DNA from: Pedobacter helvus | GTDB lineage: Bacteria; Bacteroidota; Bacteroidia; Sphingobacteriales; Sphingobacteriaceae | DNA length: 64,000 nucleotides | Direction: 5' to 3' | Assembly: GCF_005925325.1 (NCBI RefSeq) | Contig: NZ_SRMP01000002.1 | Coordinates: forward strand, 772,541-836,540 | In this document: in pieces, positions 1 through 64,000 of the stretch | How positions within the stretch are numbered: the stretch's first letter is position 1 | Layout: every line of letters starts with the position of its first letter | Made by a program: the position numbers and the translations under genes | Notes under the pieces: generated by a model | Told to the model about the DNA's origin: nothing | What the model saw: the letters and a program-made list of their open reading frames with translations, nothing else | The model's database searches: none

Positions 1-559
1 ATAAACCCATGATATAGGCGATAAACAACAACCATCTGTCGGCTTTAGGTTCGTCGGCAACGGCTTCCCATTTTAAAATACCCCAAAATACAATGGCAGT
101 AAATAATGAAGAAAGTGCGTAAACCTCTGCCTCTACGGCAGAAAACCAGAAGCTGTCTGAATAAGTGTAGGCTAATGCGCCCACAACACCAGCACCCATA
201 ATGGTAATTAGGTTTGCGGTGGTGATTTCTTCAGCTTTTTTAACCAGCACTTTTTTAGCTAAGGCTGTAATCGTCCAAAATAAGAAAAGGATAGTGGCGC
301 CACTTGCCACCGCAGAACCGAAGTTCATGAAATAGGCAATTTTAGTTTTATCGCCCATGGCTAATAAGGAGAAGAAACGCTCTATCATTAAAAATAGGGG
401 AGCTCCTGGTTGGTGTACAACCTGCATTTTGTAGGCCGAGGCGATAAACTCACCGCAATCCCAGAAACTCGCAGTTGGCTCTAGCGTTAAAACATAAGTG
501 AGGGTGGCTATAAAAAAACAAGCCCAGCCAATGATATTGTTTACTTTTGAATAGTTCAT
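1..559 (-). CDS. DUF2723 multi-spanning membrane protein, N-terminal part (runs off the left edge)
   Basis: An open frame on the minus strand starts at the ATG complement at 557-559 and continues past base 1, giving the first about 186 residues. It begins MNYSKVNNIIGWACFF and carries the ASFWDCGEFIA motif near residue 30, followed by hydrophobic helices (about residues 10-25, 85-105, 125-145, 165-180). This start region is characteristic of DUF2723 proteins of Bacteroidetes, large multi-helix membrane proteins distantly related to GT-C protein O-mannosyltransferases. Glycosyl transfer to secreted proteins is a family-level inference; nothing here proves a substrate. The intergenic stretch to the tRNA promoter at 734 shows nothing else. 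I am confident of the family, not of the activity. Confidence 0.8.
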   Translation of the reverse strand, partial: MNYSKVNNIIGWACFFIATLTYVLTLEPTASFWDCGEFIASAYKMQVVHQPGAPLFLMIERFFSLLAMGDKTKIAYFMNFGSAVASGATILFLFWTITALAKKVLVKKAEEITTANLITIMGAGVVGALAYTYSDSFWFSAVEAEVYALSSLFTAIVFWGILKWEAVADEPKADRWLLFIAYIMGL

Positions 560-733
560 ATTTGTGATATGATGATTTCTTAAACCTTAAGTTTGGTGCA
601 TTAAAATGCTGCCGAAAATAAAGAAATAGATTGATATAGGAGTTAGTGATTAGCCTTATTTAACAAAAAATAACTAAATCTGCCTGACAGTCAGTGGAGG
701 TAGAAAATAATTTGAAATTTTTTGCGTCAGATA

Positions 734-764
734 TTTGCAAGTTTCAAAAATGTGCGTACATTTG
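734..764 (+). promoter_or_regulatory. Bacteroidetes-type promoter of tRNA-Gln
   Basis: TTTG at 734-737, a 19-base spacer and TAcaTTTG at 757-764 match the Bacteroidetes sigma-A consensus (TTTG, 17-20 bases, TAnnTTTG) exactly. It lies about 48 bases upstream of the mature tRNA-Gln 5' end. This is the best promoter match I saw in the window. Confidence 0.8.
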
Positions 765-811
765 CATTCCCTTTCAGCAACACACTTGAGAGAGCGTTAG
801 AAAGAGGAGAT

Positions 812-882
812 TGTCCGATAGTATAAGGGTAGTACGACAGTTTTTGGTACTGTTTGTCTTGGTTCGAATCCAGGTCGGACAA
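812..882 (+). tRNA. tRNA-Gln (anticodon TTG)
   Basis: A full cloverleaf can be drawn. The acceptor TGTCCGA (812-818) pairs with TCGGACA (875-881), with discriminator A882. There is a short D arm. The anticodon stem ACAGT/ACTGT (837-841/849-853) encloses loop TTTTGGT, so the anticodon is TTG (Gln). The T arm CTTGG-TTCGAAT-CCAGG covers 858-874. CCA is not encoded. It lies between a perfect promoter and a terminator hairpin, directly upstream of prs. Confidence 0.95.
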
Positions 883-892
883 CAAATCACTT

Positions 893-927
893 CGGGTTGT
901 GAATAAAACCGCAACCCGATTTTTTAT
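893..927 (+). terminator. Rho-independent terminator after tRNA-Gln
   Basis: CGGGTTG (893-899) pairs with CAACCCG (912-918) and is followed by a T-rich run (ATTTTTTA). It separates the tRNA transcription unit from prs, although read-through into prs is possible because only about 25 bases remain before the prs start. Confidence 0.8.
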
Positions 928-952
928 TAACAAGCATTGATACCCGCAAATC

Positions 953-1894
953 ATGCCATTGCAATTTAATCCCGTTAAAATTTTTGCTGGAAGTGGAACC
1001 AAAGACCTTGCAAGCAAAATAGCTGAAGAATACGGTAAACCTGTTGGTAGTGTTACCTTAAGTAAATTTAGCGACGGCGAATTCCAGCCTTCATTCGATG
1101 AATCGGTAAGAGGATGTGATGTTTTCCTAGTACAATCTACCTACCAACCAAGTGATAATTTAATGGAACTTTTGTTAATGGTTGATGCCGCTCGTAGAGC
1201 ATCTGCGCATTACATTACCGCTGTTGTTCCTTATTATGGTTTGGCTCGTCAAGATAGAAAAGATAAACCTAGGGTTGCAATTGGCGCTAAATTGGTAGCT
1301 AACTTGTTAAAAGCAGCGGGTATCCACCGTATCATGACCATGGACTTGCATGCGGCGCAAATTCAAGGTTTTTTTGATATTCCGGTAGATCACTTGGATG
1401 GCGCAGTAATTTTTGTACCTTATATCAAAAGCTTAGGCTTAGAAAACTTAACTATCGCTTCTCCTGATATGGGAGGTTCCTATAGAGCTAGAACTTTTGC
1501 TAAGTTCTTTAATGCAGAGGTAGTTATTTGTGATAAACGTCGTAAACGTGCCAATGAGATCGAATCGATGTCTATTATTGGTGATGTTACTGGACAGGAC
1601 ATCGTTTTAATTGACGACATCTGTGACACAGCTGGAACTCTAGCTAAAGCTGCAGCATTGATTATGGAGAACGGGGCAAAGAGTGTAAGAGCGGTTTGTA
1701 CACACCCAGTGTTGTCTGGCAAAGCTTACGAAACGGTAGAGAACTCCGTGTTGGAAGAACTAATCGTGACAGATACTATTCCATTGAAAAGAGAAAGTCC
1801 GAAAATTAAACAGTTAAGTACTGCTAAATTATTTGCAAAAGCTATTGCTAGCGTAAATGAATACGGCTCAATTAGTGAGCTTTTTAAAGTGTAA
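953..1894 (+). CDS. prs: Ribose-phosphate pyrophosphokinase (PRPP synthetase)
   Basis: Makes 5-phosphoribosyl-1-pyrophosphate from ribose-5-phosphate and ATP, the entry metabolite for purine, pyrimidine, histidine, tryptophan and NAD synthesis; cytoplasmic. The 313-residue length is normal. Visible signatures: FSDGEF near residue 40, the ATP loop region RQDRKDKPR (about 102-110), the metal/ATP segment TMDLHAAQIQGFF (about 129-141) and the PRPP-binding loop VLIDDICDTAGTL (about 219-231). The ATG at 953 gives the usual short N-terminus before KIFAGSGT. The next gene, rplY, follows after about 150 bases, a common prs-ctc neighbourhood, so co-transcription is plausible. Confidence 0.97.
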   Translation: MPLQFNPVKIFAGSGTKDLASKIAEEYGKPVGSVTLSKFSDGEFQPSFDESVRGCDVFLVQSTYQPSDNLMELLLMVDAARRASAHYITAVVPYYGLARQDRKDKPRVAIGAKLVANLLKAAGIHRIMTMDLHAAQIQGFFDIPVDHLDGAVIFVPYIKSLGLENLTIASPDMGGSYRARTFAKFFNAEVVICDKRRKRANEIESMSIIGDVTGQDIVLIDDICDTAGTLAKAAALIMENGAKSVRAVCTHPVLSGKAYETVENSVLEELIVTDTIPLKRESPKIKQLSTAKLFAKAIASVNEYGSISELFKV

Positions 1895-2040
1895 TGCGTT
1901 AAGCGTTTGGAGTTGAGCGTTTAAAACGCCAAGCCCTATTCGCCAAACAATAATTAATAACAAATAAATAAATAAAAAATGAAACCTGAGAAATCTTTGA
2001 TTTCGAAAGCTTCATCACAATTAAAAACAAAATAAACAAG

Positions 2041-2622
2041 ATGAAAACTATCGCTATTAGCGGTTCTCTTAGAGAGAACGTAGGGAAACGCGATGCCAAA
2101 GAGCTACGCTACGAAGGTAAAGTTCCCGCTGTGTTGTACGGAGGTGCTGAACAAGTACACTTTGCTATCTTAAGAACTGATTTAAATGATGCTATCTACT
2201 CTCCAGAAGCTAGTTTCGTTGAAATTACACTTGATGGTAAAACTGTTAAAGCTATCGTAAAAGATGCTCAATTTCACCCACTAACTGACTTATTGTTACA
2301 CGTTGATTTTCTTCAATTATTTGACGAAAAAGAAATCAACATGGAAATCCCTGTTAAATTAACTGGTACTTCTCCAGGTGTTAAAATGGGTGGTAAGTTA
2401 GTTCAAAAATTACGTAAACTACGTGTGAAAGCATTGCCTAAAAACATGCCTCAAGTAGTAGAAGTAAGCATTGCTAAATTAGAAGTAGGTAACTTATTCC
2501 GCGTTCGTGATTTAGAAAAAGGCGAGTATTTCGTAACTAACACTCCAGAAGATACTATCGTTTCTGTTGGTATGTCTAGAGCGTTGAAACAAGCTGAAAA
2601 CGAAGCTAAAGGTAAGAAATAA
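2041..2622 (+). CDS. rplY: 50S ribosomal protein L25 / general stress protein Ctc
   Basis: Binds 5S rRNA in the central protuberance of the large ribosomal subunit. The protein has 193 residues, the long CTC form: an N-terminal L25 beta-barrel (about 1-90, MKTIAISGSLRENVGKRDAKELR, VPAVLYGG) plus a C-terminal TL5-like domain (about 95-180). The lysine-rich tail ENEAKGKK is typical of Bacteroidetes homologues. The ATG at 2041 starts directly at the conserved domain. It is followed by a strong terminator at 2646-2677, so the unit ends here. Confidence 0.95.
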   Translation: MKTIAISGSLRENVGKRDAKELRYEGKVPAVLYGGAEQVHFAILRTDLNDAIYSPEASFVEITLDGKTVKAIVKDAQFHPLTDLLLHVDFLQLFDEKEINMEIPVKLTGTSPGVKMGGKLVQKLRKLRVKALPKNMPQVVEVSIAKLEVGNLFRVRDLEKGEYFVTNTPEDTIVSVGMSRALKQAENEAKGKK

Positions 2623-2645
2623 TCAAATTTCTTGATTTACAAGAT

Positions 2646-2677
2646 AACGGCATCGAAGCAATTCGGTGCCGTTTTTT
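2646..2677 (+). terminator. Terminator after rplY
   Basis: AACGGCATCGAA pairs with TTCGGTGCCGTT across a 4-base loop, with a T run at 2672-2677. It starts 24 bases after the rplY stop codon. Confidence 0.9.
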
Positions 2678-2730
2678 GTTGGAGGGATTTTTTAGTTCAT
2701 CTAGGTAAGGAAATTAATTACTGCAGGATT

Positions 2731-2849
2731 TCCCTCTCTGCCCTTTGGGCATCTCTCCCAGAGGGAGAGAAGTGTAGAGCTACATATATTCGTTATAGCC
2801 TTTTCTATTTCTCTCCCTCTGGGAGAGATGGCGTAGCCAGAGAGAGGGA
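2731..2849. repeat. Long imperfect inverted repeat between rplY and pth
   Basis: Two arms of about 40 bases (2731-2770 and 2810-2849) are near-perfect reverse complements, built on TCCCTCTCTG and CAGAGAGAGGGA. A second CT/GA-rich pair (about 2950-3040) follows. No coding potential is convincing in 2623-3259; the 103-codon open frame across this repeat is not gene-like. The element resembles the CTCTCC/GGAGAG modules found in other intergenic regions of this window. Confidence 0.75.
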
Positions 2850-3247
2850 ATGCTGTTGCGATTGGCTGGTACTCTTATGCACTGCTTTTTGTAAAATAAA
2901 CCTTATAGTAGCGCAGCTTTATATTTTTTCAAGTATTGGTTAACAATGTTTTCCTCCCCCTGCCCCCTCATACAAGGGGATATGCAGAATACTTAAGCGC
3001 CATGTGTACTCCTTTGGAGGGGATTTAGGGAGAGGAATGAAGTTGGAACCCCACAATGGGTAGTATATTCGGATTAAAGCGAATAGAAGGACTTTTGGTG
3101 GCGATGGAAGATAGGCTCTATTTTTCTAGAAATATTTTTCAAGTGTTTTAAGGTTGTGTATTACTACTTTGGTCGATAAACTATCAACCATAGACCATAC
3201 ACCATCAACTTTCCGTTTTTAACTTTTCACTTTCTACCTTAACTCCT

Positions 3248-3255
3248 TACCTTTG
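3248..3255 (+). promoter_or_regulatory. -7 box abutting the pth start codon
   Basis: TAccTTTG is followed by only four bases before the pth ATG at 3260. If this box is used, transcription would begin at or next to the ATG, giving a leaderless or near-leaderless mRNA. I do not see a matching TTTG at the right upstream spacing, so this is a half-match. Confidence 0.45.
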
Positions 3256-3259
3256 CGGC

Positions 3260-3820
3260 ATGAAATTTCTGATTGTAGGTTTGGGAAACATTGGTGCCGA
3301 ATACGTGGGCACTAGACATAACATAGGTTTTGATATTGCTGATGAATTGGTTGGCGGTTTAGAGGGCAGTTTTGAACACGGGAGATTGGCTTATCATGCA
3401 GAGGTATCTCACAAAGGCAAAAAGTTGCATGTGATTAAACCTACTACCTACATGAATTTGAGTGGTAAAGCGGTGAACTATTGGATGAAAGAGCTGAAAA
3501 TTGCCCCAGAAAATGTACTGGTACTGGTAGATGATTTGGCTTTGCCTTTAGGAAAATTGCGAATGAAACTGCAAGGCAGTAGTGCCGGACATAACGGTTT
3601 AAAAAGCATTGAGGAGGTTTGTGGGGGGCAAAACTATGCTCGTTTACGCTTTGGTATCGGTAACGATTTTCCTAAGGGCAGACAAGCAGATTTTGTGCTT
3701 GGGCAATTTGATAAGAATGAGAAAAAAGAACTGCCCGTATTGGTAAATAGGGCAGTGAGTATGATTAAAAGTTTCGCAACTATTGGCGGGCCTCAAACGA
3801 TGACGCTATTTAATAAGTAG
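3260..3820 (+). CDS. pth: Peptidyl-tRNA hydrolase
   Basis: Releases tRNA from peptidyl-tRNA dropped by stalled ribosomes. The protein has 186 residues, normal for the family. Conserved motifs: LIVGLGNIGAEYVGTRHNIGFD (start to about 25, including the catalytic His of TRHN), KPTTYMNLSGKAV (about 60-72), VLVDDLALPLGKLR (about 88-101) and SAGHNGLKSIE (about 107-117). The ATG at 3260 is fixed by the family N-terminus, although it has almost no upstream leader. Its stop codon is 1 base from the end of the convergent kinase gene, leaving no room for a terminator. Confidence 0.95.
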   Translation: MKFLIVGLGNIGAEYVGTRHNIGFDIADELVGGLEGSFEHGRLAYHAEVSHKGKKLHVIKPTTYMNLSGKAVNYWMKELKIAPENVLVLVDDLALPLGKLRMKLQGSSAGHNGLKSIEEVCGGQNYARLRFGIGNDFPKGRQADFVLGQFDKNEKKELPVLVNRAVSMIKSFATIGGPQTMTLFNK

Positions 3821-3821
3821 C

Positions 3822-5411
3822 CTATCTTTTCGTTAATCTGGTGATTTTTTCGTGTAGTGAACCAATCTTAAATGGTTTTCCTATAATATCATCGGCACCA
3901 ACACGTCTTGCTGTTTCCTGATCAGAGTCTAGCACGCCAGCAGAAAAGGAAATAATGGGTGTATTTTCTTTACCCGGGATATGACCTTCTCTTATTTTTT
4001 GGATGGCCTCCAAGCCATTCATGATTGGCATATAAGTATCCATTAATACAAGGTCGAAATTCTCTTTTGCTAAAGCTTCTAAGGCTGCTGCACCATTGGT
4101 CACCACGGTAGATTGTACTTTCCAATCGTTTAATATTTTAACGATCAAAAATACGTTGATGGAGTTATCTTCTGCAATCAAAATGCGTAGACCCTCTAAT
4201 GTAGGCAGTTGTTCTGGCGCCTTAGGTATATTCACTTCTTCTTGTTTTTCTACAGTTTTGTACCATTTGGTAAATGAAAAAGTACTTCCTTTACCTGGTT
4301 CACTTTGTACATCTAACTCGCCACCCTTTAATTCGGCCAGTTTTTTAACAATAGACAAACCTAAGCCGGTACCGCCGTAAACTCTGGTGTGTACATTTTC
4401 TACTTGCTCAAACGAATGAAAAATGGTTTTAATATTCTCTTCAGAAATTCCAATACCAGTATCAATTACCGAAAACCTAATTAAGGTGGTATTGGCTTTC
4501 TCTTCAAGGGCTTCTACTTTAAAAATTACCTCGCCTTCGTTAGTGAATTTTACGGCATTGCTTAACAAATTCATGAAAATTTGATTTAAACGCAGTGAAT
4601 CTGCCATAATAAATCGAGGTACATTTTCATCGATGATTAGTTTTAAGAAAATGTGTTTCTCTATTGCCTTAATGTTAAGCAGATTGGCCGCCTGAGTTAC
4701 CAATTCTTTAATATCTGTTTCGGCAAAACTGATTTTGTATTTACCTGCTTCAATTTTTGAAAGGTCTAGGATATCATTAATTACGCCCAATAACGAACTT
4801 GATGATATTTCAAGCAAGCTTACAATCTCTTTTTGGCTTTCGGTAAACGGCTCTTTTTGCAATAAATTAACTAAACCTATAATGCCGTTAATAGGTGTAC
4901 GGATCTCGTGGCTCATGTTAGCCATGAAACTTTCCTTTGCTCGTTTTCCTTGTTCTGCTTCTTCTTTAGCCTTGATTAAATCTGCTTGTATTTTCTCTAG
5001 TTGCTGATTTTTAGTTTTAATCTCAATCTGGGTTTTCACCAATTGGATAAAAGAATCTACTTTGGCAGATGTAATGTATGGATCCAAAGGTTTGTACAGG
5101 TAATCTACTGCACCGGCACTTAAACCTTTGATTGCGTATTTGGCTTCTGTAGAGATTGCCGTTACAAAAATGATCAGTATATCTTGGGTACGAACGTTGT
5201 TCTTCAGTATTTCTACCAATTCAAAGCCATTCATTTCTGGCATTTGAACATCTACCAGAGCAATTGCGATATCTTTTTCCCAACAAATGCGCAATGCTTC
5301 GTTAGGAGAGGTAGTGGTGATAATGTTGATGTCGTTCCTATTTAGTAGGGCTTCTAAGGCAATAATATTTTCTTGCTTGTCATCAACAATTAAAAGATTG
5401 ATCTTGCTCAT
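3822..5411 (-). CDS. Hybrid histidine kinase, REC-HisKA-HATPase-REC
   Basis: A cytoplasmic signalling protein of 529 residues without membrane segments. Domains in order: receiver 1 (about 5-120; LLIVDDKQEN, phospho-acceptor in LVDVQMPEMNGFE), a coiled-coil linker (about 130-160), HisKA with the H-box NMSHEIRTPINGIIG (about 165-180), HATPase_c (NAVKF, DTGIGI, GTGLGLSI; about 275-390) and receiver 2 (about 408-525; LILIAEDNS-like start, LMDTYMPIMNG). It is the last gene of a three-gene minus-strand operon after a 12-base gap from cheR. It probably receives or passes phosphate within this set; the input signal is unknown. Confidence 0.93.
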   Translation of the reverse strand: MSKINLLIVDDKQENIIALEALLNRNDINIITTTSPNEALRICWEKDIAIALVDVQMPEMNGFELVEILKNNVRTQDILIIFVTAISTEAKYAIKGLSAGAVDYLYKPLDPYITSAKVDSFIQLVKTQIEIKTKNQQLEKIQADLIKAKEEAEQGKRAKESFMANMSHEIRTPINGIIGLVNLLQKEPFTESQKEIVSLLEISSSSLLGVINDILDLSKIEAGKYKISFAETDIKELVTQAANLLNIKAIEKHIFLKLIIDENVPRFIMADSLRLNQIFMNLLSNAVKFTNEGEVIFKVEALEEKANTTLIRFSVIDTGIGISEENIKTIFHSFEQVENVHTRVYGGTGLGLSIVKKLAELKGGELDVQSEPGKGSTFSFTKWYKTVEKQEEVNIPKAPEQLPTLEGLRILIAEDNSINVFLIVKILNDWKVQSTVVTNGAAALEALAKENFDLVLMDTYMPIMNGLEAIQKIREGHIPGKENTPIISFSAGVLDSDQETARRVGADDIIGKPFKIGSLHEKITRLTKR

Positions 5412-5423
5412 TATGTATGGGAA

Positions 5424-6245
5424 TTAGCTTATTTTTTGGTAAATGTTATTCTTTTTATCTACTACCTTAAATCTTTTGGCAAGTTGATAATCTCTAATAG
5501 CTTCCTTACCTCCTAAACATAGGAAGCCAAAGTTAGCAAGACTATTATAAAAAAGGTTAATTACGTTTTTTTGTAACTCAGGATTAAAATAAATCAGTAC
5601 GTTTCTGCACGAAATAACCTGGAATTCGTTAAATGGACCATCGGAAACCAAATTATGCATGGAGAACAGTACATTTTTTTTCAAATGTCTTGCAATAGAA
5701 GCGGCGTCGTACTTTGCGGTATAATAGTTCGCTAAAGATTTACCACCATCTATGGCATGGTAGTTTTCTGAGTACTGCTTCATTTTTTGTAGGTCGTAAA
5801 TGCCCTCTCTAGCGGTTTCTAATACTTTATGGTTGATATCGGTACCGTAAAAGAAACTACGGTTATATAGTCCTAGTTCTTCAAACAATATGGCGAAAGA
5901 GTATAATTCTTCTCCCGTAGAGCAACCTGCGTTCCAAACTTTAATATGTGGGTAAGAATTTAGGTAAGGGATGACATTTTCTTTCAAAGATTTGAAAAAC
6001 TTTGGATCTCGAAACATTTCCGTAACGTTAACGGTAACTTCGTTCAAAAAATCATGGAAGAAATCGCTATTGTTAGTTAAGGTGCTTCTCAAGTCAAAAA
6101 AATCTAGTCTTTTTAAAACCATAATTCTATCTAGCCTTCTTTTTAGGGATGCCCTAGAGTAACCTTCAAAATCAAAACCATAGATATTTCTGGTGATTAC
6201 TACTATTTCTTCTACTTGTTCGTCTGTAATTAAATCTTTCGTCAT
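5424..6245 (-). CDS. cheR: CheR-type protein-glutamate O-methyltransferase
   Basis: SAM-dependent methyltransferase that in chemotaxis methylates receptor glutamates. The protein has 273 residues, a normal length. An all-helical CheR N-domain (about 1-75) is followed by the SAM-binding domain with NVTEMFRDP (about 75-83), VWNAGCSTGEELYS (about 100-115) and SCRNVLIYF (about 215-225). It lies between two hybrid kinases with gaps of 12 and 17 bases, and no CheB esterase, receptor or flagellar gene is present. Its substrate is therefore probably the CHASE3-bearing kinase next to it or another non-chemotaxis protein; that is inference. Confidence 0.92.
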   Translation of the reverse strand: MTKDLITDEQVEEIVVITRNIYGFDFEGYSRASLKRRLDRIMVLKRLDFFDLRSTLTNNSDFFHDFLNEVTVNVTEMFRDPKFFKSLKENVIPYLNSYPHIKVWNAGCSTGEELYSFAILFEELGLYNRSFFYGTDINHKVLETAREGIYDLQKMKQYSENYHAIDGGKSLANYYTAKYDAASIARHLKKNVLFSMHNLVSDGPFNEFQVISCRNVLIYFNPELQKNVINLFYNSLANFGFLCLGGKEAIRDYQLAKRFKVVDKKNNIYQKIS

Positions 6246-6262
6246 GTACGTATTAAAAATCC

Positions 6263-9200
6263 TTAGCTAAGCCATACCCTCAACATAGATAGTAGTTTGT
6301 CAATATCCACCGGTTTCGAAATGTAATCGCTGGCGCCTGCCTCCATACATTTTTCCCTATCAGTTTTCATTGCTTTTGCAGTTAAGGCAATCACGGGCAA
6401 ATTAGCCAAATGCCTTTTTGATCTAATTTGTCTCATCGCTTCGTAACCATCCATTTCTGGCATCATGATATCCATTAATACCAAATCAATTTCTTTGTGA
6501 GCCTCTAATTTCTCCAAAGCTTCTACGCCGTTATTCGCAATAATTACCTTGATCTCATAATCTTGCAGAGCTGATGACAAGGCGAAGATATTACGCATGT
6601 CATCATCGGTAATTAGGATGGTTTTATCCTTTAAGGCTTTTTCTATGGTTGGCGCATAATTTTTTGGCTCTTTGGTTACTTTAACTGTGCTTTCTGTTTT
6701 TGGTGCGTCTGCTTGCAATTTGTTCATGAACAAACTCACCTCGTCCAAAAGTCGGTCGTTAGATTTATTGCTCTTTAACACCATCGCTTGCGAATAACGC
6801 ATGATGTGCGCCATCTTATCCTTATCAAGTTCCATTGCGGTATTGATAATTACCGGTACATCTTTAGTATCCGGACTAGATTTAATTTCGTCTAACAAAT
6901 CTAATCCAGAAATATCTGGAAGTTTTAAATCTAAGATGATACAATCGAAATTGCTTTCTTCCAGCATTTGTCTGGCTTCGGAACCAGTATAAGCCTGCGA
7001 AACTTTTGCACCTTTTTTAATCAATTGCTCGGTAAGCTCATTGCTTTGCAATACTTGGTCCTCAATAACCAAAACGTTGTTAAAATCGTAGGTGTATTGA
7101 TTAGAAAGCAGCTCAAAAGCAAGGTCTAACTTCTCTTTGTCTACAGGTTTTTTAAGAAACCCAATAGCTCCTTCTTTTTTGGCCTTGCTCGCTTTTTCAT
7201 CGCCAGCAGACATCATGTGGATAGGAATGTGCTGCGTTGCAGGATTGGCTTTAAGTTGCTTTAAAATGCTCCACCCATCCATCACCGGTAACATCACATC
7301 AAGTACAATGGCGTCAGGTAATTCGGAAATAGCGAGTTCCAAACCTTCGTCGCCGCTATGCGCCAAAATAGGCTCAAATCCTTTTTCTATCGCATAGGCT
7401 TTTAATATTTCGGCGAAATTCTCATCATCTTCTACAATAAGTAATTTATTTCCGTCGCCCTTTTTAAAAGGTGTAGGTTCTTTTTGTAGCGATTGGGCGG
7501 TTCGTTCTTCGTATTTAACTGCGGTTTCTCTCTCAGCCTCCAGTGCAACTTTGTTTTCTCTCTTGTTACCTAAATTTTGCGGGATGAACAAAGTAAACGT
7601 ACTTCCCACACCAACTTCGCTCTTCAATTGGATTTCGCCACCAAGTAGGTTTGCAAGTTCTCTGCTGATCGATAAACCTAATCCAGTGCCGCCATATTTT
7701 CTGCTAGTAGAACCATCTTCTTGCTGGAAAGCTTCAAAAATAACCTGTAATTTATCCTTCGGAATACCAATCCCGCTATCAGTTACCGAAAAGTAGATAG
7801 GGTCTAGCTCATTATCTAGTAGCGATTTATTTTGCTTGATTTGGCTTTTTTGCGCAACACCAGCTTCAACTGTAATGGTTCCTTTGGCTTTGGTGAACTT
7901 GAATGCATTAGAAAGCAAATTTTTGATGATTTGCTCTAGACGAGTTTGATCTGTTGCAATGGTTTCCGGTAGGTTATCGGCAAGCTTAAACTCAAAATTG
8001 ATCTCTTTTTGATTGGCAACTTCACTAAATAGCGATTTCGTATGGCTTTGAATAGTGCTAGGCCTTACTTGTTCGATCACTAAATCTACGTTGCCAGATT
8101 CGATTTTAGAAAGATCTAGAATATCGTTGATTAATGCTAAAAGATCAGATCCTGCGTTATGGATTACTCCAGCATATTTAATTTGTTCTTCGGATAAGTT
8201 GTCTTGTTTGTTCTCCTTTAAAATTCTAGCTAAGATTAAAATACTGTTTAAAGGCGTACGCAATTCATGGCTCATGTTGGCCAAAAACTCCGATTTGTAT
8301 TTGCTGCTTAGTTCTAATTCTTCTGCTTTTAGGCTAATGGCTTCTTTAGCTTGGTTGATAGAAATGTTCTTCTCTTCCAACAGCTGTGCCTTTTCTTCCA
8401 ATTCTGAATTGGCTTGCTGTAATTCTTCTTGTTGTACGCGAAGTTCTTCTTCCGATGCTTGCAGTTCTTCAGTTTTGTGCATCAAATCTTCATTAGTAAC
8501 GCGAAGTTCTTCTTGCTGACTGGTTAATTCTTCTGCTTGTTGTTGGGTTTTTTCAAATAAGGCTTGAAGTTTTACTTTCGCCACCATGCTATTCACAGCC
8601 ACACCGATATCGTGCGCTACCACCTGTAGGAAATCTAAATGTACGGCTGTGGGAGCTGAAGTTAGTCCAATTTCTAAAACGGCAATGGTTTCATCCTCAA
8701 ATAAAACTGGTATGCAGATGAGATGGGTAGGCGTGGTTTCGCCTAAACCAGAACTGATTTTTAAATAATTCTCTGGAACGGGATGGAATACTTTGATTTT
8801 TTTCTCTAACGCTACCTGGCCAACTAATCCTTCGCCAAAATGATACTTCTTGTCATGCATGTGATTTTCAACCGCAAAACCACCTCTCATTTTTAGCGTT
8901 TTTTGACTACGGTTAGCTAAATAGAAAGCACCAATTGGGTAATTAAGCAAGTTACATATCGAAGCAACAACGTTAGCTCCAAGTTGATCCATGTCGAGTT
9001 CGCCTCGCATCGCTTCATTTATCTTGGCTTCGCTACTTAGTATCCAGTTGTGCTGCTCGTTTTTCGTTGAAAGCGCTTCAAGCTCTCTGTTGGCAGTAAG
9101 TATTTGTTTTTCCGTTTCTTTTTGCTCATCAAAAGTTCTGCGGATATATTTAAGTAAGAAAAGTACTAAGCCAAAAATGATAAGGGAGGTAACAATAATA

Positions 9201-9757
9201 ATGCTGATCGTTTGCGTGCCACGGCTGGTACTCAAATCTTGGCGTTCTTTTAATAACCGATATTCTTCGTTAATTAATTCATCATTAAAAGCCAAGAATT
9301 TGATTTTATCTACCCTTCCTTTATCAGTTAAGAATTGCTGTTTTGCTGCTTCGAAGTTACCTGTTAAGCCTTTAGCCGCAATTTGTTTCATGTCCGAAAC
9401 CTTGGCTACGGCATAAGCCTTAACGCTATCGGCTTTCCTAGTTTGGTCTGGATTGTCATCTACCAGATCAATCAACTCATCCACCATGGGTAAAATCTTG
9501 TTGATGTTCTCATCGTAAGGATCACGATAGCTGTCTCTTTCTGTTAAAATAAAACCACGTAAAGATGCCTCCGCATGTAGCAGCCTAATCTCCAAGCGCT
9601 CTGCTGTTTTGACAACATTTTGAGTGTGAGCAACCCATCCGTAGCTATCGTTCAATGATTTGATGCTGAGATAGGAAGCGCCAGCAGATATCAGTACGAA
9701 AATTAAAGTGATGGCAAAACCAGTAAGTATTTGCTGCTTAAAGGAAAGTTTGAGCAT
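6263..9757 (-). CDS. Large hybrid sensor histidine kinase (CHASE3-GAF-HisKA-HATPase-REC x3)
   Basis: Membrane sensor kinase. I chose the ATG at 9755-9757 (MLKLSFKQQILTGF), giving 1164 residues, because it begins at the first membrane helix; the open frame extends 42 codons further upstream with no family-like sequence. Order: TM1 (about 10-30), CHASE3-type periplasmic region (RLLHAEASLRGFILTERD), TM2 (about 185-205), GAF (about 250-400), a long glutamate-rich coiled coil (about 405-505), HisKA (NMSHELRTPLNSIL), HATPase_c (DSGIGI, GTGLGLSI), then three receivers with LDVMLPVMDG, LDLKLPDISG and MDIMMPEMDG. It is the first gene of the operon with cheR and the second hybrid kinase. The architecture suggests a phosphorelay with several outputs. 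Confidence 0.92.
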   Translation of the reverse strand: MLKLSFKQQILTGFAITLIFVLISAGASYLSIKSLNDSYGWVAHTQNVVKTAERLEIRLLHAEASLRGFILTERDSYRDPYDENINKILPMVDELIDLVDDNPDQTRKADSVKAYAVAKVSDMKQIAAKGLTGNFEAAKQQFLTDKGRVDKIKFLAFNDELINEEYRLLKERQDLSTSRGTQTISIIIVTSLIIFGLVLFLLKYIRRTFDEQKETEKQILTANRELEALSTKNEQHNWILSSEAKINEAMRGELDMDQLGANVVASICNLLNYPIGAFYLANRSQKTLKMRGGFAVENHMHDKKYHFGEGLVGQVALEKKIKVFHPVPENYLKISSGLGETTPTHLICIPVLFEDETIAVLEIGLTSAPTAVHLDFLQVVAHDIGVAVNSMVAKVKLQALFEKTQQQAEELTSQQEELRVTNEDLMHKTEELQASEEELRVQQEELQQANSELEEKAQLLEEKNISINQAKEAISLKAEELELSSKYKSEFLANMSHELRTPLNSILILARILKENKQDNLSEEQIKYAGVIHNAGSDLLALINDILDLSKIESGNVDLVIEQVRPSTIQSHTKSLFSEVANQKEINFEFKLADNLPETIATDQTRLEQIIKNLLSNAFKFTKAKGTITVEAGVAQKSQIKQNKSLLDNELDPIYFSVTDSGIGIPKDKLQVIFEAFQQEDGSTSRKYGGTGLGLSISRELANLLGGEIQLKSEVGVGSTFTLFIPQNLGNKRENKVALEAERETAVKYEERTAQSLQKEPTPFKKGDGNKLLIVEDDENFAEILKAYAIEKGFEPILAHSGDEGLELAISELPDAIVLDVMLPVMDGWSILKQLKANPATQHIPIHMMSAGDEKASKAKKEGAIGFLKKPVDKEKLDLAFELLSNQYTYDFNNVLVIEDQVLQSNELTEQLIKKGAKVSQAYTGSEARQMLEESNFDCIILDLKLPDISGLDLLDEIKSSPDTKDVPVIINTAMELDKDKMAHIMRYSQAMVLKSNKSNDRLLDEVSLFMNKLQADAPKTESTVKVTKEPKNYAPTIEKALKDKTILITDDDMRNIFALSSALQDYEIKVIIANNGVEALEKLEAHKEIDLVLMDIMMPEMDGYEAMRQIRSKRHLANLPVIALTAKAMKTDREKCMEAGASDYISKPVDIDKLLSMLRVWLS

Positions 9758-9893
9758 ATAAATCCTAATTAATAAATAGAAATTGAGGCTAAGATAATCA
9801 ATATAGGAGTAAAAGCTAATATCATAATCATCGCAACTTTTTATAACGATGGTAAAGCGTTTGTTTTTGTTAACTTTAGGCACTCAAAATAAT

Positions 9894-10253
9894 ATGAAAA
9901 CGATGAAACTATACGGTATCCCTAATTGTAATACAGTAAAGAAAGCGCAAGACTGGTTAAAAAATAACGGAAATGAATTTGAATTTCATGATTTTAAGAA
10001 GAAGGGTGTTACCGCCGAGAAATTAACGGAATGGTTCAATACTTTCGGATGGGAGAAAGTGATCAACAAAGCAGGTTTAACCTTTAAAAAATTGAGTAAG
10101 GAAGAGCAGGCTAACATCAATTCGGTTGATACGGTTGTTGCCTATTTAATGGAAAATACCAGTGCCATTAAAAGACCTATTGTAGAAATTGATGGCAAAG
10201 CAGTTTTGCTAGGCTTTAAAGAAGAAGAATATCAAGCTTTACTGACTAAGTAA
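9894..10253 (+). CDS. ArsC/Spx-family protein (arsenate reductase-like, YffB type)
   Basis: A 119-residue thioredoxin-fold protein starting MKTMKLYGIPNCNTVKKAQDWL. A single N-terminal Cys in PNCNTVKKA, the segment INKAGLTFKKL, and the C-terminal IKRPIVEIDGKAVLLGFKEEEY match the ArsC/YffB/Spx family. No CxxC of Spx is present, so the YffB-like branch of uncharacterised glutathione- or thiol-dependent reductases fits best. I start at 9894, because the longer frame back to 9849 adds residues unlike the family and overlaps a TAacTTTA box at 9871-9878. It is divergent from the large kinase. Confidence 0.85.
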   Translation: MKTMKLYGIPNCNTVKKAQDWLKNNGNEFEFHDFKKKGVTAEKLTEWFNTFGWEKVINKAGLTFKKLSKEEQANINSVDTVVAYLMENTSAIKRPIVEIDGKAVLLGFKEEEYQALLTK

Positions 10254-10313
10254 TGGGCTTGTTAAATTTTGTTAAAACGATTAGATAGCAGTTTAAGTAA
10301 CTTACATTTGACT

Positions 10314-11036
10314 ATGTTGAAGAAGCTATATTTATTGGGGTTTTTATTGTTGCCTTTGGTTACATTGGCGCAAAACACTACTTATATTACGGGTAATGTT
10401 TTTGATAATGATCAGCGCAGCTCTGCTTTGCAAGGCGTTGCAGTAAGGAATTTAAGTACAAAGGCCTTAGTAGTAACCGATAAAGATGGCCGCTATGCCC
10501 TGCCCGCTAAAACTGGAGACCTTGTTTCTTTTGGGTTGATGGGCTACAAAACAGACACCGTTTACTTAACTAATCTTTTTGCAAAAAATATCTATTTAAG
10601 GGCCGATGTAAATACCTTAAATACGGTGAATGTTACCACTGCTAAAGTTTCTCCCTTGTTAGATACCAAAGATCCAGAGGCTGTTGCAGCGAGAAGGGTA
10701 GATGCATCAAAAAATAGAGGTGGATTACGTTTGAACCTAGGTTACGGTAAATGGCGCAGACAACAGGCTAAAGAAGCTGAGCTAGAAGAAGCGGCAGAGA
10801 TTAATGAAGAAATTTCTAAAAACTTTAATAGAGCCACTATCCAGAAATTGGTTGCTTATAAAGAGAAAGACCTCGACGATTATATTGGGATGTATCGCCC
10901 AACGGTAGAGCAAATTAAAGCAGAAACACCATTCAATTACACCTATTATATTGCTACTACGTTTAATGAGTGGAAAAAGCTTCCGGCTGAGTCGAGAAAA
11001 ATGCCTGCTTTACCTAAGCTAAAAGGTAATCCTTAA
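10314..11036 (+). CDS. Secreted protein with carboxypeptidase-regulatory-like domain
   Basis: Function unknown. A clear signal peptide ([20 protein letters not shown]) precedes a CarboxypepD_reg-like beta-sandwich (about 22-105; ITGNVFD...LQGVAVRN...[15 protein letters not shown]...GYKTDTVYL). The C-terminal half is charged and helical ([16 protein letters not shown]). The start at 10314 is fixed by the signal peptide. A TAcaTTTG box at 10303-10310 ends only three bases before this ATG, suggesting a leaderless transcript. The protein lacks a TonB plug or barrel, so it is not a receptor; it is probably periplasmic. It sits directly before the M1 peptidase gene. Confidence 0.75.
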
Positions 11037-11109
11037 TTTCAGTAATATTCATGTGCTATTTTTGAAAATTGTTGCTTTTCAAATTACCTTAGCACTAAAA
11101 TCATCAAAC

Positions 11110-13080
11110 ATGCAAAAAACATTCTTGAAAACCTTAGCGGTTATGCTAACCGTTTTATATGGGCAGTTATCTTTTGCCCAAGAAAAAGCAGTCAGTAAAT
11201 ATGTGCCAGAAGAGGCTTTTAGCCCTTTGTTCTACACTCAAAATGGTAACGAGTACCGTTCTGCAAGTGGTGCACCAGGACCGAAATATTGGCAAAATCG
11301 CGTAGACTATAACATTAGCGCCAGCTTAGACGAAGCTACCAATAAAGTTAAGGCTACTATTACCATTACGTACAAAAATAATAGCCCAGAGAAACTGCCT
11401 TATTTGTGGTTGCAACTAGACCAAAATTCATTTAAAGCTGATTCTCGTGGTTTGGCAATTACGCCTGCTAAAAGTAGATACGGTGCGCAAGGCGAGAAAT
11501 TTAGTGGCGGTTACAATATCACCAACTTATCAGTCTCGCAAAAAGCAAAGCCTGTTAAATTTACTTCTTTGGTTGAAGATACACGTATGCAAATCCGCTT
11601 AGACCAACCCATGGCTGCAAATGGCGATGTTGCGGTAATCAAAATGGATTATGTGTATGAAATTCCGGTATTAGGCTCAGATAGAACTGGACACTTAACC
11701 ACCAAGAATGGTGAAATTTTCGCTGTTGCACAATGGTTTCCTCGTATGAGTGTTTATGATGATATTTTGGGATGGAATACTTTGCCTTACTGGGGCGCAG
11801 GTGAGTTCTATTGCGAATATGGTGACATCACTTTCGATGTTACTGCTCCGGCAAGTCACATTGTGATGGGTTCTGGAGAATTGCTAAATCCTCAAGAGGT
11901 ATTTACAGCCGAGCAATTGAAACGTTGGAACGAAGCAAAAAATAGCGATAAAACAGTACACATCAGATCTGAAGCAGAAGTAACCGACCCAAAATCTCGC
12001 CCTGCAAAAGACAAATTGACATGGAAGTTTAAAATGACCAACACTCGTGATGCGGCTTGGGCTTCTTCAAAAGCTTTTGTTTTAGATGCGGCACGTATCA
12101 ACTTACCTAGCGGTAAAAAATCGTTAGCTGTTTCTGCACATCCGGTAGAAAGTAATGGTCAAGATAGTTACGGAAGAGGGGTAGAGTATGTAAAAGCTTC
12201 TATCGAGCATTATTCGAAAATGTGGTACGAATATCCGTATCCAATGGCGGTAAACGTGGCTACCAATATTGGAGGTATGGAATATCCAGGTATTGTTTTC
12301 TGCGGTTGGAAAGCTAAAAAAGGTGATGCTTGGGGTGTAATTGACCACGAGTTTGGCCACATTTGGTTCCCAATGATTGTAGGTTCTAACGAACGTAAAT
12401 TCGGTTGGATGGACGAAGGTTTCAATACCTTTATCAACGATTTATCGAGTACAGAATTTAACAACGGCGAGTACAAGCCACGTCAAATGAACATGAATGC
12501 TATCGGTAAAGCTATTATTGGTAATCCTAAATTTGAAAACATCATGTTAATGCCTGATGGCATGGCAGAAAACAACATCGGTTACAATTTATATTATAAA
12601 CCAAGTTGGGGCTTACATATTTTAAGAGATCAGATTTTAGGTAAAGATCGCTTTGATTTCGCTTTCAGACAATATATCAAAGATTGGGCTTACAAACACC
12701 CAACGCCTTTTGATTTCTTCCGCACCATGGAAAATGCTGCCGGAGAAGATTTAAGTTGGTTCTGGAAAAGCTGGTTCTTAAATAACTGGAGAATGGATCA
12801 GGGGATATCTGAAGTAAAAGAAGTGAAAAACAATGGTGCCATCGCTGCTTACAATATCAAGGTAGAGAACTTAGACAAAATGCCGATGCCAATTATCCTA
12901 GGTATCAAAACTAAAAGTGGTAAAACGGATATCGTTAAAGTAGCTGCTGATGTTTGGATGAAAAATACCAGCTGGATTGTTCGATACCCAACAACAGAAG
13001 AAGTGGTAGAAGTGGTGTTAGATCCGCAACAGGTATTGCCAGATAGCAACACAGATAACAACAAATGGACTGGTAATTAA
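11110..13080 (+). CDS. M1-family zinc metallopeptidase (secreted)
   Basis: A probable aminopeptidase of 656 residues. The signal peptide [24 protein letters not shown] selects the ATG at 11110. The zinc site HEFGH (about 413-417) with the third ligand Glu of WMDEGFN (about 436) gives the HExxH-x18-E pattern of M1. The exopeptidase motif appears as GGMEYPG (about 395-401), a variant of GAMEN. An N-terminal beta-saddle precedes it. The C-terminal part (about 570-656) is beta-rich and ends without a T9SS sorting domain, so a periplasmic location is likely. It likely trims peptides for uptake. A terminator follows at 13100. Confidence 0.92.
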
Positions 13081-13099
13081 ACCAGTTGAAAAATACCAG

Positions 13100-13131
13100 A
13101 AACTCGTGAGTGAAAGCTTACGGGTTTTTTT
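13100..13131 (+). terminator. Terminator after the M1 peptidase gene
   Basis: AAACTCGTGAG (13100-13110) pairs, with G-T pairs, with CTTACGGGTTT (13117-13127) over a 6-base loop, running into a T tract to 13131. Confidence 0.8.
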
Positions 13132-13143
13132 ACGCTCGAACTA

Positions 13144-13412
13144 ATAAGCCCCGGGTTAAAACCGCGGGGCTATAAAATAACCTATCCGTTCATCGTTCGT
13201 CATCCTTTCCTAATGCCGTCATCCTGAATTTAGTTCAGGATCTTAAAGCGCTAGTATTTACACGCTGTTATTATTCCTCTGATGTTATCTGAGCAAGCTC
13301 TCTCCTTTTCAAGGAGAGGGTTATGGAGAGGTTCACCTATGGTCGGTGTTATCACCGTTACCATTTCGGAGCAGTATTTAGGTTGGTGATAACACCAATC
13401 TAAGGAGAAAGC
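13144..13412. repeat. Mosaic of intergenic palindromic repeat modules
   Basis: The 13081-13573 gap holds no gene. It contains in order: the hairpin AGCCCCGGGTTAAAACCGCGGGGCT (as two arms around TTAAAA, 13147-13171), a GTCATCCTGA...TCAGGATCTTAAAGCG module (about 13206-13260), a CTCTCC/GGAGAG inverted repeat (about 13300-13334), and a GGTGTTATCACC ... GGTGATAACACC module (about 13336-13410). The same modules recur at 18.6, 25.4, 29.2, 31.1, 35.3 and 36.8 kb. Confidence 0.8.
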
Positions 13413-13573
13413 GGAACAGAAAATCCTCTCTAGGGCTACGAAAATCTTCAACATCGCTAACCGTCTCTATTTTTTTAAAATATTTTCTAAAAAGTTGTCA
13501 CATTTTATTTCCGCTTGCGTCTTATCGTTTGTAGGTTCAATTCTACACCTACAGTAAACCAAAAAGACATCAA

Positions 13574-16384
13574 ATGAAAAGGAATTTAATTTTTGTTCTC
13601 TTCTGCTTATTATCTACGAAAGTCTTCGCACAAAACCAGCGTCTAACAGGAAAAGTACAAGCTGCTCATAATAACGAAGCTATCGGTTATGCTGCAGTAC
13701 TGCTAACAGAACAGTCGGACTCTACCAAAAGAAGTGGAGCCTTAACCAGTTTTAATGGCGAATTTTTGCTGAAGGATTTAAAAAATGGGAAGTATATCCT
13801 TAAAATCTCTGCATTAGGTTATAAAACCTTGGTTAAACCAGTGGAAATTGCTTCAGCAAATGTAGAATTAGGTACCTTGAAGATGGATGAAGATGCGCTT
13901 TCCTTAAAAGAAGTTAATGTAACCGGGCAGCAAGCTAATGTTAAAATTAAGCCAGACACCATCGAATACAATGCAACTGCTTTTAAAACGCAACCCAATG
14001 CTGCCGTAGAAGAATTGCTGAAAAAGTTGCCTGGAGTAGAAGTAGATCGTGATGGCAACATCTTGGTGCAAGGCCAAAAGGTAACTCGGTTAACGGTTGA
14101 TGGCAAAGATTTCTTCGGAACCGATCCAAAAACGGCTACCAAGAATTTACCAGCAGATGCAATTGCAAAAGTTCAGGTGGTAGATAGTAAAACGCAGGAA
14201 GCCAAAGCTACAGGTATCGACGACGGTCAGCGAGAGAAAGTGCTAAACCTCACTATCAAAGAAGATAAGAAACGAGGTTGGTTTGGCAATGCCAATTTAG
14301 CTGGCGGAACAACAGACCGCTACAACAGTTATTTAAGCGCCAACCATTTCAACAAAAATTTGCAGTTTGCAGTACTCGGAATGAGCAATAACATCAGCAA
14401 CGCTAGTTTCCAGTTCGAAGATTTAAATAGTTTTACTGGGGGAAATATCGGAAACATTTTTGCTCCGCCCGCTGGAGGCAGTTTCTCTATTAACGTAAAT
14501 AATGGGCGCACTACAATTGGAGGTTCTGGAGTGTTTGATAATAGTGCCATAGGCGAAGTAACCACACATAGTGGCGGTGTAAACTATAGCAACAGTTGGG
14601 GCAAGAATAATAAGCTCGCTATTAGCGGTAGCTACTTTACTTATTTTTCTAAGGGACTTGGCAATCGGTTTTCGAATGTGCAAGATGTAAACCAAACAGA
14701 TGTTTTGAGAACCGATGAAAACTCCATTAGAGATTCGGACAACCAAGCACATCGTTTCAATTTCAAAGCCGAATATCATCCAGACTCGTTAACCGATATC
14801 ACCTTTAGGCCAAACATCATCCTTAATTACACCAGAAATATCAACAACCGGAAATTTGCATCTTCGTTTGATAATGAAGGCAAAGTGAATGATGGAACTC
14901 AATACCTCAATCAGAAAAATAGCACTCCGGCGCTGTTTGGTGAGTTTTCTGCATTGCGCCGATTAAAGAATGGCTCGGTATCATTAAGGTTAAACGGTAC
15001 ACAAAATACTTTCAACTCTAATTGGATCAATAAATCATTGATGAATACCTACGAGACTGGTGCCGCCGCCGCTGATGAATTAAACCAAAGTGCCAGCCAA
15101 GAAAATGTATCCAAAACCTATACAGTCGGCTTAAACTACATGCGCCAACTCAATAAAAAATGGAGCGCTAACGTGGGTTACATGTATAACCAGAGCAATG
15201 TAGATGCTGAACAAGTTACGCTAGATTATAATCCACTTACGGATAGATATGAAACTATTGTTCCTGATTTTTCTAGTAGTATTGATAATAAGAATTGGCT
15301 ACAGAGTGCCAGATTTGGTTTTATTTACACCCGTACCCAATGGACCTATAATTTTGGTTTCGGCTTACAGGAAACTGGTTTAGATGCTACCACGTTTAGC
15401 AATGCAGCTACAAATGCAAATAACTTAGAGAAAAAGTACTACAATGTTTTGCCACGCGTGAGTATCAATTTTAAGAACAAGGCAAACCATACCTTACAGA
15501 TCAATTACAACTCGTCGGTTAATTTGCCATCGGTTAACGATTTGCAGCCCGTACAGAATAACAGTAACCCATTGTATCAAAGAATAGGAAATCCGAACCT
15601 GGATGCGACTAAAAGTCATCGGATGGCCATCAATTTTAATACATTTAGTGCCGATAATAATAAATACTGGAATGGATATTTCTTAGTTAACTATGCCTTT
15701 GATGCTATTGGAAACAGTGTGCGTAACATCAATGGCGTGCAAGAAGTACAGCCTGTAAATGTGGATGGCAATTATTTCTTCAATACGGGAACATTTTTTG
15801 GTCAGCCTACTAAAATTAAAGGTTTAAGAATGGGTTACGGACTTAACCTTTATGGATCACATATTTCCTCATACATCAATGCCGAAAAAAATGTAACCAA
15901 TAGATATAACATAGGGCCAAATACTAATTTCAGTTATGATATTGATGAGAAGCTGAATACAAGCATTTACCTTGGCGTGCAATACAGTAGAGTGAGCAAT
16001 TCGTTACCATCAGCCATTGACAATAAGTTTTTCAGTTTCTTAAACAATGCCAGTGTTAGCTGGGAGTTTGTCAAAAACATGCGTATCAATGCCGAATTAC
16101 AGCATAATGGTACAGCGGGCAGGGCCGATGGTTTCAATAACAATGTGTTCTTGCTAAATGCGGGTTTAGAACAATACATGATGAAGCGTAGAATTACCTT
16201 ATCGCTGAGAGGTTTCGATATCCTAAATCAAAATACCAATATAGATAGGATCATCAATGGCAGTAGAACTGAGGATTTGCGTTTCAATACCATTAATAGG
16301 TATTTCTACATGTCGTTAAATTACAAGATCACTAAAGCCGGGGCTACAAATACAAGGTCAAACCCTAGAAATACGGTAGGATAG
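13574..16384 (+). CDS. Outer-membrane beta-barrel protein, TonB-dependent-receptor-like, with N-terminal regulatory domain
   Basis: A 936-residue outer-membrane protein. Signal peptide MKRNLIFVLFCLLSTKVFAQ; CarboxypepD_reg-like domain (about 22-110; LTGKVQAAHNNEAIGYAAVLL...GYKTLVKPV); plug-like region (about 115-235; EVNVTGQQ, PDTIEYNATAFKTQPNAAVEELLKKLPGVEV, LTVDGKDFFG, AIAKVQVVD); then a long Asn/Tyr-rich barrel to residue 936 ending in alternating hydrophobic strands (YFYMSLNYKITK). This is the OMP_b-brl_3 arrangement of Bacteroidetes. No SusD partner is next to it, so a role in glycan uptake is not supported. Substrate unknown. It has no obvious operon partner. Confidence 0.88.
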   Translation: MKRNLIFVLFCLLSTKVFAQNQRLTGKVQAAHNNEAIGYAAVLLTEQSDSTKRSGALTSFNGEFLLKDLKNGKYILKISALGYKTLVKPVEIASANVELGTLKMDEDALSLKEVNVTGQQANVKIKPDTIEYNATAFKTQPNAAVEELLKKLPGVEVDRDGNILVQGQKVTRLTVDGKDFFGTDPKTATKNLPADAIAKVQVVDSKTQEAKATGIDDGQREKVLNLTIKEDKKRGWFGNANLAGGTTDRYNSYLSANHFNKNLQFAVLGMSNNISNASFQFEDLNSFTGGNIGNIFAPPAGGSFSINVNNGRTTIGGSGVFDNSAIGEVTTHSGGVNYSNSWGKNNKLAISGSYFTYFSKGLGNRFSNVQDVNQTDVLRTDENSIRDSDNQAHRFNFKAEYHPDSLTDITFRPNIILNYTRNINNRKFASSFDNEGKVNDGTQYLNQKNSTPALFGEFSALRRLKNGSVSLRLNGTQNTFNSNWINKSLMNTYETGAAAADELNQSASQENVSKTYTVGLNYMRQLNKKWSANVGYMYNQSNVDAEQVTLDYNPLTDRYETIVPDFSSSIDNKNWLQSARFGFIYTRTQWTYNFGFGLQETGLDATTFSNAATNANNLEKKYYNVLPRVSINFKNKANHTLQINYNSSVNLPSVNDLQPVQNNSNPLYQRIGNPNLDATKSHRMAINFNTFSADNNKYWNGYFLVNYAFDAIGNSVRNINGVQEVQPVNVDGNYFFNTGTFFGQPTKIKGLRMGYGLNLYGSHISSYINAEKNVTNRYNIGPNTNFSYDIDEKLNTSIYLGVQYSRVSNSLPSAIDNKFFSFLNNASVSWEFVKNMRINAELQHNGTAGRADGFNNNVFLLNAGLEQYMMKRRITLSLRGFDILNQNTNIDRIINGSRTEDLRFNTINRYFYMSLNYKITKAGATNTRSNPRNTVG

Positions 16385-16570
16385 TGCTTTCTTATTATCA
16401 GTATGTATATTTGAAAATCACCAGTAACCAGTATAACAAACTATGCAAAGTGGGAATGCATGCTGGTTAAACTAAATTTTTTTGATAGCTATTGACATCT
16501 TCCAAAGACGTTGAAGGTTATGACGAAGCGCTGAAATATTAACGACCGGCTAAACAAACATCACTATAAA

Positions 16571-17551
16571 ATGAAAGTTGAGGACTTCAAAGCATTTGAC
16601 GGACAGCATTGCGAAACAACGGCAACAGGAACATTATTGCGACAACTTGGAATTGAACTTTCAGAGCCAATGCTGTTCGGGCTGGGGCAAGGCTTGGGTT
16701 TTATTTTCTGGAATATGAAAACAATGGATTTTCCGTTCATTGGCGGGCGGGTAAAGCCAGATTTATTAACTGAAAATTTAGCTAGAAATCTAAATCTCAA
16801 ATTGATAGTTAAGGAAACTTCATCGGCTCAAAAAGCTTGGGATAACGTAAAAGAGCTGATTGATCATGGACAAGTAGTTGGTTTAAAATTAGATTGTTTT
16901 CATTTAGAATATTTTTCACGTCCGTTTCATTTTGCGGGACATTATACTGCGCTTTATGGTTATGACAACGATGATGCTTTCTTGGTAGATACCAAGCAAC
17001 AAGGCGGATTAGTTAAAACGAGCTTGAAAAGTCTGGCATTGGCAAGAGCAGAAAAAGGCCCGATGTCTTCTAAAAATTTGTATTACACTCTGCATAAAAC
17101 AGACAAAGCATATGATCTGAAAACGGCGATAACCAATGCGATCAGAAATAATGCAATAGAGCATATCAATCCACCCATTACCAATATTGGTTACAAAGGA
17201 ATTTACAAAACAAGCGCCGAAATTGTCAAGTGGTTTAAGGCAAGTAAAGATATTGAAGGCGAATTTAAAACGGCCGCAATGCTGATGGAAAAAGCAGGAA
17301 CAGGTGGGGCACTATTCAGAAATTTGTACCGAGATTTTTTAAGAGAAAGTAGTGACTTGCTAAAAATTGACCAACTAAAAACTGGACACGAAGCATTTGT
17401 GGAAATTGCCGGTCTCTGGACTTCTATTGCTCAACTATTTGAGAAAGTGAGTGAAACAAAAGACTTAAAATATATTGAGCAGGCAGCAGCAATCTTAAAA
17501 ACCATATCAACCAAAGAAAAAAAGATAATGGAAATATTGGTGACAATATAG
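16571..17551 (+). CDS. BtrH N-terminal domain / DUF4872 protein
   Basis: A 326-residue cytoplasmic protein. The N-terminal half shows the BtrH_N pattern: FDGQHCETTATGTLLRQLGI (about 7-27), GLGQGLGFIF (about 35-45), a middle GQVVGLKLDCFHLEY and HFAGHYTALYGYDNDDAFLVDT (about 118-140). The helical C-terminal half (about 170-326) fits DUF4872. BtrH is an acyltransferase in butirosin synthesis; relatives elsewhere are scattered and mostly uncharacterised, often with a catalytic Cys (here in QHCETT). No biosynthetic cluster surrounds it, so the substrate is unknown. 16385-16570 shows nothing. A stand-alone gene. Confidence 0.8.
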   Translation: MKVEDFKAFDGQHCETTATGTLLRQLGIELSEPMLFGLGQGLGFIFWNMKTMDFPFIGGRVKPDLLTENLARNLNLKLIVKETSSAQKAWDNVKELIDHGQVVGLKLDCFHLEYFSRPFHFAGHYTALYGYDNDDAFLVDTKQQGGLVKTSLKSLALARAEKGPMSSKNLYYTLHKTDKAYDLKTAITNAIRNNAIEHINPPITNIGYKGIYKTSAEIVKWFKASKDIEGEFKTAAMLMEKAGTGGALFRNLYRDFLRESSDLLKIDQLKTGHEAFVEIAGLWTSIAQLFEKVSETKDLKYIEQAAAILKTISTKEKKIMEILVTI

Positions 17552-17653
17552 CAGGGTACTAAATATCGGTTATTAAGTGAAATCCTCCGCTCGTTAAACC
17601 AAAAAACTAAATTATTTACCAAATCAACTATAACAACAAAAAGCCATTTACAG

Positions 17654-18484
17654 ATGAACAAATTATTACTGTCATTTTGCGCTCTTTTATTTGTTTCTTG
17701 TGCAGTATTTAAAGGCGATAACAACCAACCTAAGGTGGTGATATTAGGCACGATACATTCCGGAGCAAAAAAAGTTAATTCAGATTCAATTTACAACGTA
17801 TTGTCGGGCTTTAAACCAGATATTATTCTTTTAGAATTGGAAAGCGGTGTTTTTGAAAAGGAGAATACTTTAAAAAAGGATTTTGACGGGCGAAATAGCA
17901 ACGAAATTCAAGCAGTTTTAGCCTATCAGCAAAAATACCCTAATGTTCAAATCAAACCTGCTGAGTTAGAAGGGCGAAATAACTATCGAAAAAATTTTGG
18001 GATATATTCGGAAGCTGGTTTTGTGTTTAAAAAAATCGACGAATTACAAACTCAGGGCAAACTGAGCAAGCAAGAGCATGCAGATTATTCGCAGTTTGAT
18101 CAATATTGGATCATGACTGAAGACATTGCCAAGCAGGATCTAAAAACTATTAACTCCGTACCATCAGATAAAATTGTAGACAGTTTGATGTTTTATCAAT
18201 ACGTTAAAACAAAGGAAATTGTAAATAACCACGATGAATTCGAAAACTATAAATTACTCAGCAGCAGAGCGAAGGCAGACACCATAACTTTTAGAGAATA
18301 TTATAACAGCTGGGCTGATTTTGAAGGAAGCTTTAGAAATGAAGCAATTGCAAAGAATGTATTAAAATGCCAAAAAGAAAATCCTACTAAAAAGATTATT
18401 CTATTAACTGGGTTTAAGCATCGCTTTTTCGTGAAAAAGTATTTAGCAAAACAGGGTTTAAATACAGCAGAATATTACAAATAA
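17654..18484 (+). CDS. Lipoprotein, possible TraB/TIKI-like fold
   Basis: A 276-residue lipoprotein with lipobox LFVSC (Cys16). After the anchor, VVILGTIHSG (about 28-37), DIILLELESG (about 55-64) and the C-terminal ILLTGFKHRFFVKKYL (about 253-268) resemble the GxxH ... E ... R/H pattern of TIKI/TraB and ChaN-like enzymes (metal-dependent hydrolase-like fold). The match is from motif order only. It could act at the outer membrane or periplasm; no substrate can be named. It lies 102 bases after the BtrH-like gene with an AT-rich gap, probably its own unit. Confidence 0.5.
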   Translation: MNKLLLSFCALLFVSCAVFKGDNNQPKVVILGTIHSGAKKVNSDSIYNVLSGFKPDIILLELESGVFEKENTLKKDFDGRNSNEIQAVLAYQQKYPNVQIKPAELEGRNNYRKNFGIYSEAGFVFKKIDELQTQGKLSKQEHADYSQFDQYWIMTEDIAKQDLKTINSVPSDKIVDSLMFYQYVKTKEIVNNHDEFENYKLLSSRAKADTITFREYYNSWADFEGSFRNEAIAKNVLKCQKENPTKKIILLTGFKHRFFVKKYLAKQGLNTAEYYK

Positions 18485-18555
18485 AAGCTACTTGTAAACA
18501 ATACACTGTCAGTAGGTCCCGATAAGTCGGGAAATAACTTGCCATCCTTTCCATT

Positions 18556-18990
18556 TGCATCCTCCTTTCCTATTTCGTCATCCTATGCATCTTGTCATCC
18601 TGAGCCTGTCGAAGGATCTATAAGCGATAATTACCCTCTCCTTTTTAAGGAGTACCTGTCCCGACACTTCGGGAGGGTCAGGGAGAGGTTTAACATCTAT
18701 AGCCCTGGGTTAAAACCGCAGGGCTATGAAATAACCCACCATCCGCTCAGCGCTCATCATCCTTTCCTATTGCCGTCATCCCGGACTTGTGCCGAACTTG
18801 CTTCGGTATAGTTCAGGATCTTAAAGCGGTAGTATTTACATTCTGTCTATATTCCTCCGATGTTATCTGAGCAAGCTCTCTCATTTTCAAAGCCAGTAGC
18901 GAATTCAATCGGTAGAGCTCCTATTCGTATTTATCGTCCCGACACTTCGGGAGGGTTAGCGAGAGGTTCTCTTCCAAAAGTCACCCTGGG
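18556..18990. repeat. Mosaic of intergenic palindromic repeat modules
   Basis: The 18485-19058 gap contains: TCATCCTGAGCC..GGATCT (about 18590-18620), a CTCTCC/GGAGAG pair interrupted by CCCGACACTTCGGGAGGG (about 18632-18690), the GGGTTAAAACC hairpin (about 18701-18726), another GTCATCC...TTAAAGCGGTAGTATTTA module (about 18775-18840), and a CACCCTGGGCACAACTACAG stretch (about 18982) that also occurs near 29310. No gene is supported; a 90-codon open frame here is only repeat sequence. Confidence 0.75.
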
Positions 18991-19022
18991 CACAACTACA
19001 GAATTTCTTCAGAATTGCTATA

Positions 19023-19030
19023 TAGGTTTG
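19023..19030 (+). promoter_or_regulatory. -7 box upstream of the redox operon
   Basis: TAggTTTG matches the Bacteroidetes -7 element 28 bases before the start of the cytochrome b gene. No TTTG at the ideal upstream spacing is visible, so this is a partial match. Confidence 0.45.
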
Positions 19031-19058
19031 TTTTAACGAAATAATTGCTTATCATAAT

Positions 19059-19688
19059 ATGAACAAACCAACTCAGAAAAACTCAACTCACCTTAGGGTT
19101 TGGCATTGGATCAATGTTGTTGTTATCAGTGTTTCTGTAATTACGGTCTGCTTAAATAGCACCTTGTTAGATAAAAAAGACAATGTTAAATTCATTTCGG
19201 AGCAGCTAAATTCTGCAAGCATACCGCTAACTACCCAGCAAGCAACATTAGTGGCTCGTAGTTTAGAAGAAAAAGTATGGGATTGGCACGTTTATGCCGG
19301 TTACTTCTTAGCTGCTTTATTAATTTATCGTGTAGTTGGTGAAACCTTGTCGAACAGAGATCATCAATTAGCTAACAAGATTAAAAATGCACTCTTGCAC
19401 TATCGTCAGCAACAAAATCTACCATACGCAAAAGAGTTGTTAGTAAAGGTGAGCTATTTAGCATTTTACGCATTGCTATCCTTTATGGCCATTAGCGGTT
19501 TGAGCATTAAATTTCATATACAGCTTGGTATATCGGATAATTTGGTTCATAGCATCAAAGAAGTGCATGAATTGGTAATGTATCCCATTTTGATCTTCAT
19601 TGTTGTCCATATCATAGGTGTTGTCATTGCCGAAAAGAAAAACAGACCAGGTTTGGTATCTGATATGATTAATGGCGGTAAAGTCTAA
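19059..19688 (+). CDS. Cytochrome b561-like di-haem membrane protein
   Basis: A 209-residue inner-membrane protein with four helices (about 20-38, 75-95, 130-152, 172-195). Histidines placed as haem ligands occur in RVWHWIN (about 16-18), VWDWHVYAG (about 76), VHELVMYPI (about 170) and VVHIIGVVIAE (about 183). This fits the Ni-hydrogenase/thiosulfate reductase type cytochrome b subunit family, which passes electrons between quinol and periplasmic redox proteins. It is first in the operon with a thioredoxin-fold protein, ApbE, DUF4266 and DUF3570, so it may feed electrons to a flavinylated or thiol partner outside the membrane; that link is inference. Confidence 0.85.
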   Translation: MNKPTQKNSTHLRVWHWINVVVISVSVITVCLNSTLLDKKDNVKFISEQLNSASIPLTTQQATLVARSLEEKVWDWHVYAGYFLAALLIYRVVGETLSNRDHQLANKIKNALLHYRQQQNLPYAKELLVKVSYLAFYALLSFMAISGLSIKFHIQLGISDNLVHSIKEVHELVMYPILIFIVVHIIGVVIAEKKNRPGLVSDMINGGKV

Positions 19689-19736
19689 AATTATGCTACT
19701 ATACTTAAAACTCACAAAAACTCAAATCCACAACTT

Positions 19737-20177
19737 ATGAAAACCATTCTGTTGTTCATCGTTTTCAGCCTAGGTTTAGTAACGAACTCTTGGGAGCCTA
19801 ATTTTCAGAATGCAAAGCAAGTCGCTAAAGCAAAAAATCAACTTATCCTGCTCAATTTTTCCGGTTCCGATTGGTGCATACCTTGCATACGCATGCATAA
19901 AGAGATATTTGCGGATGCTGGATTTTTAAAAATGGCTGAGCAAAATTTAGTGCTCTTTAATGCAGATTTTCCTCGTAATAAGAAAAATCAGTTGCCAGCA
20001 GATAAAAAAAAACAAAATGAAGCTTTAGCAGAGCTTTATAATCCTAAAGGAAGGTTTCCGTACACCGTGCTGCTAAGTGCCGAAGGCAAGTTGATTAGAG
20101 CTTGGGAAGGATTGCCTGATGAAAATGCTGCGCAATTTACCGCTACAATTAAACAAATTTGCGATGCTAGCCATTAG
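19737..20177 (+). CDS. Periplasmic thioredoxin-fold protein
   Basis: A 146-residue protein with a short hydrophobic N-terminus (MKTILLFIVFSLGLV) consistent with export. Redox motif SDWCIPCIRM (CxxC about residues 46-49), preceded by LILLNFSGSDW; cis-Pro segment RFPYTVLLSAEG (about 106-117). This is the thioredoxin_7/DUF255-like class that reduces or isomerises disulfides in the periplasm. It follows the cytochrome b gene by 48 bases and overlaps apbE by 14 bases, which indicates translational coupling. It may keep cysteines of the DUF4266 tail (GGGCGCN) reduced. Confidence 0.88.
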   Translation: MKTILLFIVFSLGLVTNSWEPNFQNAKQVAKAKNQLILLNFSGSDWCIPCIRMHKEIFADAGFLKMAEQNLVLFNADFPRNKKNQLPADKKKQNEALAELYNPKGRFPYTVLLSAEGKLIRAWEGLPDENAAQFTATIKQICDASH

Positions 20178-21114
20178 TTCCCAAACTTCCTTAAAGTGCA
20201 TTAAGCGTACCCAAAAATTAATGGGTAATAGCTTTGAACTAACCGTAGTTGCCGAAGATGAAGCCTGGGCAAATGCGAAATTAGATATGGCAGTAGCTGA
20301 AATCAAAAGGATCGAAAAATTGCTAACTACTTTCGACGAAGGCAGCCAAACCAATCAGATTAATCAACAAGCGGGTATAGCTGCCGTAGAGGTAGATCGA
20401 GAAGTATTTAACTTGATAGAGAGGTCTATAAGAATTTCTAGCGTAACCGATGGTGCATTCGACATTTCTTACGGTTCCATAGATGAGAGGCTTTGGAATT
20501 TTGATCAACACATGATCGCTTTGCCCAGCGCAGCGCAGGCTAAGGCGATGGTAAGGCTTATCAACTATCAAAATATCCTACTAGATCATCAAAATAGCAC
20601 GATAAAATTAAAAGAAGTGGGCATGCGTATAGGCTTTGGTGGAATAGGGAAGGGCTATGCCGCCGAGATGGCCAAAAATTTATTGCAAAAGGAAGGCGTA
20701 AAAAGTGGCATTGTAAATGCAGCGGGCGACCTTACCGTTTGGGGCAAGCAACCTAATGGCCAACCATGGACGATAGGTGTGGTTAATCCAGACTTTAAAC
20801 ATTTACCGTTTTCATACCTCAATGTTACCGATATGGCGGTAGCCACTTCAGGCAATTATGAAAAATATGTAATGATTGATGGCGTAAAATACTCACATAC
20901 CATTAACCCTAGAACTGGCCTGCCAGCAAGAGGAATCAAAAGCGTAACCATCATTAGTCCAAATGCAGAGATTGCAGATGCCATGGCTACGCCAGTGACC
21001 ATTATGGGCGTAGCGGCTGGCTTAAATCTCGTTAACCAAATCCATCATTTAGCCTGTATTATTATTGACGACCATAATCAGATTTACACCAGTAAAAACA
21101 TCAGTATCCAATGA
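20164..21114 (+). CDS. apbE: FAD:protein FMN transferase
   Basis: Covalently attaches FMN to Thr/Ser of extracytoplasmic targets using FAD. I start at the ATG at 20164 (316 residues), 14 bases inside the upstream gene; an ATG at 20119 is possible but lies deep in that gene. Motifs: KLMGNSFELTV near the start, TDGAFDISYG (about 95-104), GFGGIGKGYAAEM (about 158-170), SGIVNAAGDLTVWG (about 180-193), ATSGNYEKY and the family hallmark HTINPRTGLPARG (about 255-267). There is no convincing signal peptide at this start. Its stop overlaps the DUF4266 start (ATGA), so DUF4266 is a candidate partner. Confidence 0.92.
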   Translation: MLAISSQTSLKCIKRTQKLMGNSFELTVVAEDEAWANAKLDMAVAEIKRIEKLLTTFDEGSQTNQINQQAGIAAVEVDREVFNLIERSIRISSVTDGAFDISYGSIDERLWNFDQHMIALPSAAQAKAMVRLINYQNILLDHQNSTIKLKEVGMRIGFGGIGKGYAAEMAKNLLQKEGVKSGIVNAAGDLTVWGKQPNGQPWTIGVVNPDFKHLPFSYLNVTDMAVATSGNYEKYVMIDGVKYSHTINPRTGLPARGIKSVTIISPNAEIADAMATPVTIMGVAAGLNLVNQIHHLACIIIDDHNQIYTSKNISIQ

Positions 21115-21341
21115 ACAAAAAAACAAATTATTTCATGTTGCCTACGCTGTGGCTAGGTTTGGTAGTTTTTGTGGCTTCCTGTACTACGGTAAAAGAATAC
21201 CAAAAAAATAGATTGAACGATGCAGAAATGGCTTTGTCTAATCGAAAGGTAGAAAAAACCGAGCTCAGTTTTCAAGGCTACCGAGAAGGCGCATCGGGCG
21301 CCAATGCAGGCAAAAGCGGTGGCGGCTGCGGGTGTAATTAA
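21111..21341 (+). CDS. DUF4266 small lipoprotein
   Basis: A 76-residue lipoprotein with lipobox VASC (Cys24), then TTVKEYQKNRLNDAEMAL and the conserved block FQGYREGASGAN, ending in SGGGCGCN. This matches DUF4266 in length and in its glycine/cysteine tail. The ATG overlaps the apbE stop by 4 bases and the DUF3570 gene starts 50 bases later, so the three are one unit. The Gly-Ala-Ser-Gly-Ala-Asn segment resembles, without exactly matching, the (S/T)GA(S/T) sites modified by ApbE; and GCGC could bind metal or form a disulfide. Both are inference; the family is uncharacterised as far as I know. Confidence 0.85.
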   Translation: MNKKTNYFMLPTLWLGLVVFVASCTTVKEYQKNRLNDAEMALSNRKVEKTELSFQGYREGASGANAGKSGGGCGCN

Positions 21342-21391
21342 TAAATGGATTTCAATAGAAACACCATTGCTCAATCAAAAAACTTATACTG

Positions 21392-22588
21392 ATGAAAAAA
21401 GTATTTTTAACGGTGGCCACAGCCTTTGCGCTGTTGCATCCCGGCTTTGCCCAAACCAATTCTAAAACAGAAAGTACCGGTTATCAAAGCCGAAAGCTAA
21501 AGTTAGAAGAGATCAATCTTGTGTCTAGCTATTACAGTCAAGATGGTAACAATGCTGCGGTGACAGGAGGCGTTGGTTCGCAAAAACTTACCGATATTGC
21601 CAATGTATTTGAGGTAAAGCTAAACAGGTATACCAGCAAAGAGCGTAAGCATACTTTTGGTTTAGAAGTAGGTATAGATCATTATACATCCGCTTCTTCA
21701 GATAAAATTGATCTGCAAGCCAACTCTTCGGCGTCGCATGCTGATACCCGTATTTATCCATCTTTGAGTTGGAGTGTAGAAAATGAGAAAAAAGGTACCA
21801 CATTGGCTTTGGGCTTGTCCTCCTCTGCAGAGTACGATTACCTTTCTTTTGGCGGTAATATTGCATTTTCTGCTAAAACTAAAGACAGAAATGGCGAGTT
21901 TACGGCGAAATTCCAGACCTATTTAGATCAGGTTACCCTAATTCTGCCTATAGAATTTAGACCCAATGGTGGCGAACATGAAACTGGTGGCACCGCTGCT
22001 AGAAACACCTTCGCTGGTTCGCTGTCTTATTCGCAAATTGTTAATCAGCGCTTACAACTCATGCTATTAGCAGATGTGGTACAGCAAAATGGCTATCTGA
22101 GCCTGCCGTTTCATCGCGTTTATTTTAGTGATGGAAGTGTGCATCAGGAAAAGTTGCCTAGTAATAGGTTTAAGTTGCCATTGGGCTTTAGGGGCAATTA
22201 TTTTTTGGGCGATAACCTCATCGTAAAAACCTATTACCGATTTTATACTGATAATTGGGGCTTAACCGCCCATACTGCGGAGTTGGAATTGCCAGTCAAA
22301 ATTAATCCGTTTTTCTCTATCAGCCCCTTTTATCGCTACTATACCCAAACCGCCGCCAAATATTTTGCACCTTACCAACGGCATTCGTTGGCAGATCAGT
22401 ATTACAACAGCAATTATGATTTATCTAAGTTCAACAGTAACTTTTACGGTGCTGGTATCCGCTTTGCGCCATCCAAGGGGGTGCTGGGTTTTCAGCGGCT
22501 AAGCATGTTAGAACTGCGTTATGGCCATTACACCAAAAATATCAACATGAACTCCAACATCATTTCTCTGAATATCAAATATAAATAG
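21392..22588 (+). CDS. DUF3570 outer-membrane beta-barrel-like protein
   Basis: A 398-residue protein with signal peptide MKKVFLTVATAFALLHPGFAQ and almost all-beta sequence of alternating strands ending NSNIISLNIKYK, consistent with an outer-membrane barrel. LVSSYYSQDGNNAAVTGGVGSQKLTD near the N-terminus and YKTYYRFYTDNWGLTAHTAELELP-like strands in the middle identify DUF3570. It follows DUF4266 by 50 bases, the usual partnership of these two families with ApbE and a thioredoxin-fold protein. It may form the outer-membrane part of a redox or metal-handling system. Function unproven. Confidence 0.85.
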   Translation: MKKVFLTVATAFALLHPGFAQTNSKTESTGYQSRKLKLEEINLVSSYYSQDGNNAAVTGGVGSQKLTDIANVFEVKLNRYTSKERKHTFGLEVGIDHYTSASSDKIDLQANSSASHADTRIYPSLSWSVENEKKGTTLALGLSSSAEYDYLSFGGNIAFSAKTKDRNGEFTAKFQTYLDQVTLILPIEFRPNGGEHETGGTAARNTFAGSLSYSQIVNQRLQLMLLADVVQQNGYLSLPFHRVYFSDGSVHQEKLPSNRFKLPLGFRGNYFLGDNLIVKTYYRFYTDNWGLTAHTAELELPVKINPFFSISPFYRYYTQTAAKYFAPYQRHSLADQYYNSNYDLSKFNSNFYGAGIRFAPSKGVLGFQRLSMLELRYGHYTKNINMNSNIISLNIKYK

Positions 22589-22618
22589 CTAAATTGTTGT
22601 GCTAATAATGCTAAGTTG

Positions 22619-23296
22619 ATGAAGATTTTAGTTGTTGAGGATGAGGAGCTGCTGCGGGTAAATATTATAGATTATTTAACAGCAGAAGGTAATGTATGTG
22701 ACTTTGCCAGTTGTTTCGATGAGGCCTCAGAAAAAATAGCGCTATATGATTATGACTGTATATTGCTAGATCTTACCCTGCCAGATGGTGATGGCCTAAA
22801 ATTGTTGCAGGCACTTAAACAACAAAACAAAAGCGATGGGGTAATTATTATCACGGCCCGCAGTTCAGTAGATCAGCGCATAGAAGGATTAAGCCTTGGG
22901 GCCGATGATTACCTAATCAAGCCTTTCCACCTTTCCGAACTTAGTGCTAGGATAATGGCCGTGGTAAGGCGTAGGTCTTTTAAAGGAAATGATTTGGTTG
23001 TTTTTAACGAATTAAAGATCGATATCCAAAGTAAGACTCTTAAAGTAAATAACGAAACCGTTAACCTTACCCGCAAAGAGTTTGATCTTTTGCTGTATTT
23101 TATCGCTAATAAATCCAAAGTTGTTTCAAAATCCGCCGTAGTTACCCATATTTGGGGCGACCACGCAGATATGGCCGATAGTTTCGATTTTATTTACACG
23201 CATATCAAGAACCTGCGCAAGAAACTGATTGATGCTGGCTGTAAAGATTACTTCCATTCGGTATATGGAGTAGGTTATAAATTTGCAGACGAATGA
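22619..23296 (+). CDS. OmpR/PhoB-type response regulator
   Basis: A 225-residue DNA-binding regulator. Receiver domain (about 1-118) with DEE acid pocket (VVEDEEL), phospho-acceptor Asp in ILLDLTLPDGDG (about 52) and Lys in DYLIKPF (about 102); then the winged helix (about 130-223) with LTRKEFDLLLYF, KSAVVTHIWGD and HIKNLRKKL. I use the ATG at 22619; a TTG three bases earlier is also open. It overlaps the kinase gene by 4 bases. Its position behind the redox genes suggests that it regulates this operon. Confidence 0.93.
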   Translation: MKILVVEDEELLRVNIIDYLTAEGNVCDFASCFDEASEKIALYDYDCILLDLTLPDGDGLKLLQALKQQNKSDGVIIITARSSVDQRIEGLSLGADDYLIKPFHLSELSARIMAVVRRRSFKGNDLVVFNELKIDIQSKTLKVNNETVNLTRKEFDLLLYFIANKSKVVSKSAVVTHIWGDHADMADSFDFIYTHIKNLRKKLIDAGCKDYFHSVYGVGYKFADE

Positions 23297-24582
23297 AGCT
23301 GTTCACCGCATATAATAGGGTGCTACTTATTACAAGTGCCATAGGACTGTTAATAATTGGCTACTTGTTTTATCTTACCCTAAGTAATTACCTAAATAAA
23401 CAGCTTGATAGTTATTTGTCAGAAGAACTGCTGGAGGTAAAAGATTATACTGCTAAAAAAGAAAGCTTTCCAGCACATCAGTTATTCGAAGATTTGGTAA
23501 TCGAATATCGCCATATTTCGTCACTTGGTAAAAAAAGACATTTCGGGGACACGATTTTTTATAATGCGAAAAAGAGGTTAGAAGAAAGCGGTAGGTATTT
23601 AGAAGAAGATGTAGTATTGGCGGGGCAAAGTTATCGCATCAAGATCATAGCTTCTAAAGTGGCCCATTCAGAACAGATCACAAGCATTTTCATGGTCATC
23701 ATTCTTCCCGTATTAGGCCTACTCATCGTGTTGTTGGTGCTAAATCGGTACATGATGAAGCGTACTTGGTTACCTTTCAGGCAACTATTGCTTAATCTCA
23801 AATCTTTTAACCTTAACCAAGAACAGGGCTTTGCACAGGTGCCAACTACCATTGCAGAATTTAAGGAGCTTAACGATGCAATCGTAGATATTTCGCAAAG
23901 AATAAAATCAGATTACCGAGAAATCAAATTGTTTACAGAGAATGCTGCGCATGAGATGATGACACCCATTGCGGTCATCAATGCTAAATTAGATATGATG
24001 TTGCAATCCGAAGATTTGAGTGAAGTGCAAAGCCAGAACCTGATCGACTTGTACAAAACTACAGCCAAATTAACCAAACTTAACCAATCGCTGCTGTTAT
24101 TGGTTAAAATTGACAATAATTTACTTAGGGATCGAGAACAGCTCAACCTTAAAACAATGTTGTTAGAGAAGCAACATTATTTTCAGGAATTTACCCAACA
24201 AAAAGGTATTGAAGTAAATTTAGAGTTGCAAGATCATACTTTGTTGATGAGTAGATATTTGGCAGATATTTTATTGGATAATTTGATTGGAAATGCGATT
24301 AGGCATAACCATAAGGGCGGGCGTATCGATATCAGGCTAAACGAGGAAGCACTTTGGGTAGGCAATACTGGCCATGGCGAAGCTTTAGCGGAGACCGAAG
24401 CTTTCAAGCGTTTTTACAAGTCGCCCTCTTCGGAAGGTATGGGGCTGGGCTTGGCCATTGTGAAGCAAATTGTAGAACTGCACCAATTTGGCATTGCTTA
24501 TTCGTACCGGGCCGGTCTACATGCCTTTACAGTGTTTTTTAATAATAATAATTCTACTTCACTACTAAATGAAAATAGCTAA
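23293..24582 (+). CDS. Membrane sensor histidine kinase, partner of the preceding regulator
   Basis: A 429-residue kinase. TM1 (about 8-32), a periplasmic sensor of about 100 residues (33-130), TM2 (about 135-158), a HAMP-like linker, HisKA with ENAAHEMMTPIAVINAKLD (about 217-235) and HATPase_c with NLIGNAIRHN (N-box about 333-342) and GMGLGLAIVKQI (about 380-391). The H-box has MMTP in place of the common IRTP, still within the family range. The start overlaps the regulator gene by 4 bases. The periplasmic loop is unlike a named sensor domain to my eye. Confidence 0.92.
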   Translation: MKLFTAYNRVLLITSAIGLLIIGYLFYLTLSNYLNKQLDSYLSEELLEVKDYTAKKESFPAHQLFEDLVIEYRHISSLGKKRHFGDTIFYNAKKRLEESGRYLEEDVVLAGQSYRIKIIASKVAHSEQITSIFMVIILPVLGLLIVLLVLNRYMMKRTWLPFRQLLLNLKSFNLNQEQGFAQVPTTIAEFKELNDAIVDISQRIKSDYREIKLFTENAAHEMMTPIAVINAKLDMMLQSEDLSEVQSQNLIDLYKTTAKLTKLNQSLLLLVKIDNNLLRDREQLNLKTMLLEKQHYFQEFTQQKGIEVNLELQDHTLLMSRYLADILLDNLIGNAIRHNHKGGRIDIRLNEEALWVGNTGHGEALAETEAFKRFYKSPSSEGMGLGLAIVKQIVELHQFGIAYSYRAGLHAFTVFFNNNNSTSLLNENS

Positions 24583-24591
24583 AGCATTAAC

Positions 24592-25293
24592 ATGATTACT
24601 ATTGATAACTATCTGGATCAGCATTATATCCACAGGAGCAATTGGTTACGAGCGGCCGTTTTAGGTGCAAACGATGGCATTATTTCTATATCTAGTTTGG
24701 CCATTGGCGTGGCTGCTGCAAGTAGTACTAGAGAACCAATTGCGTTGGCCGCAGTAGCAGGATTAGTGGCAGGAGCATTGTCTATGGCTGCTGGAGAGTA
24801 TGTATCCGTAAGTTCGCAAACAGATACGGAAAAAGCAGATATAGAACGGGAAAAAACCGAACTTAAAGAAATGCCTGAGCAAGAACTACACATTTTAGCT
24901 CAGATTTATGAACGACGTGGTTTAAAAAAGGACACCGCCATGCAGGTAGCCTTAGAACTTACCAAAAGAGACGCACTGGCAGCACACGTACGTGATGAAC
25001 TTGGCATTAATGAGCTTACTCAAGCTAAACCTATACAAGCAGCAATGGCCTCAGGCGCAGCTTTTACTGTAGGCGGAGTAATGCCACTTTTGGTGGTATT
25101 TCTGGCGCCAGTAAAGCATATGGAATATTGGTTGTATGGCGCAACTTTAATTTTTTTAATGATCTTGGGCATTATGGCTGCCAAAACAGGAGGCTCTAAT
25201 ATTCCAAAAGCAATTGCACGCATCACCATTTGGGGCACCATAGCTATGGGGCTTTCTGCATTTGTAGGCTATCTATTTGGAGTCAAGATGTAG
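24592..25293 (+). CDS. VIT/CCC1-family metal transporter
   Basis: A 233-residue integral membrane protein. The N-terminal segment RAAVLGANDGIISISSLAIGVAAA and GALSMAAGEYVSVSSQTD (about 60-78) are hallmarks of VIT1/CCC1-like iron/manganese transporters; a charged metal-binding helical pair (about 80-145; DTEKADIEREKTELKEMPEQEL) separates helices 2 and 3; three more helices follow (about 150-230). The family usually moves Fe2+ or Mn2+ out of the cytosol. It begins 9 bases after the kinase gene, so it ends the redox/two-component operon and hints that the operon senses metal or redox stress. Confidence 0.9.
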   Translation: MITIDNYLDQHYIHRSNWLRAAVLGANDGIISISSLAIGVAAASSTREPIALAAVAGLVAGALSMAAGEYVSVSSQTDTEKADIEREKTELKEMPEQELHILAQIYERRGLKKDTAMQVALELTKRDALAAHVRDELGINELTQAKPIQAAMASGAAFTVGGVMPLLVVFLAPVKHMEYWLYGATLIFLMILGIMAAKTGGSNIPKAIARITIWGTIAMGLSAFVGYLFGVKM

Positions 25294-25374
25294 CGGGTGT
25301 TTTTTTGTATGGCTAGGCCAGTGGCGAACTTGCTTCGGGAGGGAGCTTAATTGTCAAAAAGGCATATTTCATTA

Positions 25375-25615
25375 ATCAGCCCTGCGTTAAAACCGCAGGG
25401 CTGTGAAATAATCCACCATTCGCTCATCGCTCATCATCCTTTCCTATCGCCGTCATCCTGATATTTAGTTAAGGATCTTAAAGCGGTAGTACTTAAACCA
25501 TGCTATCAACTGAACTGATAAACTGGATCAATCTTTTCCCTATGGTCGATGTTATCACCGTTACCATCTGGGTTTAGTAGTGTTTAGGTTGGCGATAACA
25601 ACCAAGGGGATAACA
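25375..25615. repeat. Mosaic of intergenic palindromic repeat modules
   Basis: The 25294-25724 gap holds the GGTTAAAACC-type hairpin AGCCCTGCGTTAAAACCGCAGGGCT (about 25379-25403, in two arms), the CATCC...GGATCTTAAAGCGGTAGTACTTA module (about 25448-25495) and the GTTATCACC ... GGCGATAAC module (about 25537-25610). Nothing coding is seen. Confidence 0.75.
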
Positions 25616-25673
25616 AGTAGTCTGGGATCTTAAAGTGAGATTGATGTGACTACCACATTACAAGCTGTTCAAT

Positions 25674-25706
25674 AAAAAAAGGGGCAACTACTAGCTGCCC
25701 CTTTTT
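25674..25706. terminator. Bidirectional terminator
   Basis: GGGGCA (25681-25686) pairs with TGCCCC (25696-25701), flanked by A run on the left and T run on the right, so it can stop transcription from both sides: the minus-strand T9SS gene ending at 25725 and plus-strand read-through from 25293. Confidence 0.85.
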
Positions 25707-25724
25707 CTTGATTATTTCTTAGAA

Positions 25725-28700
25725 TTATTTACGGATCACTCTAGTATGTAATACGCCTGCATTTCCGGATAGTTGTAAGATGTACGTTCCGCTTGGAAGA
25801 TTTGCGATATCGAAATTACACTGGGCATTACCCGATGCAATACTTTGTTCCATCAAAAGTTTGCCATGTATACTGATTAGCTGTGCTTTTTGATATTTAT
25901 TAGCTTCAAAATCCACAGTGATCTTACCCGCAGTAGGGTTAGGATATACACTTAACGCTGCATTAGCAATTTGATAGTCAACAGCTTTTTCACCGATAAT
26001 AGTTTCTTTTCCGTCCAAATCTACCTGTACCAATCGGTAATAGTTCCATCCTTTCAAGGGGCTGTTGTCTAAGTGGTTGTAATATTGAATAACATTTGAA
26101 TTCACTTTACCATTAATAGTCTTCAAAATATCAAACTGCTTTCCGTTGCCACTTCTATAGATATCAAAACCTTTGTTGTTGGTTTCAGATGCTGTAGCCC
26201 AGCTCAATTGGATGCCATCATTTTGTTTTTTTACTTCTAGATATTTCGCTATCGTTACCGGCAATGGATTTGAACTTACCGTTAAGACTGCGTTGTTTGA
26301 ATAGGCGGCTGGGATGCAGGTTCCATTAACCACTAACCGATATAGAAATCCACTCATTTCAACAGTTGCCCCTGTAATAGTCAAGGTTGCGGTAGTGGCG
26401 TTGCTATACACACCACCATTGCTAATCGCATTAAAACCAGCCCCTTCATCTACCTGCCATTGATAACCAGTAGCACCGCTTGCTGTCGCGGAAAAGGTAG
26501 TATTGTTTCCTGCAATAATCATACTGTTTGAAGGTTGTGCGGTAATGGCCGGGGCAACATTTACAGTAAGGGCTGCATTGTTAGAAACTGCTAAAGGTGT
26601 ACAAGTTCCAGTAGCTATCAAACGATACAGGTATCCGTTCATTGCAGCGGCTGCGCCAGTAATGGTCAAGGTCGCGGTAGTAGCATTGCTATACACACCA
26701 CCGTTGGTAATAGAAGAAAAGCCAGCACCCTGATCTACTTGCCATTGGTAACCAGTGGCGTTACTTGCTGTCGCAGAAAAAGTAGTGTTAGCTCCTGCAC
26801 AAATAATACTGCCAGAAGGTTGTGCGGTAATGGCTGGAGCAGCATTTACGGTAAGGGCTACATTGTTAGACGCTGCTGAAGGTGTACAAGTTCCAGTAGC
26901 TATCAAACGATACAGGTATCCGTTCATTGCAGCGGTTGCGCCAGTAATGGTCAAGGTTGCGGTAGTAGCATTGCTATACACACCACCGTTGGTAATAGAA
27001 GAAAAGCCAGCACCCTGATCTACTTGCCATTGGTAACCAGTGGCGTTACTTGCTGTCGCAGAAAAGGTAGTGTTAGCTCCTGCACAAATAATACTGCCAG
27101 AAGGTTGTGCGGTAATGGCTGGAGCAGCATTTACGGTAAGGGCTACATTGTTAGACGCTGCTGAAGGTGTACAAGTTCCAGTAGCTATCAAACGATACAG
27201 GTATCCGTTCATTGCAGCGGTTGCGCCAGTAATGGTCAGGGTTGCGGTAGTAGCATTGCTATACACACCACCGTTGGTAATAGAAGAAAAACCAGCACCT
27301 TGATCTACCTGCCATTGGTATCCTGTTGCATTGCTGGCAGTGACACTGAAAGTGGTAATCCCACCCGCACATACACTGCTGTTGCTTGGCTGTGCGGTTA
27401 TTGAAGGAGCGATATTTACAGTACCAGTAACCGCTACGTTTTTATTCGGTATACCAGTAGAGGAAATGGTGATGTTCCCACTCGGAGTTCCTGAAGCGGT
27501 ACTTGCCAAACGAGCATAGATTGTATATGTAGATACGGATCCTCCTGAAGGTACGAAGCTGATATTGTTAGAATAAGAGCCTCCTGCCGATGTGCTAATT
27601 TCATATCCGGTAGGCGCAGAAACCAAAAGGTTCGCAGTTAAACCTCCTGCAGAAATGGTAAAACTTTGTGGTGTAGAAGCACTATTTGCACAGGTAGAAA
27701 AGGCATTTAGGGCAGTGGTAGATACGATAGATCCCCCAGGTTGAGTAATCGTTACCGTTTGCGTCTTAGTGCAGCCACCGCCTGGTGTACTGTCGGTAAT
27801 GGTCACCGTATAAGTTCCGGCAGACAAGTTGTATCCAGTGGCTGCTGTGCCTCCTGAAGGCGACCACGAATAAAAATATGGAGCAGTACCTCCCGATACC
27901 GATAAGGTAGCCGAGCCATTGTTACCTCCATAAGTACTCACATTACTTTGCGATTGTACAGCGCTAGTAAGCGTGTTTACAACTACTGTAGCAGTACCCG
28001 CTGCACTGGTAGCACCACTTACTGTCACTGTTACATTGTAGGTTCCCGCCATTACCGCTGTTACATTGGTAATTGTTGGGTTCTGTACCGTAGAAAGGAA
28101 ACCATTCGGTCCCGACCAAGTATAGGTAGCTCCCGCAACTGTAGGCGTACTTAGGTTAATGGTATTTCCAGCGCATACTGGACTATTGCTTGATGCTGTA
28201 GGAGTTGCGGGTGTCGCAATGGCTGTTCCAACTCGTACATTATTTAGTGTCCCCCAAGATATAATACCTCCTTGTCTATAGATCCTTACTTCGTCTACAT
28301 TCTTAAAGATACCGGTCAATGGAGCACCTTCTCTTACTTGGGCGTAGGAAGTGGTAGTGTTTCCTACAAAGTTTACAGTCCCTAATGAACTGCCATCACG
28401 AAAAGCTTCTACTACAAAGATGTATCCGTCTCCAAATTCATCTCCGAAGTCCCCCCAATCTAAAAAATCTACTCCTTTGAAACTAAATTCAGCTCCATTG
28501 GCCGAGCGCACAGACCAGCCGAAGTGTTCTACGTCCTGACCATAGGTCAAAATGGCTGGATATCCCGGCCAATTAGGCTGCGAACCATCATGGTATTCAA
28601 TTGGATAGGTGGTTAATTTCGCTCCGCTACTATTAATAGGCAAAATTTGGATGTCAAAATCCGTGATGGCAGTAGAACCGCCAGTTCCATCGGTGGCAAC

Positions 28701-28844
28701 ATTGTTCACAAACCCATTAGTGCTGGTGAAACTAAGCGTTGGGTTGCTACTTAAGGTTTGTGATCTAGCCACATGGTTAAAAAAAGTGAAACAGCAAATA
28801 AATGCCAGTATTGCTTTGCATAAAAAGGGTAAAAGTTTATTCAT
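25725..28844 (-). CDS. Large secreted Ig-like repeat protein with T9SS type A sorting domain
   Basis: A 1039-residue cell-surface or secreted protein. Signal peptide to about residue 29; a unique beta-rich N-domain (about 30-205; HFGWSVRSANGAEFSFKGVDF); several PKD/Ig/SprB-like modules (about 210-480; CAGNTINL, GTYTVTITD); four successive 95-residue Ig-like repeats (about 479-858), each with ITAQPS, CAG, GYQWQVD, GGVYSNATTATLTITGA and LYRL; a linker module (about 860-955; LSWATASETNNKGFDIYRS); and a C-terminal sorting domain (about 965-1039; VYPNPTAGKITVDF ... LPSGTYILQLS). Such domains direct export through the gliding-type IX secretion system and surface anchoring. Ligand unknown; an adhesin is a reasonable guess. 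Confidence 0.9.
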   Translation of the reverse strand: MNKLLPFLCKAILAFICCFTFFNHVARSQTLSSNPTLSFTSTNGFVNNVATDGTGGSTAITDFDIQILPINSSGAKLTTYPIEYHDGSQPNWPGYPAILTYGQDVEHFGWSVRSANGAEFSFKGVDFLDWGDFGDEFGDGYIFVVEAFRDGSSLGTVNFVGNTTTSYAQVREGAPLTGIFKNVDEVRIYRQGGIISWGTLNNVRVGTAIATPATPTASSNSPVCAGNTINLSTPTVAGATYTWSGPNGFLSTVQNPTITNVTAVMAGTYNVTVTVSGATSAAGTATVVVNTLTSAVQSQSNVSTYGGNNGSATLSVSGGTAPYFYSWSPSGGTAATGYNLSAGTYTVTITDSTPGGGCTKTQTVTITQPGGSIVSTTALNAFSTCANSASTPQSFTISAGGLTANLLVSAPTGYEISTSAGGSYSNNISFVPSGGSVSTYTIYARLASTASGTPSGNITISSTGIPNKNVAVTGTVNIAPSITAQPSNSSVCAGGITTFSVTASNATGYQWQVDQGAGFSSITNGGVYSNATTATLTITGATAAMNGYLYRLIATGTCTPSAASNNVALTVNAAPAITAQPSGSIICAGANTTFSATASNATGYQWQVDQGAGFSSITNGGVYSNATTATLTITGATAAMNGYLYRLIATGTCTPSAASNNVALTVNAAPAITAQPSGSIICAGANTTFSATASNATGYQWQVDQGAGFSSITNGGVYSNATTATLTITGAAAAMNGYLYRLIATGTCTPLAVSNNAALTVNVAPAITAQPSNSMIIAGNNTTFSATASGATGYQWQVDEGAGFNAISNGGVYSNATTATLTITGATVEMSGFLYRLVVNGTCIPAAYSNNAVLTVSSNPLPVTIAKYLEVKKQNDGIQLSWATASETNNKGFDIYRSGNGKQFDILKTINGKVNSNVIQYYNHLDNSPLKGWNYYRLVQVDLDGKETIIGEKAVDYQIANAALSVYPNPTAGKITVDFEANKYQKAQLISIHGKLLMEQSIASGNAQCNFDIANLPSGTYILQLSGNAGVLHTRVIRK
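26269..27408 (-). repeat. Four tandem 285-bp coding repeats
   Basis: Within the T9SS protein gene, a 285-bp unit (95 codons) occurs four times. The middle two copies are nearly identical at the DNA level, and the one closest to the 3' end of the gene is the most diverged. This suggests recent unit duplication or gene conversion and possible copy-number change. Confidence 0.9.
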
Positions 28845-28874
28845 ATAGGGTCATTTAAAGTTTAATGTTTTTTC

Positions 28875-28886
28875 AGTACGTACTGT
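28875..28886. repeat. 12-bp perfect palindrome upstream of the T9SS gene
   Basis: CAGTACGTACTG lies about 30 bases upstream of the T9SS protein start codon (28844). It may be a regulator binding site; no promoter box is clear around it. Confidence 0.35.
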
Positions 28887-29164
28887 GGTATCTGCAAAGA
28901 TTGTTTTTCCCTTGCATGATAAATACATAAGTTTTAGCATCTGGATGAGTTCCTCATATGTTTTGTGAAAAAATCTCAGTGCTTTGAGTTAATGATGAAA
29001 TGGTAATTTCGGTCGCAGGGTATTGCATATAGAGGAGCGTTAAATTAAAGTGAGCGTAAATCATTTGTATACAGCTATAAAAGTAACTTATTTTTTTCTG
29101 TTTACAACATTTTGGAATGATTTACTTCAGCAACTTAAAAAGATCATACTAAGCCAAAAAGATT

Positions 29165-29660
29165 TTCCCTATGCTCGGTGTTATCACCGTTACCATCTGG
29201 GTTTAGTAGTGTTCTAGGTTGGTGATAACACCAACCTAAGGAATAATCCACACTATTCCCTCTCATTTTCAAGGAGAGGGTTAGGGAGAGGTTTTCTTCC
29301 AAAAATCACCCTGGGCACAACTGCAGGATTTCTTCAGAATTTTCCCTATGGTCAGTGTTATCACCGTTACCATCTGGGTCTAGTGGTGTTCTAGGTTGGT
29401 GATAACACCAACCTAAGGAATAATCCACACTATTCCCTCTCATTTTCAAGGAGAAGGTTAGGGAGATGTTTTAGGAAGCTAATTAGCCAGAGTTAAAACC
29501 GCAAGGCCTAATGTCCAGCTTGCTTCGGTAGGGAGGATGTATAAGCGGTAGTACTTCCCTATGGTCGGTGTTATCACCGTACCATTTTGCGACAAATTCA
29601 AAACAACCAATAACCGCTTATTAAAATCAGCCCTCGGTTAAAACCGAAGGCTATCAATAA
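29165..29660. repeat. Duplicated intergenic repeat block (177-bp period) and degenerate modules
   Basis: The 28845-29768 gap has no gene. 29165-29341 and 29342-29476 are tandem copies 177 bases apart, each starting TTCCCTATG, carrying GGTGTTATCACC and GGTGATAACACC arms and then the CTCTC/GGAGA inverted repeat. A truncated third copy of the ATCACC module is at about 29553-29590. Hairpins with GGTTAAAACC occur near 29484 and 29630. The stretch 28890-29160 is AT-rich and shows nothing recognisable. Confidence 0.8.
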
Positions 29661-29768
29661 AAGCGGACAACTAAAACCGAACCTCGATCCTAAAAAAAAA
29701 CTAAGAGTTTAGTTATGTCGAAAGTTTTTAAGATATTTACCTCAAATTCAATTCACATTTTAAACCCA

Positions 29769-30839
29769 ATGATGAGAAATTTATACCTAACGATAATGCT
29801 GCTTTGCAGTCTGGCCAGTTTCGGACAAGGAATTTACGATGGACCTTACGTATCCTATGAAGAGGGCAAGGTTTGGATCAGGAGCATAGCTAATGGCACT
29901 GTCATCAAAACTGAGCTCAAAGACAAAAAAGTTCGGGTGAACTTTGCCGATCCAGTCTTAAATTTCTCGGTTTCCCTAAAGAAGTCACTACAGAACGAGC
30001 CAGCTGTTTTCGCTCAGCCCTCGAAAATGTTCGTAGTTTCAGATATCGAAGGGCAGTTTGTGGGCTTTAGAAATTTACTGTTGGCAAACAAGGTGATTGA
30101 TGAGCAATACAATTGGACTTACGGAAAGGGGCATTTGATCATCTGTGGCGATCTGTTCGACCGCGGACTTTCGGTAACTGAAACCATTTGGTTCATCTAT
30201 AAGTTAGAGGAATTGGCGAAGAAAGCGGGTGGATATGTGCATACCATTTTAGGAAACCACGATATCATGAACCTTTCAGGCGATCTGCGTTATGTACAGC
30301 CCAAATACATGGAGAGCGCAAAGCTGATGGAGGTAGACTACATGACCTTATATGATAAAAACTCAGAACTGGGAAGGTGGCTGCGTACAAAAAATACCAT
30401 CGAGAAAATAGGGGATAACCTTTGTATGCATGCAGGTGTTTCGCCAATCATCAATGAGCTGGGTCATTCAGTTGCGCAAATCAATACCTTATGCCGTCCA
30501 TTTTATGATCAAGTAAAGCAACTTCAGGGAGTGGGCGATCCGAAGATCGACCCTTTTTTTAAGGGCAAAAGTTCGTTGTTTTGGTACCGCGGATATTTCT
30601 TTGAGCCAAAAGCTACCGAGGTAGAGGTGACAAAGACCTTAGACATATTTAATGTGAAGCGTGTAATTGTAGGACATACCATTGTTAAAGGAAATGTGGC
30701 TTTCTATTATGGTGGCAAGGTGCTAGGCATAGATGTGAACCGTCATGGAGGCGACCATCAAGCGGCCGTGTTCGAAAATGGGGAATGGTTTGCAGTAAAT
30801 GAAAAAGCGGAAAGAAGGAAGATTGTTTTTAATGATTAA
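29769..30839 (+). CDS. Secreted PPP-like metallophosphoesterase
   Basis: A phosphatase-fold protein of 356 residues from the ATG at 29769. The signal peptide MMRNLYLTIMLLCSLASFGQ favours this start over one 18 codons upstream. Metal motifs of the PPP/calcineurin superfamily are in order: VVSDIEGQF (D-x-x-G-Q variant of DxHG, about 88-96), CGDLFDRG (about 126-133), LGNHD (about 160-164), MHAGVSP (about 222-228) and VGHTIVKG (about 302-309). This resembles bacterial Shelph-type phosphatases, which dephosphorylate phosphotyrosine-like substrates in vitro; here Glu replaces the His of the first motif. The periplasm is the likely location. Confidence 0.85.
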   Translation: MMRNLYLTIMLLCSLASFGQGIYDGPYVSYEEGKVWIRSIANGTVIKTELKDKKVRVNFADPVLNFSVSLKKSLQNEPAVFAQPSKMFVVSDIEGQFVGFRNLLLANKVIDEQYNWTYGKGHLIICGDLFDRGLSVTETIWFIYKLEELAKKAGGYVHTILGNHDIMNLSGDLRYVQPKYMESAKLMEVDYMTLYDKNSELGRWLRTKNTIEKIGDNLCMHAGVSPIINELGHSVAQINTLCRPFYDQVKQLQGVGDPKIDPFFKGKSSLFWYRGYFFEPKATEVEVTKTLDIFNVKRVIVGHTIVKGNVAFYYGGKVLGIDVNRHGGDHQAAVFENGEWFAVNEKAERRKIVFND

Positions 30840-30954
30840 TTGCCAATGACCAATAACCTCTCGATGTATCGGGATTATCGATTTGCTCAAAATGAACTAA
30901 TGACCAATTGAACTAATGATCGAAGATTAATAAAGGCATTGCAGGGCTTAGCTT

Positions 30955-31230
30955 TTCTTGGGTCTGCTCGGGGGCCTGGTTCGTACCTTGTTCGGTGATT
31001 GTTTGCTTAAATGCCCTTTAAAGCGAGGTTGCGCCGAACAAAGACCAAAGAAGTACCGAAGAAAAGGGCTTTTATTCCTCCGATTTAGCGGAGCAAGCTC
31101 TCTCATTTTCAAAGCCAGTACCGAACTTGCTTCGGTAGAGAGGTTTTTTCCCTATGGTCGGTGTTATCACCGTTACCATCTGGGTTTAGTAGTATTTTAG
31201 ATTGGTGGTAACACCAACCTAAGGAATAAA
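30955..31230. repeat. Repeat block with TTGTTCGGT/ACCGAACAA hairpin and palindromic modules
   Basis: Between 30840 and 31295 no gene is supported. A module runs from GGTCTGCT (about 30960) through GTTCGTACCTTGTTCGG, CCCTTTAAAG and CCGAACAAAGACCAAAG to about 31070; close relatives lie at about 36652-36768 and 37188-37300. It is followed by CCTCCGATTTAGCGGAG and CTCTC/GAGAG elements, then a GTGTTATCACC ... GGTGGTAACACC module (31146-31230). Confidence 0.75.
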
Positions 31231-31295
31231 GGAGTTGTTAGTACGTGTTGCAACTACGCTAGCTCGTTGCTTGAAAAGAAAATTAACCTAATGTT

Positions 31296-31496
31296 TTAAG
31301 ATGGGATCAATGAAAGGTCAATACCCAGTTTCGTAAACTCAAGTGTTCCTTTTTGGGTAATGTAATAATTTTTATCGGTAGCATGATGTTTTGCTAGCCA
31401 GCCTTTTGCTACAAATTGTTCCAATAACAAATTACCTAGTTTTCCGCCAATGTGTTCATAGCATAGTTTGGCAATTTTATCCTCAGCTGCTTTCAT
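31296..31496 (-). CDS. Small protein resembling the C-terminal wing of ArsR-type regulators
   Basis: A 66-residue protein (MKAAEDKIAKLCYEHIGGKLG...). The pattern CYEHIGGKLGNLLLEQFVAKGWL...YYITQKGTLEFTKLGIDL matches the C-terminal extension of a class of ArsR-family regulators (C-Y-D-H-L-A-G-x-LG ... LT-x-x-G ... LGID), but the upstream helix-turn-helix part is absent. A TAcaTTTG box on the minus strand about 20 bases upstream (near 31515-31522) suggests it is transcribed as it stands, so it may be a real stand-alone domain, not a decayed end. An ATG seven codons upstream (31517) is possible but would overlap that promoter. Confidence 0.6.
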   Translation of the reverse strand: MKAAEDKIAKLCYEHIGGKLGNLLLEQFVAKGWLAKHHATDKNYYITQKGTLEFTKLGIDLSLIPS

Positions 31497-31776
31497 AACT
31501 GTTTCGTTTTTAATCAAATGTAGCTTAACTTGTTTAATCGCTAGATGATCTGCATCACCTTATTTTGTGATGGTTGGCGCATGTGCTACGCTTCTAGTGC
31601 CTTACTGGTGCGCTGTCTTGTACGTTGTTAGGTTTAAGTAAAGTTCTGTCAAAAAATACTGAAGCATTAACAGAGGGTTCACTTAACTAGCAGGACAAGC
31701 ATTTGCAAAACTCAAAGTCTTCCTCTAGCTTGCTTTAGCTAAATATTTGTGGTTCCACTGCCAGTCCATCACAACT

Positions 31777-32067
31777 ATGACCTCACTACCCGAAGACATT
31801 ACTAGTAAAATAGCGCAGCTTTTTCACAGTGCTGCGGATAGACAACAAGTGCAAGAACTTTTGCTCACACTGTGGACCATACCGCTCAATGTAGGTGCCG
31901 ATCAATTGGCTAGAGGTATCCTGATTTTGTCTAACGGCCAAATGGAAGAAGTTGAAAAGATATTTGCATCCAACTTTTACGGCGATCCAAGAGATGTGAT
32001 TTTAAATGCAGAGATTAAAGACGGAAAACCAGGGCATTATTTCAATCTGCCTTTTCGCAATAATTAA
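31777..32067 (+). CDS. Hypothetical protein
   Basis: A 96-residue acidic helical protein starting MTSLPEDITSKIAQLF; a longer frame to 31747 is open but adds ten unlikely residues. Segments QQVQELLLTLWTIPLNVGADQLARGILILSNGQMEEVEKIF and DPRDVILNAE look globular; no signal peptide or membrane helix. I do not recognise the family. It is followed after 3 bases by a strong terminator, which supports that it is a real expressed gene. Confidence 0.6.
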   Translation: MTSLPEDITSKIAQLFHSAADRQQVQELLLTLWTIPLNVGADQLARGILILSNGQMEEVEKIFASNFYGDPRDVILNAEIKDGKPGHYFNLPFRNN

Positions 32068-32070
32068 ACA

Positions 32071-32102
32071 AAATGCCGTAGAATAAAACCTACGGCATTT
32101 TT
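32071..32102. terminator. Terminator between convergent genes
   Basis: AAATGCCGTAG (32071-32081) pairs perfectly with CTACGGCATTT (32090-32100) over an 8-base loop. T and A tracts on the two sides allow termination from both directions (31777 gene and the T9SS amidase). Confidence 0.9.
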
Positions 32103-32116
32103 AACAATCATTAATG

Positions 32117-35038
32117 CTAGTTTTTGATGATCTTTTTTACTAGGGGTATATTACCGTTCAATTTTAATAAGTAGATGCCCGAAGCTACATTGTTTAAACT
32201 GATCGCTGTTTTCGTTGTTGAACTATCTAATGAGATTTGTTTCAATATTTTACCATTGCTATCTATCAACTGTATTTGATGATATATACCTGCCACAAAC
32301 GCAACGTTAACGATATCTTGCGTTGGGTTTGGATAAATTTCTACTTTGTTATCAGTTAAAGACACATTCACTACGCGTGTCCCTAAATCTGTTATTTTAC
32401 CGTCAAAATCTTGTTGTGCTAATCGATAATAATTAATCCCATTAACTGGTTTTTTATCATTAAAAACATAATTATTACCCGTTGTTGTATTTCCAAAACT
32501 TGCAACGCTACCAACAACATTAAACTGTTGCCCATCCACCGATCGGGAGATGATAAATTCTTTATTATCCGTTTCAGCAGCGGTTTGCCACTGTAATTTA
32601 ACAACTCCCGTGTGCTGCAGTGTTGCCTTATAGTCAAGAAGTGTAACTGGTAAAGTTACCTCGAAATAGGTCAATGCTTTTGCCGTAAAAGCTGTAATTT
32701 GTGCTTGAGGTGCAGTTTCCAGTGGGAATGCAAGATAAATAATTGCACCAGGGACTGTTCCCGAGCCAAATGTACCTTTATAGGCAACTCCGCCAAAAAG
32801 TCCTGCGGTATTATACTTTAAAATAGATGTTGCGCCGCCGAAAGGGCTAATATTATCAGGAAATCTTGCTAAATAACTCTCTCCAGGGTTTAGCGTTGTC
32901 CCCTCAAATAGACTTCCGACTACGCCCGACACAGGATAGTCTGCGGCCGCGCCGTCGCCAATATAAGTAGCCTTCAAATAATTATTCATAAAATCTTTAT
33001 CGTACTCACCTGCACCAGACCGCCCTAAACTGTATGCGATTTCTGATCCTGTAATGAGCAGTTTTCCTCCACTATCCAAAAAAGCTTTAACTTTTGTCTT
33101 ATTTGTTCCGTTAAAAATTTTGTCAGCGGTAGAATCGTCACCAGTAAACCATAACACCATATCGTAGTCACTTAATAAAATGGTTCCTGCGTCTATCATC
33201 TCGTCGACAGCAGAATTAATTCGCATGGTGGCATTATCTCGCAACGTTTCGAAATAAATGGCAGCAAAATTATGCGATCTTGATTTGTAGTCGTTAACTC
33301 GATCAAATGCATCAACAATAAGCACTCTTGGCCCCGTCGTAACATTTACAGTTCTGCTATAAACATCGCTTGGAGCACTTTCAACATCGGGATTAACGCC
33401 ATTTGGAACTACTGCGGTAAGTTTAAAATGGACCGGAGTGTTTGTAGGCACCACTAAAAATTGGCTTGGGTTTAAACTGATACTTGTGGTGGTGGCTGTT
33501 AACGTAGATTCATCAGCAGCTAAAGCCCAACCACTAAAATCGTCATCTAAAGCATAATATAAGCGATATCCTTTTAATGTAGGCTCGGTATTGGCTTTCC
33601 ACGCTGCATTTACTACATTAGAAGTTCCTGTACCTGTGATGTAGTATAGCGTTGGTAATGAAACTGACGGAATTATAACGCCGCCGGCAATTCTGCTCAA
33701 TAAATTTGTCCAACGTGCAGCAGTCAAATTGGGGCAATCGGTAGCTTTAACATCACTATGGCCATAGATGCCACGGTCCCCATTAACTCCCCTTCTAACT
33801 CTTGGAATGTTATTTCTATTACAAACATCTATAGCTAGGTTTGCCGCTGCAACTAGCATGGGTTCGCTATCCCACATGGCCAGGTTGGTAGCTAAAACTT
33901 CATGCTCTGTACTTACGCCTGCACCATTCCATTGTGGCTGACCAGTTACACCTTGTGCATAAGCTCTGTCGCTTTCTCTCACTACCTGCGATATTTCGCC
34001 ATCAGAATTTCGAATTGCATAATGAGCGCTCACTGATGAACTGCAATTACTAAACCAAGATATGGCACCAGCATAAGTTCCGGTTGCCATATAATGAACA
34101 AAATAGTAATCGATGTTATAGCCGTTTCGCCCCGAACCATAGTTGCAAGTAGTAAGTCTGTTGATTGCAGTTGGATAATCGGTGCTTGTACCAGTAACAT
34201 TTTGAACACTTCTATTTGTTTTTTCAGGTGCGTTTTTATATTCAGGAATAGTTATGGGCTGAGCGTCAATTTGAATGATTTCTCTCCAAAGCGATACCGT
34301 TTTACTTCCGTTTTTGATCACATTGTAAAAACTTGTGGCTAGCGAAGTCTTCATTTCTTCGTTGCTTAAACCCGTCAAATCTCTTGTTGCCTCAAACCAA
34401 TCTGCTAAATTAGCTGATGTAGGTTTGCCTTTTTGATAATAGGCTAATAGCGCAGCTGCGGCTCTAATATTTGCTTTGGCTTCATTTTTTATATCCTCAA
34501 TATTTAAATTAGTCAAACTTGCAGCAAGTGTAATTTGTTTATTATAATCCGATTCAATTAAACCCATCATTCCGTAAGAACCATAAAAAGAGGGGCCTGT
34601 TTGTGCCCAATTGCTTTGTACCTGGGCGGCAGCTTTCAATATAATTGCAGGTACTCGAAATTCAGCCGCAGCGTCATCAATATATTTTTCTGTTGTGGCC
34701 ACAGACGGGTGCGGACGATTTAAAATTTCGGCTAGGCGTTCATGGTCTTCGCCACCATGATCATATTCAATAACTACTCCTTGGGTTTTAGCCGATTGAT
34801 TTTGTTTTTCTATCGCAGCTTTCCGGTCGCGGTCGGTATTTGAAAGAAAGTCGTTCATGGCTCTTTGCAAAAACACATCACCATTTCCATAGACACGTTT
34901 TTTTATTGGCGAGCTTAAATTTTTATCTACCAATTTAATCAAATCTTCGTTGGTTCTTTTGACTTGTGCAGTGGCGCTACTTGATACTGCAAAAACAAAA
35001 ACAATAGTGGTTAAGATAAAAGGTAATTTTCTTCTCAT
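32117..35038 (-). CDS. Secreted N-acetylmuramoyl-L-alanine amidase with lysozyme-like N-domain and T9SS sorting domain
   Basis: A 973-residue secreted protein. Signal peptide MRRKLPFILTTIVFVFAVSSSATAQ; a lysozyme/transglycosylase-like helical domain (about 115-225; VPAIILKAAAQVQSNW...YGSYGMMGLIES...NIRAAAALLAYY); an Amidase_2 domain (about 285-450; VHYMATGTYAGAISWF, SAHYAIRNSDGEISQVV, STEHEVLA, IYGHSDVKATDCPN with His, His and Cys zinc ligands); an Fn3-like module (about 465-570); a DUF4350/GATase-like domain (about 570-800; ILIVDAFDR, DYDMVLWFTGDD); and a sorting domain (about 890-973; IYPNPTQDIVNVAF, GIYLLKLNG). It would cut peptidoglycan stem peptides outside the cell. The expected catalytic Glu of the N-domain appears as Gln (AQVQSNW). 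Confidence 0.88.
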   Translation of the reverse strand: MRRKLPFILTTIVFVFAVSSSATAQVKRTNEDLIKLVDKNLSSPIKKRVYGNGDVFLQRAMNDFLSNTDRDRKAAIEKQNQSAKTQGVVIEYDHGGEDHERLAEILNRPHPSVATTEKYIDDAAAEFRVPAIILKAAAQVQSNWAQTGPSFYGSYGMMGLIESDYNKQITLAASLTNLNIEDIKNEAKANIRAAAALLAYYQKGKPTSANLADWFEATRDLTGLSNEEMKTSLATSFYNVIKNGSKTVSLWREIIQIDAQPITIPEYKNAPEKTNRSVQNVTGTSTDYPTAINRLTTCNYGSGRNGYNIDYYFVHYMATGTYAGAISWFSNCSSSVSAHYAIRNSDGEISQVVRESDRAYAQGVTGQPQWNGAGVSTEHEVLATNLAMWDSEPMLVAAANLAIDVCNRNNIPRVRRGVNGDRGIYGHSDVKATDCPNLTAARWTNLLSRIAGGVIIPSVSLPTLYYITGTGTSNVVNAAWKANTEPTLKGYRLYYALDDDFSGWALAADESTLTATTTSISLNPSQFLVVPTNTPVHFKLTAVVPNGVNPDVESAPSDVYSRTVNVTTGPRVLIVDAFDRVNDYKSRSHNFAAIYFETLRDNATMRINSAVDEMIDAGTILLSDYDMVLWFTGDDSTADKIFNGTNKTKVKAFLDSGGKLLITGSEIAYSLGRSGAGEYDKDFMNNYLKATYIGDGAAADYPVSGVVGSLFEGTTLNPGESYLARFPDNISPFGGATSILKYNTAGLFGGVAYKGTFGSGTVPGAIIYLAFPLETAPQAQITAFTAKALTYFEVTLPVTLLDYKATLQHTGVVKLQWQTAAETDNKEFIISRSVDGQQFNVVGSVASFGNTTTGNNYVFNDKKPVNGINYYRLAQQDFDGKITDLGTRVVNVSLTDNKVEIYPNPTQDIVNVAFVAGIYHQIQLIDSNGKILKQISLDSSTTKTAISLNNVASGIYLLKLNGNIPLVKKIIKN

Positions 35039-35262
35039 AGCATATGTTTTAGTTAGGTTTATTAAAAATCATGCAAAAAAGAGCATGCTTGTGGTTTGTA
35101 AGTAACTGATTCATAGTATAAGTCTAAGAATTATAAATTAAAAATGCAACTTAATGCAGTTTTATATTTTAAATAACTTAAAAAACCGCAAATAAAAATC
35201 TTTGAGATTGATAAGTTACGCTCTACGCAATAACCAGCGATATTCATCATCCTTACTTTTGC

Positions 35263-35410
35263 GTCATCCTGGACTTGCGCCGCACTTGCTTCGGTATAGT
35301 TCGGGATCTTAAAGCGATAGTATTTACGCCACGCCATGTCCCCTTTGATGTTATCGGAGAGTTTATCCCGATTTATAGGGAGGGGTGTAAAGGATTTAGC
35401 TATGGCCGGG
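35263..35410. repeat. Degenerate intergenic repeat module
   Basis: The 35039-35620 gap is mostly AT-rich and empty. It contains a GTCATCCTGGACTTG...GGGATCTTAAAGCGATAGTATTTAC module (about 35263-35328) followed by a weak purine/pyrimidine inverted repeat up to about 35410. Short open frames here are not gene-like. Confidence 0.6.
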
Positions 35411-35620
35411 GGAGGAATTTACTTTTCCAAATAGTAATCCATTTCTAAATGGTCATCTTAAATATTTCTTTATACTGTCTATTCCCAATCTGATCGGGAA
35501 GCTTTCCTGTAATTCGGAACAATAGAAGGATTTAACCAAATAATTACACCTTCTGTAGAAAATTTCCTTGAGCCTTATGGAAAACTGCACTACTTGGCGT
35601 CTTAATACAAACGAAAGCAG

Positions 35621-36430
35621 ATGAACCAAAAATACAAGATAGCTATTCCAGATCCTTGTCAACAGCGCTGGGACGACATGAGCCAAACAGCCAATGGTAA
35701 ATTCTGTAGCCATTGCAGCACCGAGGTGATAGATTTTACCCAAATGACTACCGCTCAGCTGCAGGCTTATTTTCAAAATGCTACACAGCCTATCTGCGGA
35801 CGTATCGATAGCTTTCAACTGCATCGCTTAAACCATCCTCCAGCGTTACACACTCAGCAAACGGGCTTTAGCCTTAAAATAGCCATGGCATCGGTAATGG
35901 CCTTATTGGTGAGCACGAAAGTAAATGCCCAGCAAATGGTGGCAAAATCTCAAACCGCTACTCATTTGAGCAGCACTACAGCTAAAACCAATACCAAAGT
36001 TGAGGACAAAGGAGCTGAGGGCAGTTTTCTCATTAAAGGCACAGTGAAATCATTAGAAGATGGTCTTGCGCTTGAAGGAGCAAACATTAAGCTGGTGGGT
36101 TTAAACCAAGCTACCGTTAGCGATAGTAATGGCGTGTTTAAACTTTATGTGAAGTGCTTACCACAACAACAACAACAACAACAACAAGAGGTTACTTATT
36201 TGGGTTATTCGAGCCTTCAACTTAACGTTAAACTATCACAAGAGCCTAAAGACTTAACAGTATGTTTAGCTTCCGACAGTATTATTCTAGGAAAAGTAGC
36301 AGTAACTGCAGCTAGACCAGAAGTACGACATATCATCACTGGTGGTATTACTACCGTTAAAATGGAGGAGCTAAAAAGACCATCTTTCTTTAAGCGTGTG
36401 TTTAACCATGTAGGTGGGTGGTTTAGGTAA
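35621..36430 (+). CDS. Membrane protein with N-terminal CxxC cluster and carboxypeptidase-regulatory domain
   Basis: A 269-residue protein. The N-terminus has IPDPCQQRWDDMSQTANGKFCSHCSTEVIDFTQMT (about 9-43) and PICGRI, a four-Cys motif common in Bacteroidetes proteins that probably binds zinc or iron in the cytoplasm. A single membrane helix follows (about 83-103), then a CarboxypepD_reg-like domain (about 137-222; IKGTVKSLEDGLALEGANIKL...DSNGVFKLYV). A run of eight glutamines interrupts that domain (about 183-190). The protein resembles an anti-sigma or signalling adaptor by layout only; function unknown. Confidence 0.65.
   Translation: MNQKYKIAIPDPCQQRWDDMSQTANGKFCSHCSTEVIDFTQMTTAQLQAYFQNATQPICGRIDSFQLHRLNHPPALHTQQTGFSLKIAMASVMALLVSTKVNAQQMVAKSQTATHLSSTTAKTNTKVEDKGAEGSFLIKGTVKSLEDGLALEGANIKLVGLNQATVSDSNGVFKLYVKCLPQQQQQQQQEVTYLGYSSLQLNVKLSQEPKDLTVCLASDSIILGKVAVTAARPEVRHIITGGITTVKMEELKRPSFFKRVFNHVGGWFR
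36162..36187 (+). repeat. (CAA)n microsatellite encoding polyglutamine
   Basis: About eight CAA triplets in a row inside the preceding gene encode Gln8. A triplet repeat keeps the frame on slippage, so length variation would change only the Gln count. Confidence 0.85.
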
Positions 36431-36651
36431 TGCTCACAATTTCTGTCAAAATAGGCGAGGGGTAATTATTGTCGGCGGTTAAAAACCTTTTGTTTAAAGT
36501 CCAATCGGGGAAAACGATGCAAGCATAACATGGTACTCTATCCCTATTTTAAACCTAGCTTTGATATACTCCAGCCTTACTGATGATCTGGTCTTTCTAC
36601 AGGCCATCGTTATCCTTTGCTGTCGATATTATTAGGAAACGCAATTAGGGT

Positions 36652-37465
36652 CTGCTAGGGTTCTTGTTCGTACCTTGTTCGGTGAATGTTTGCTTAAATG
36701 CCCTTTAAAGGGAGGTTGTACCGAACAAAGACCAAAGAAAGACCAAACAAAAGGACTTTTTGGACTGAAATATTTTGTCATTCAGAGCGCAGCGAAGAAT
36801 CTATTCGTCATGCTTTCCTATTATGTCATGCTTTCCTATTAGCCTATCCCGAGATATCGGGAAAACTAGCCTGTGCCGATAAAATCGGTATCGAGGGATC
36901 TTAAAGCGGTAGTACTATTACCCTCTCCTTTTTAAGGAGAGGGCTAGGGAGAGGTTTTACATCTATAACCCTGGGTTAAAACCGCAGGGCTATAAATACC
37001 CGACCACGGCTCATTGCTCGTCATCTGATGCTGTTTAATATCCCCTCCGATGTTATCGGAGCAGGCTCTTAGGAGAGTTTATCCCGACTATTCGGGAGGG
37101 TTGGGGAGGATCTATAATCAATAGTACTTAGACCACAGTATCAATTATGCTTACAAAGCCTAGCTTGCTAGGCAACTGGGAGGTATCAAGTTCGTACCTG
37201 CTTTGCTGTTTGTTTGCTGAAATAGCCTTTTAAGCAAGGGTGAAACGAACAAAGTACAAACACATAACAAAGAAAGAGCAAAGAAGAGGGCTTTTATTCC
37301 TCCGATTTAGCGGAGCAAGCTCTCTCATTTTCAAAGCCAGTACCGAATTCAATCGGTAGAGTACCTGTCCCGACACTTCGGGAGGGTTAGGGAGAGGTTT
37401 AATATAAAAAAGGCTTGCACCGACAAGTAGCCTTGGGTTAAAACCGCAGGGCTATGAATAACCTA
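36652..37465. repeat. Dense mosaic of intergenic repeats before the defence island
   Basis: The 1.3-kb gap 36431-37714 has no convincing gene. It has two copies of the GTTCGTACCTTG...CCGAACAAAGACCAAAG module (about 36652-36768 and 37188-37300), a TTAAAGCGGTAGTA module (about 36900), CTCTCC/GGAGAG inverted repeats (about 36922-36958, 37314-37400) and GGGTTAAAACC hairpins (about 36967 and 37433). 37466-37714 shows only AT-rich leader sequence for hsdM. Confidence 0.75.
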
Positions 37466-37714
37466 TGATCTTACTCGTTCGTTAAAGATGGTGAGTTTAC
37501 GGGAAACCGTAGGAAATTGTAATCAGCATTAAGGAAGTTTGGGAATGCTTAAGATCATTTGCTTAATCGTGTCTTATTGCTAATTTCGTAAACCAAATAA
37601 ACAATTATGCGCTCAATTCTAAATCATATATACTGCTTTAATAGTTCCCAACATTGTAATTAGCCTACGTCCTTAATTACTATTTTAGCAGAAAAACTAT
37701 CATCTATTTACATT

Positions 37715-39265
37715 ATGGCCAAAGTGCAGAGTAAGAATACCGAAGAAATTCTTTGGGATGCAGCAAATAAATTACGCGGTTCTATAGAACCATCAGAATA
37801 TAAACACGTAGTACTCAGTTTAATTTTCTTGAAATTTGCGAGCGACAAGTTTGCTAAACGCAGACAAGAACTCATTAACGAGCATAAAGAAGCATTTTTA
37901 GAAATACCAGAATTTTACCAAGCAGATAATATTTTCTATTTGCCCGAGGCCTCTCGTTGGAGCTACATTATAGCCAATGCCAAACAAGAAGACATTACCT
38001 TAAAAGTAGATACGGCTTTAAAAACCATAGAGCGTAGCAATAAATCTTTAGAGGGTGCCTTGCCCGATAATTATTTCTCACGTTTGGGCTTAGACCAATC
38101 TAAGTTCTCTGCGTTGTTAGATACCATTAATAATATTGATACACTAAAAGACGAAGCACATGACATCGTAGGGCGTGTATACGAATATTTTTTGAGCAAG
38201 TTTGCCATTGCCGAAGGTAAGGGAAAGGGAGAATTTTATACGCCTAAAAGTATTGTAAACCTGATAGCCGAAATGATTGAACCTTACAAAGGGAAAATCT
38301 ATGATCCTTCTTGTGGCTCGGGCGGTATGTTTGTCCAATCTTTAAAGTTTATAGAAAAACATAAAGGCAATAAAAAGGATGTATCTATTTACGGCCAAGA
38401 GTTAACCAATACCACCTATAAACTGGCTAAAATGAATTTAGCTATACGTGGTATCTCTTCCAATTTGGGAGCTAAAGCAGCCGATACCTTTGGCGATGAC
38501 CAACACAAGGAGTTAAAAGCTGATTATATTATGGCTAACCCTCCTTTTAACTTAAAAGATTGGCGAGCTGATAACGAATTGGTAGACGACCCACGTTGGG
38601 CAGGTTATACCGTACCGCCAAAATCTAATGCCAACTATGCTTGGATTTTAAATATTGTGGCCAAGCTCTCCCAAAACGGAGTAGCAGGTTTTATTTTGGC
38701 CAATGGTGCGCTTTCTGGTGGTGGCGATGAATACCAGATACGCAAGCAGATGATAGAAAATGATTTGGTAGAAGCGATTGTAATTTTACCAAGAGCCATG
38801 TTTTACTCTACTGATATTTCGGTAACGCTTTGGATTTTAAATAAGAATAAAAAAGAGCGTGTACTTAAAGTAAACGATGCCACTAAAAATTATCGCAAAC
38901 GTGAAAATGAAGTGCTCTTTATGGATTTGCGCCAAAACGGAGAACCGTTTGAAAAGAAGTTTATTCAATTCTCTGAAAGCGATATTGCACAAATTGCAGG
39001 AACTTACCATGATTGGCAACAAATAGATACCGGATATCAGGACCAAGCTGAATATTGCTACAGCGCTACTTTAGCAGAAATACGCAAAAAGGATTATTCT
39101 TTAGTACCTAGTAAGTACATCACTTTTATAAACCGCGATGAAAGTTTAGACTATAAGGAACAGATGGAAAGTTTACAAACTGAATTGAAAGATTTGTTTG
39201 AGCAAGAAGCTTCGTTAAAACAAGAAGTAACTGAGGTATTTAGATCTTTAGGCTATGAGTTATAA
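37715..39265 (+). CDS. hsdM: Type I restriction-modification DNA methyltransferase subunit
   Basis: N6-adenine methyltransferase subunit of a type I enzyme. The 516-residue length is normal. HsdM N-domain (about 8-140; ILWDAANKLRGSIEPSEYKHVVLSLIFLKF); SAM-binding motif DPSCGSGGMFV (about 197-207); catalytic motif NPPF (about 275-278); FILANGALSGGGDE. The C-terminal helix region contacts HsdS. First gene of a plus-strand operon; a TTG...TATTTTAG promoter-like pair lies at about 37654-37690 but is not a strong match. It overlaps hsdS by 11 bases. Confidence 0.96.
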   Translation: MAKVQSKNTEEILWDAANKLRGSIEPSEYKHVVLSLIFLKFASDKFAKRRQELINEHKEAFLEIPEFYQADNIFYLPEASRWSYIIANAKQEDITLKVDTALKTIERSNKSLEGALPDNYFSRLGLDQSKFSALLDTINNIDTLKDEAHDIVGRVYEYFLSKFAIAEGKGKGEFYTPKSIVNLIAEMIEPYKGKIYDPSCGSGGMFVQSLKFIEKHKGNKKDVSIYGQELTNTTYKLAKMNLAIRGISSNLGAKAADTFGDDQHKELKADYIMANPPFNLKDWRADNELVDDPRWAGYTVPPKSNANYAWILNIVAKLSQNGVAGFILANGALSGGGDEYQIRKQMIENDLVEAIVILPRAMFYSTDISVTLWILNKNKKERVLKVNDATKNYRKRENEVLFMDLRQNGEPFEKKFIQFSESDIAQIAGTYHDWQQIDTGYQDQAEYCYSATLAEIRKKDYSLVPSKYITFINRDESLDYKEQMESLQTELKDLFEQEASLKQEVTEVFRSLGYEL

Positions 39266-40427
39266 AAGGTTGGGTGATTATATTCAACAAGTAAATCAGC
39301 GTAATAAAGATTTAGAAGTTGATACCCTATTAGGTGTAAGTATTACTAAAAAGCTAATACCTTCTATTGCAAACACCATAGGAACAGATATGTCTACTTA
39401 TAAGATTATTGAAAGAGGACAATTTGCCTATGGCACGATAACTTCTAGAAATGGCGATAAGATATCTATTGCTTTAGCAAGTGAACATGATAGCGCATTA
39501 GTCTCTCAAATTTATGTGGTATTTGAAGTTATTGACGCCAATGTTTTGTTGCCTGAGTATTTAATGATGTGGTTTTCGCGACCTGAGTTTGATCGTTATG
39601 CTCGTTATCACTCACATGGAAGTACACGAGAAGCTTTTGATTGGGAAGATATGTGCGAAGTAGAATTACCCATACCATCTATTGAAAAACAACGAGAAAT
39701 AGTAGCCCAATACCAAGCTGTAGCCAATAAAATAAAAGTTAACGAGCAAATTTGCGAAAAGCTAGAAGCTACTGCACAGGCTTTGTATCAACATTGGTTT
39801 GTAGATTTTGAGTTTCCCGATGAAAATGGAAATCCTTATAAATCGGCTAGCGGTAAAATGGTTTATAATGAAGAGTTGGAAAAGGAAATTCCTGAGGAGT
39901 GGGACGTAGTTAAATTAGAAGAAGTTTCTAGTTTGAAATATGGCAAAATGCTTGATTCTGATAAATTTCTTACCAAAGGCTATCCAGTTTTTTCTGGTTA
40001 TGGAATTAGAGGCTATTATTCTGAATTTATGTACCAAGAGCCACAAATACTTGTTTTATGCAGAGGCGTTAGTGGGACTGGAGAAGTTAAGCTATCACCA
40101 AACAATGCCTATATTACTAATCTTAGCATTGTTGTAGAAATGACAGAAAGTTTAATGACAAAGTATTTTTCATTTTACTTTTTGAAAAATGATGACTTGA
40201 GAACACTTGATAGTGGTTCAGCACAATCTATGATAACAACTGGAGATTTATATTTTAGAAATATATTAAAGCCTTTGTACTATGTTCAACAACAATTTGA
40301 TGAGAAAGTAATTCAAATACTTGAAATGAAAAAAGTAATTAAAGCAGAGATTAGAAAACTTACACAACTACAGAATATATTATTATCACGTTTAGCTACT
40401 TTGAATAACAAAAAAACAATAACCTAA
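39255..40427 (+). CDS. hsdS: Type I restriction-modification specificity subunit
   Basis: Defines the DNA sequence bound by the HsdM/HsdR complex. A 390-residue protein with two target recognition domains (about 1-150 and 205-350), each followed by a conserved helix (LPIPSIEKQREIVAQYQAVANKI about 137-159; YVQQQFDEKVIQILEMKKVIKAEIRKL about 350-376). LPEYLMMWFSRPEFDRYARYHSHGSTREAFDWEDM is typical of TRD1. The recognised site cannot be read from the sequence. The ATG lies within the end of hsdM; the next gene begins 25 bases later. Confidence 0.95.
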   Translation: MSYKRLGDYIQQVNQRNKDLEVDTLLGVSITKKLIPSIANTIGTDMSTYKIIERGQFAYGTITSRNGDKISIALASEHDSALVSQIYVVFEVIDANVLLPEYLMMWFSRPEFDRYARYHSHGSTREAFDWEDMCEVELPIPSIEKQREIVAQYQAVANKIKVNEQICEKLEATAQALYQHWFVDFEFPDENGNPYKSASGKMVYNEELEKEIPEEWDVVKLEEVSSLKYGKMLDSDKFLTKGYPVFSGYGIRGYYSEFMYQEPQILVLCRGVSGTGEVKLSPNNAYITNLSIVVEMTESLMTKYFSFYFLKNDDLRTLDSGSAQSMITTGDLYFRNILKPLYYVQQQFDEKVIQILEMKKVIKAEIRKLTQLQNILLSRLATLNNKKTIT

Positions 40428-40452
40428 ATTAACAACTCAAAAAAACTAAATT

Positions 40453-41688
40453 ATGAACGCCATCAAACAATCACAGAGTTTTAAGCAAGCTTTGAATGTG
40501 GTAGCGCATAAATATAAATTGAGTAATTACCATCAATTCAATTTATTTAATGTGATGTTTAAAATGCATGATGAAAAAAATCTGCATTCTCGGTTTATCG
40601 CATTTTTGTTAAATCCTAAGGGTTCTCATCAACAAGGAACTAGGTTTTTAGAACTTTTCTTAGAAATATTTAAGCTGCCAGATTTTAGTTTGGATGGAAT
40701 AACTATTCATCCAAATGAAGTTGATAGGAGTGAAAAATACAATATAGATATTCTCCTTAAAAATAATAAAAAACAAGCTATTATTATTGAAAATAAAATT
40801 TTTGCCCACGATAGTAATAAACCCGAAAATGAGACGGACGAGCAAAATAAGTTTTTGAGGTATCAATTGCCAAGATATTATTATAAAATGGCGTTAGAGC
40901 CAAAGAATGAACGTCATGAAGTTTTAGCCATTGTATATTTAACTATCAATGGAAAGCTTCCGGAAGATTTTAAAAATTTTCCTGAAGAAGTTAAACCTTT
41001 AATTTATAGAAGAGAACACCTTTCTGATATTCAAGCATGGCTAGAAGCTTGCGTAGCATTACTTAAAGAAGATAGTGATTTAAAAAGATCTATTCAGCAA
41101 TATATACAGGCTAGAAAAGAATTTTTGAATGATATACATTTAGCAACTGAGTTGAAAATGTTATCTGCTCAAAGTTTGGAAGATGCTTATTTGTTCTGGG
41201 AAGAACGAGATACGAATGGTGTTGCGCAATCTGAATTAATATTAAAACAATACATGCATGTAAAATGGCATATCGTCTATGAGTTTTATTCGCTATTAAA
41301 AAATGAAATGGAAGAGGAATTAAAGGTTTCTGTATCTGAAATAGATAAAGAGAAAATTACCGCTTTAACACATAGAAAAACTGCGAAAGGAACAGCAACA
41401 GCACTTGTTTTTGAATATAAATCGCAAATTTATTATGTGTGTAACGATAAAAAAGGCTTTAGTATTGGTCGTAGTATTGATGCTAAAACAGAAGATGACT
41501 TTAAATTACTATTTAAAGATAAAAATTATGCTTTTTTAAATTTTAGCAATAGAGAAGTGTTTGATTTGATTGAAGAAAAAAATCAGAAGGATTTAATTGC
41601 TGCTATTGTCAAGGAGTTAAGTGGGTTTGTAAATGAAAGACAAAAAACAATGCGTAATTCTTTAAGACTATCCAGCGAGGAGAATTAG
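40453..41688 (+). CDS. PD-(D/E)XK-superfamily nuclease-like protein
   Basis: A 411-residue protein of the PDDEXK_4 type. The N-terminal half shows HDEKNLHSRFIAFLLNPKGSHQQGTRFLELFLE (about 38-70), YNIDILLKNNKKQAIIIENKIFAHDS (about 95-120; D...E-x-K-like ENK) and NKFLRYQLPRYY (about 132-143), matching the core of that superfamily. The C-terminal half (about 200-411) is helical with no name. This family is frequent in defence islands; it may be an effector or a Lamassu/RADAR-type accessory, which I cannot decide. It sits 25 bases after hsdS and 34 bases before rdrA and shares their AT-rich style. Confidence 0.8.
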   Translation: MNAIKQSQSFKQALNVVAHKYKLSNYHQFNLFNVMFKMHDEKNLHSRFIAFLLNPKGSHQQGTRFLELFLEIFKLPDFSLDGITIHPNEVDRSEKYNIDILLKNNKKQAIIIENKIFAHDSNKPENETDEQNKFLRYQLPRYYYKMALEPKNERHEVLAIVYLTINGKLPEDFKNFPEEVKPLIYRREHLSDIQAWLEACVALLKEDSDLKRSIQQYIQARKEFLNDIHLATELKMLSAQSLEDAYLFWEERDTNGVAQSELILKQYMHVKWHIVYEFYSLLKNEMEEELKVSVSEIDKEKITALTHRKTAKGTATALVFEYKSQIYYVCNDKKGFSIGRSIDAKTEDDFKLLFKDKNYAFLNFSNREVFDLIEEKNQKDLIAAIVKELSGFVNERQKTMRNSLRLSSEEN

Positions 41689-41722
41689 AAGAAAATAATA
41701 ATTACAAAAGAAAACTTTGAAT

Positions 41723-44110
41723 ATGAGTGAAAATAATATTACAGAAGATTCTACTCTTACACTAAATCTAAATGAAGAGTATAAAATCAAAATAGAGGAT
41801 GGAAACGATTTCAATAATTCTATTTTCAAAGATGTTTACCATGCCGCATTAAAAAATGTAGAAGAAATTGTATCGCAATCTAATAAAGGCAATAAATACG
41901 ACGATTTTAATAATGTTATTGCATTTACTGGTGAAAGAGGGAAAGGAAAATCTTCATCTATGATTTCATTTCTTGAAGCTTTAGTTGGAAAAGATGCTGG
42001 AATGCACAAAAGTTTTTTTACAAATAATAAAGTCTTATTATCAAAGCATTTTACAACTATTGATATTGTGGATCCTTCATTATTTAGAGGAGGTGAAAGT
42101 CTATTTGAAATTATCCTTGCTCAAATGTTTCAAAAGTTTCAAGAGAAGATCAAAAAGTCCGATGCAACATTTAGTGATGATAATCGAAGAACTATTATCA
42201 AGAAGTTTCAAGAAGTATTTGAAAATTTACAAATTATAAATTCAGATAGAGAAGAATTATATAAAAAAGAATCAATTGAAGCTCTAAGTAAACTAGCTAC
42301 AAGTAGCAATTTGAGAGAATGTTTTAGGAAATTAGTTTCTACTTATTTAGAGAAATTTGAAAATGGCAAACAATTTCTTGTTATTGCTATAGATGATTTT
42401 GACTTAAATATTTCTGGTTCCTATGACATGCTAGAAGATATTAGACAATTCTTGATTCAATCTAATATTATTCTTTTGATTGCCTGTAAAATGAAACAAT
42501 TAAGTGAGGTAGTTAAAATAAAATTCGAAGAGTCTAAATTAAATATAGAATTAGATAAAAAAACAGAAAAATATTTAGAAAAAATAATTCCGCAACATAG
42601 AAGAATTATACTTCCAGATGTGTTGGTGATTGAAAAAGAAACGTTTTTATCAATTAATAATAAAAACTTTTCTGGTAAAAGTCCTAAAGAAGCTATTGTT
42701 AAAGCAATCTACGAAAGTACAGGGTTATTTATTAATACACCTCGATATAGAAACAATTCTTTTATTCCTAATAATTTAAGAAGCATAATGAATTTATTAA
42801 GTTTTTTAAAAAAAGGCGATCCAATTAAAGAATTAATAAAATACGTTGTCGATTTAGCTCATGTCGAGCTTGATGAAAGATATTATAGAATTTTTGATTC
42901 TTTAGAAAACCAAAAGAATGAGACTTTAAATATTTCATTAGCTAATTGTATCAGTGAATTTAGAGAGTTTGTTGATACATTGAACTCTAATCATATATTA
43001 TTTGCTACAAATCCGTTAAATGTAAATGTAGGGGACATTTACTCTTTGTTAAATTCAATAAACAATCAACTAACTTATACTAATAATAAGCAAGTTAGAT
43101 TTCTCGATTTATTACATATTTATTATTCACTAAGGTTAATAAATATTGATTATAACGAAAATTTCTATTCGTTTTATAATTCGACAAGCATAAAAGTTTT
43201 TAGGAAATCATTTTCAAATAAATATAGAGACTATATTTATTTCAATAAATTAAATATTAAAGATTTACTAGATGATTTAGATGAAGATGGTGACAAATTA
43301 TGGTTTATTCATTTTTTTGTTAACCTTGGTAAAGTGAACCCTAAATTTAGATTTGAAATCGAATCTCCCTATTTTAAGTCAATTAACGGAGTAAATCAAG
43401 GCCTCTTCTCGCCTTTAGCATTATTTAGTAATATTCTGTTTACCGAGAAACTAGCTAATCAGATTGGTTTAAAATCTCACGAAGAATTAGTACTAAGTGT
43501 AGAAATAAAAGAATGGAATGACAGAGATAATAATTTGAATAAATTATTTAAAAATTCTATGTTTTATTTGGAATTAATGCAGTATTTTGAAGAAGAGTCA
43601 AATAAAGCTCATAAAGCAGACGGCTTAGATAAAAATGATGATGGGAAAGAGATTTACTTTAATACATTGTTTGTTTATTTTACGCAAACATTAGAAAAAG
43701 CTTTAGAACTCATATCGGCTAAGTATCCTTTTTTAAATATAGTTCCTAAAAATTGGATTTCAACTCATCCTATTATTAAACGATGGATAGAAATCGAAAA
43801 TAATTCTGAGTTAAAATTAAAATTTACAAGTGTTTTTCAAAAAGTATTTGATGCTCAAGGAGAAGATAAGTATAGTCAAAATGATATAAATACGGCAGAT
43901 GTATTATTAAAATCATACAATACATATTTTGATGAGGATCAATCCACTAATAGTAGAGGAGCTAAGCAAGCTATGAATTATGTTGTCAAGGCTTTTAAGA
44001 ACAAAAATATTGCCTCAGCATTGATGAAGTTCAGAAAAGAGATGGATGTCAATCTAATAAGTGGGCTGAAAAATATTCATAATTTATTATTAGAAATTTC
44101 AAATGGATAA
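41723..44110 (+). CDS. rdrA: RdrA-like P-loop ATPase of a RADAR defence system
   Basis: In RADAR, RdrA is a AAA+-type ATPase that forms a ring and works with RdrB against phage. I use the ATG at 41723 (795 residues); a TTG two codons upstream is open too. Walker A GERGKGKS (about 70-77), Walker B FLVIAIDDFD (about 217-226), and a sensor-like IILLIACKMKQL (about 250-261) are visible. The length and layout match RdrA, and the very next gene is an RdrB-like deaminase overlapping by 8 bases, which is the main basis for the call. Sequence is markedly AT-rich compared with hsdM and hsdR. A KAP-type NTPase would be the alternative name. Confidence 0.85.
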   Translation: MSENNITEDSTLTLNLNEEYKIKIEDGNDFNNSIFKDVYHAALKNVEEIVSQSNKGNKYDDFNNVIAFTGERGKGKSSSMISFLEALVGKDAGMHKSFFTNNKVLLSKHFTTIDIVDPSLFRGGESLFEIILAQMFQKFQEKIKKSDATFSDDNRRTIIKKFQEVFENLQIINSDREELYKKESIEALSKLATSSNLRECFRKLVSTYLEKFENGKQFLVIAIDDFDLNISGSYDMLEDIRQFLIQSNIILLIACKMKQLSEVVKIKFEESKLNIELDKKTEKYLEKIIPQHRRIILPDVLVIEKETFLSINNKNFSGKSPKEAIVKAIYESTGLFINTPRYRNNSFIPNNLRSIMNLLSFLKKGDPIKELIKYVVDLAHVELDERYYRIFDSLENQKNETLNISLANCISEFREFVDTLNSNHILFATNPLNVNVGDIYSLLNSINNQLTYTNNKQVRFLDLLHIYYSLRLINIDYNENFYSFYNSTSIKVFRKSFSNKYRDYIYFNKLNIKDLLDDLDEDGDKLWFIHFFVNLGKVNPKFRFEIESPYFKSINGVNQGLFSPLALFSNILFTEKLANQIGLKSHEELVLSVEIKEWNDRDNNLNKLFKNSMFYLELMQYFEEESNKAHKADGLDKNDDGKEIYFNTLFVYFTQTLEKALELISAKYPFLNIVPKNWISTHPIIKRWIEIENNSELKLKFTSVFQKVFDAQGEDKYSQNDINTADVLLKSYNTYFDEDQSTNSRGAKQAMNYVVKAFKNKNIASALMKFRKEMDVNLISGLKNIHNLLLEISNG

Positions 44111-46736
44111 TCTTCGACGAGCAATACGATTATTGTTTGTTGATTATTGTCCAGATTTTGTGCTACAACTAAAAGATTCTGATAATTATATTAATCAACA
44201 ACGATTTTTAGAGAGTGGTTTTAGAATATTTTCTAATTATTCTTTGGATGAAATCAAAAATGTATATACTAAGTTGAATAAGGATTGGTTTATAGACCCA
44301 AATAATAACAGTAGTAATTATTTCAACATATTAAATCATTTTACCTCAAAGGTTTTGGTAGAAGATAATTTAGAGCCATTTGTAAATTATGAACATCTTC
44401 TAAAGTGGCGTGATTTGTCTTATTACACTAGTGAAGATTTATTAACTACTTCTTTTTTTGCTTATATTGATAATCGTTCTAAACGCAAAAGAGATTTTTT
44501 TGCGTGGCGACCGAATGCTTTTTCTGATAATAAGCGCTTAAGGCTACTATTAAGTAAAGGGGTAGCAGAAAATCATTTTCATTTAAAGGGCTCCGGACCA
44601 GTTTTCGATTTGAGTTGGTTAAATGTTATGAATAATCCAACCAAGTTTGAAAATGAGTTTAATCAGTTGGAGAGAGAGTTAGCATTGCTTACCAAGATTT
44701 CTAATACTGCGACGATTTCTAAAAAAGAACTAAAGATCTTGGTAGGTAAAGCAGCTTATATTCGATATAGGTTATTTTGTGAAATCTATGATATTCAAAA
44801 AGGTAGTTTGCTAAATATAGATATCTCTAAAGATAGCAATGCCGAGCATTCGTATGAATTACTTCTAAAAATGTCGGATTTATCTAGAGAAATTGATCTT
44901 TTAAAGTTTGATGTTGGAAATAAATTTGTCTATAGAGGTGATAGGAGTTGTGTGATTGATTATGCTATTCCTAAATCAATTCACACAAGTAACTTTGAGA
45001 AATCCTATGTTTTTTATGGCGAAAGGAAATTGATGTACGACTGTTTTCAGCGCATTTATAGAAATGATGAATCATTTGAAAAACTAGTATATTTATTTCA
45101 TGCCTACTTATTAATCAAAGCACAATTTAGAGCAGAATTAATTCAAATTAATGATAAAGTTGGATTTGGAAACTTTTCAAAATACCAAGATCGTAAAGAA
45201 TATTTTTTGCCTGATGGCAGTATTTATCATACTGCGTTCATGAATCTAGCTATACATGATAGTAAAAAGCATGTAGAAATTAAATCTTTTGAATTAAGAA
45301 TTGCACCAAAGGAGGAAGTAACTAAACTGAATAGTAGTATAAAGGCATATAATTTCGCTTTGAATAAAAAGGCTATCGAATCTATTACTCAGTTGAAAAA
45401 CCCTAAAAAAATCAAAATTAATAGTGGATATGATTTATCAAAGGATAATATCTTTTATACTATTCATTATATTAAAAAGAAAGATAAACAAGATTTAAAA
45501 AGTATATCAAGCCATATAAATTGTAGACACTACAACTTGCGTAAAGAAATTAAGAGCCAGTCTATTGCAATAAGTCAACTAAGAGAAAGCTATTCTTCTT
45601 TGTCAAAATATATTAAAGGAATTGATGCAGCCTCTAGCGAATTTGATGCACCACCCGAAGTGTTTGCACAGGGCTTTAGATATTTAAAAAATCATAAGTT
45701 AAAGGGGCGATTAAATCATTTGAAAGATTCTATTGAAGAACCTAAAATCTATGCTACCTATCATGCAGGAGAAGATTTTTATGATATTGTAGATGGTCTG
45801 AGAGCTATTGATGAATGTATTAAATTTGGAAATTTTAGGCAAGGTGATCGAATTGGACATGCTTTAGCTTTGGGTATAAATGTAAAAGATTACTATTTAT
45901 TTAAGCATAATAAATTGATGCTTCCAAAGCAAACTGTACTTGACAATATTGCTTGGTTGCTAGCAAAAATTAGAAAATACGGCATAGCTATTCATAGAAA
46001 CGAAGTTAATAGGCTCGAAAAGTTATTTGAAAATCTTTATTTCGAACTGTATGCAGCAAATTACGATAACAAACATCCATTAAAAGAAAAAAGTATTTCT
46101 CATACAACCTATTTTGATGCGTGGAAGCTAAGAGGTGATGATCCTTATTTGTATTTAGATGAAATTGAAATAGATGTTTATGCCAAGATAAATCTTACTT
46201 ATTGGGAACGTTGTAGGATAAATGAAGAATATCCTAAGGTTAGAAATATTAGGCAAAATATCGACGCTAAGCGTATTTTACAAGCCTATCATTTTAATAC
46301 TAAAATTAAAGAAGTTGGAAAATTAATTAAACAGTTTGAAGTTTCTTTTGCATATTCAGAGTTAGTAGCATGTGTGCAAGAAAAAATGATGCATGATATT
46401 AAGAATTGTAATATAGCTATTGAAACTAATCCAACCTCAAATTATTTAATTGGTACATTTAAACGGTACGCTAAGCATCCGATTACAAGGTTCTATAATC
46501 TTGGTTTGGAAACAAATAATGAATTAATAAAGAAATGCCCGCAAATATCTGTTTCTATAAATACAGATGATCAAGGTATTTTTTCTACTTCATTAGAAAA
46601 TGAATATGCGTTAATGGCCATAGCTTTAGAAAAAGAGAAAGATGAAGAGGGGAATTTGAAATATAATTCTTCTATGATTTATGAGTACTTGGAACGAGTA
46701 AGATTAATGGGATTAGGTCAAAGTTTTAACAGTTAA
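44103..46736 (+). CDS. rdrB: RdrB-like adenosine deaminase of a RADAR defence system
   Basis: RdrB is a large adenosine deaminase that assembles into a multi-subunit shell and converts adenosine (nucleotides or RNA) to inosine during infection. In this 877-residue protein the deaminase metal and catalytic motifs are all present: ENHFHLKG (HxH about 158-160), TYHAGED (His about 554), GDRIGHALALG (His about 586), IETNPTSNYLIG (about 777-788) and SINTDDQGIF (Asp pair about 822-823). Long insertions between HxH and HAGED are typical of RdrB and unlike housekeeping adenosine deaminases (about 340 residues). The start overlaps rdrA by 8 bases and hsdR begins 7 bases after the stop. Confidence 0.9.
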   Translation: MDNLRRAIRLLFVDYCPDFVLQLKDSDNYINQQRFLESGFRIFSNYSLDEIKNVYTKLNKDWFIDPNNNSSNYFNILNHFTSKVLVEDNLEPFVNYEHLLKWRDLSYYTSEDLLTTSFFAYIDNRSKRKRDFFAWRPNAFSDNKRLRLLLSKGVAENHFHLKGSGPVFDLSWLNVMNNPTKFENEFNQLERELALLTKISNTATISKKELKILVGKAAYIRYRLFCEIYDIQKGSLLNIDISKDSNAEHSYELLLKMSDLSREIDLLKFDVGNKFVYRGDRSCVIDYAIPKSIHTSNFEKSYVFYGERKLMYDCFQRIYRNDESFEKLVYLFHAYLLIKAQFRAELIQINDKVGFGNFSKYQDRKEYFLPDGSIYHTAFMNLAIHDSKKHVEIKSFELRIAPKEEVTKLNSSIKAYNFALNKKAIESITQLKNPKKIKINSGYDLSKDNIFYTIHYIKKKDKQDLKSISSHINCRHYNLRKEIKSQSIAISQLRESYSSLSKYIKGIDAASSEFDAPPEVFAQGFRYLKNHKLKGRLNHLKDSIEEPKIYATYHAGEDFYDIVDGLRAIDECIKFGNFRQGDRIGHALALGINVKDYYLFKHNKLMLPKQTVLDNIAWLLAKIRKYGIAIHRNEVNRLEKLFENLYFELYAANYDNKHPLKEKSISHTTYFDAWKLRGDDPYLYLDEIEIDVYAKINLTYWERCRINEEYPKVRNIRQNIDAKRILQAYHFNTKIKEVGKLIKQFEVSFAYSELVACVQEKMMHDIKNCNIAIETNPTSNYLIGTFKRYAKHPITRFYNLGLETNNELIKKCPQISVSINTDDQGIFSTSLENEYALMAIALEKEKDEEGNLKYNSSMIYEYLERVRLMGLGQSFNS

Positions 46737-46743
46737 CCCAAGG

Positions 46744-49700
46744 ATGAAGTATACCGAATCACAATTAGAGCAAGCTTTTATTAGTCTTTTAGAAATAGAA
46801 GGGTATCAGTATATCAATGGAAAAAGTCTAATAAGAGTTAACAACCAAGAAGTACTGCTCAAAGAAGATTTACGTAATTTCTTAATAAAAAGCTATGCTG
46901 ATTTAGAAGATATTGAAATAGAAAGTATCATTAATGAATTAGCTTTTCAATCGGCTTCTAATTTGTACGATTCGAATAAATACATCTGTAAGCTATTGGC
47001 AGATGGCTTGATCTTTAAACGCAATCATCCAGCAAAAAAAGATTTACATATCCGCTACATCGATTTTAAGGATGTTAATGCTAACCACTTCAAAATTGTA
47101 ACCCAATTAGAAATACAAGGGACAGAACTGCGTATCCCTGATTTGATCTTATACATTAACGGTATTCCTGTAGTAGTTTTTGAATTTAAAACCACTATAG
47201 AAGAAGAAATTACCATTCACGATGCTTATAAGCAATTAACCGTTCGCTATCGTAGAGACATTCCAGAGTTGATGAAATACAATGTTTTTTGTGTGATTAG
47301 CGATGGGGTAAATAATAAAGCAGGCACGGTGTTTTCGCCTTATGAGTTTTACTACGGCTGGAATAAAATAACAGGCGAAGAGAAAAAAGCTTTGACAGGT
47401 ATAGAGACAACCACTTCTATTGTGCATGGCATGCTTAACCAAGAGCGTTTGGTAGATATTATCCATCATTTTGTGCTGTTTCCAGATACATCTAAGCATG
47501 AATTGAAAGTATTGTCGCGTTATCCACAATACTATGCGGCCAATAAGCTCTACCAAAATATAAAAGCGCACCGCAAACCTGAGGGCGATGGTAAAGGTGG
47601 TACCTATTTTGGCGCAACAGGTTGCGGTAAAAGTTATACCATGTTGTATTTGTCGCGTTTGTTAATGCGTTCTACAGATTTGGCCAGTCCAACCATTATC
47701 ATTATCTCAGATCGTACCGATTTAGACGATCAGTTGGCGAAAGATTTTACCAATGCCAAAGATTTTATTGGCGATGAAAATATCATCAACATAGAATCTA
47801 GAGCCGATTTGAGAGCTAAATTACGAGGTAGAGAAAGTGGAGGTGTGTTTTTAACTACGGTACAGAAATTTGCAGAAGATGATGAGATTTTATCAGATAG
47901 GAGTAATATCATCTGTATTTCTGATGAGGCGCATCGTTCGCAGGTGAATTTAGACTTAAAAATTAAGATAGACGAGGAGAAAGGGGTCACTAAATCTTAT
48001 GGGTTTGCTAAGTATCTGCATGATTCGTTACCTAATGCTACTTATGTTGGTTTTACGGGTACGCCTATAGATAAAACCTTGGAAGTATTTGGCGAGGTAA
48101 TAGACCAATATACGATGTTCGAATCGGTAAATGATGAAATTACGGTTCGTTTGGTGTACGAGGGGAGAGCTGCAAAAGTAAATTTAGATTATGATAAGGT
48201 TTCGGAAATAGAAACTTATTATACCAATGCCGTAGCCGAAGGGGCATCCGAGTATCACGTAGAAGCTAGTCAGCGAGCCATTACCAACATGGAAGTAATT
48301 TTGGGCAATACAGATAGAATTAAAGCCATAGCCGAAGATTTTATAGCACATTACGAAAAGCGTGTAGAGGAAAAGGCTACGGTGGTTGGCAAAGCTATGT
48401 TTGTTTGTGCCTCGAGAACTATAGCCTATAAATTGTATCGAGAGATTTTAGCTTTAAGACCACAATGGGAAGAAGCCTGGTTGCCAGACGGTTTAACAGC
48501 TAAAGAACAAAAAGAAATAAAGCCTATTGAGCGTGTAAAGATGATTATGACACGCAATAAGGATGACGAGGAAGCTTTATGGAATTTATTAGGGAATAAG
48601 GATGAACGTAAGGAGTTAGATAGGCAGTTTAAGCAAATTAAATCTAACTTTAAAATTGCCATTGTGGTAGATATGTGGCTAACGGGCTTTGATGTTCCGT
48701 TTTTAGATACTATTTACATTGATAAGCCTCTGCAAACGCATAATCTGATACAGACTATTTCTCGTGTAAATAGAAAGTACCAAGGTAAAGACCGTGGTTT
48801 GGTGGTAGATTATATTGGTATTAAGAAAAACCTAAACAAAGCTTTAGGGATGTTCAATAATCAAACTGCTGCTGATGATTTTGAAGATTTACACCAAGCA
48901 GAGGTTTTGGTAAAAGATCAGGTTGATTTGTTGCGTAAGTTTTTCTATCAGTTTGATAAAACCGACTATTTTCAAGGTTCGCCTGTTGAGCGTTTACAAT
49001 GTTTAAACCGAGCATCGGAATTGGTGCTAAAAACAGAAGACTCTGAAAAGTTCTTTGTAAGTGTTACTAAGAAGCTTAAATCGGCTTATAACTTGGTAAG
49101 TGGCTCGGAGTTGTTTACGCATAAACAGGTAGATGAAATTCACTTCTATTTTGCGGTAAAGTCTATTGTGGTTAAACTAACCAAAGGCGAAGCGCCTGAT
49201 ACAGCACAGATGAACGAAAAGGTAGCCAAAATGGTAGAGGAGGCTATTATTTCTGAAGGTGTAGAAGAAATATTTAAACTGGATGATGCCAAGGCCAATG
49301 CCATAGATTTATTTAACGATAAGTTTATAGAAAAGCTATCGAACTTAGATTTGCCTAACACTAAGATTAAGATATTAGAGCGGTTGTTAGCGCAGTCTAT
49401 CCAAGATTTTAAGAAGGTAAATAAAGTAATGGGACAAGATTTTGCAGAGCGTTTGCAAAGTATTGTAAGTAGATATAATGAACGCAGCGAGCGAGATATT
49501 TTAGATTACGATGGCATACAAGCTGATACCGCTGAGCAGATGCTAGATTTGATTATCAAATTGCGTGAAGAAATGGCTTCGTTTGAAGATTTGGGGATTG
49601 ATTACGAAGAAAAAGCATTTTACGATATTTTGGATATGATCTGTAAGCAATATGGCTTTGAGTTTGATCAAGATGTAATGCTTGAATTGGCCAAAGAAAT

Positions 49701-49881
49701 TAAGCTGATTGTAGATAATACGGCCAAGTATCCAGATTGGAGCGAAAGAGATGATATCAAAGCGCAATTGAAAATGGATATTATCGTGAAGCTTCATCAA
49801 TATGGTTATCCGCCGATTACGCAAGATGATGTTTATAAGAATGTACTAGAGCAAGCTGAGAATTTTAAGAAGAATAGGTAA
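46744..49881 (+). CDS. hsdR: Type I restriction enzyme endonuclease/translocase subunit
   Basis: Cleaves and translocates unmodified DNA with HsdM/HsdS. 1045 residues, usual for the family. N-terminal nuclease domain (about 105-150) with PDLILYINGIPVVVFEFKT (PD...E-x-K); helicase with Walker A GATGCGKS (about 290-297), SDRTDLDDQL, SDEAHRS (about 396-402), GFTGTPI, and late motifs MWLTGFDVP and QTISRVNRKYQG (about 680-692); helical C-domain. It is separated from hsdM-hsdS by three inserted genes (nuclease, rdrA, rdrB). The stop overlaps the mcrB start by one base. Confidence 0.96.
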   Translation: MKYTESQLEQAFISLLEIEGYQYINGKSLIRVNNQEVLLKEDLRNFLIKSYADLEDIEIESIINELAFQSASNLYDSNKYICKLLADGLIFKRNHPAKKDLHIRYIDFKDVNANHFKIVTQLEIQGTELRIPDLILYINGIPVVVFEFKTTIEEEITIHDAYKQLTVRYRRDIPELMKYNVFCVISDGVNNKAGTVFSPYEFYYGWNKITGEEKKALTGIETTTSIVHGMLNQERLVDIIHHFVLFPDTSKHELKVLSRYPQYYAANKLYQNIKAHRKPEGDGKGGTYFGATGCGKSYTMLYLSRLLMRSTDLASPTIIIISDRTDLDDQLAKDFTNAKDFIGDENIINIESRADLRAKLRGRESGGVFLTTVQKFAEDDEILSDRSNIICISDEAHRSQVNLDLKIKIDEEKGVTKSYGFAKYLHDSLPNATYVGFTGTPIDKTLEVFGEVIDQYTMFESVNDEITVRLVYEGRAAKVNLDYDKVSEIETYYTNAVAEGASEYHVEASQRAITNMEVILGNTDRIKAIAEDFIAHYEKRVEEKATVVGKAMFVCASRTIAYKLYREILALRPQWEEAWLPDGLTAKEQKEIKPIERVKMIMTRNKDDEEALWNLLGNKDERKELDRQFKQIKSNFKIAIVVDMWLTGFDVPFLDTIYIDKPLQTHNLIQTISRVNRKYQGKDRGLVVDYIGIKKNLNKALGMFNNQTAADDFEDLHQAEVLVKDQVDLLRKFFYQFDKTDYFQGSPVERLQCLNRASELVLKTEDSEKFFVSVTKKLKSAYNLVSGSELFTHKQVDEIHFYFAVKSIVVKLTKGEAPDTAQMNEKVAKMVEEAIISEGVEEIFKLDDAKANAIDLFNDKFIEKLSNLDLPNTKIKILERLLAQSIQDFKKVNKVMGQDFAERLQSIVSRYNERSERDILDYDGIQADTAEQMLDLIIKLREEMASFEDLGIDYEEKAFYDILDMICKQYGFEFDQDVMLELAKEIKLIVDNTAKYPDWSERDDIKAQLKMDIIVKLHQYGYPPITQDDVYKNVLEQAENFKKNR

Positions 49882-51938
49882 TGAGTCAATTTACAAAATT
49901 AACAGAAGAGGAAGTTGGTGTTTGGAAGAAGGCAATTGATTTGGCTCTTAAAGACTTATACTCTAATGGTTGGGAAGCCAAAAATAATAGTACAAAATTT
50001 GATGTACTGTATCATGAAAAGAGAATTCCGCCGAAACAGGTAATAAGGTTTGTATTCGATTATTTTGGTAAAAATGATATCATGACGAGTATCGCCTCAG
50101 TTAGAGGAGGTGAAGAAGACACTAATAATTTACTGAGAGATTTAGGTTTAACTATAATTGAAAAAAATAAGGAGCGTGTAAGCATATCAAATCTAAAAGA
50201 ATTAAAGAATGCATTAGATGAACGATTTTCGCAACCTGATAGTTTACTTAAAATTGGTAGTGAGGTCAATAACAAGATTTACATTTGGGTTAGCGACAAG
50301 GATAATTATTTTAATACGACTCATGCTCACTATGAGATCTATGTTCGAGATCATGTAATAAACATAGATTTACATTTTGAAGAAAAAGAAACACGAAAAA
50401 GTCTTTCAGATGCACTAGGGGAAATTATTTACCCATTAGAGAAACTGACTTGGCAGAGGTTTAAATCTTCTGTTAGATACACTCAAAGATTTTCTTTCAA
50501 TGAAGAAAATTTGGTAGAAGATGTTTTTAATGCCTTAACAGATTTACATCGATTGACTTATGATAAACTTACGCCTATTTTAATGCCTTTAATAGAAATG
50601 ATGAACTTAGAAGAAACCATAGGGTTAGGACATGGGAAGTTTCCCCTAAACCAAATCCTTTATGGCCCTCCGGGAACTGGTAAGACATATCATACAATTA
50701 ATAAAGCTTTGTCTATCATCGAAAATAAATCGGATGATCAATTAGCGCAAGAAGATAGAGAAGAAATGAAAAGTAGGTATCAGGATTACGTATCTAAGGG
50801 GCAAATTGTGTTCACCACTTTTCATCAGAGTATGGGGTATGAGGACTTTGTTGAAGGGATAAAACCACAGACTGTAAATGAACAGGTGGTTTATGAAGTT
50901 GAGCCAGGTATTTTTAAGTCAATTTGTGATAAGGCAAGAGGAGCAAAGGGAAATTTTGATGAAGTTCTAGAGAAGTTTAAAATAGAAGTTAATCAGGGCG
51001 TTAGGGATAAACCACTAACCATAAAGTCTAAGTCAACTTATTTTGATATTGAGTACAGGGGAACAAATGTATTCTATGTGCAACCGCACAATTCTGCCAA
51101 AGAAAACCCTTGGTATCCAGTTAATATTGAAAATATTAGAAAGGTATTTGAAACGGGAAGCTATGAAAGAATTTATAACGCCACCTATGTTAGAGAAGTC
51201 ATTTCATATTGGGAAAGGGAGTATAAGTTAAAGAAAAGCCTTGGAGTTTCTGAGGAACCTTATGTCTTAATCATCGACGAGATTAACCGTGGTAATGTAT
51301 CGGCCATTTTCGGTGAACTGATTACCCTAATTGAAGAAAGCAAACGTGCTGGCGCTAGTGAAGCGTTAGAACTGACTTTGCCTTATAGCAAAGAGAAGTT
51401 TTCGGTACCCAGTAATCTATACATCATTGGCACTATGAATACTGCTGATAGAAGTGTAGAAGCTTTAGATACAGCTTTGCGTAGGCGTTTCGCTTTTGAG
51501 GAGATGATGCCACAACCATCAAAAATTACTACTGATGGAGCGTTGAAAGAAAACGCAGGTATGTTGGACGGTGTAGATTTGGCTGCGGTATTACGTAAAA
51601 TTAACGAGCGTATTGAAATACTACTAGATGTAGATCATCAAATTGGACATAGTTATTTAATTAATGTGAATGATACGAATGGTTTGGCCAATGCCTTTAA
51701 TAATTGTATTGTACCATTACTAAAAGAGTACTTCTATCATGATGACAGGAAAATTGCCCTAGTGTTGGGGGCTGGATTTATCAATGCAAAAGCGCCGATG
51801 GAAAATATACAGGCCTTATTTCCTGTAATGCAAGGTTTAGAGGTACACGCCATTGATAGTAAGCAGAAGTTTGAACTGAAACCAATTACTCCTGATACCA
51901 TTATTGCAGCTTTACAAACCTTATTGAACGGTGGCTAA
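49881..51938 (+). CDS. mcrB: McrB-type GTPase of a McrBC restriction system
   Basis: NTPase that drives cleavage of DNA with modified cytosine together with McrC. 685 residues. The N-terminal part (about 1-230) holds unfamiliar DNA-reading domains (WKKAIDLALKDLYSNGWEAKNNS; RIPPKQVIRFVFDYF; IWVSDKDNYFNTTHAHYEIYVRD). The AAA+ domain has Walker A YGPPGTGKT (about 261-269), FTTFHQSMGYEDFVEGI (about 312-328), Walker B LIIDEINRGNVSAIFGEL (about 463-480) and IGTMNTADRS (about 515-524), which are McrB hallmarks. It starts at the last base of the hsdR stop and overlaps mcrC by 8 bases. Confidence 0.93.
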   Translation: MSQFTKLTEEEVGVWKKAIDLALKDLYSNGWEAKNNSTKFDVLYHEKRIPPKQVIRFVFDYFGKNDIMTSIASVRGGEEDTNNLLRDLGLTIIEKNKERVSISNLKELKNALDERFSQPDSLLKIGSEVNNKIYIWVSDKDNYFNTTHAHYEIYVRDHVINIDLHFEEKETRKSLSDALGEIIYPLEKLTWQRFKSSVRYTQRFSFNEENLVEDVFNALTDLHRLTYDKLTPILMPLIEMMNLEETIGLGHGKFPLNQILYGPPGTGKTYHTINKALSIIENKSDDQLAQEDREEMKSRYQDYVSKGQIVFTTFHQSMGYEDFVEGIKPQTVNEQVVYEVEPGIFKSICDKARGAKGNFDEVLEKFKIEVNQGVRDKPLTIKSKSTYFDIEYRGTNVFYVQPHNSAKENPWYPVNIENIRKVFETGSYERIYNATYVREVISYWEREYKLKKSLGVSEEPYVLIIDEINRGNVSAIFGELITLIEESKRAGASEALELTLPYSKEKFSVPSNLYIIGTMNTADRSVEALDTALRRRFAFEEMMPQPSKITTDGALKENAGMLDGVDLAAVLRKINERIEILLDVDHQIGHSYLINVNDTNGLANAFNNCIVPLLKEYFYHDDRKIALVLGAGFINAKAPMENIQALFPVMQGLEVHAIDSKQKFELKPITPDTIIAALQTLLNGG

Positions 51939-53157
51939 ACCTAAACTGATACAGGTATTTGAACATCAGCGATTGCTTAAAAACAATACGTATGATGGCG
52001 TTTGCTTCGAAGATCGGTACTTCAAGGCTTTGTTGAAGTTGAATGAGCTGCACAATAGCAAATACTTCACACCTACTTATGAGGGTTTGAAGTTTGACAG
52101 TTACGTAGGTGTGCTGCAAATTGATGATTTGGTAATTGAAGTATTACCAAAAGTAGAGGGGTATACCGCTGAAAAAAACCAATGGCGAGATGTGTTGATT
52201 GAGATGCTGCGAGTAACACATCAGCTAAAGGTAAATGAGGTAGGGCAGGCTAGTGTTGCCAAACAAAGTATTCATTTATTGGATATTTATTTCGATTGGT
52301 TTTTGAGAGAAGTAGAACAACTGGTTCATGCTGGTTTAATTAAGCAGTATCGCAAGGAGACTAAAAACACCTTAGCGCTGAAAGGAAAGTTGGAGTTTGC
52401 GGGGCATATCCGAAAAAACTTGGTGCATCAAGAACGGTTTTATACCACACATCAAGTGTACGACAAAGATCATTTGTTGCATAAAATAATGAATGAAGCT
52501 TTGCAGGTGGTAGAAACGATGTCAAAAGGCACTTATCGCTATGGACGCTGTAAAGCTGTGCAGCTGAACTTTCCAGAAATGAGCACTTTGAAGGTAGTAG
52601 CACAGACTTTTGATAAAATTATATTTAATCGTAAGAACCAAGCTTACCAAACGGTAATTGCTTTGGCAAGGCTGATCATTTTGAACTATTCGCCCAATGT
52701 TAAACATGGTGATGAGCAGATGTTGGCCTTGATGTTTGATATGAATGATTTGTGGGAGAAGTATGTGTTAGCTAAATTGAAGCAACAAGCTGGTAGCGAA
52801 TGGTTAGTAAAAGGACAGGATAGCAAAACATTTTGGGAGAACAAATCTATTAAGCCTGATATCGTGTTACAGCATGTGTTGACCCGAACCAATGTCATTG
52901 TTGATACCAAATGGAAGAACTACGCATATGATAAGATAGGATTGGATGATTTGCGACAAATCTATGTATATAACGATTTTTGGGAGGCTGAGTTAGGAAT
53001 GTTATTATACCCTAGTCCAACTGAGACGAAGATTGCAGTTAAGGGTACCTACGCTAAAAATGGTTATCAAGGTAAAATAGGTTTAGCTACGGTTTTAACG
53101 GCAGATGGCAAGCTAAATAAAGATTTGGGATCGGATATTTTTGACTTACTATCATGA
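51931..53157 (+). CDS. mcrC: McrC nuclease subunit of a McrBC restriction system
   Basis: Supplies the PD-(D/E)XK endonuclease to McrB. A 408-residue protein. The N-domain (about 1-120) has YEGLKFDSYVGVLQIDDLVIEVLPK; the C-domain shows ALMFDMNDLWEKYV (about 266-279), SIKPDIVL (about 305-312) and VIVDTKWK (about 322-329), i.e. the D...D-x-K nuclease core. The start is GTG at 51931, inside the end of mcrB; no ATG fits. It is the last gene of the defence operon; 53158-53325 shows nothing. Confidence 0.92.
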   Translation: MAKPKLIQVFEHQRLLKNNTYDGVCFEDRYFKALLKLNELHNSKYFTPTYEGLKFDSYVGVLQIDDLVIEVLPKVEGYTAEKNQWRDVLIEMLRVTHQLKVNEVGQASVAKQSIHLLDIYFDWFLREVEQLVHAGLIKQYRKETKNTLALKGKLEFAGHIRKNLVHQERFYTTHQVYDKDHLLHKIMNEALQVVETMSKGTYRYGRCKAVQLNFPEMSTLKVVAQTFDKIIFNRKNQAYQTVIALARLIILNYSPNVKHGDEQMLALMFDMNDLWEKYVLAKLKQQAGSEWLVKGQDSKTFWENKSIKPDIVLQHVLTRTNVIVDTKWKNYAYDKIGLDDLRQIYVYNDFWEAELGMLLYPSPTETKIAVKGTYAKNGYQGKIGLATVLTADGKLNKDLGSDIFDLLS

Positions 53158-53325
53158 ACACCCTGATTAAATCAGCATGTGTTGAAGACATTTCGGCAGC
53201 TTAGAGATTTTTATATTTAGCTTTAGATGATTTGCCTAGCTTGAAGTGACTTTATCGTTAAACAAGGTTTTAAATATCAGCTGAAAAATCCTGAAAAGTA
53301 TTTAAACTAATGAAAATAATATGTG

Positions 53326-53859
53326 CTATTGTTTACGATCAATATGAGATAACACGTAATAGATATTACCTCCATTAGTTTCTTCTAATGCTATGCCAAC
53401 AGCTATTTTCTTTTTGCCAATTTCCCACTTGTAAGCTTCAAAAGCTTTACCATTTTGCATCTTTTCTTGTTTCGGATAACCTCGGTTATGTTGTGGTTCG
53501 CCATAGGTTGTGACAAAATACTGTTTAAGCAAATCCATTTTGTTAAATAGTGCTTGATCAAATTTTTTATTGCCGATGGTAGTAGTGTCAACTAAATAGA
53601 TCATGTTTAGCTTCTGTGCATCATTAAAGTAAGAGGTGATATTATAGACCCTTTCGCCTAATTTTACCAAAGAGTCTGGATGTAATTGATTAAACTGTTG
53701 TTCTGACATACCAAACTTAGTATCGGCAATGGCAATATTTTCTGTGACTTTAATTAAGCTATCAGTGATAACAGTGGCTTTTCTTTCATTGCTGTATGTG
53801 CAAGAGAAAAGGACTAATGTAGCGGAAATGAATATTAAGATTAAGAAGCGATTATTCAT
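53326..53859 (-). CDS. Hypothetical lipoprotein
   Basis: A 177-residue lipoprotein with lipobox LVLFSC (Cys20). The body contains ADTKFGMSEQQFNQLHPDSLVKLG and YFVTTYGEPQHNRGYPKQEKM, reminiscent of small periplasmic proteins that have one mixed alpha/beta domain (FGMSxxxF...YG.P pattern), with no catalytic motif visible. I do not recognise a function. Opposite strand to the defence operon and next to tRNA-like relics. Confidence 0.65.
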   Translation of the reverse strand: MNNRFLILIFISATLVLFSCTYSNERKATVITDSLIKVTENIAIADTKFGMSEQQFNQLHPDSLVKLGERVYNITSYFNDAQKLNMIYLVDTTTIGNKKFDQALFNKMDLLKQYFVTTYGEPQHNRGYPKQEKMQNGKAFEAYKWEIGKKKIAVGIALEETNGGNIYYVLSHIDRKQ

Positions 53860-53908
53860 TAGTGTAAATGGTTGAGATGCATGATGAAATGTGAAAACTC
53901 TCTAGGAG

Positions 53909-54000
53909 GTGCGGAAGAAGGGACTCGAACTTCTAGTAAAATGAACTTGTTTTTTAGGTTTGTACCCAGGACCGGGATCGAACCAGAAAGTTTTCCTTCT
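53909..54000 (-). pseudogene. tRNA 3'-end-like relics
   Basis: On the minus strand two pieces look like the T arm and acceptor 3' half of tRNAs. One is CTGGTTCGATCCCGGTCCTGG with a 4-bp T stem (about 53965-53987). The other is GTTCGAGTCCCTTCTTCCGC (about 53910-53932), whose T stem has lost bases. Neither has a 5' half, so no functional tRNA can be drawn. Such fragments are typical scars of integration at tRNA genes. Confidence 0.5.
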
Positions 54001-54018
54001 AGCTAACTGACGATTTTT

Positions 54019-54264
54019 CTATTTATCAGCTAATTTAGAAAAATCTAATAATTCGGGTACTGATATTTTCAAATTATCCGCGATTAATTTAACGCTGCTA
54101 ATGGATACATTTGTCTCAGCTCTTTCAATACGTCCAATTTGCCGAGTATCCAAGCCAGTCAGTTCTTGAAGCTTTTCTTGTGTTATATTTTTTGCTTCAC
54201 GTATTTCAATTATTCGTTTTCCTAGTTTGACTAAATATTCTTGATCTCGGTATTGTTTTCCCAC
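54019..54264 (-). CDS. XRE-family helix-turn-helix regulator
   Basis: An 81-residue DNA-binding protein with one HTH_3 domain (about 12-70; LGKRIIEIREAKNITQEKLQELTGLDTRQIGRIERAETNVSI). The start codon is GTG at 54262-54264; no in-frame ATG precedes it. A perfect operator-like palindrome lies 33 bases upstream (54297-54314), and a structured RNA region is transcribed away from it, so it probably represses itself and possibly the RNA. No toxin partner is adjacent. Confidence 0.88.
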   Translation of the reverse strand: MGKQYRDQEYLVKLGKRIIEIREAKNITQEKLQELTGLDTRQIGRIERAETNVSISSVKLIADNLKISVPELLDFSKLADK

Positions 54265-54296
54265 TCTGCAAAGTCCATATATTATTAAAAAAATAT

Positions 54297-54314
54297 TAGG
54301 ACATATTTGTCCTA
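54297..54314. promoter_or_regulatory. Operator-like palindrome between the XRE gene and the structured RNA
   Basis: TAGGACA-TATT-TGTCCTA, perfect 7-bp arms, sits in the divergent intergenic region. It is the best candidate binding site for the adjacent XRE protein. Confidence 0.65.
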
Positions 54315-54332
54315 TTTATAAATGATTTTATT

Positions 54333-54340
54333 TATATTTG
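54333..54340 (+). promoter_or_regulatory. -7 box for the structured RNA
   Basis: TAtaTTTG is a full -7 match, 42 bases before the long hairpin. The nearest upstream TTTG (54306-54309, overlapping the palindrome) is 23 bases away, longer than the usual spacer, so promoter strength is uncertain. A repressor on the palindrome would cover the upstream element. Confidence 0.5.
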
Positions 54341-54381
54341 ATTTAATAAATAGGTATTAATAAGAGTCTTGCAATTCCTAA

Positions 54382-54725
54382 TCTCACGCCGATGACGCAA
54401 GACAGCAGTTTAATGCCCATGTCTATATGTAGATGTATATATTTGTACATCGAAATAGATGTGGGGCTGCTGTAAATCCATGTCATCTTAAGGCGTGAGA
54501 ACTTTAAAGGAGTTGTGGTGTGCAGTCCCACATGTATTATCTGGGCTATACTGCCAACAAGACTCGTATAAACCAATACGAGCTCATGAAAAATCGTTTC
54601 ATTCATTTGTATACCAAACTGATCAGTTTGGTTAAGCGCAATCCAGAATAGTTTGCCGTTTCCCAAACGGCAGCGGTTTAGGTAATATGGTTAATAATTA
54701 AAATTTAGCTGCCGTTTGTTTTTTT
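54382..54725 (+). ncRNA. Candidate structured RNA with long nested hairpin and terminator/antiterminator pair
   Basis: A 119-base hairpin is built from nested pairings: TCTCACGCC/GGCGTGAGA (54382-54390/54492-54500), GATGAC/GTCATC, CAGCAG/CTGCTG, CATGTCTAT/ATAGATGTG with G-T pairs, and GATGTA/TACATC around an 8-base loop. Smaller hairpins follow (TGTGG...CCACA about 54514; CTCGTAT...ATACGAG about 54563) and a perfect 20-bp palindrome at 54613-54632. The end has CAAACGGCAGC (54664-54674) pairing with GCTGCCGTTTG (54708-54718) before seven T, while GCCGTTT...AAACGGC (54655-54671) competes for the same bases. A 27-codon frame (54394-54477) runs through the hairpin. No known RNA family is recognised. 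Confidence 0.6.
54708..54725 (+). terminator. Terminator 3' arm with T run, part of a possible switch
   Basis: GCTGCCGTTTG with TTTTTTT closes an 11-bp perfect stem with 54664-54674 across a 33-base loop. The upstream hairpin 54655-54671 is mutually exclusive with it, which is the layout of an attenuator. Confidence 0.7.
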
Positions 54726-54900
54726 CTTCTATCGCATTAGTCCCGAACTCGCTTCGGAAGACGAGAGGGGTAGGCAATGCCAATAAACTTGTAGATATCT
54801 CCGCTACGGTCGATATGACGCAAGCTGGGCGAGGTCTGCAAGGTTTGAACTAAACAACCAAAAAACTAACAAACTAATCAACCAATTAAATAAAATATTA

Positions 54901-54974
54901 GAGGCTTCTTGTGGCGCCGTGGGGTGAGGTCTATTGGCTCTCGTCGAGCATTTCAGATGCACGCAATTCGTTTA
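54901..54974 (+). ncRNA. Candidate guide-RNA scaffold, copy A
   Basis: A 74-base element from GAGGCTTCTTGTGGCGCCG to CAATTCGTTTA. It can form GGTG/CGTC and GCAT/ATGC hairpins. A second copy starts 166 bases downstream with base changes that preserve both stems. The sequence directly after CAATTCGTTTA differs between copies, as expected for a guide. It lies 380 bases before the sigma-like gene and 1.25 kb before the Cas12f-like gene. No promoter box is evident. Confidence 0.4.
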
Positions 54975-55066
54975 AATATCAACCTAGATACCAATAATCA
55001 ATGAACAAATAGCCTGACTAAACAACAAAAAAAATTAAATACCTAAGCAACTAATCAACAAAAATT

Positions 55067-55138
55067 GAGGTGTCTTGTGGCGCCGTAGGGCGGGGTAGTA
55101 GCACTCGCCAAGCATGTAAGGTGCACACAATTCGTTTA
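55067..55138 (+). ncRNA. Candidate guide-RNA scaffold, copy B
   Basis: A 72-base relative of copy A (GAGGTGTCTTGTGGCGCCG ... CAATTCGTTTA) with GGCG/CGCC where copy A has GGTG/CGTC, and GCAT/GTGC where copy A has GCAT/ATGC. Both stems are thus kept. The flank that follows (CATAACCAAATAATACAGTA) is unrelated to that of copy A. The rest of 54730-55354 is A-rich low-complexity sequence without a gene. Confidence 0.4.
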
Positions 55139-55354
55139 CATAACCAAATAATACAGTAGACAGTTTGTGAAGAGTAAAGAATAAAGAGCAAGGAACAAGT
55201 AATAATTAAGTGAATAATCAATATCCAAATACCAATAATCAAATTACAGCTGCCCAAAAGATAACCAAAAATTAAACACCTAACCAACCAAATTGGGGTT
55301 TCGCTCCGCTCAAAATGAACTAGTGAACCAATGAGTAATGAACCAATAAAATTA

Positions 55355-56215
55355 ATGCTGCCTATGTTATTACGTAAAATTAAAATTAGCCCTGCAGGCG
55401 ATTACTTGAAGTTACTGGCCGAGGGTAACGAACGGGGTCTGGCCTTCTTTTATAAGCGCTTTTTTAACACCTTTTACATCAGGGCATTTAGGGGTACCAA
55501 GTAAGACTGCTGTGCTGCAGCCAGTATAGTGCAGGAAGCCTTTTTGAAGCTATGGCTGTGCAGGGAGCAGGTAAAGACGGAGCAGGAACTGCTTGGTTTT
55601 CTACAGAGGCAGGTAAATGCAAACATTTATGCCTACTATGAAAAGTCGCAAACCAGATTTCAGCGTTCGCTATTGCAGGTAGATAGTCTCGAAAATGCAG
55701 ATGATTACCTATTGAGGGATAACCCATTGTCAGAAGAAAGTGAAGATCTATTGCTGCTGGATGAGCTGGAAAGTGAGCGCAGGGCGCAACTGTTACAGCT
55801 AAAAAAGCTATTACCTACCTTAAAAAGCGAGCAGAAACTATTTATACGTTTGTGCCTTAAATACAGCTTTAATTACGACCGCATTGCATATTACCTGGGC
55901 GGCATTTCTGACTACGAGGTAGGGATGAAGTTAGAGGCGATGCTGGCAGAGCTGCGGCAGATTTTTACCAGCAGTGATAAACTGGCGCTAATTAACCGAA
56001 AGGAAACGAAATTTAACTTGGAGGGTAATTTTAGCAGGCAGCAGGAAGAGGTGTTTAGGATGCGCTATACCTTGCGCTATTCTTTTGAACAGATTGCTGA
56101 AGCAATGCAACTGAGCGAACAGGAGGTAAAACGTTTGTTTGTGACTGCGCATGCGGTGGTGGGGATAAGCAGGAAGCAAGGAATACGGAATAGAGCGCAA
56201 AGAATTACCAAATGA
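55355..56215 (+). pseudogene. ECF-like RNA polymerase sigma factor interrupted by an in-frame stop
   Basis: From the ATG at 55355 the frame gives KIKISPAGDYLKLLAEGNERGLAFFYKRFF..., then a TAA at 55502-55504 (codon 50), then continues in the same frame DCCAAASIVQEAFLKLW... to 56215. Joined, this is 286 codons of a sigma-70 region 2 (about 18-85; SIVQEAFLKLW is its classic end) and two helix-turn-helix segments (about 150-200 and 228-275; FSRQQEEVFRMRYTLRYSFEQIAEAMQLSEQEVKRLF is region 4). A GTG at 55529 could restart translation but without most of region 2. It ends 9 bases before the Cas12f-like gene, which has its own AAGGAG site, so the two form an operon. Either a pseudogene, a read-through product or a sequencing error. 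Confidence 0.75.
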
Positions 56216-56224
56216 TAAGGAGAC

Positions 56225-57331
56225 ATGGAAGAAAATAAAACCACTGAAACGGTTATTTTAACCAGGAAAATACAGCTTTTATTGGATTGTGATGACCAAG
56301 AGCAGCGCAGTTTATATTATCAGCGCCTGTTTGCTTGGTCGGATATGGTATACAAGGGTGCCAATTTGGTGTTAAGCCATCAATATCTTTTAGATCATTT
56401 AAAAATGGTACCTTATTTAAACGAGAGGGTAAAGATAAAAATTGCTGATGCGGCTAAAGATGCGGATGGGGTGTTGTGTACCTCAAAGATGAATGCAACT
56501 TACAGGGTGTTGACTTCCTATTATAAAGGGGAGCTGCCTTCGGCGGTGATATCGCCTTTAAGCCAAGCCTTGTTTAAGCTTTACAGGAGCGAAAGCTTAG
56601 CCTATAGCAGGGGCGAGCGCTCGTTGCGCAGTTACAAAAGAGGAATGCCCATTCCTATTTTGGGCAGCCAACTAAAATTAGCTCCTCACGAAAAAGCTAG
56701 GGAGTTTAAGGTTGGCTTGCTGCAAATCCCATTCCGTACTTTTTTAGGAAAAGACAAAACAGATAAGAGGTTGTTGTTGCAGCGTACCATGTTAGGTAGG
56801 GTAAAGGTTTGCAGTTGTGCCTTGAAAATAGTGGAAGGTAAGCTGTTTCTATTGCTTGCGGTTGAAATGCCCAAGAAGGCAAACCCTTTACAGCCACATG
56901 TAATTGCCGAAGCAAGTTTGGGCATGGAGCATCCTATTGGGGTAAACGTGGGCAAACAGTATTTGCATATAGGACACAAGGAAGAGTTCTTGCACCGTAG
57001 GTTGGCCATACAGGCGGCCATGCAGCGGGTACAGAAAGCTATGGCCTATAATGTTGGTGGGCGTGGTAAAAAACGAAAGCTAAATAGTATGGAACGCTTT
57101 AAGGATAAAGAAAAAGCCTATGTAGATAGCAAATTGCATTTATACAGCAGGAAGTTGATAGATTTTTGTGTGAAACACAGGGCGGGTACGCTGTTGTTGG
57201 TGAACCAGCAGGCCAAGGAAGAGGTGGCTAAGGAGGATGCTTTTTTACTGCGCAATTGGAGTTATTATGGTTTGATAGAGAAGATTAAATACAAAGCGAA
57301 AATGGCAGGGATAAATTTGATTGTGGAGTGA
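56225..57331 (+). CDS. Nuclease-dead Cas12f/TnpB-like protein
   Basis: A 368-residue Cas12f-like protein. The N-terminal half has TRKIQLLLDCDDQEQ, MNATYRVLTSYY and the Cas12f-type RGERSLRSYKRGMPIPI (about 130-145); the RuvC half has HPIGVNVGKQ (about 237-245), GGRGKKRKLNSMERFKDKEKAYVDSKLHLYSRKLIDF (about 278-314) and LLRNWSYYGLIEKIKYKAKMAGI (about 341-363). In active enzymes the first motif is GIDLG and the second an EDL; here Asn241 and Asn327 replace the catalytic Asp and Glu. The protein stops at INLIVE, before the zinc finger and third RuvC motif. It should bind guide RNA and DNA but not cut. The sigma-like gene upstream suggests RNA-guided transcription. Confidence 0.85.
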   Translation: MEENKTTETVILTRKIQLLLDCDDQEQRSLYYQRLFAWSDMVYKGANLVLSHQYLLDHLKMVPYLNERVKIKIADAAKDADGVLCTSKMNATYRVLTSYYKGELPSAVISPLSQALFKLYRSESLAYSRGERSLRSYKRGMPIPILGSQLKLAPHEKAREFKVGLLQIPFRTFLGKDKTDKRLLLQRTMLGRVKVCSCALKIVEGKLFLLLAVEMPKKANPLQPHVIAEASLGMEHPIGVNVGKQYLHIGHKEEFLHRRLAIQAAMQRVQKAMAYNVGGRGKKRKLNSMERFKDKEKAYVDSKLHLYSRKLIDFCVKHRAGTLLLVNQQAKEEVAKEDAFLLRNWSYYGLIEKIKYKAKMAGINLIVE

Positions 57332-57594
57332 GGAATGAAGAGATAATGGTTAATGATAAATGAGGGGGACGGATAGCAATAAACAAATTCCAATGATCAA
57401 TTTACAATGGGTTAGTAGCTATTCATTACCCTTTGCTTCAGCTGACGGCTAGAAATAGTAATTGAATGAACAGTATGCATTTTTTAGTTAACCGATTAAC
57501 CAATTACACGCTTAACCCAATGAACTAATGCCCAGCGAACCAATGAACTAATGAACTGATGACCAATGAACCAATAACACCACTCAAGGCCAGC

Positions 57595-57710
57595 TCCACA
57601 CATCCTCCACACATGGTCAACACAAGGATGACACATGAATCACACAACAATGACACATAAAAGGTACATGAATCACACAAGAACAACACATGAATCACAC
57701 ATAAATAATG
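57595..57710. repeat. Low-complexity ACATGAATCACACA repeats
   Basis: The motif ACATGAATCACACA occurs three times (about 57634, 57667, 57689) with related ACACAT words between. 57332-57594 is AT-rich, full of AATGAACCAATG-like words and shows no gene. Spacing and spacers are not those of a CRISPR array. Confidence 0.6.
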
Positions 57711-57857
57711 GTTAATGATAAAGGCTTAATGTTTAATGAGCGAGGAATAATGGCCGATGAACTAATGAACAATCATCAATTTCCAATTTGCCTCCCCGAT
57801 ATATCGGGGTTTCGCTTCGCTCAAAATGAACCAATGACGAAAAAAGGTATAGCATTA

Positions 57858-59290
57858 CCTCCCAATTCATATCGAGGTGAGGTTAAAAAATACTCCCGCA
57901 TTAAGTCCCGAACTCGCTTCGGGAGACGGGAAAGGATGGGCAGTGCTAATGAACTTTGAGATTGCTTGTCCCGATGTGATCGGGACGGGCTGGCTCGCAC
58001 CTACCAAGGCGTTGCAATGACGGAAAAGAGGACGGAATATGGGTTATAGCAAGAGCAGTAGCATTGCTAAGTACAAAAGATGGCCTCTTGGCATAGCGAC
58101 GTGTAAACCGATAAAACGTGAGTAGATTAGATAGGGCTTGTACAAACAAGCTGGGTGCAGAAGTGTAGTAGATACGACAGTTACGAAATAGCTTCCACAC
58201 GTTTCAGCCAGCGCTATTAAAGTTTTATCGAGTTGTAACAAGCTAGGCTAAGCAGCCTTGATTTTTTGGTATCTTTTGTATCAAGACAAAAGATACTAGG
58301 GCAGCCGCCAGACCTGTCCAGATTTTATATTGGGGTGAGGCTAAAAATACTACAGCATCACATCCCACTCACTTCGGGATACGGTTAAGAATGAGCAGTA
58401 CTAAAGAATCTGGAGATTGCTTTCCCGATGGATCGGGACAAGCCGGCTCACACCTACCAAGGCCTTGCAATGACGGAAAAGAGGACGGAATATGGGTTAT
58501 GGCAAGAGCAGTTGCATTGCTAAGTACGAAAGATGGCCTCTTGGCATAGCGCTGTGTAAACCGATAAAATGTAAGTAGATTTAATAGGGTTTGTACAAAC
58601 AAGCTGGGTGCAGAAGTGTAGTAGAAACGACAGTTACGAAATAGCTTTCACACGTTTCAGCCAGCGCTATTAAAGTTTTATCGAGTTGTAACAAGCTAGG
58701 CTAAGCAGCCTTGATTTTTTGGTATCTTTTGTATCAAGACAAAAGATACTAGGGCAGCCGCCAGACCTGTCCCGATTTCATATCGGGGTGAGGCTAAAAA
58801 TACTACAGCATCACATCCCACTCACTTCGGGATACGGTTAAGAATGAGCAGTACTAAAGAACCTGGAGATTGCTTTCCCGATGGATCGGGACAAGCCGGC
58901 TCACACCTACCAAGGCCTTGCAATGACGGAAAAGAGGACGGAATATGGGTTATGGCAAGAGCAGTTGCATTGCTAAGTACGAAAGATGGCCTCTTGGCAT
59001 AGCGCTGTGTAAACCGATAAAATGTAAGTAGATTTAATAGGGTTTGTACAAACAAGCTGGGTGCAGAAGTGTAGTAGATACGACAGTTACGAAATAGCTT
59101 TCACACGTTTCAGCCAGCGCTATTAAAGTTTTATCGAGTTGTAACAAGCTAGGCTAAGCAGCCTTGATTTTTTGGTATCTTTTGTATCAAGACAAAAGAT
59201 ACTATGGCAGCCGCCAGACCTGTCCCGATTTCATCGGGGTGAGGCTAAAAAAATAACAGCATTACGTCCCGAACCCGCTTCGGGAGACAT
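57858..59290. repeat. Three tandem 453-bp non-coding repeats plus partial fourth
   Basis: Units begin at about 57858, 58312 and 58765 with a partial unit from 59218; landmarks such as GTAC-AAAGATGGCCTCTTGG fall at 58071, 58524 and 58977, exactly 453 bases apart. Units 2 and 3 are nearly identical and unit 1 is diverged. Each has a CCCGAT...ATCGGG hairpin, a segment ending in the inverted repeat GTATCTTTTG/CAAAAGATAC, and CACACGTTTCAGCCAGCGC. The 77-codon antisense frames inside are repeat artefacts. 59291-59650 shows nothing further. Confidence 0.85.
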
Positions 59291-59653
59291 TAAGGGCAGT
59301 GCTTAAGAACCTAGCTTAGTAAACCCTCTCCGAGAACTCGGAGCAAGTTCTGCCATTAGCATTTATTGATGTGTAGTAGTTTGTGTTCATTTATTTCAAT
59401 GAGCACGCTACGCATCGGTTCTCCCTAAAAGGGCAAGAAAAGATAGTGATCATCATAAGTATAACAAAACCAAATACTGGTCAAAACCAGCCAATCCTTT
59501 GAGGATTATATTACGCTAACTGGGTAAAAATGACAACGATATGATATTCTAAAAATCTTGAGAATTATGTAGAAAGTTGGGTTTGCTGTACAAATACAAA
59601 AGCTTTTTATTAAAGGCACGTCTTTGGATAAGGCTTACACCAAGTAGGCTAAA

Positions 59654-59661
59654 TAAGTTTG
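59654..59661 (+). promoter_or_regulatory. -7 box of the collagen-like gene
   Basis: TAagTTTG lies 27 bases before the ATG at 59689. The upstream TTTG (59623-59626) is too far for the usual spacer, so the promoter is weak or depends on another factor. Confidence 0.45.
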
Positions 59662-59688
59662 GCACCCTACATCTATCTACGTTAAACT

Positions 59689-62600
59689 ATGAAGAGAATT
59701 ATACGCACTACGGCACTTTGTGCCCTGTTGGTGGCTGCTGCAGAATTGGCACAGGCCCAAGTTAAGATCGGAGATAATCCGACTGTAATTAATAAAGCAT
59801 CAATTTTAGAACTAGAAAGCAGCACTAAAGGTTTGCTGTTCCCTAGGGTAAGTTTAATTAATACTACCACTTGGAGCTTGGCTTCGGGCAGCACGCCTGT
59901 AGCGGGGATGATGGTCTATAACATCAAAACCGTAGCTTCAGGTTTTTCGGGTACAAGCGCTTATCCGGCAATAGCTGGGGACGGTACAGGGATTTACTAC
60001 TGGGACGGCAATGGATGGGTGGCCGCTAAGGGGCTAAATGGAGCCGATGGTAAATCGGTAACTGGAGCAGCAGGAGCACCGGGTGCAACTACTCCAGGTA
60101 ATGAGGGCGATACTTATATCAATACCACCACTGGAGATACCTATATCAAACAAGGCAATACTTGGGTGTTAAATGGTAACATCAAAGGCGCTAAAGGTGA
60201 TCCTGGTGTGGTAGGTGTTCAGGGAATGCCAGGAACAAACGGTACGCCAGGTACTCCGGGTTCGGGTACTCCAGGTGCACCGGGAGCCGGTGTTACTATT
60301 GTAACTAATGATAGCGGTACCTGGGTTTATAACCCAACAACCAATACATGGACGAATATCAACGGTCCGAAAGGAGATAAAGGTGATCCTGGCGTGGTAG
60401 GCGTTCAGGGCATGCCTGGCAGCGGTACCCCTGGTACTCCTGGCACCCCTGGTGGTCCCGGAGCTGGCGTAACCATTGTAACTAATGATAGCGGAACTTG
60501 GGTTTACAATCCAACAACCAATACATGGACGAATATCAACGGTCCAAAAGGAGATAAAGGTGATCCTGGCGTGGTAGGCGTTCAGGGCATGCCTGGCAGC
60601 GGTACCCCTGGTACTCCTGGCACCCCTGGAGGTCCCGGAGCTGGCGTAACCATCGTAACCAATGATAGTGGTACCTGGGTTTACAATCCAAGCACCAATA
60701 CATGGACGAATATCAACGGTCCAAAAGGAGATAAAGGTGATCCTGGCGTAGTGGGCGTTCAGGGCATGCCAGGAAGCGGTACCCCTGGTACTCCTGGCAC
60801 CCCTGGAGGTCCCGGAGCTGGCGTAACCATCGTAACCAATGATAGTGGTACCTGGGTTTACAATCCAACAACGAATACTTGGACGAACATCAACGGTCCG
60901 AAAGGCGATAAGGGTGATCCTGGCGTGGTAGGCGTTCAGGGTATGCCTGGCAGCGGTACCCCTGGTACTCCTGGCACCCCTGGAGGTCCCGGAGCTGGCG
61001 TAACCATCGTAACCAATGATAGCGGTACCTGGGTTTATAATCCAACCACCAATACATGGACGAATATCAACGGTCCAAAAGGAGATAAAGGTGATCCTGG
61101 TGTAGTGGGCGTTCAGGGTATGCCAGGAAGCGGTACCCCTGGTACTCCTGGCACCCCTGGAGGTCCCGGAGCTGGCATCACCATCGTAACCAACGATAGC
61201 GGTACTTGGGTTTATAATCCAAGCACCAATACTTGGACGAATATCAACGGTCCGAAAGGTGATAAAGGAGATGCAGGTACTTTCACAGCGACAGTAGATA
61301 ATGGTTTAAATTTTTCAACGCCTACCAACATTCAGTTGGGTGGTACATTGATTAAACCAACAACCATCACTACAGATGCAACTCAAACCTTAGCTATTGC
61401 GGGTTTACAATCCGGCGTTGCGACAGGTGCCACACCAGATAAAATTGTAGTTGCCGACCCAACAACTGGTGTACTTAAACAGGTGGACAGATCAACATTT
61501 GATGCAGACTTGCGCTTAGTTGGAACTCGAAACCACATCACGAAAGACGCCGGAGTGGGTAGCAATGGAACAAATGGAGGATTTGCCGATAATATTTTTA
61601 TTGGCCAAAATGTTGGATCAGCATCTACTAATGCAAGCGGACAATCTAATGGAAACGTTGGTATTGGTACTAATGCATTGAAAGATAATATAGGCATTAA
61701 TAACGTTGCTATCGGACTTGGTGCAGCTGTGCTTAACAAATCTGGATCTTTGAATACAGCTGTGGGTGCTTATGCACTACAGAATAATACCGACGGAGGT
61801 AGTAACGCAGGTTTCGGTCATTGGAGTTTGTCAAATACTACTACTGGAAATGAAAATACAGCGGTAGGAACACGTTCGGGAAATAACATCACCACGGGCT
61901 CTTGGAATATTACTTTAGGAAGTCAGGCTTGGGTTCCATCGGCAACGGCAAGTAACCAATTAAGCATCGGAAACTTGATTTATGGAACTGGTTTAGATGG
62001 AAGATTTCCAAACATTTCAACAGGAAATATAGGTATAGGTGTTAAAGCGCCTTCTGAGAAATTAGATATCAACGGAAGGTTACGTGTAAGAACATTTGAC
62101 CCTGGATTAACTACGGATAATTTCGTTGTAGCGGATGCAAATGGTGTATTAAAAACAGTGCCTTCTACGTCAATAAATGCTACTGATTGGCATATTACAG
62201 GTAATGTAGGGACAACAGCAGCTAATTTTTTAGGAACGACAGACGATGTTCCATTGAATTTTAAAATTGATAATACTGTTGCTGGTAATGTAAGTAAAAC
62301 AGGTACCTCGTTTGGTTACAAAGCTAATACGGGTACCGGAGATCACAACACGGCTTTCGGCTTAGAGGCATTGTCGCTTGTGACTACCGGACTTAACAAT
62401 ACCGCAATGGGAGCTCAGGCTCTTCGAGTAAACACAGGTAGTGCAAATACGGCTTTCGGTAACGAAGCGCTGGTATCAAACACTACAGGAGGTGCCAACG
62501 TAGCGGTAGGTAATTATGCGATGCGTATGAGCACCACCGGTACGGGAAATACGGCTTTAGGTAATAGTGCAATGAGCCAAAATACCCAAGGTGCATTAAA

Positions 62601-63876
62601 CGTTGCAATAGGAGGTAATGCTTTATTACGTAATACAACAGGATTTGATAATGTGGCTTTAGGAACAGGTAGTCTTCAGACCAATACCACTGGTTATAGG
62701 AATGTAGCTATAGGTGGCTCGGCAGATGTTTCAGCAGATAACTTAACAAATGCTATTGCTATAGGTTTTCAGTCTAGGGTAGGAGCAAGTAATAGTTTAG
62801 CACTTGGAGGTACAGATTTTTATCAGGTAAATGTGGGTATCAATACACCAACCCCTTCAAATAAATTACATATAGTAGGTAATGGAACGGCAGATCCTGT
62901 ACGTATTGAAGGATTACAAGCTGGTGCAGCTACCGATAACATGGTGGTAGCAGATGCTTCAGGTGTGTTAAAGACTTTAGCAATCCCATCGTCTGTCAAC
63001 ATTTACAACGCGAACGGTTCACTAACAAGTAACAGAGTAGTAACCTTAGCCGGAAAAAACCTTACGTTTACTTCACCAGAAAGAGATATTGTTTTTGATA
63101 GTAATGGACGTATTGCCAATATTGCAAAAACTGGTTATGAAGCGGATATATTTTTGAGTTCAGGTTCTGGAGCAACTTATAACCGTTTTGATTTGCAGTC
63201 ATTTTCAAATGGCCAAACTAATTTAACAGCAAGTGGGGCAGGAGCGCAACAGTTATTGCTAGGTACACATGCTACTCAGGTTGCTGCACCATTGTTATTT
63301 TCGACAAGTTCAGGTGGCGGTGCTTTGGGAACAGAAAAAATGCGTATCACCGGTACTGGTAACGTAGGTATTGCTGCGAACGTCCCTACTGAAAAGTTAG
63401 ATATTGGGCAAGGAAATGTACGTATCAGGGATATCAATTCAAATACAGGTGCTGCATCAGATAAAGTTGTGGTTGCTGATGCTACAGGGGTTTTAAAGAC
63501 AGTTTCTGCTGTTGCTCCTCAGTTCTTCTATACCCCTTCTCTTGTACTACCTACATCCAATAGCAATTTACCAAGCTACGTAACTTACGCTGGAGGTACA
63601 TTTACAGTAAATCTGCATGGTGTATATGCAAGCCAATTTGGTATGGCGGGTAATGTATCTGGTGCGGCAAGAACAGCTATAAAGAGCCCTACGGCTACCA
63701 CATTACCTGTGCTTGGAGCGGCAGCTTTAGAGTACTTTGTAACCTATTTCGATAATACTGTATTTGATCCAGCTTCTATTACATTGTCAGATGCCGGCGT
63801 ATTAACTTATCAAGTATTAAGTACAGGAACTGTAAGCGAAAAAACTTATATGAACATCGTATTTAAGGTGAAATAG
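59689..63876 (+). CDS. Secreted collagen-like / YadA-head-like repeat protein
   Basis: A 1395-residue surface protein. Signal peptide MKRIIRTTALCALLVAAAELAQA; N-domain (about 24-125; IGDNPTVINKASILELESSTKGLLFPRVSL), common at the start of Bacteroidetes fibre-like proteins; collagen-like Gly-X-Y segments alternating with GVTIVTNDSGTWVYNPTTNTWTNIN (about 165-525); then a long stretch of YadA-head-type repeats (about 640-1120; NTAVGAYALQNNT, NVAIGGNALLRNTTG) interspersed with KLDINGRLRVRT-like linker modules; and a C-terminal beta domain (about 1270-1395). It is probably a fibrous trimeric surface protein or adhesin. No T9SS sorting motif is visible at the end. It follows 2.3 kb of non-coding repeats and has its own terminator. 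Confidence 0.82.
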   Translation: MKRIIRTTALCALLVAAAELAQAQVKIGDNPTVINKASILELESSTKGLLFPRVSLINTTTWSLASGSTPVAGMMVYNIKTVASGFSGTSAYPAIAGDGTGIYYWDGNGWVAAKGLNGADGKSVTGAAGAPGATTPGNEGDTYINTTTGDTYIKQGNTWVLNGNIKGAKGDPGVVGVQGMPGTNGTPGTPGSGTPGAPGAGVTIVTNDSGTWVYNPTTNTWTNINGPKGDKGDPGVVGVQGMPGSGTPGTPGTPGGPGAGVTIVTNDSGTWVYNPTTNTWTNINGPKGDKGDPGVVGVQGMPGSGTPGTPGTPGGPGAGVTIVTNDSGTWVYNPSTNTWTNINGPKGDKGDPGVVGVQGMPGSGTPGTPGTPGGPGAGVTIVTNDSGTWVYNPTTNTWTNINGPKGDKGDPGVVGVQGMPGSGTPGTPGTPGGPGAGVTIVTNDSGTWVYNPTTNTWTNINGPKGDKGDPGVVGVQGMPGSGTPGTPGTPGGPGAGITIVTNDSGTWVYNPSTNTWTNINGPKGDKGDAGTFTATVDNGLNFSTPTNIQLGGTLIKPTTITTDATQTLAIAGLQSGVATGATPDKIVVADPTTGVLKQVDRSTFDADLRLVGTRNHITKDAGVGSNGTNGGFADNIFIGQNVGSASTNASGQSNGNVGIGTNALKDNIGINNVAIGLGAAVLNKSGSLNTAVGAYALQNNTDGGSNAGFGHWSLSNTTTGNENTAVGTRSGNNITTGSWNITLGSQAWVPSATASNQLSIGNLIYGTGLDGRFPNISTGNIGIGVKAPSEKLDINGRLRVRTFDPGLTTDNFVVADANGVLKTVPSTSINATDWHITGNVGTTAANFLGTTDDVPLNFKIDNTVAGNVSKTGTSFGYKANTGTGDHNTAFGLEALSLVTTGLNNTAMGAQALRVNTGSANTAFGNEALVSNTTGGANVAVGNYAMRMSTTGTGNTALGNSAMSQNTQGALNVAIGGNALLRNTTGFDNVALGTGSLQTNTTGYRNVAIGGSADVSADNLTNAIAIGFQSRVGASNSLALGGTDFYQVNVGINTPTPSNKLHIVGNGTADPVRIEGLQAGAATDNMVVADASGVLKTLAIPSSVNIYNANGSLTSNRVVTLAGKNLTFTSPERDIVFDSNGRIANIAKTGYEADIFLSSGSGATYNRFDLQSFSNGQTNLTASGAGAQQLLLGTHATQVAAPLLFSTSSGGGALGTEKMRITGTGNVGIAANVPTEKLDIGQGNVRIRDINSNTGAASDKVVVADATGVLKTVSAVAPQFFYTPSLVLPTSNSNLPSYVTYAGGTFTVNLHGVYASQFGMAGNVSGAARTAIKSPTATTLPVLGAAALEYFVTYFDNTVFDPASITLSDAGVLTYQVLSTGTVSEKTYMNIVFKVK
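60364..61251 (+). repeat. Five 177-bp tandem coding repeats (59 codons)
   Basis: Units starting at 60364, 60541, 60718, 60895 and 61072 encode a collagen-like stretch plus a WVYNPTTNTWTNIN module. They are near-identical, so recombination could change the copy number. Confidence 0.9.
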
Positions 63877-63885
63877 TTTCTTTCT

Positions 63886-63923
63886 TAAAAAAAGCCTTTT
63901 GGCGCATGCTAAAAGGCTTTACA
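63886..63923 (+). terminator. Terminator-like hairpin after the collagen-like gene
   Basis: AAAGCCTTTT (63891-63900) pairs perfectly with AAAAGGCTTT (63911-63920) over a 10-base loop. The T run after it is short. 63924-64000 shows nothing. Confidence 0.75.
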
Positions 63924-64000
63924 ATAAAATTTCAAGCAATTCTCAAACGATAGTCGAGTAGAAGAACTAAGGCTGCGCTAATAAACTATAATGCAATTAT

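Follow-up and report, generated by a model that had tools for sequence, protein, structure and literature searches.

The closest described counterparts of the locus analyzed here are the dCas12f-sigmaE systems of Bacteroidota, represented by the PDB entries 9n9c, 9n9m, 9n9o, and 9n9q. According to a preprint from 2025 and these PDB entries, a guide RNA reportedly leads dCas12f and the sigma factor of such a system to a site where RNA polymerase starts transcription. Details of these published systems were used in the comparison with a locus in the window, i.e., the whole stretch of 64,000 nucleotides of Pedobacter helvus DNA that was analyzed. The locus shares with them the same full-length protein family that misses the RuvC acids, an adjoining RpoE-type sigma gene with guide RNA genes nearby, and, as seen in its relatives, sites that follow a G upstream of susC. 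It differs from them in that its sigma gene holds a stop codon, no convincing target was found in the same genome, its guides are fused to the scaffold (natural single guides), and the proteins have diverged. The type of system is already known, and the copy in the window is probably a further member that has been inactivated. More specifically, the locus is very probably an RNA-guided dCas12f-sigmaE transcription locus of the Sphingobacterium type, which is likely decaying or idle here, with its sigma gene interrupted.

Two other groups of systems are related to this locus. TldR proteins, which according to PMC13418256 repress transcription, are likewise RNA-guided, cutting-dead RuvC proteins that act on transcription; the window protein differs in being nearer to Cas12f than to TnpB and in being paired with a sigma factor. 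Type V-F CRISPR-Cas systems have the same protein fold and a tracr-like scaffold, whereas the window protein is devoid of the active-site acids and of the C-terminal part, and the window has two single guides instead of an array.

The dcas12f gene (56225..57331, forward strand) encodes a protein of 368 amino acids, and its designation as a Cas12f/TnpB-like open reading frame (ORF) in the first-pass annotation was borne out by end-to-end alignment of the product with the dCas12f of PDB entry 9n9c (E 2.9e-104), in which residues 9-367 align with residues 5-364 of the 365-aa chain 9n9c_A. The structural comparison with Cas12f and TnpB that had been proposed alongside returned a Cas12f fold, with dCas12f structures as the best matches and Cas12f structures ranking above those of TnpB. 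Within the best 120 of 628 related proteins, which were the ones covered, P0111 is 94% identical to the window protein. The suggestion that the protein is truncated before RuvC-III and the zinc finger was not upheld; the 365-aa PDB protein and the relatives share the same C-terminal end, and the short C-terminus is native. The last alignment column is common to 40 of the 44 relatives, the true exceptions being L022, which is cut by a contig end, and L027, in which the dCas12f frame is broken. The fragments L043 and L045, which are devoid of the N-terminal part, also end at this column.

Profile alignment to nuclease-active Cas12f proteins was used to place the RuvC columns, and revealed that the RuvC nuclease active site of type V-F is absent from the window protein. 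The column of the RuvC-I Asp corresponds to Ser231 (alignments to 9nzr, 9nzo, 8hr5, and 9nzp) and that of the RuvC-II Glu to Val326 in the ungapped alignment to 8hr5; with 9nzr and 9nzo the aligner introduced gaps nearby, which makes the neighboring Asn327 a candidate as well. Most likely, therefore, the RuvC-II Glu was replaced by Val326, or else by the adjoining Asn327. Over 45 aligned rows, window included, column 231 contains S (39), A (2), T (2), or a gap (2), column 326 contains V (36), I (5), L (2), T (1), or a gap (1), and column 327 contains N (43), G (1), or a gap (1). Since an acid is absent from these three columns in every row, the catalytic loss is family-wide. Asn241 occupies a non-catalytic column (K in 25 rows, N in 2). 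The earlier proposal that Asn residues at positions 241 and 327 mark the lost acids was thus correct as to the loss and incorrect for Asn241, in whose place Ser231 is to be read, with Asn327 possible and Val326 likelier.

Upstream of dcas12f lies an RpoE-like ECF sigma gene (55331..56215, forward strand), composed of the ORFs 55331-55504 and 55529-56215, which are in the same frame and separated by a TAA at 55502-55504 (forward strand), codon 58 of a 294-codon frame. The open downstream part (55529-56215) comprises 228 aa, and the gene may start with the ATG at 55367, like that of the related protein P0001. The sigma ORF matches the RpoE of 9n9q (chain 9n9q_C; E 1.8e-27), an entry that holds both RpoE and a dCas12f of the 9n9c type, and Pfam detected sigma-70 region 4 in it, with TIGR02937 staying below its cut-off. 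Because dcas12f begins 9 nt after the sigma ORF on the same strand, the description of an ECF-like sigma gene 9 bases upstream stands, as does the observation that this gene is broken. In a protein search, P0001 was found to be intact (279 aa), with 99% identity across 98% of the 228-aa part; further relatives share 89% (P0002), 87% (P0003), 85% (P0004), and 73% (P0005) identity; all five proteins read through the position of the TAA. As a near-identical intact sigma factor exists elsewhere, the lesion is either local to this strain or an assembly error. In a sigma profile search of the own genome, the broken gene scored 322 bits and none of the 19 other matches exceeded 34 bits; no second sigma gene comparable to the broken one was found.

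Sigma neighbors, which had been proposed as a feature to be sought beside homologues, were present in 42 of the 44 related loci, mostly within 20 nt and at most 750 nt from dcas12f; the two loci without a sigma match are short dCas12f fragments, one of them at a contig end. The sigma match is split between two frames beside an open dcas12f in L012, L021, and L044, and stops short of region 4 in L003.

Two guide RNA genes, which the first-pass annotation had missed, stand upstream of the sigma gene on the forward strand. Gene 1 (54901..54984) consists of a scaffold at 54901-54967 and a 17-nt guide at 54968-54984, and gene 2 (55067..55148) of a scaffold at 55067-55131 and a guide at 55132-55148; their scores were 49.1 and 50.4 bits, respectively, with the covariance model R1, which was built from 54 scaffold copies that include both of these. 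The scaffold motif was reached from direct repeats upstream of the sigma gene and then refound at related systems, and the guide start was placed by analogy with relatives, in which the match to the target begins right past the end of the repeat. The alignment of the 54 copies contains 14 predicted base pairs, of which 9 have changes on both sides in some sequence. Folding of single sequences was ambiguous, as copy 2 folded better than most shuffles (z -2.19) and copy 1 no better (z 0.87).

The scaffold was detected at 33 of 35 related loci examined, including all 13 full-length Sphingobacterium loci and all 20 same-genus loci with wide flanks (17 by motif, and L051, L056, and L061 by R1); the motif search found none at the fragment loci L043 and L045. 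Two additional candidates in the own genome (21.5 and 19.7 bits) were rejected because of their position within or at the beginning of ORFs, and among three weaker matches the one that was read (L138) overlaps an ORF. A search of positions 52000-60000 with Rfam gave no match, and the window showed no enrichment of a Bacteroidota-type promoter pattern.

In 10 of the 13 full-length Sphingobacterium loci, degenerate CRISPR-like arrays are kept upstream of the sigma gene (e.g., L031:5139-6985 and L036:5204-7010), which is a likeness to type V-F. These arrays have a period of about 65-66 nt, which is the spacing of most of their 11-23 repeat-motif matches (a few being outliers), and comprise tracr-like scaffold copies; no degenerate array was found in L037, L040, and L044. 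Guide 2, within the stretch 55129-55150, matches the array unit at L041:6109 along some 25 bases, the unit having one additional T; the unit at L036:6015 shows one further difference beyond this extra T. This guide is thus common to both genera despite a dCas12f identity of only ~60%, which suggests a conserved target.

The origin of the locus was addressed by comparison with these relatives. dCas12f occurs in 27 of 145 genomes of the genus of the window, own genome included; in this survey 30 of 41 places became loci, 20 of which were taken with wide flanks. The window protein shares 44-50% identity with full-length copies of its own genus and 58-61% with Sphingobacterium copies, and in a tree of 42 dCas12f proteins it groups with 13 Sphingobacterium proteins (support 100/99), apart from 28 same-genus copies. 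Moreover, the guide genes stand upstream of the sigma gene in 13/13 Sphingobacterium loci, as they do in the window, and in the 20 same-genus loci they are located downstream (16), between the genes (3), or upstream alone (1; L047). Taken together, the tree, the identities, and the upstream layout of the guides are most simply read as transfer of the locus between genera, a reading that calls for caution because no end branch of the tree is longer than that of the window protein (0.64).

Targets of the relatives' guides were sought in their own genomes at up to 2 mismatches for two groups of guides, G031/G041/G067 and G025/G072. This yielded 17 and 7 places, respectively, and the total of 24 is made up of 6 guide genes (counting L114, which lies behind a scaffold copy), 12 places inside ORFs of at least 100 aa, and 6 intergenic sites. 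Reversed-pattern controls matched 33 places (first pattern) and 1 place (second pattern); as the control exceeds the matches for the first pattern, the number of matches by itself is uninformative there, and the evidence lies in the position of the sites and the preceding base. A G precedes 6/6 intergenic sites versus 1/12 sites in ORFs. The intergenic sites are G025:C4 and G025:C38 (1 mismatch each), G072:C5 (2 mismatches), G031:C1 and G041:C14 (0 mismatches each), and G041:C31 (2 mismatches), and with the exception of G025:C38 all have a susC-type ORF downstream, either directly or past a thioredoxin-like gene. Pfam analysis identified TonB-receptor domains in all five susC-type ORFs, SusD domains in the three partners that were run (L115, L119, and L189), and a thioredoxin-type domain in L118. 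The G031 and G041 sites share leaders, as do G025:C4 and the G072 site, and they represent about three independent cases.

For G067, no site among its matches was called a target. For the guide group G076/G030, each of the 4 non-self places found, at 2 mismatches, fell within an ORF or at its start, and none was a clear target. In S. griseoflavum, 17 non-self places (up to 3 mismatches) were found versus 10 in the control, and none of the 7 that were read was clear; one place, L151, is intergenic, follows a G, and has 3 mismatches, at 51 nt before an HTH-like ORF. The rule of a G-flanked upstream site was thereby seen in 2 of the 4 guide groups tested, in genomes G025, G031, G041, and G072. 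Local matches of the array guides of the 13 Sphingobacterium loci gave no clear target.

For the guides of the window itself, the search of the own, 99.85%-complete assembly found no convincing target for guide 1 or guide 2. At up to 3 mismatches, self included, the 18-mer of guide 1 had 10 matches versus 16 for the reversed control, and that of guide 2 had 22 versus 21. Contexts were read for 23 of the 30 non-self matches, the other 7 being guide 2 matches without loci, and a search with the seed plus G gave 14 matches, 14/14 inside ORFs. Four candidates were taken as chance matches. Two of these belong to guide 2, look intergenic, have 2 mismatches, and lack a preceding G: L077 stands 21 nt before an ORF that we take to be FecR-like, and L079 overlaps the end of an ORF. 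The other two are intergenic and follow a G, each with 3 mismatches: downstream of L067 (guide 1) no ORF of 100 aa lies on the same strand, and L086 (guide 2), whose three mismatches all fall in the first eight bases, precedes a 495-aa ORF by 33 nt. In its Sphingobacterium form, guide 2 had 76, 107, and 83 places in G000, G146, and G147, respectively, versus 122, 122, and 102 for the reversed control, and no target was found among the 30 of these 266 places that were read in the three genomes. One of the places in G000, L165, is preceded by a G, has 2 mismatches, and stands 80 nt upstream of a 282-aa ORF. Post hoc, a 13-base stretch of the guide region of the window was noticed to recur in the leader of the susC loci L118/L119.

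In working relatives, a complex of dCas12f and guide RNA would bind a site of ~17 nt that has a G in front of it and stands ahead of an uptake operon of the susC/susD type, and the bound dCas12f would keep the sigma factor in place, allowing RNA polymerase to initiate transcription close by. The parts of such a system in the window are the two natural single-guide RNA genes, the ECF sigma gene, and the nuclease-dead Cas12f gene. We infer RNA binding, sigma recruitment, and activation from published work and from the titles and molecule names of PDB entries, and the sequence evidence presented here agrees with the mechanism published for dCas12f-sigma systems. The assembly of this genome has the stop in the first part of the sigma gene, and the activation step has therefore probably been lost here. 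The pair had been proposed to act as an RNA-guided transcription system; this is supported as to the type of system, by the protein family, the sigma pairing, and the guide genes, and needs amendment in that the stop has probably switched the system off here. A locus of the predicted RNA-guided activator type could be recognized from raw sequence, together with the places of its guide RNAs, and the targets of its relatives become readable as about 17 nt past the scaffold, with sites after a G and often upstream of susC/susD operons.

The interrupted sigma gene can be explained in other ways. The stop might be a sequencing or assembly error, with a working RNA-guided activator in the strain, as would agree with the stop being the only one in its frame, with the known intact protein of 99% identity, and with an open dcas12f beside two guide scaffolds that score well. 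We nevertheless consider this unlikely, as a convincing guide target was not found in the own genome and the split sigma genes beside open dcas12f genes in three relatives indicate that such lesions are not unusual. The same split genes, together with the fully open dcas12f of the window and the sharing of guide 2 by two genera, could also be taken to mean that dCas12f functions without its own sigma factor, either as a TldR-like RNA-guided roadblock repressor or in partnership with one of the ECF-like sigma factors behind the 19 weak matches in the genome. This is decidedly improbable, considering that no convincing site to repress was found, that the runner-up among the sigma genes reaches 34 bits, compared with 322 for the broken gene, and that the lesion looks recent and persistence of dcas12f needs no function. 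There is, likewise, a slim chance that the dCas12f-guide pair was orphaned by loss of its sigma factor, while keeping the guide common to both genera, and acts alone as an RNA-guided DNA-binding regulator, in which case sigma-dependent activation would have given way to control without sigma.

That the gene is a decayed IS200/IS605 tnpB standing beside a sigma gene by chance is hardly credible. Some relatives are named 'transposase' in databases, and the window protein has a match to the TnpB model NF040570, below its cut-off; against this stand the frequency of the sigma pairing among the related loci, the guide RNAs and the C-terminal end common to the relatives, and dCas12f as the best structural match. 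The preferred reading remains that of a dCas12f-sigmaE locus with an interrupted sigma gene, and the window copy thereby represents a natural sigma-minus variant beside close intact sisters (sigma 99%/89%, dCas12f 94% identical), comparison with which could reveal the role of dCas12f without its sigma factor.

Besides the system itself, several features of its surroundings were recorded. A small HTH regulator is encoded upstream on the reverse strand (54019..54264) and may be linked to the system; HTH-like genes are found upstream of the sigma gene in 3 of 5 loci listed (L036, L037, and L044). Positions 39255-53157 contain a defense island with a type I specificity subunit, a PDC-S26-like protein, a type I restriction subunit (1203.7 bits), and, presumably, an McrBC-like pair. 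At 41717-46736, an ATPase-like ORF (797 aa; labeled by eye, no PADLOC match) is followed by an RdrB-like ORF (877 aa, E 1.7e-33), and this pair is possibly a RADAR defense system. On the other side of the locus, a repeat with an 11-bp period is present at 57600-57717, and just past dcas12f, at 57978-59183, there are three copies of a 453-bp unit, of which 300 nt are 94-95% identical to the first. Finally, a 1395-aa ORF at 59689-63876 encodes collagen-like G-x-x repeats and long repeated blocks.
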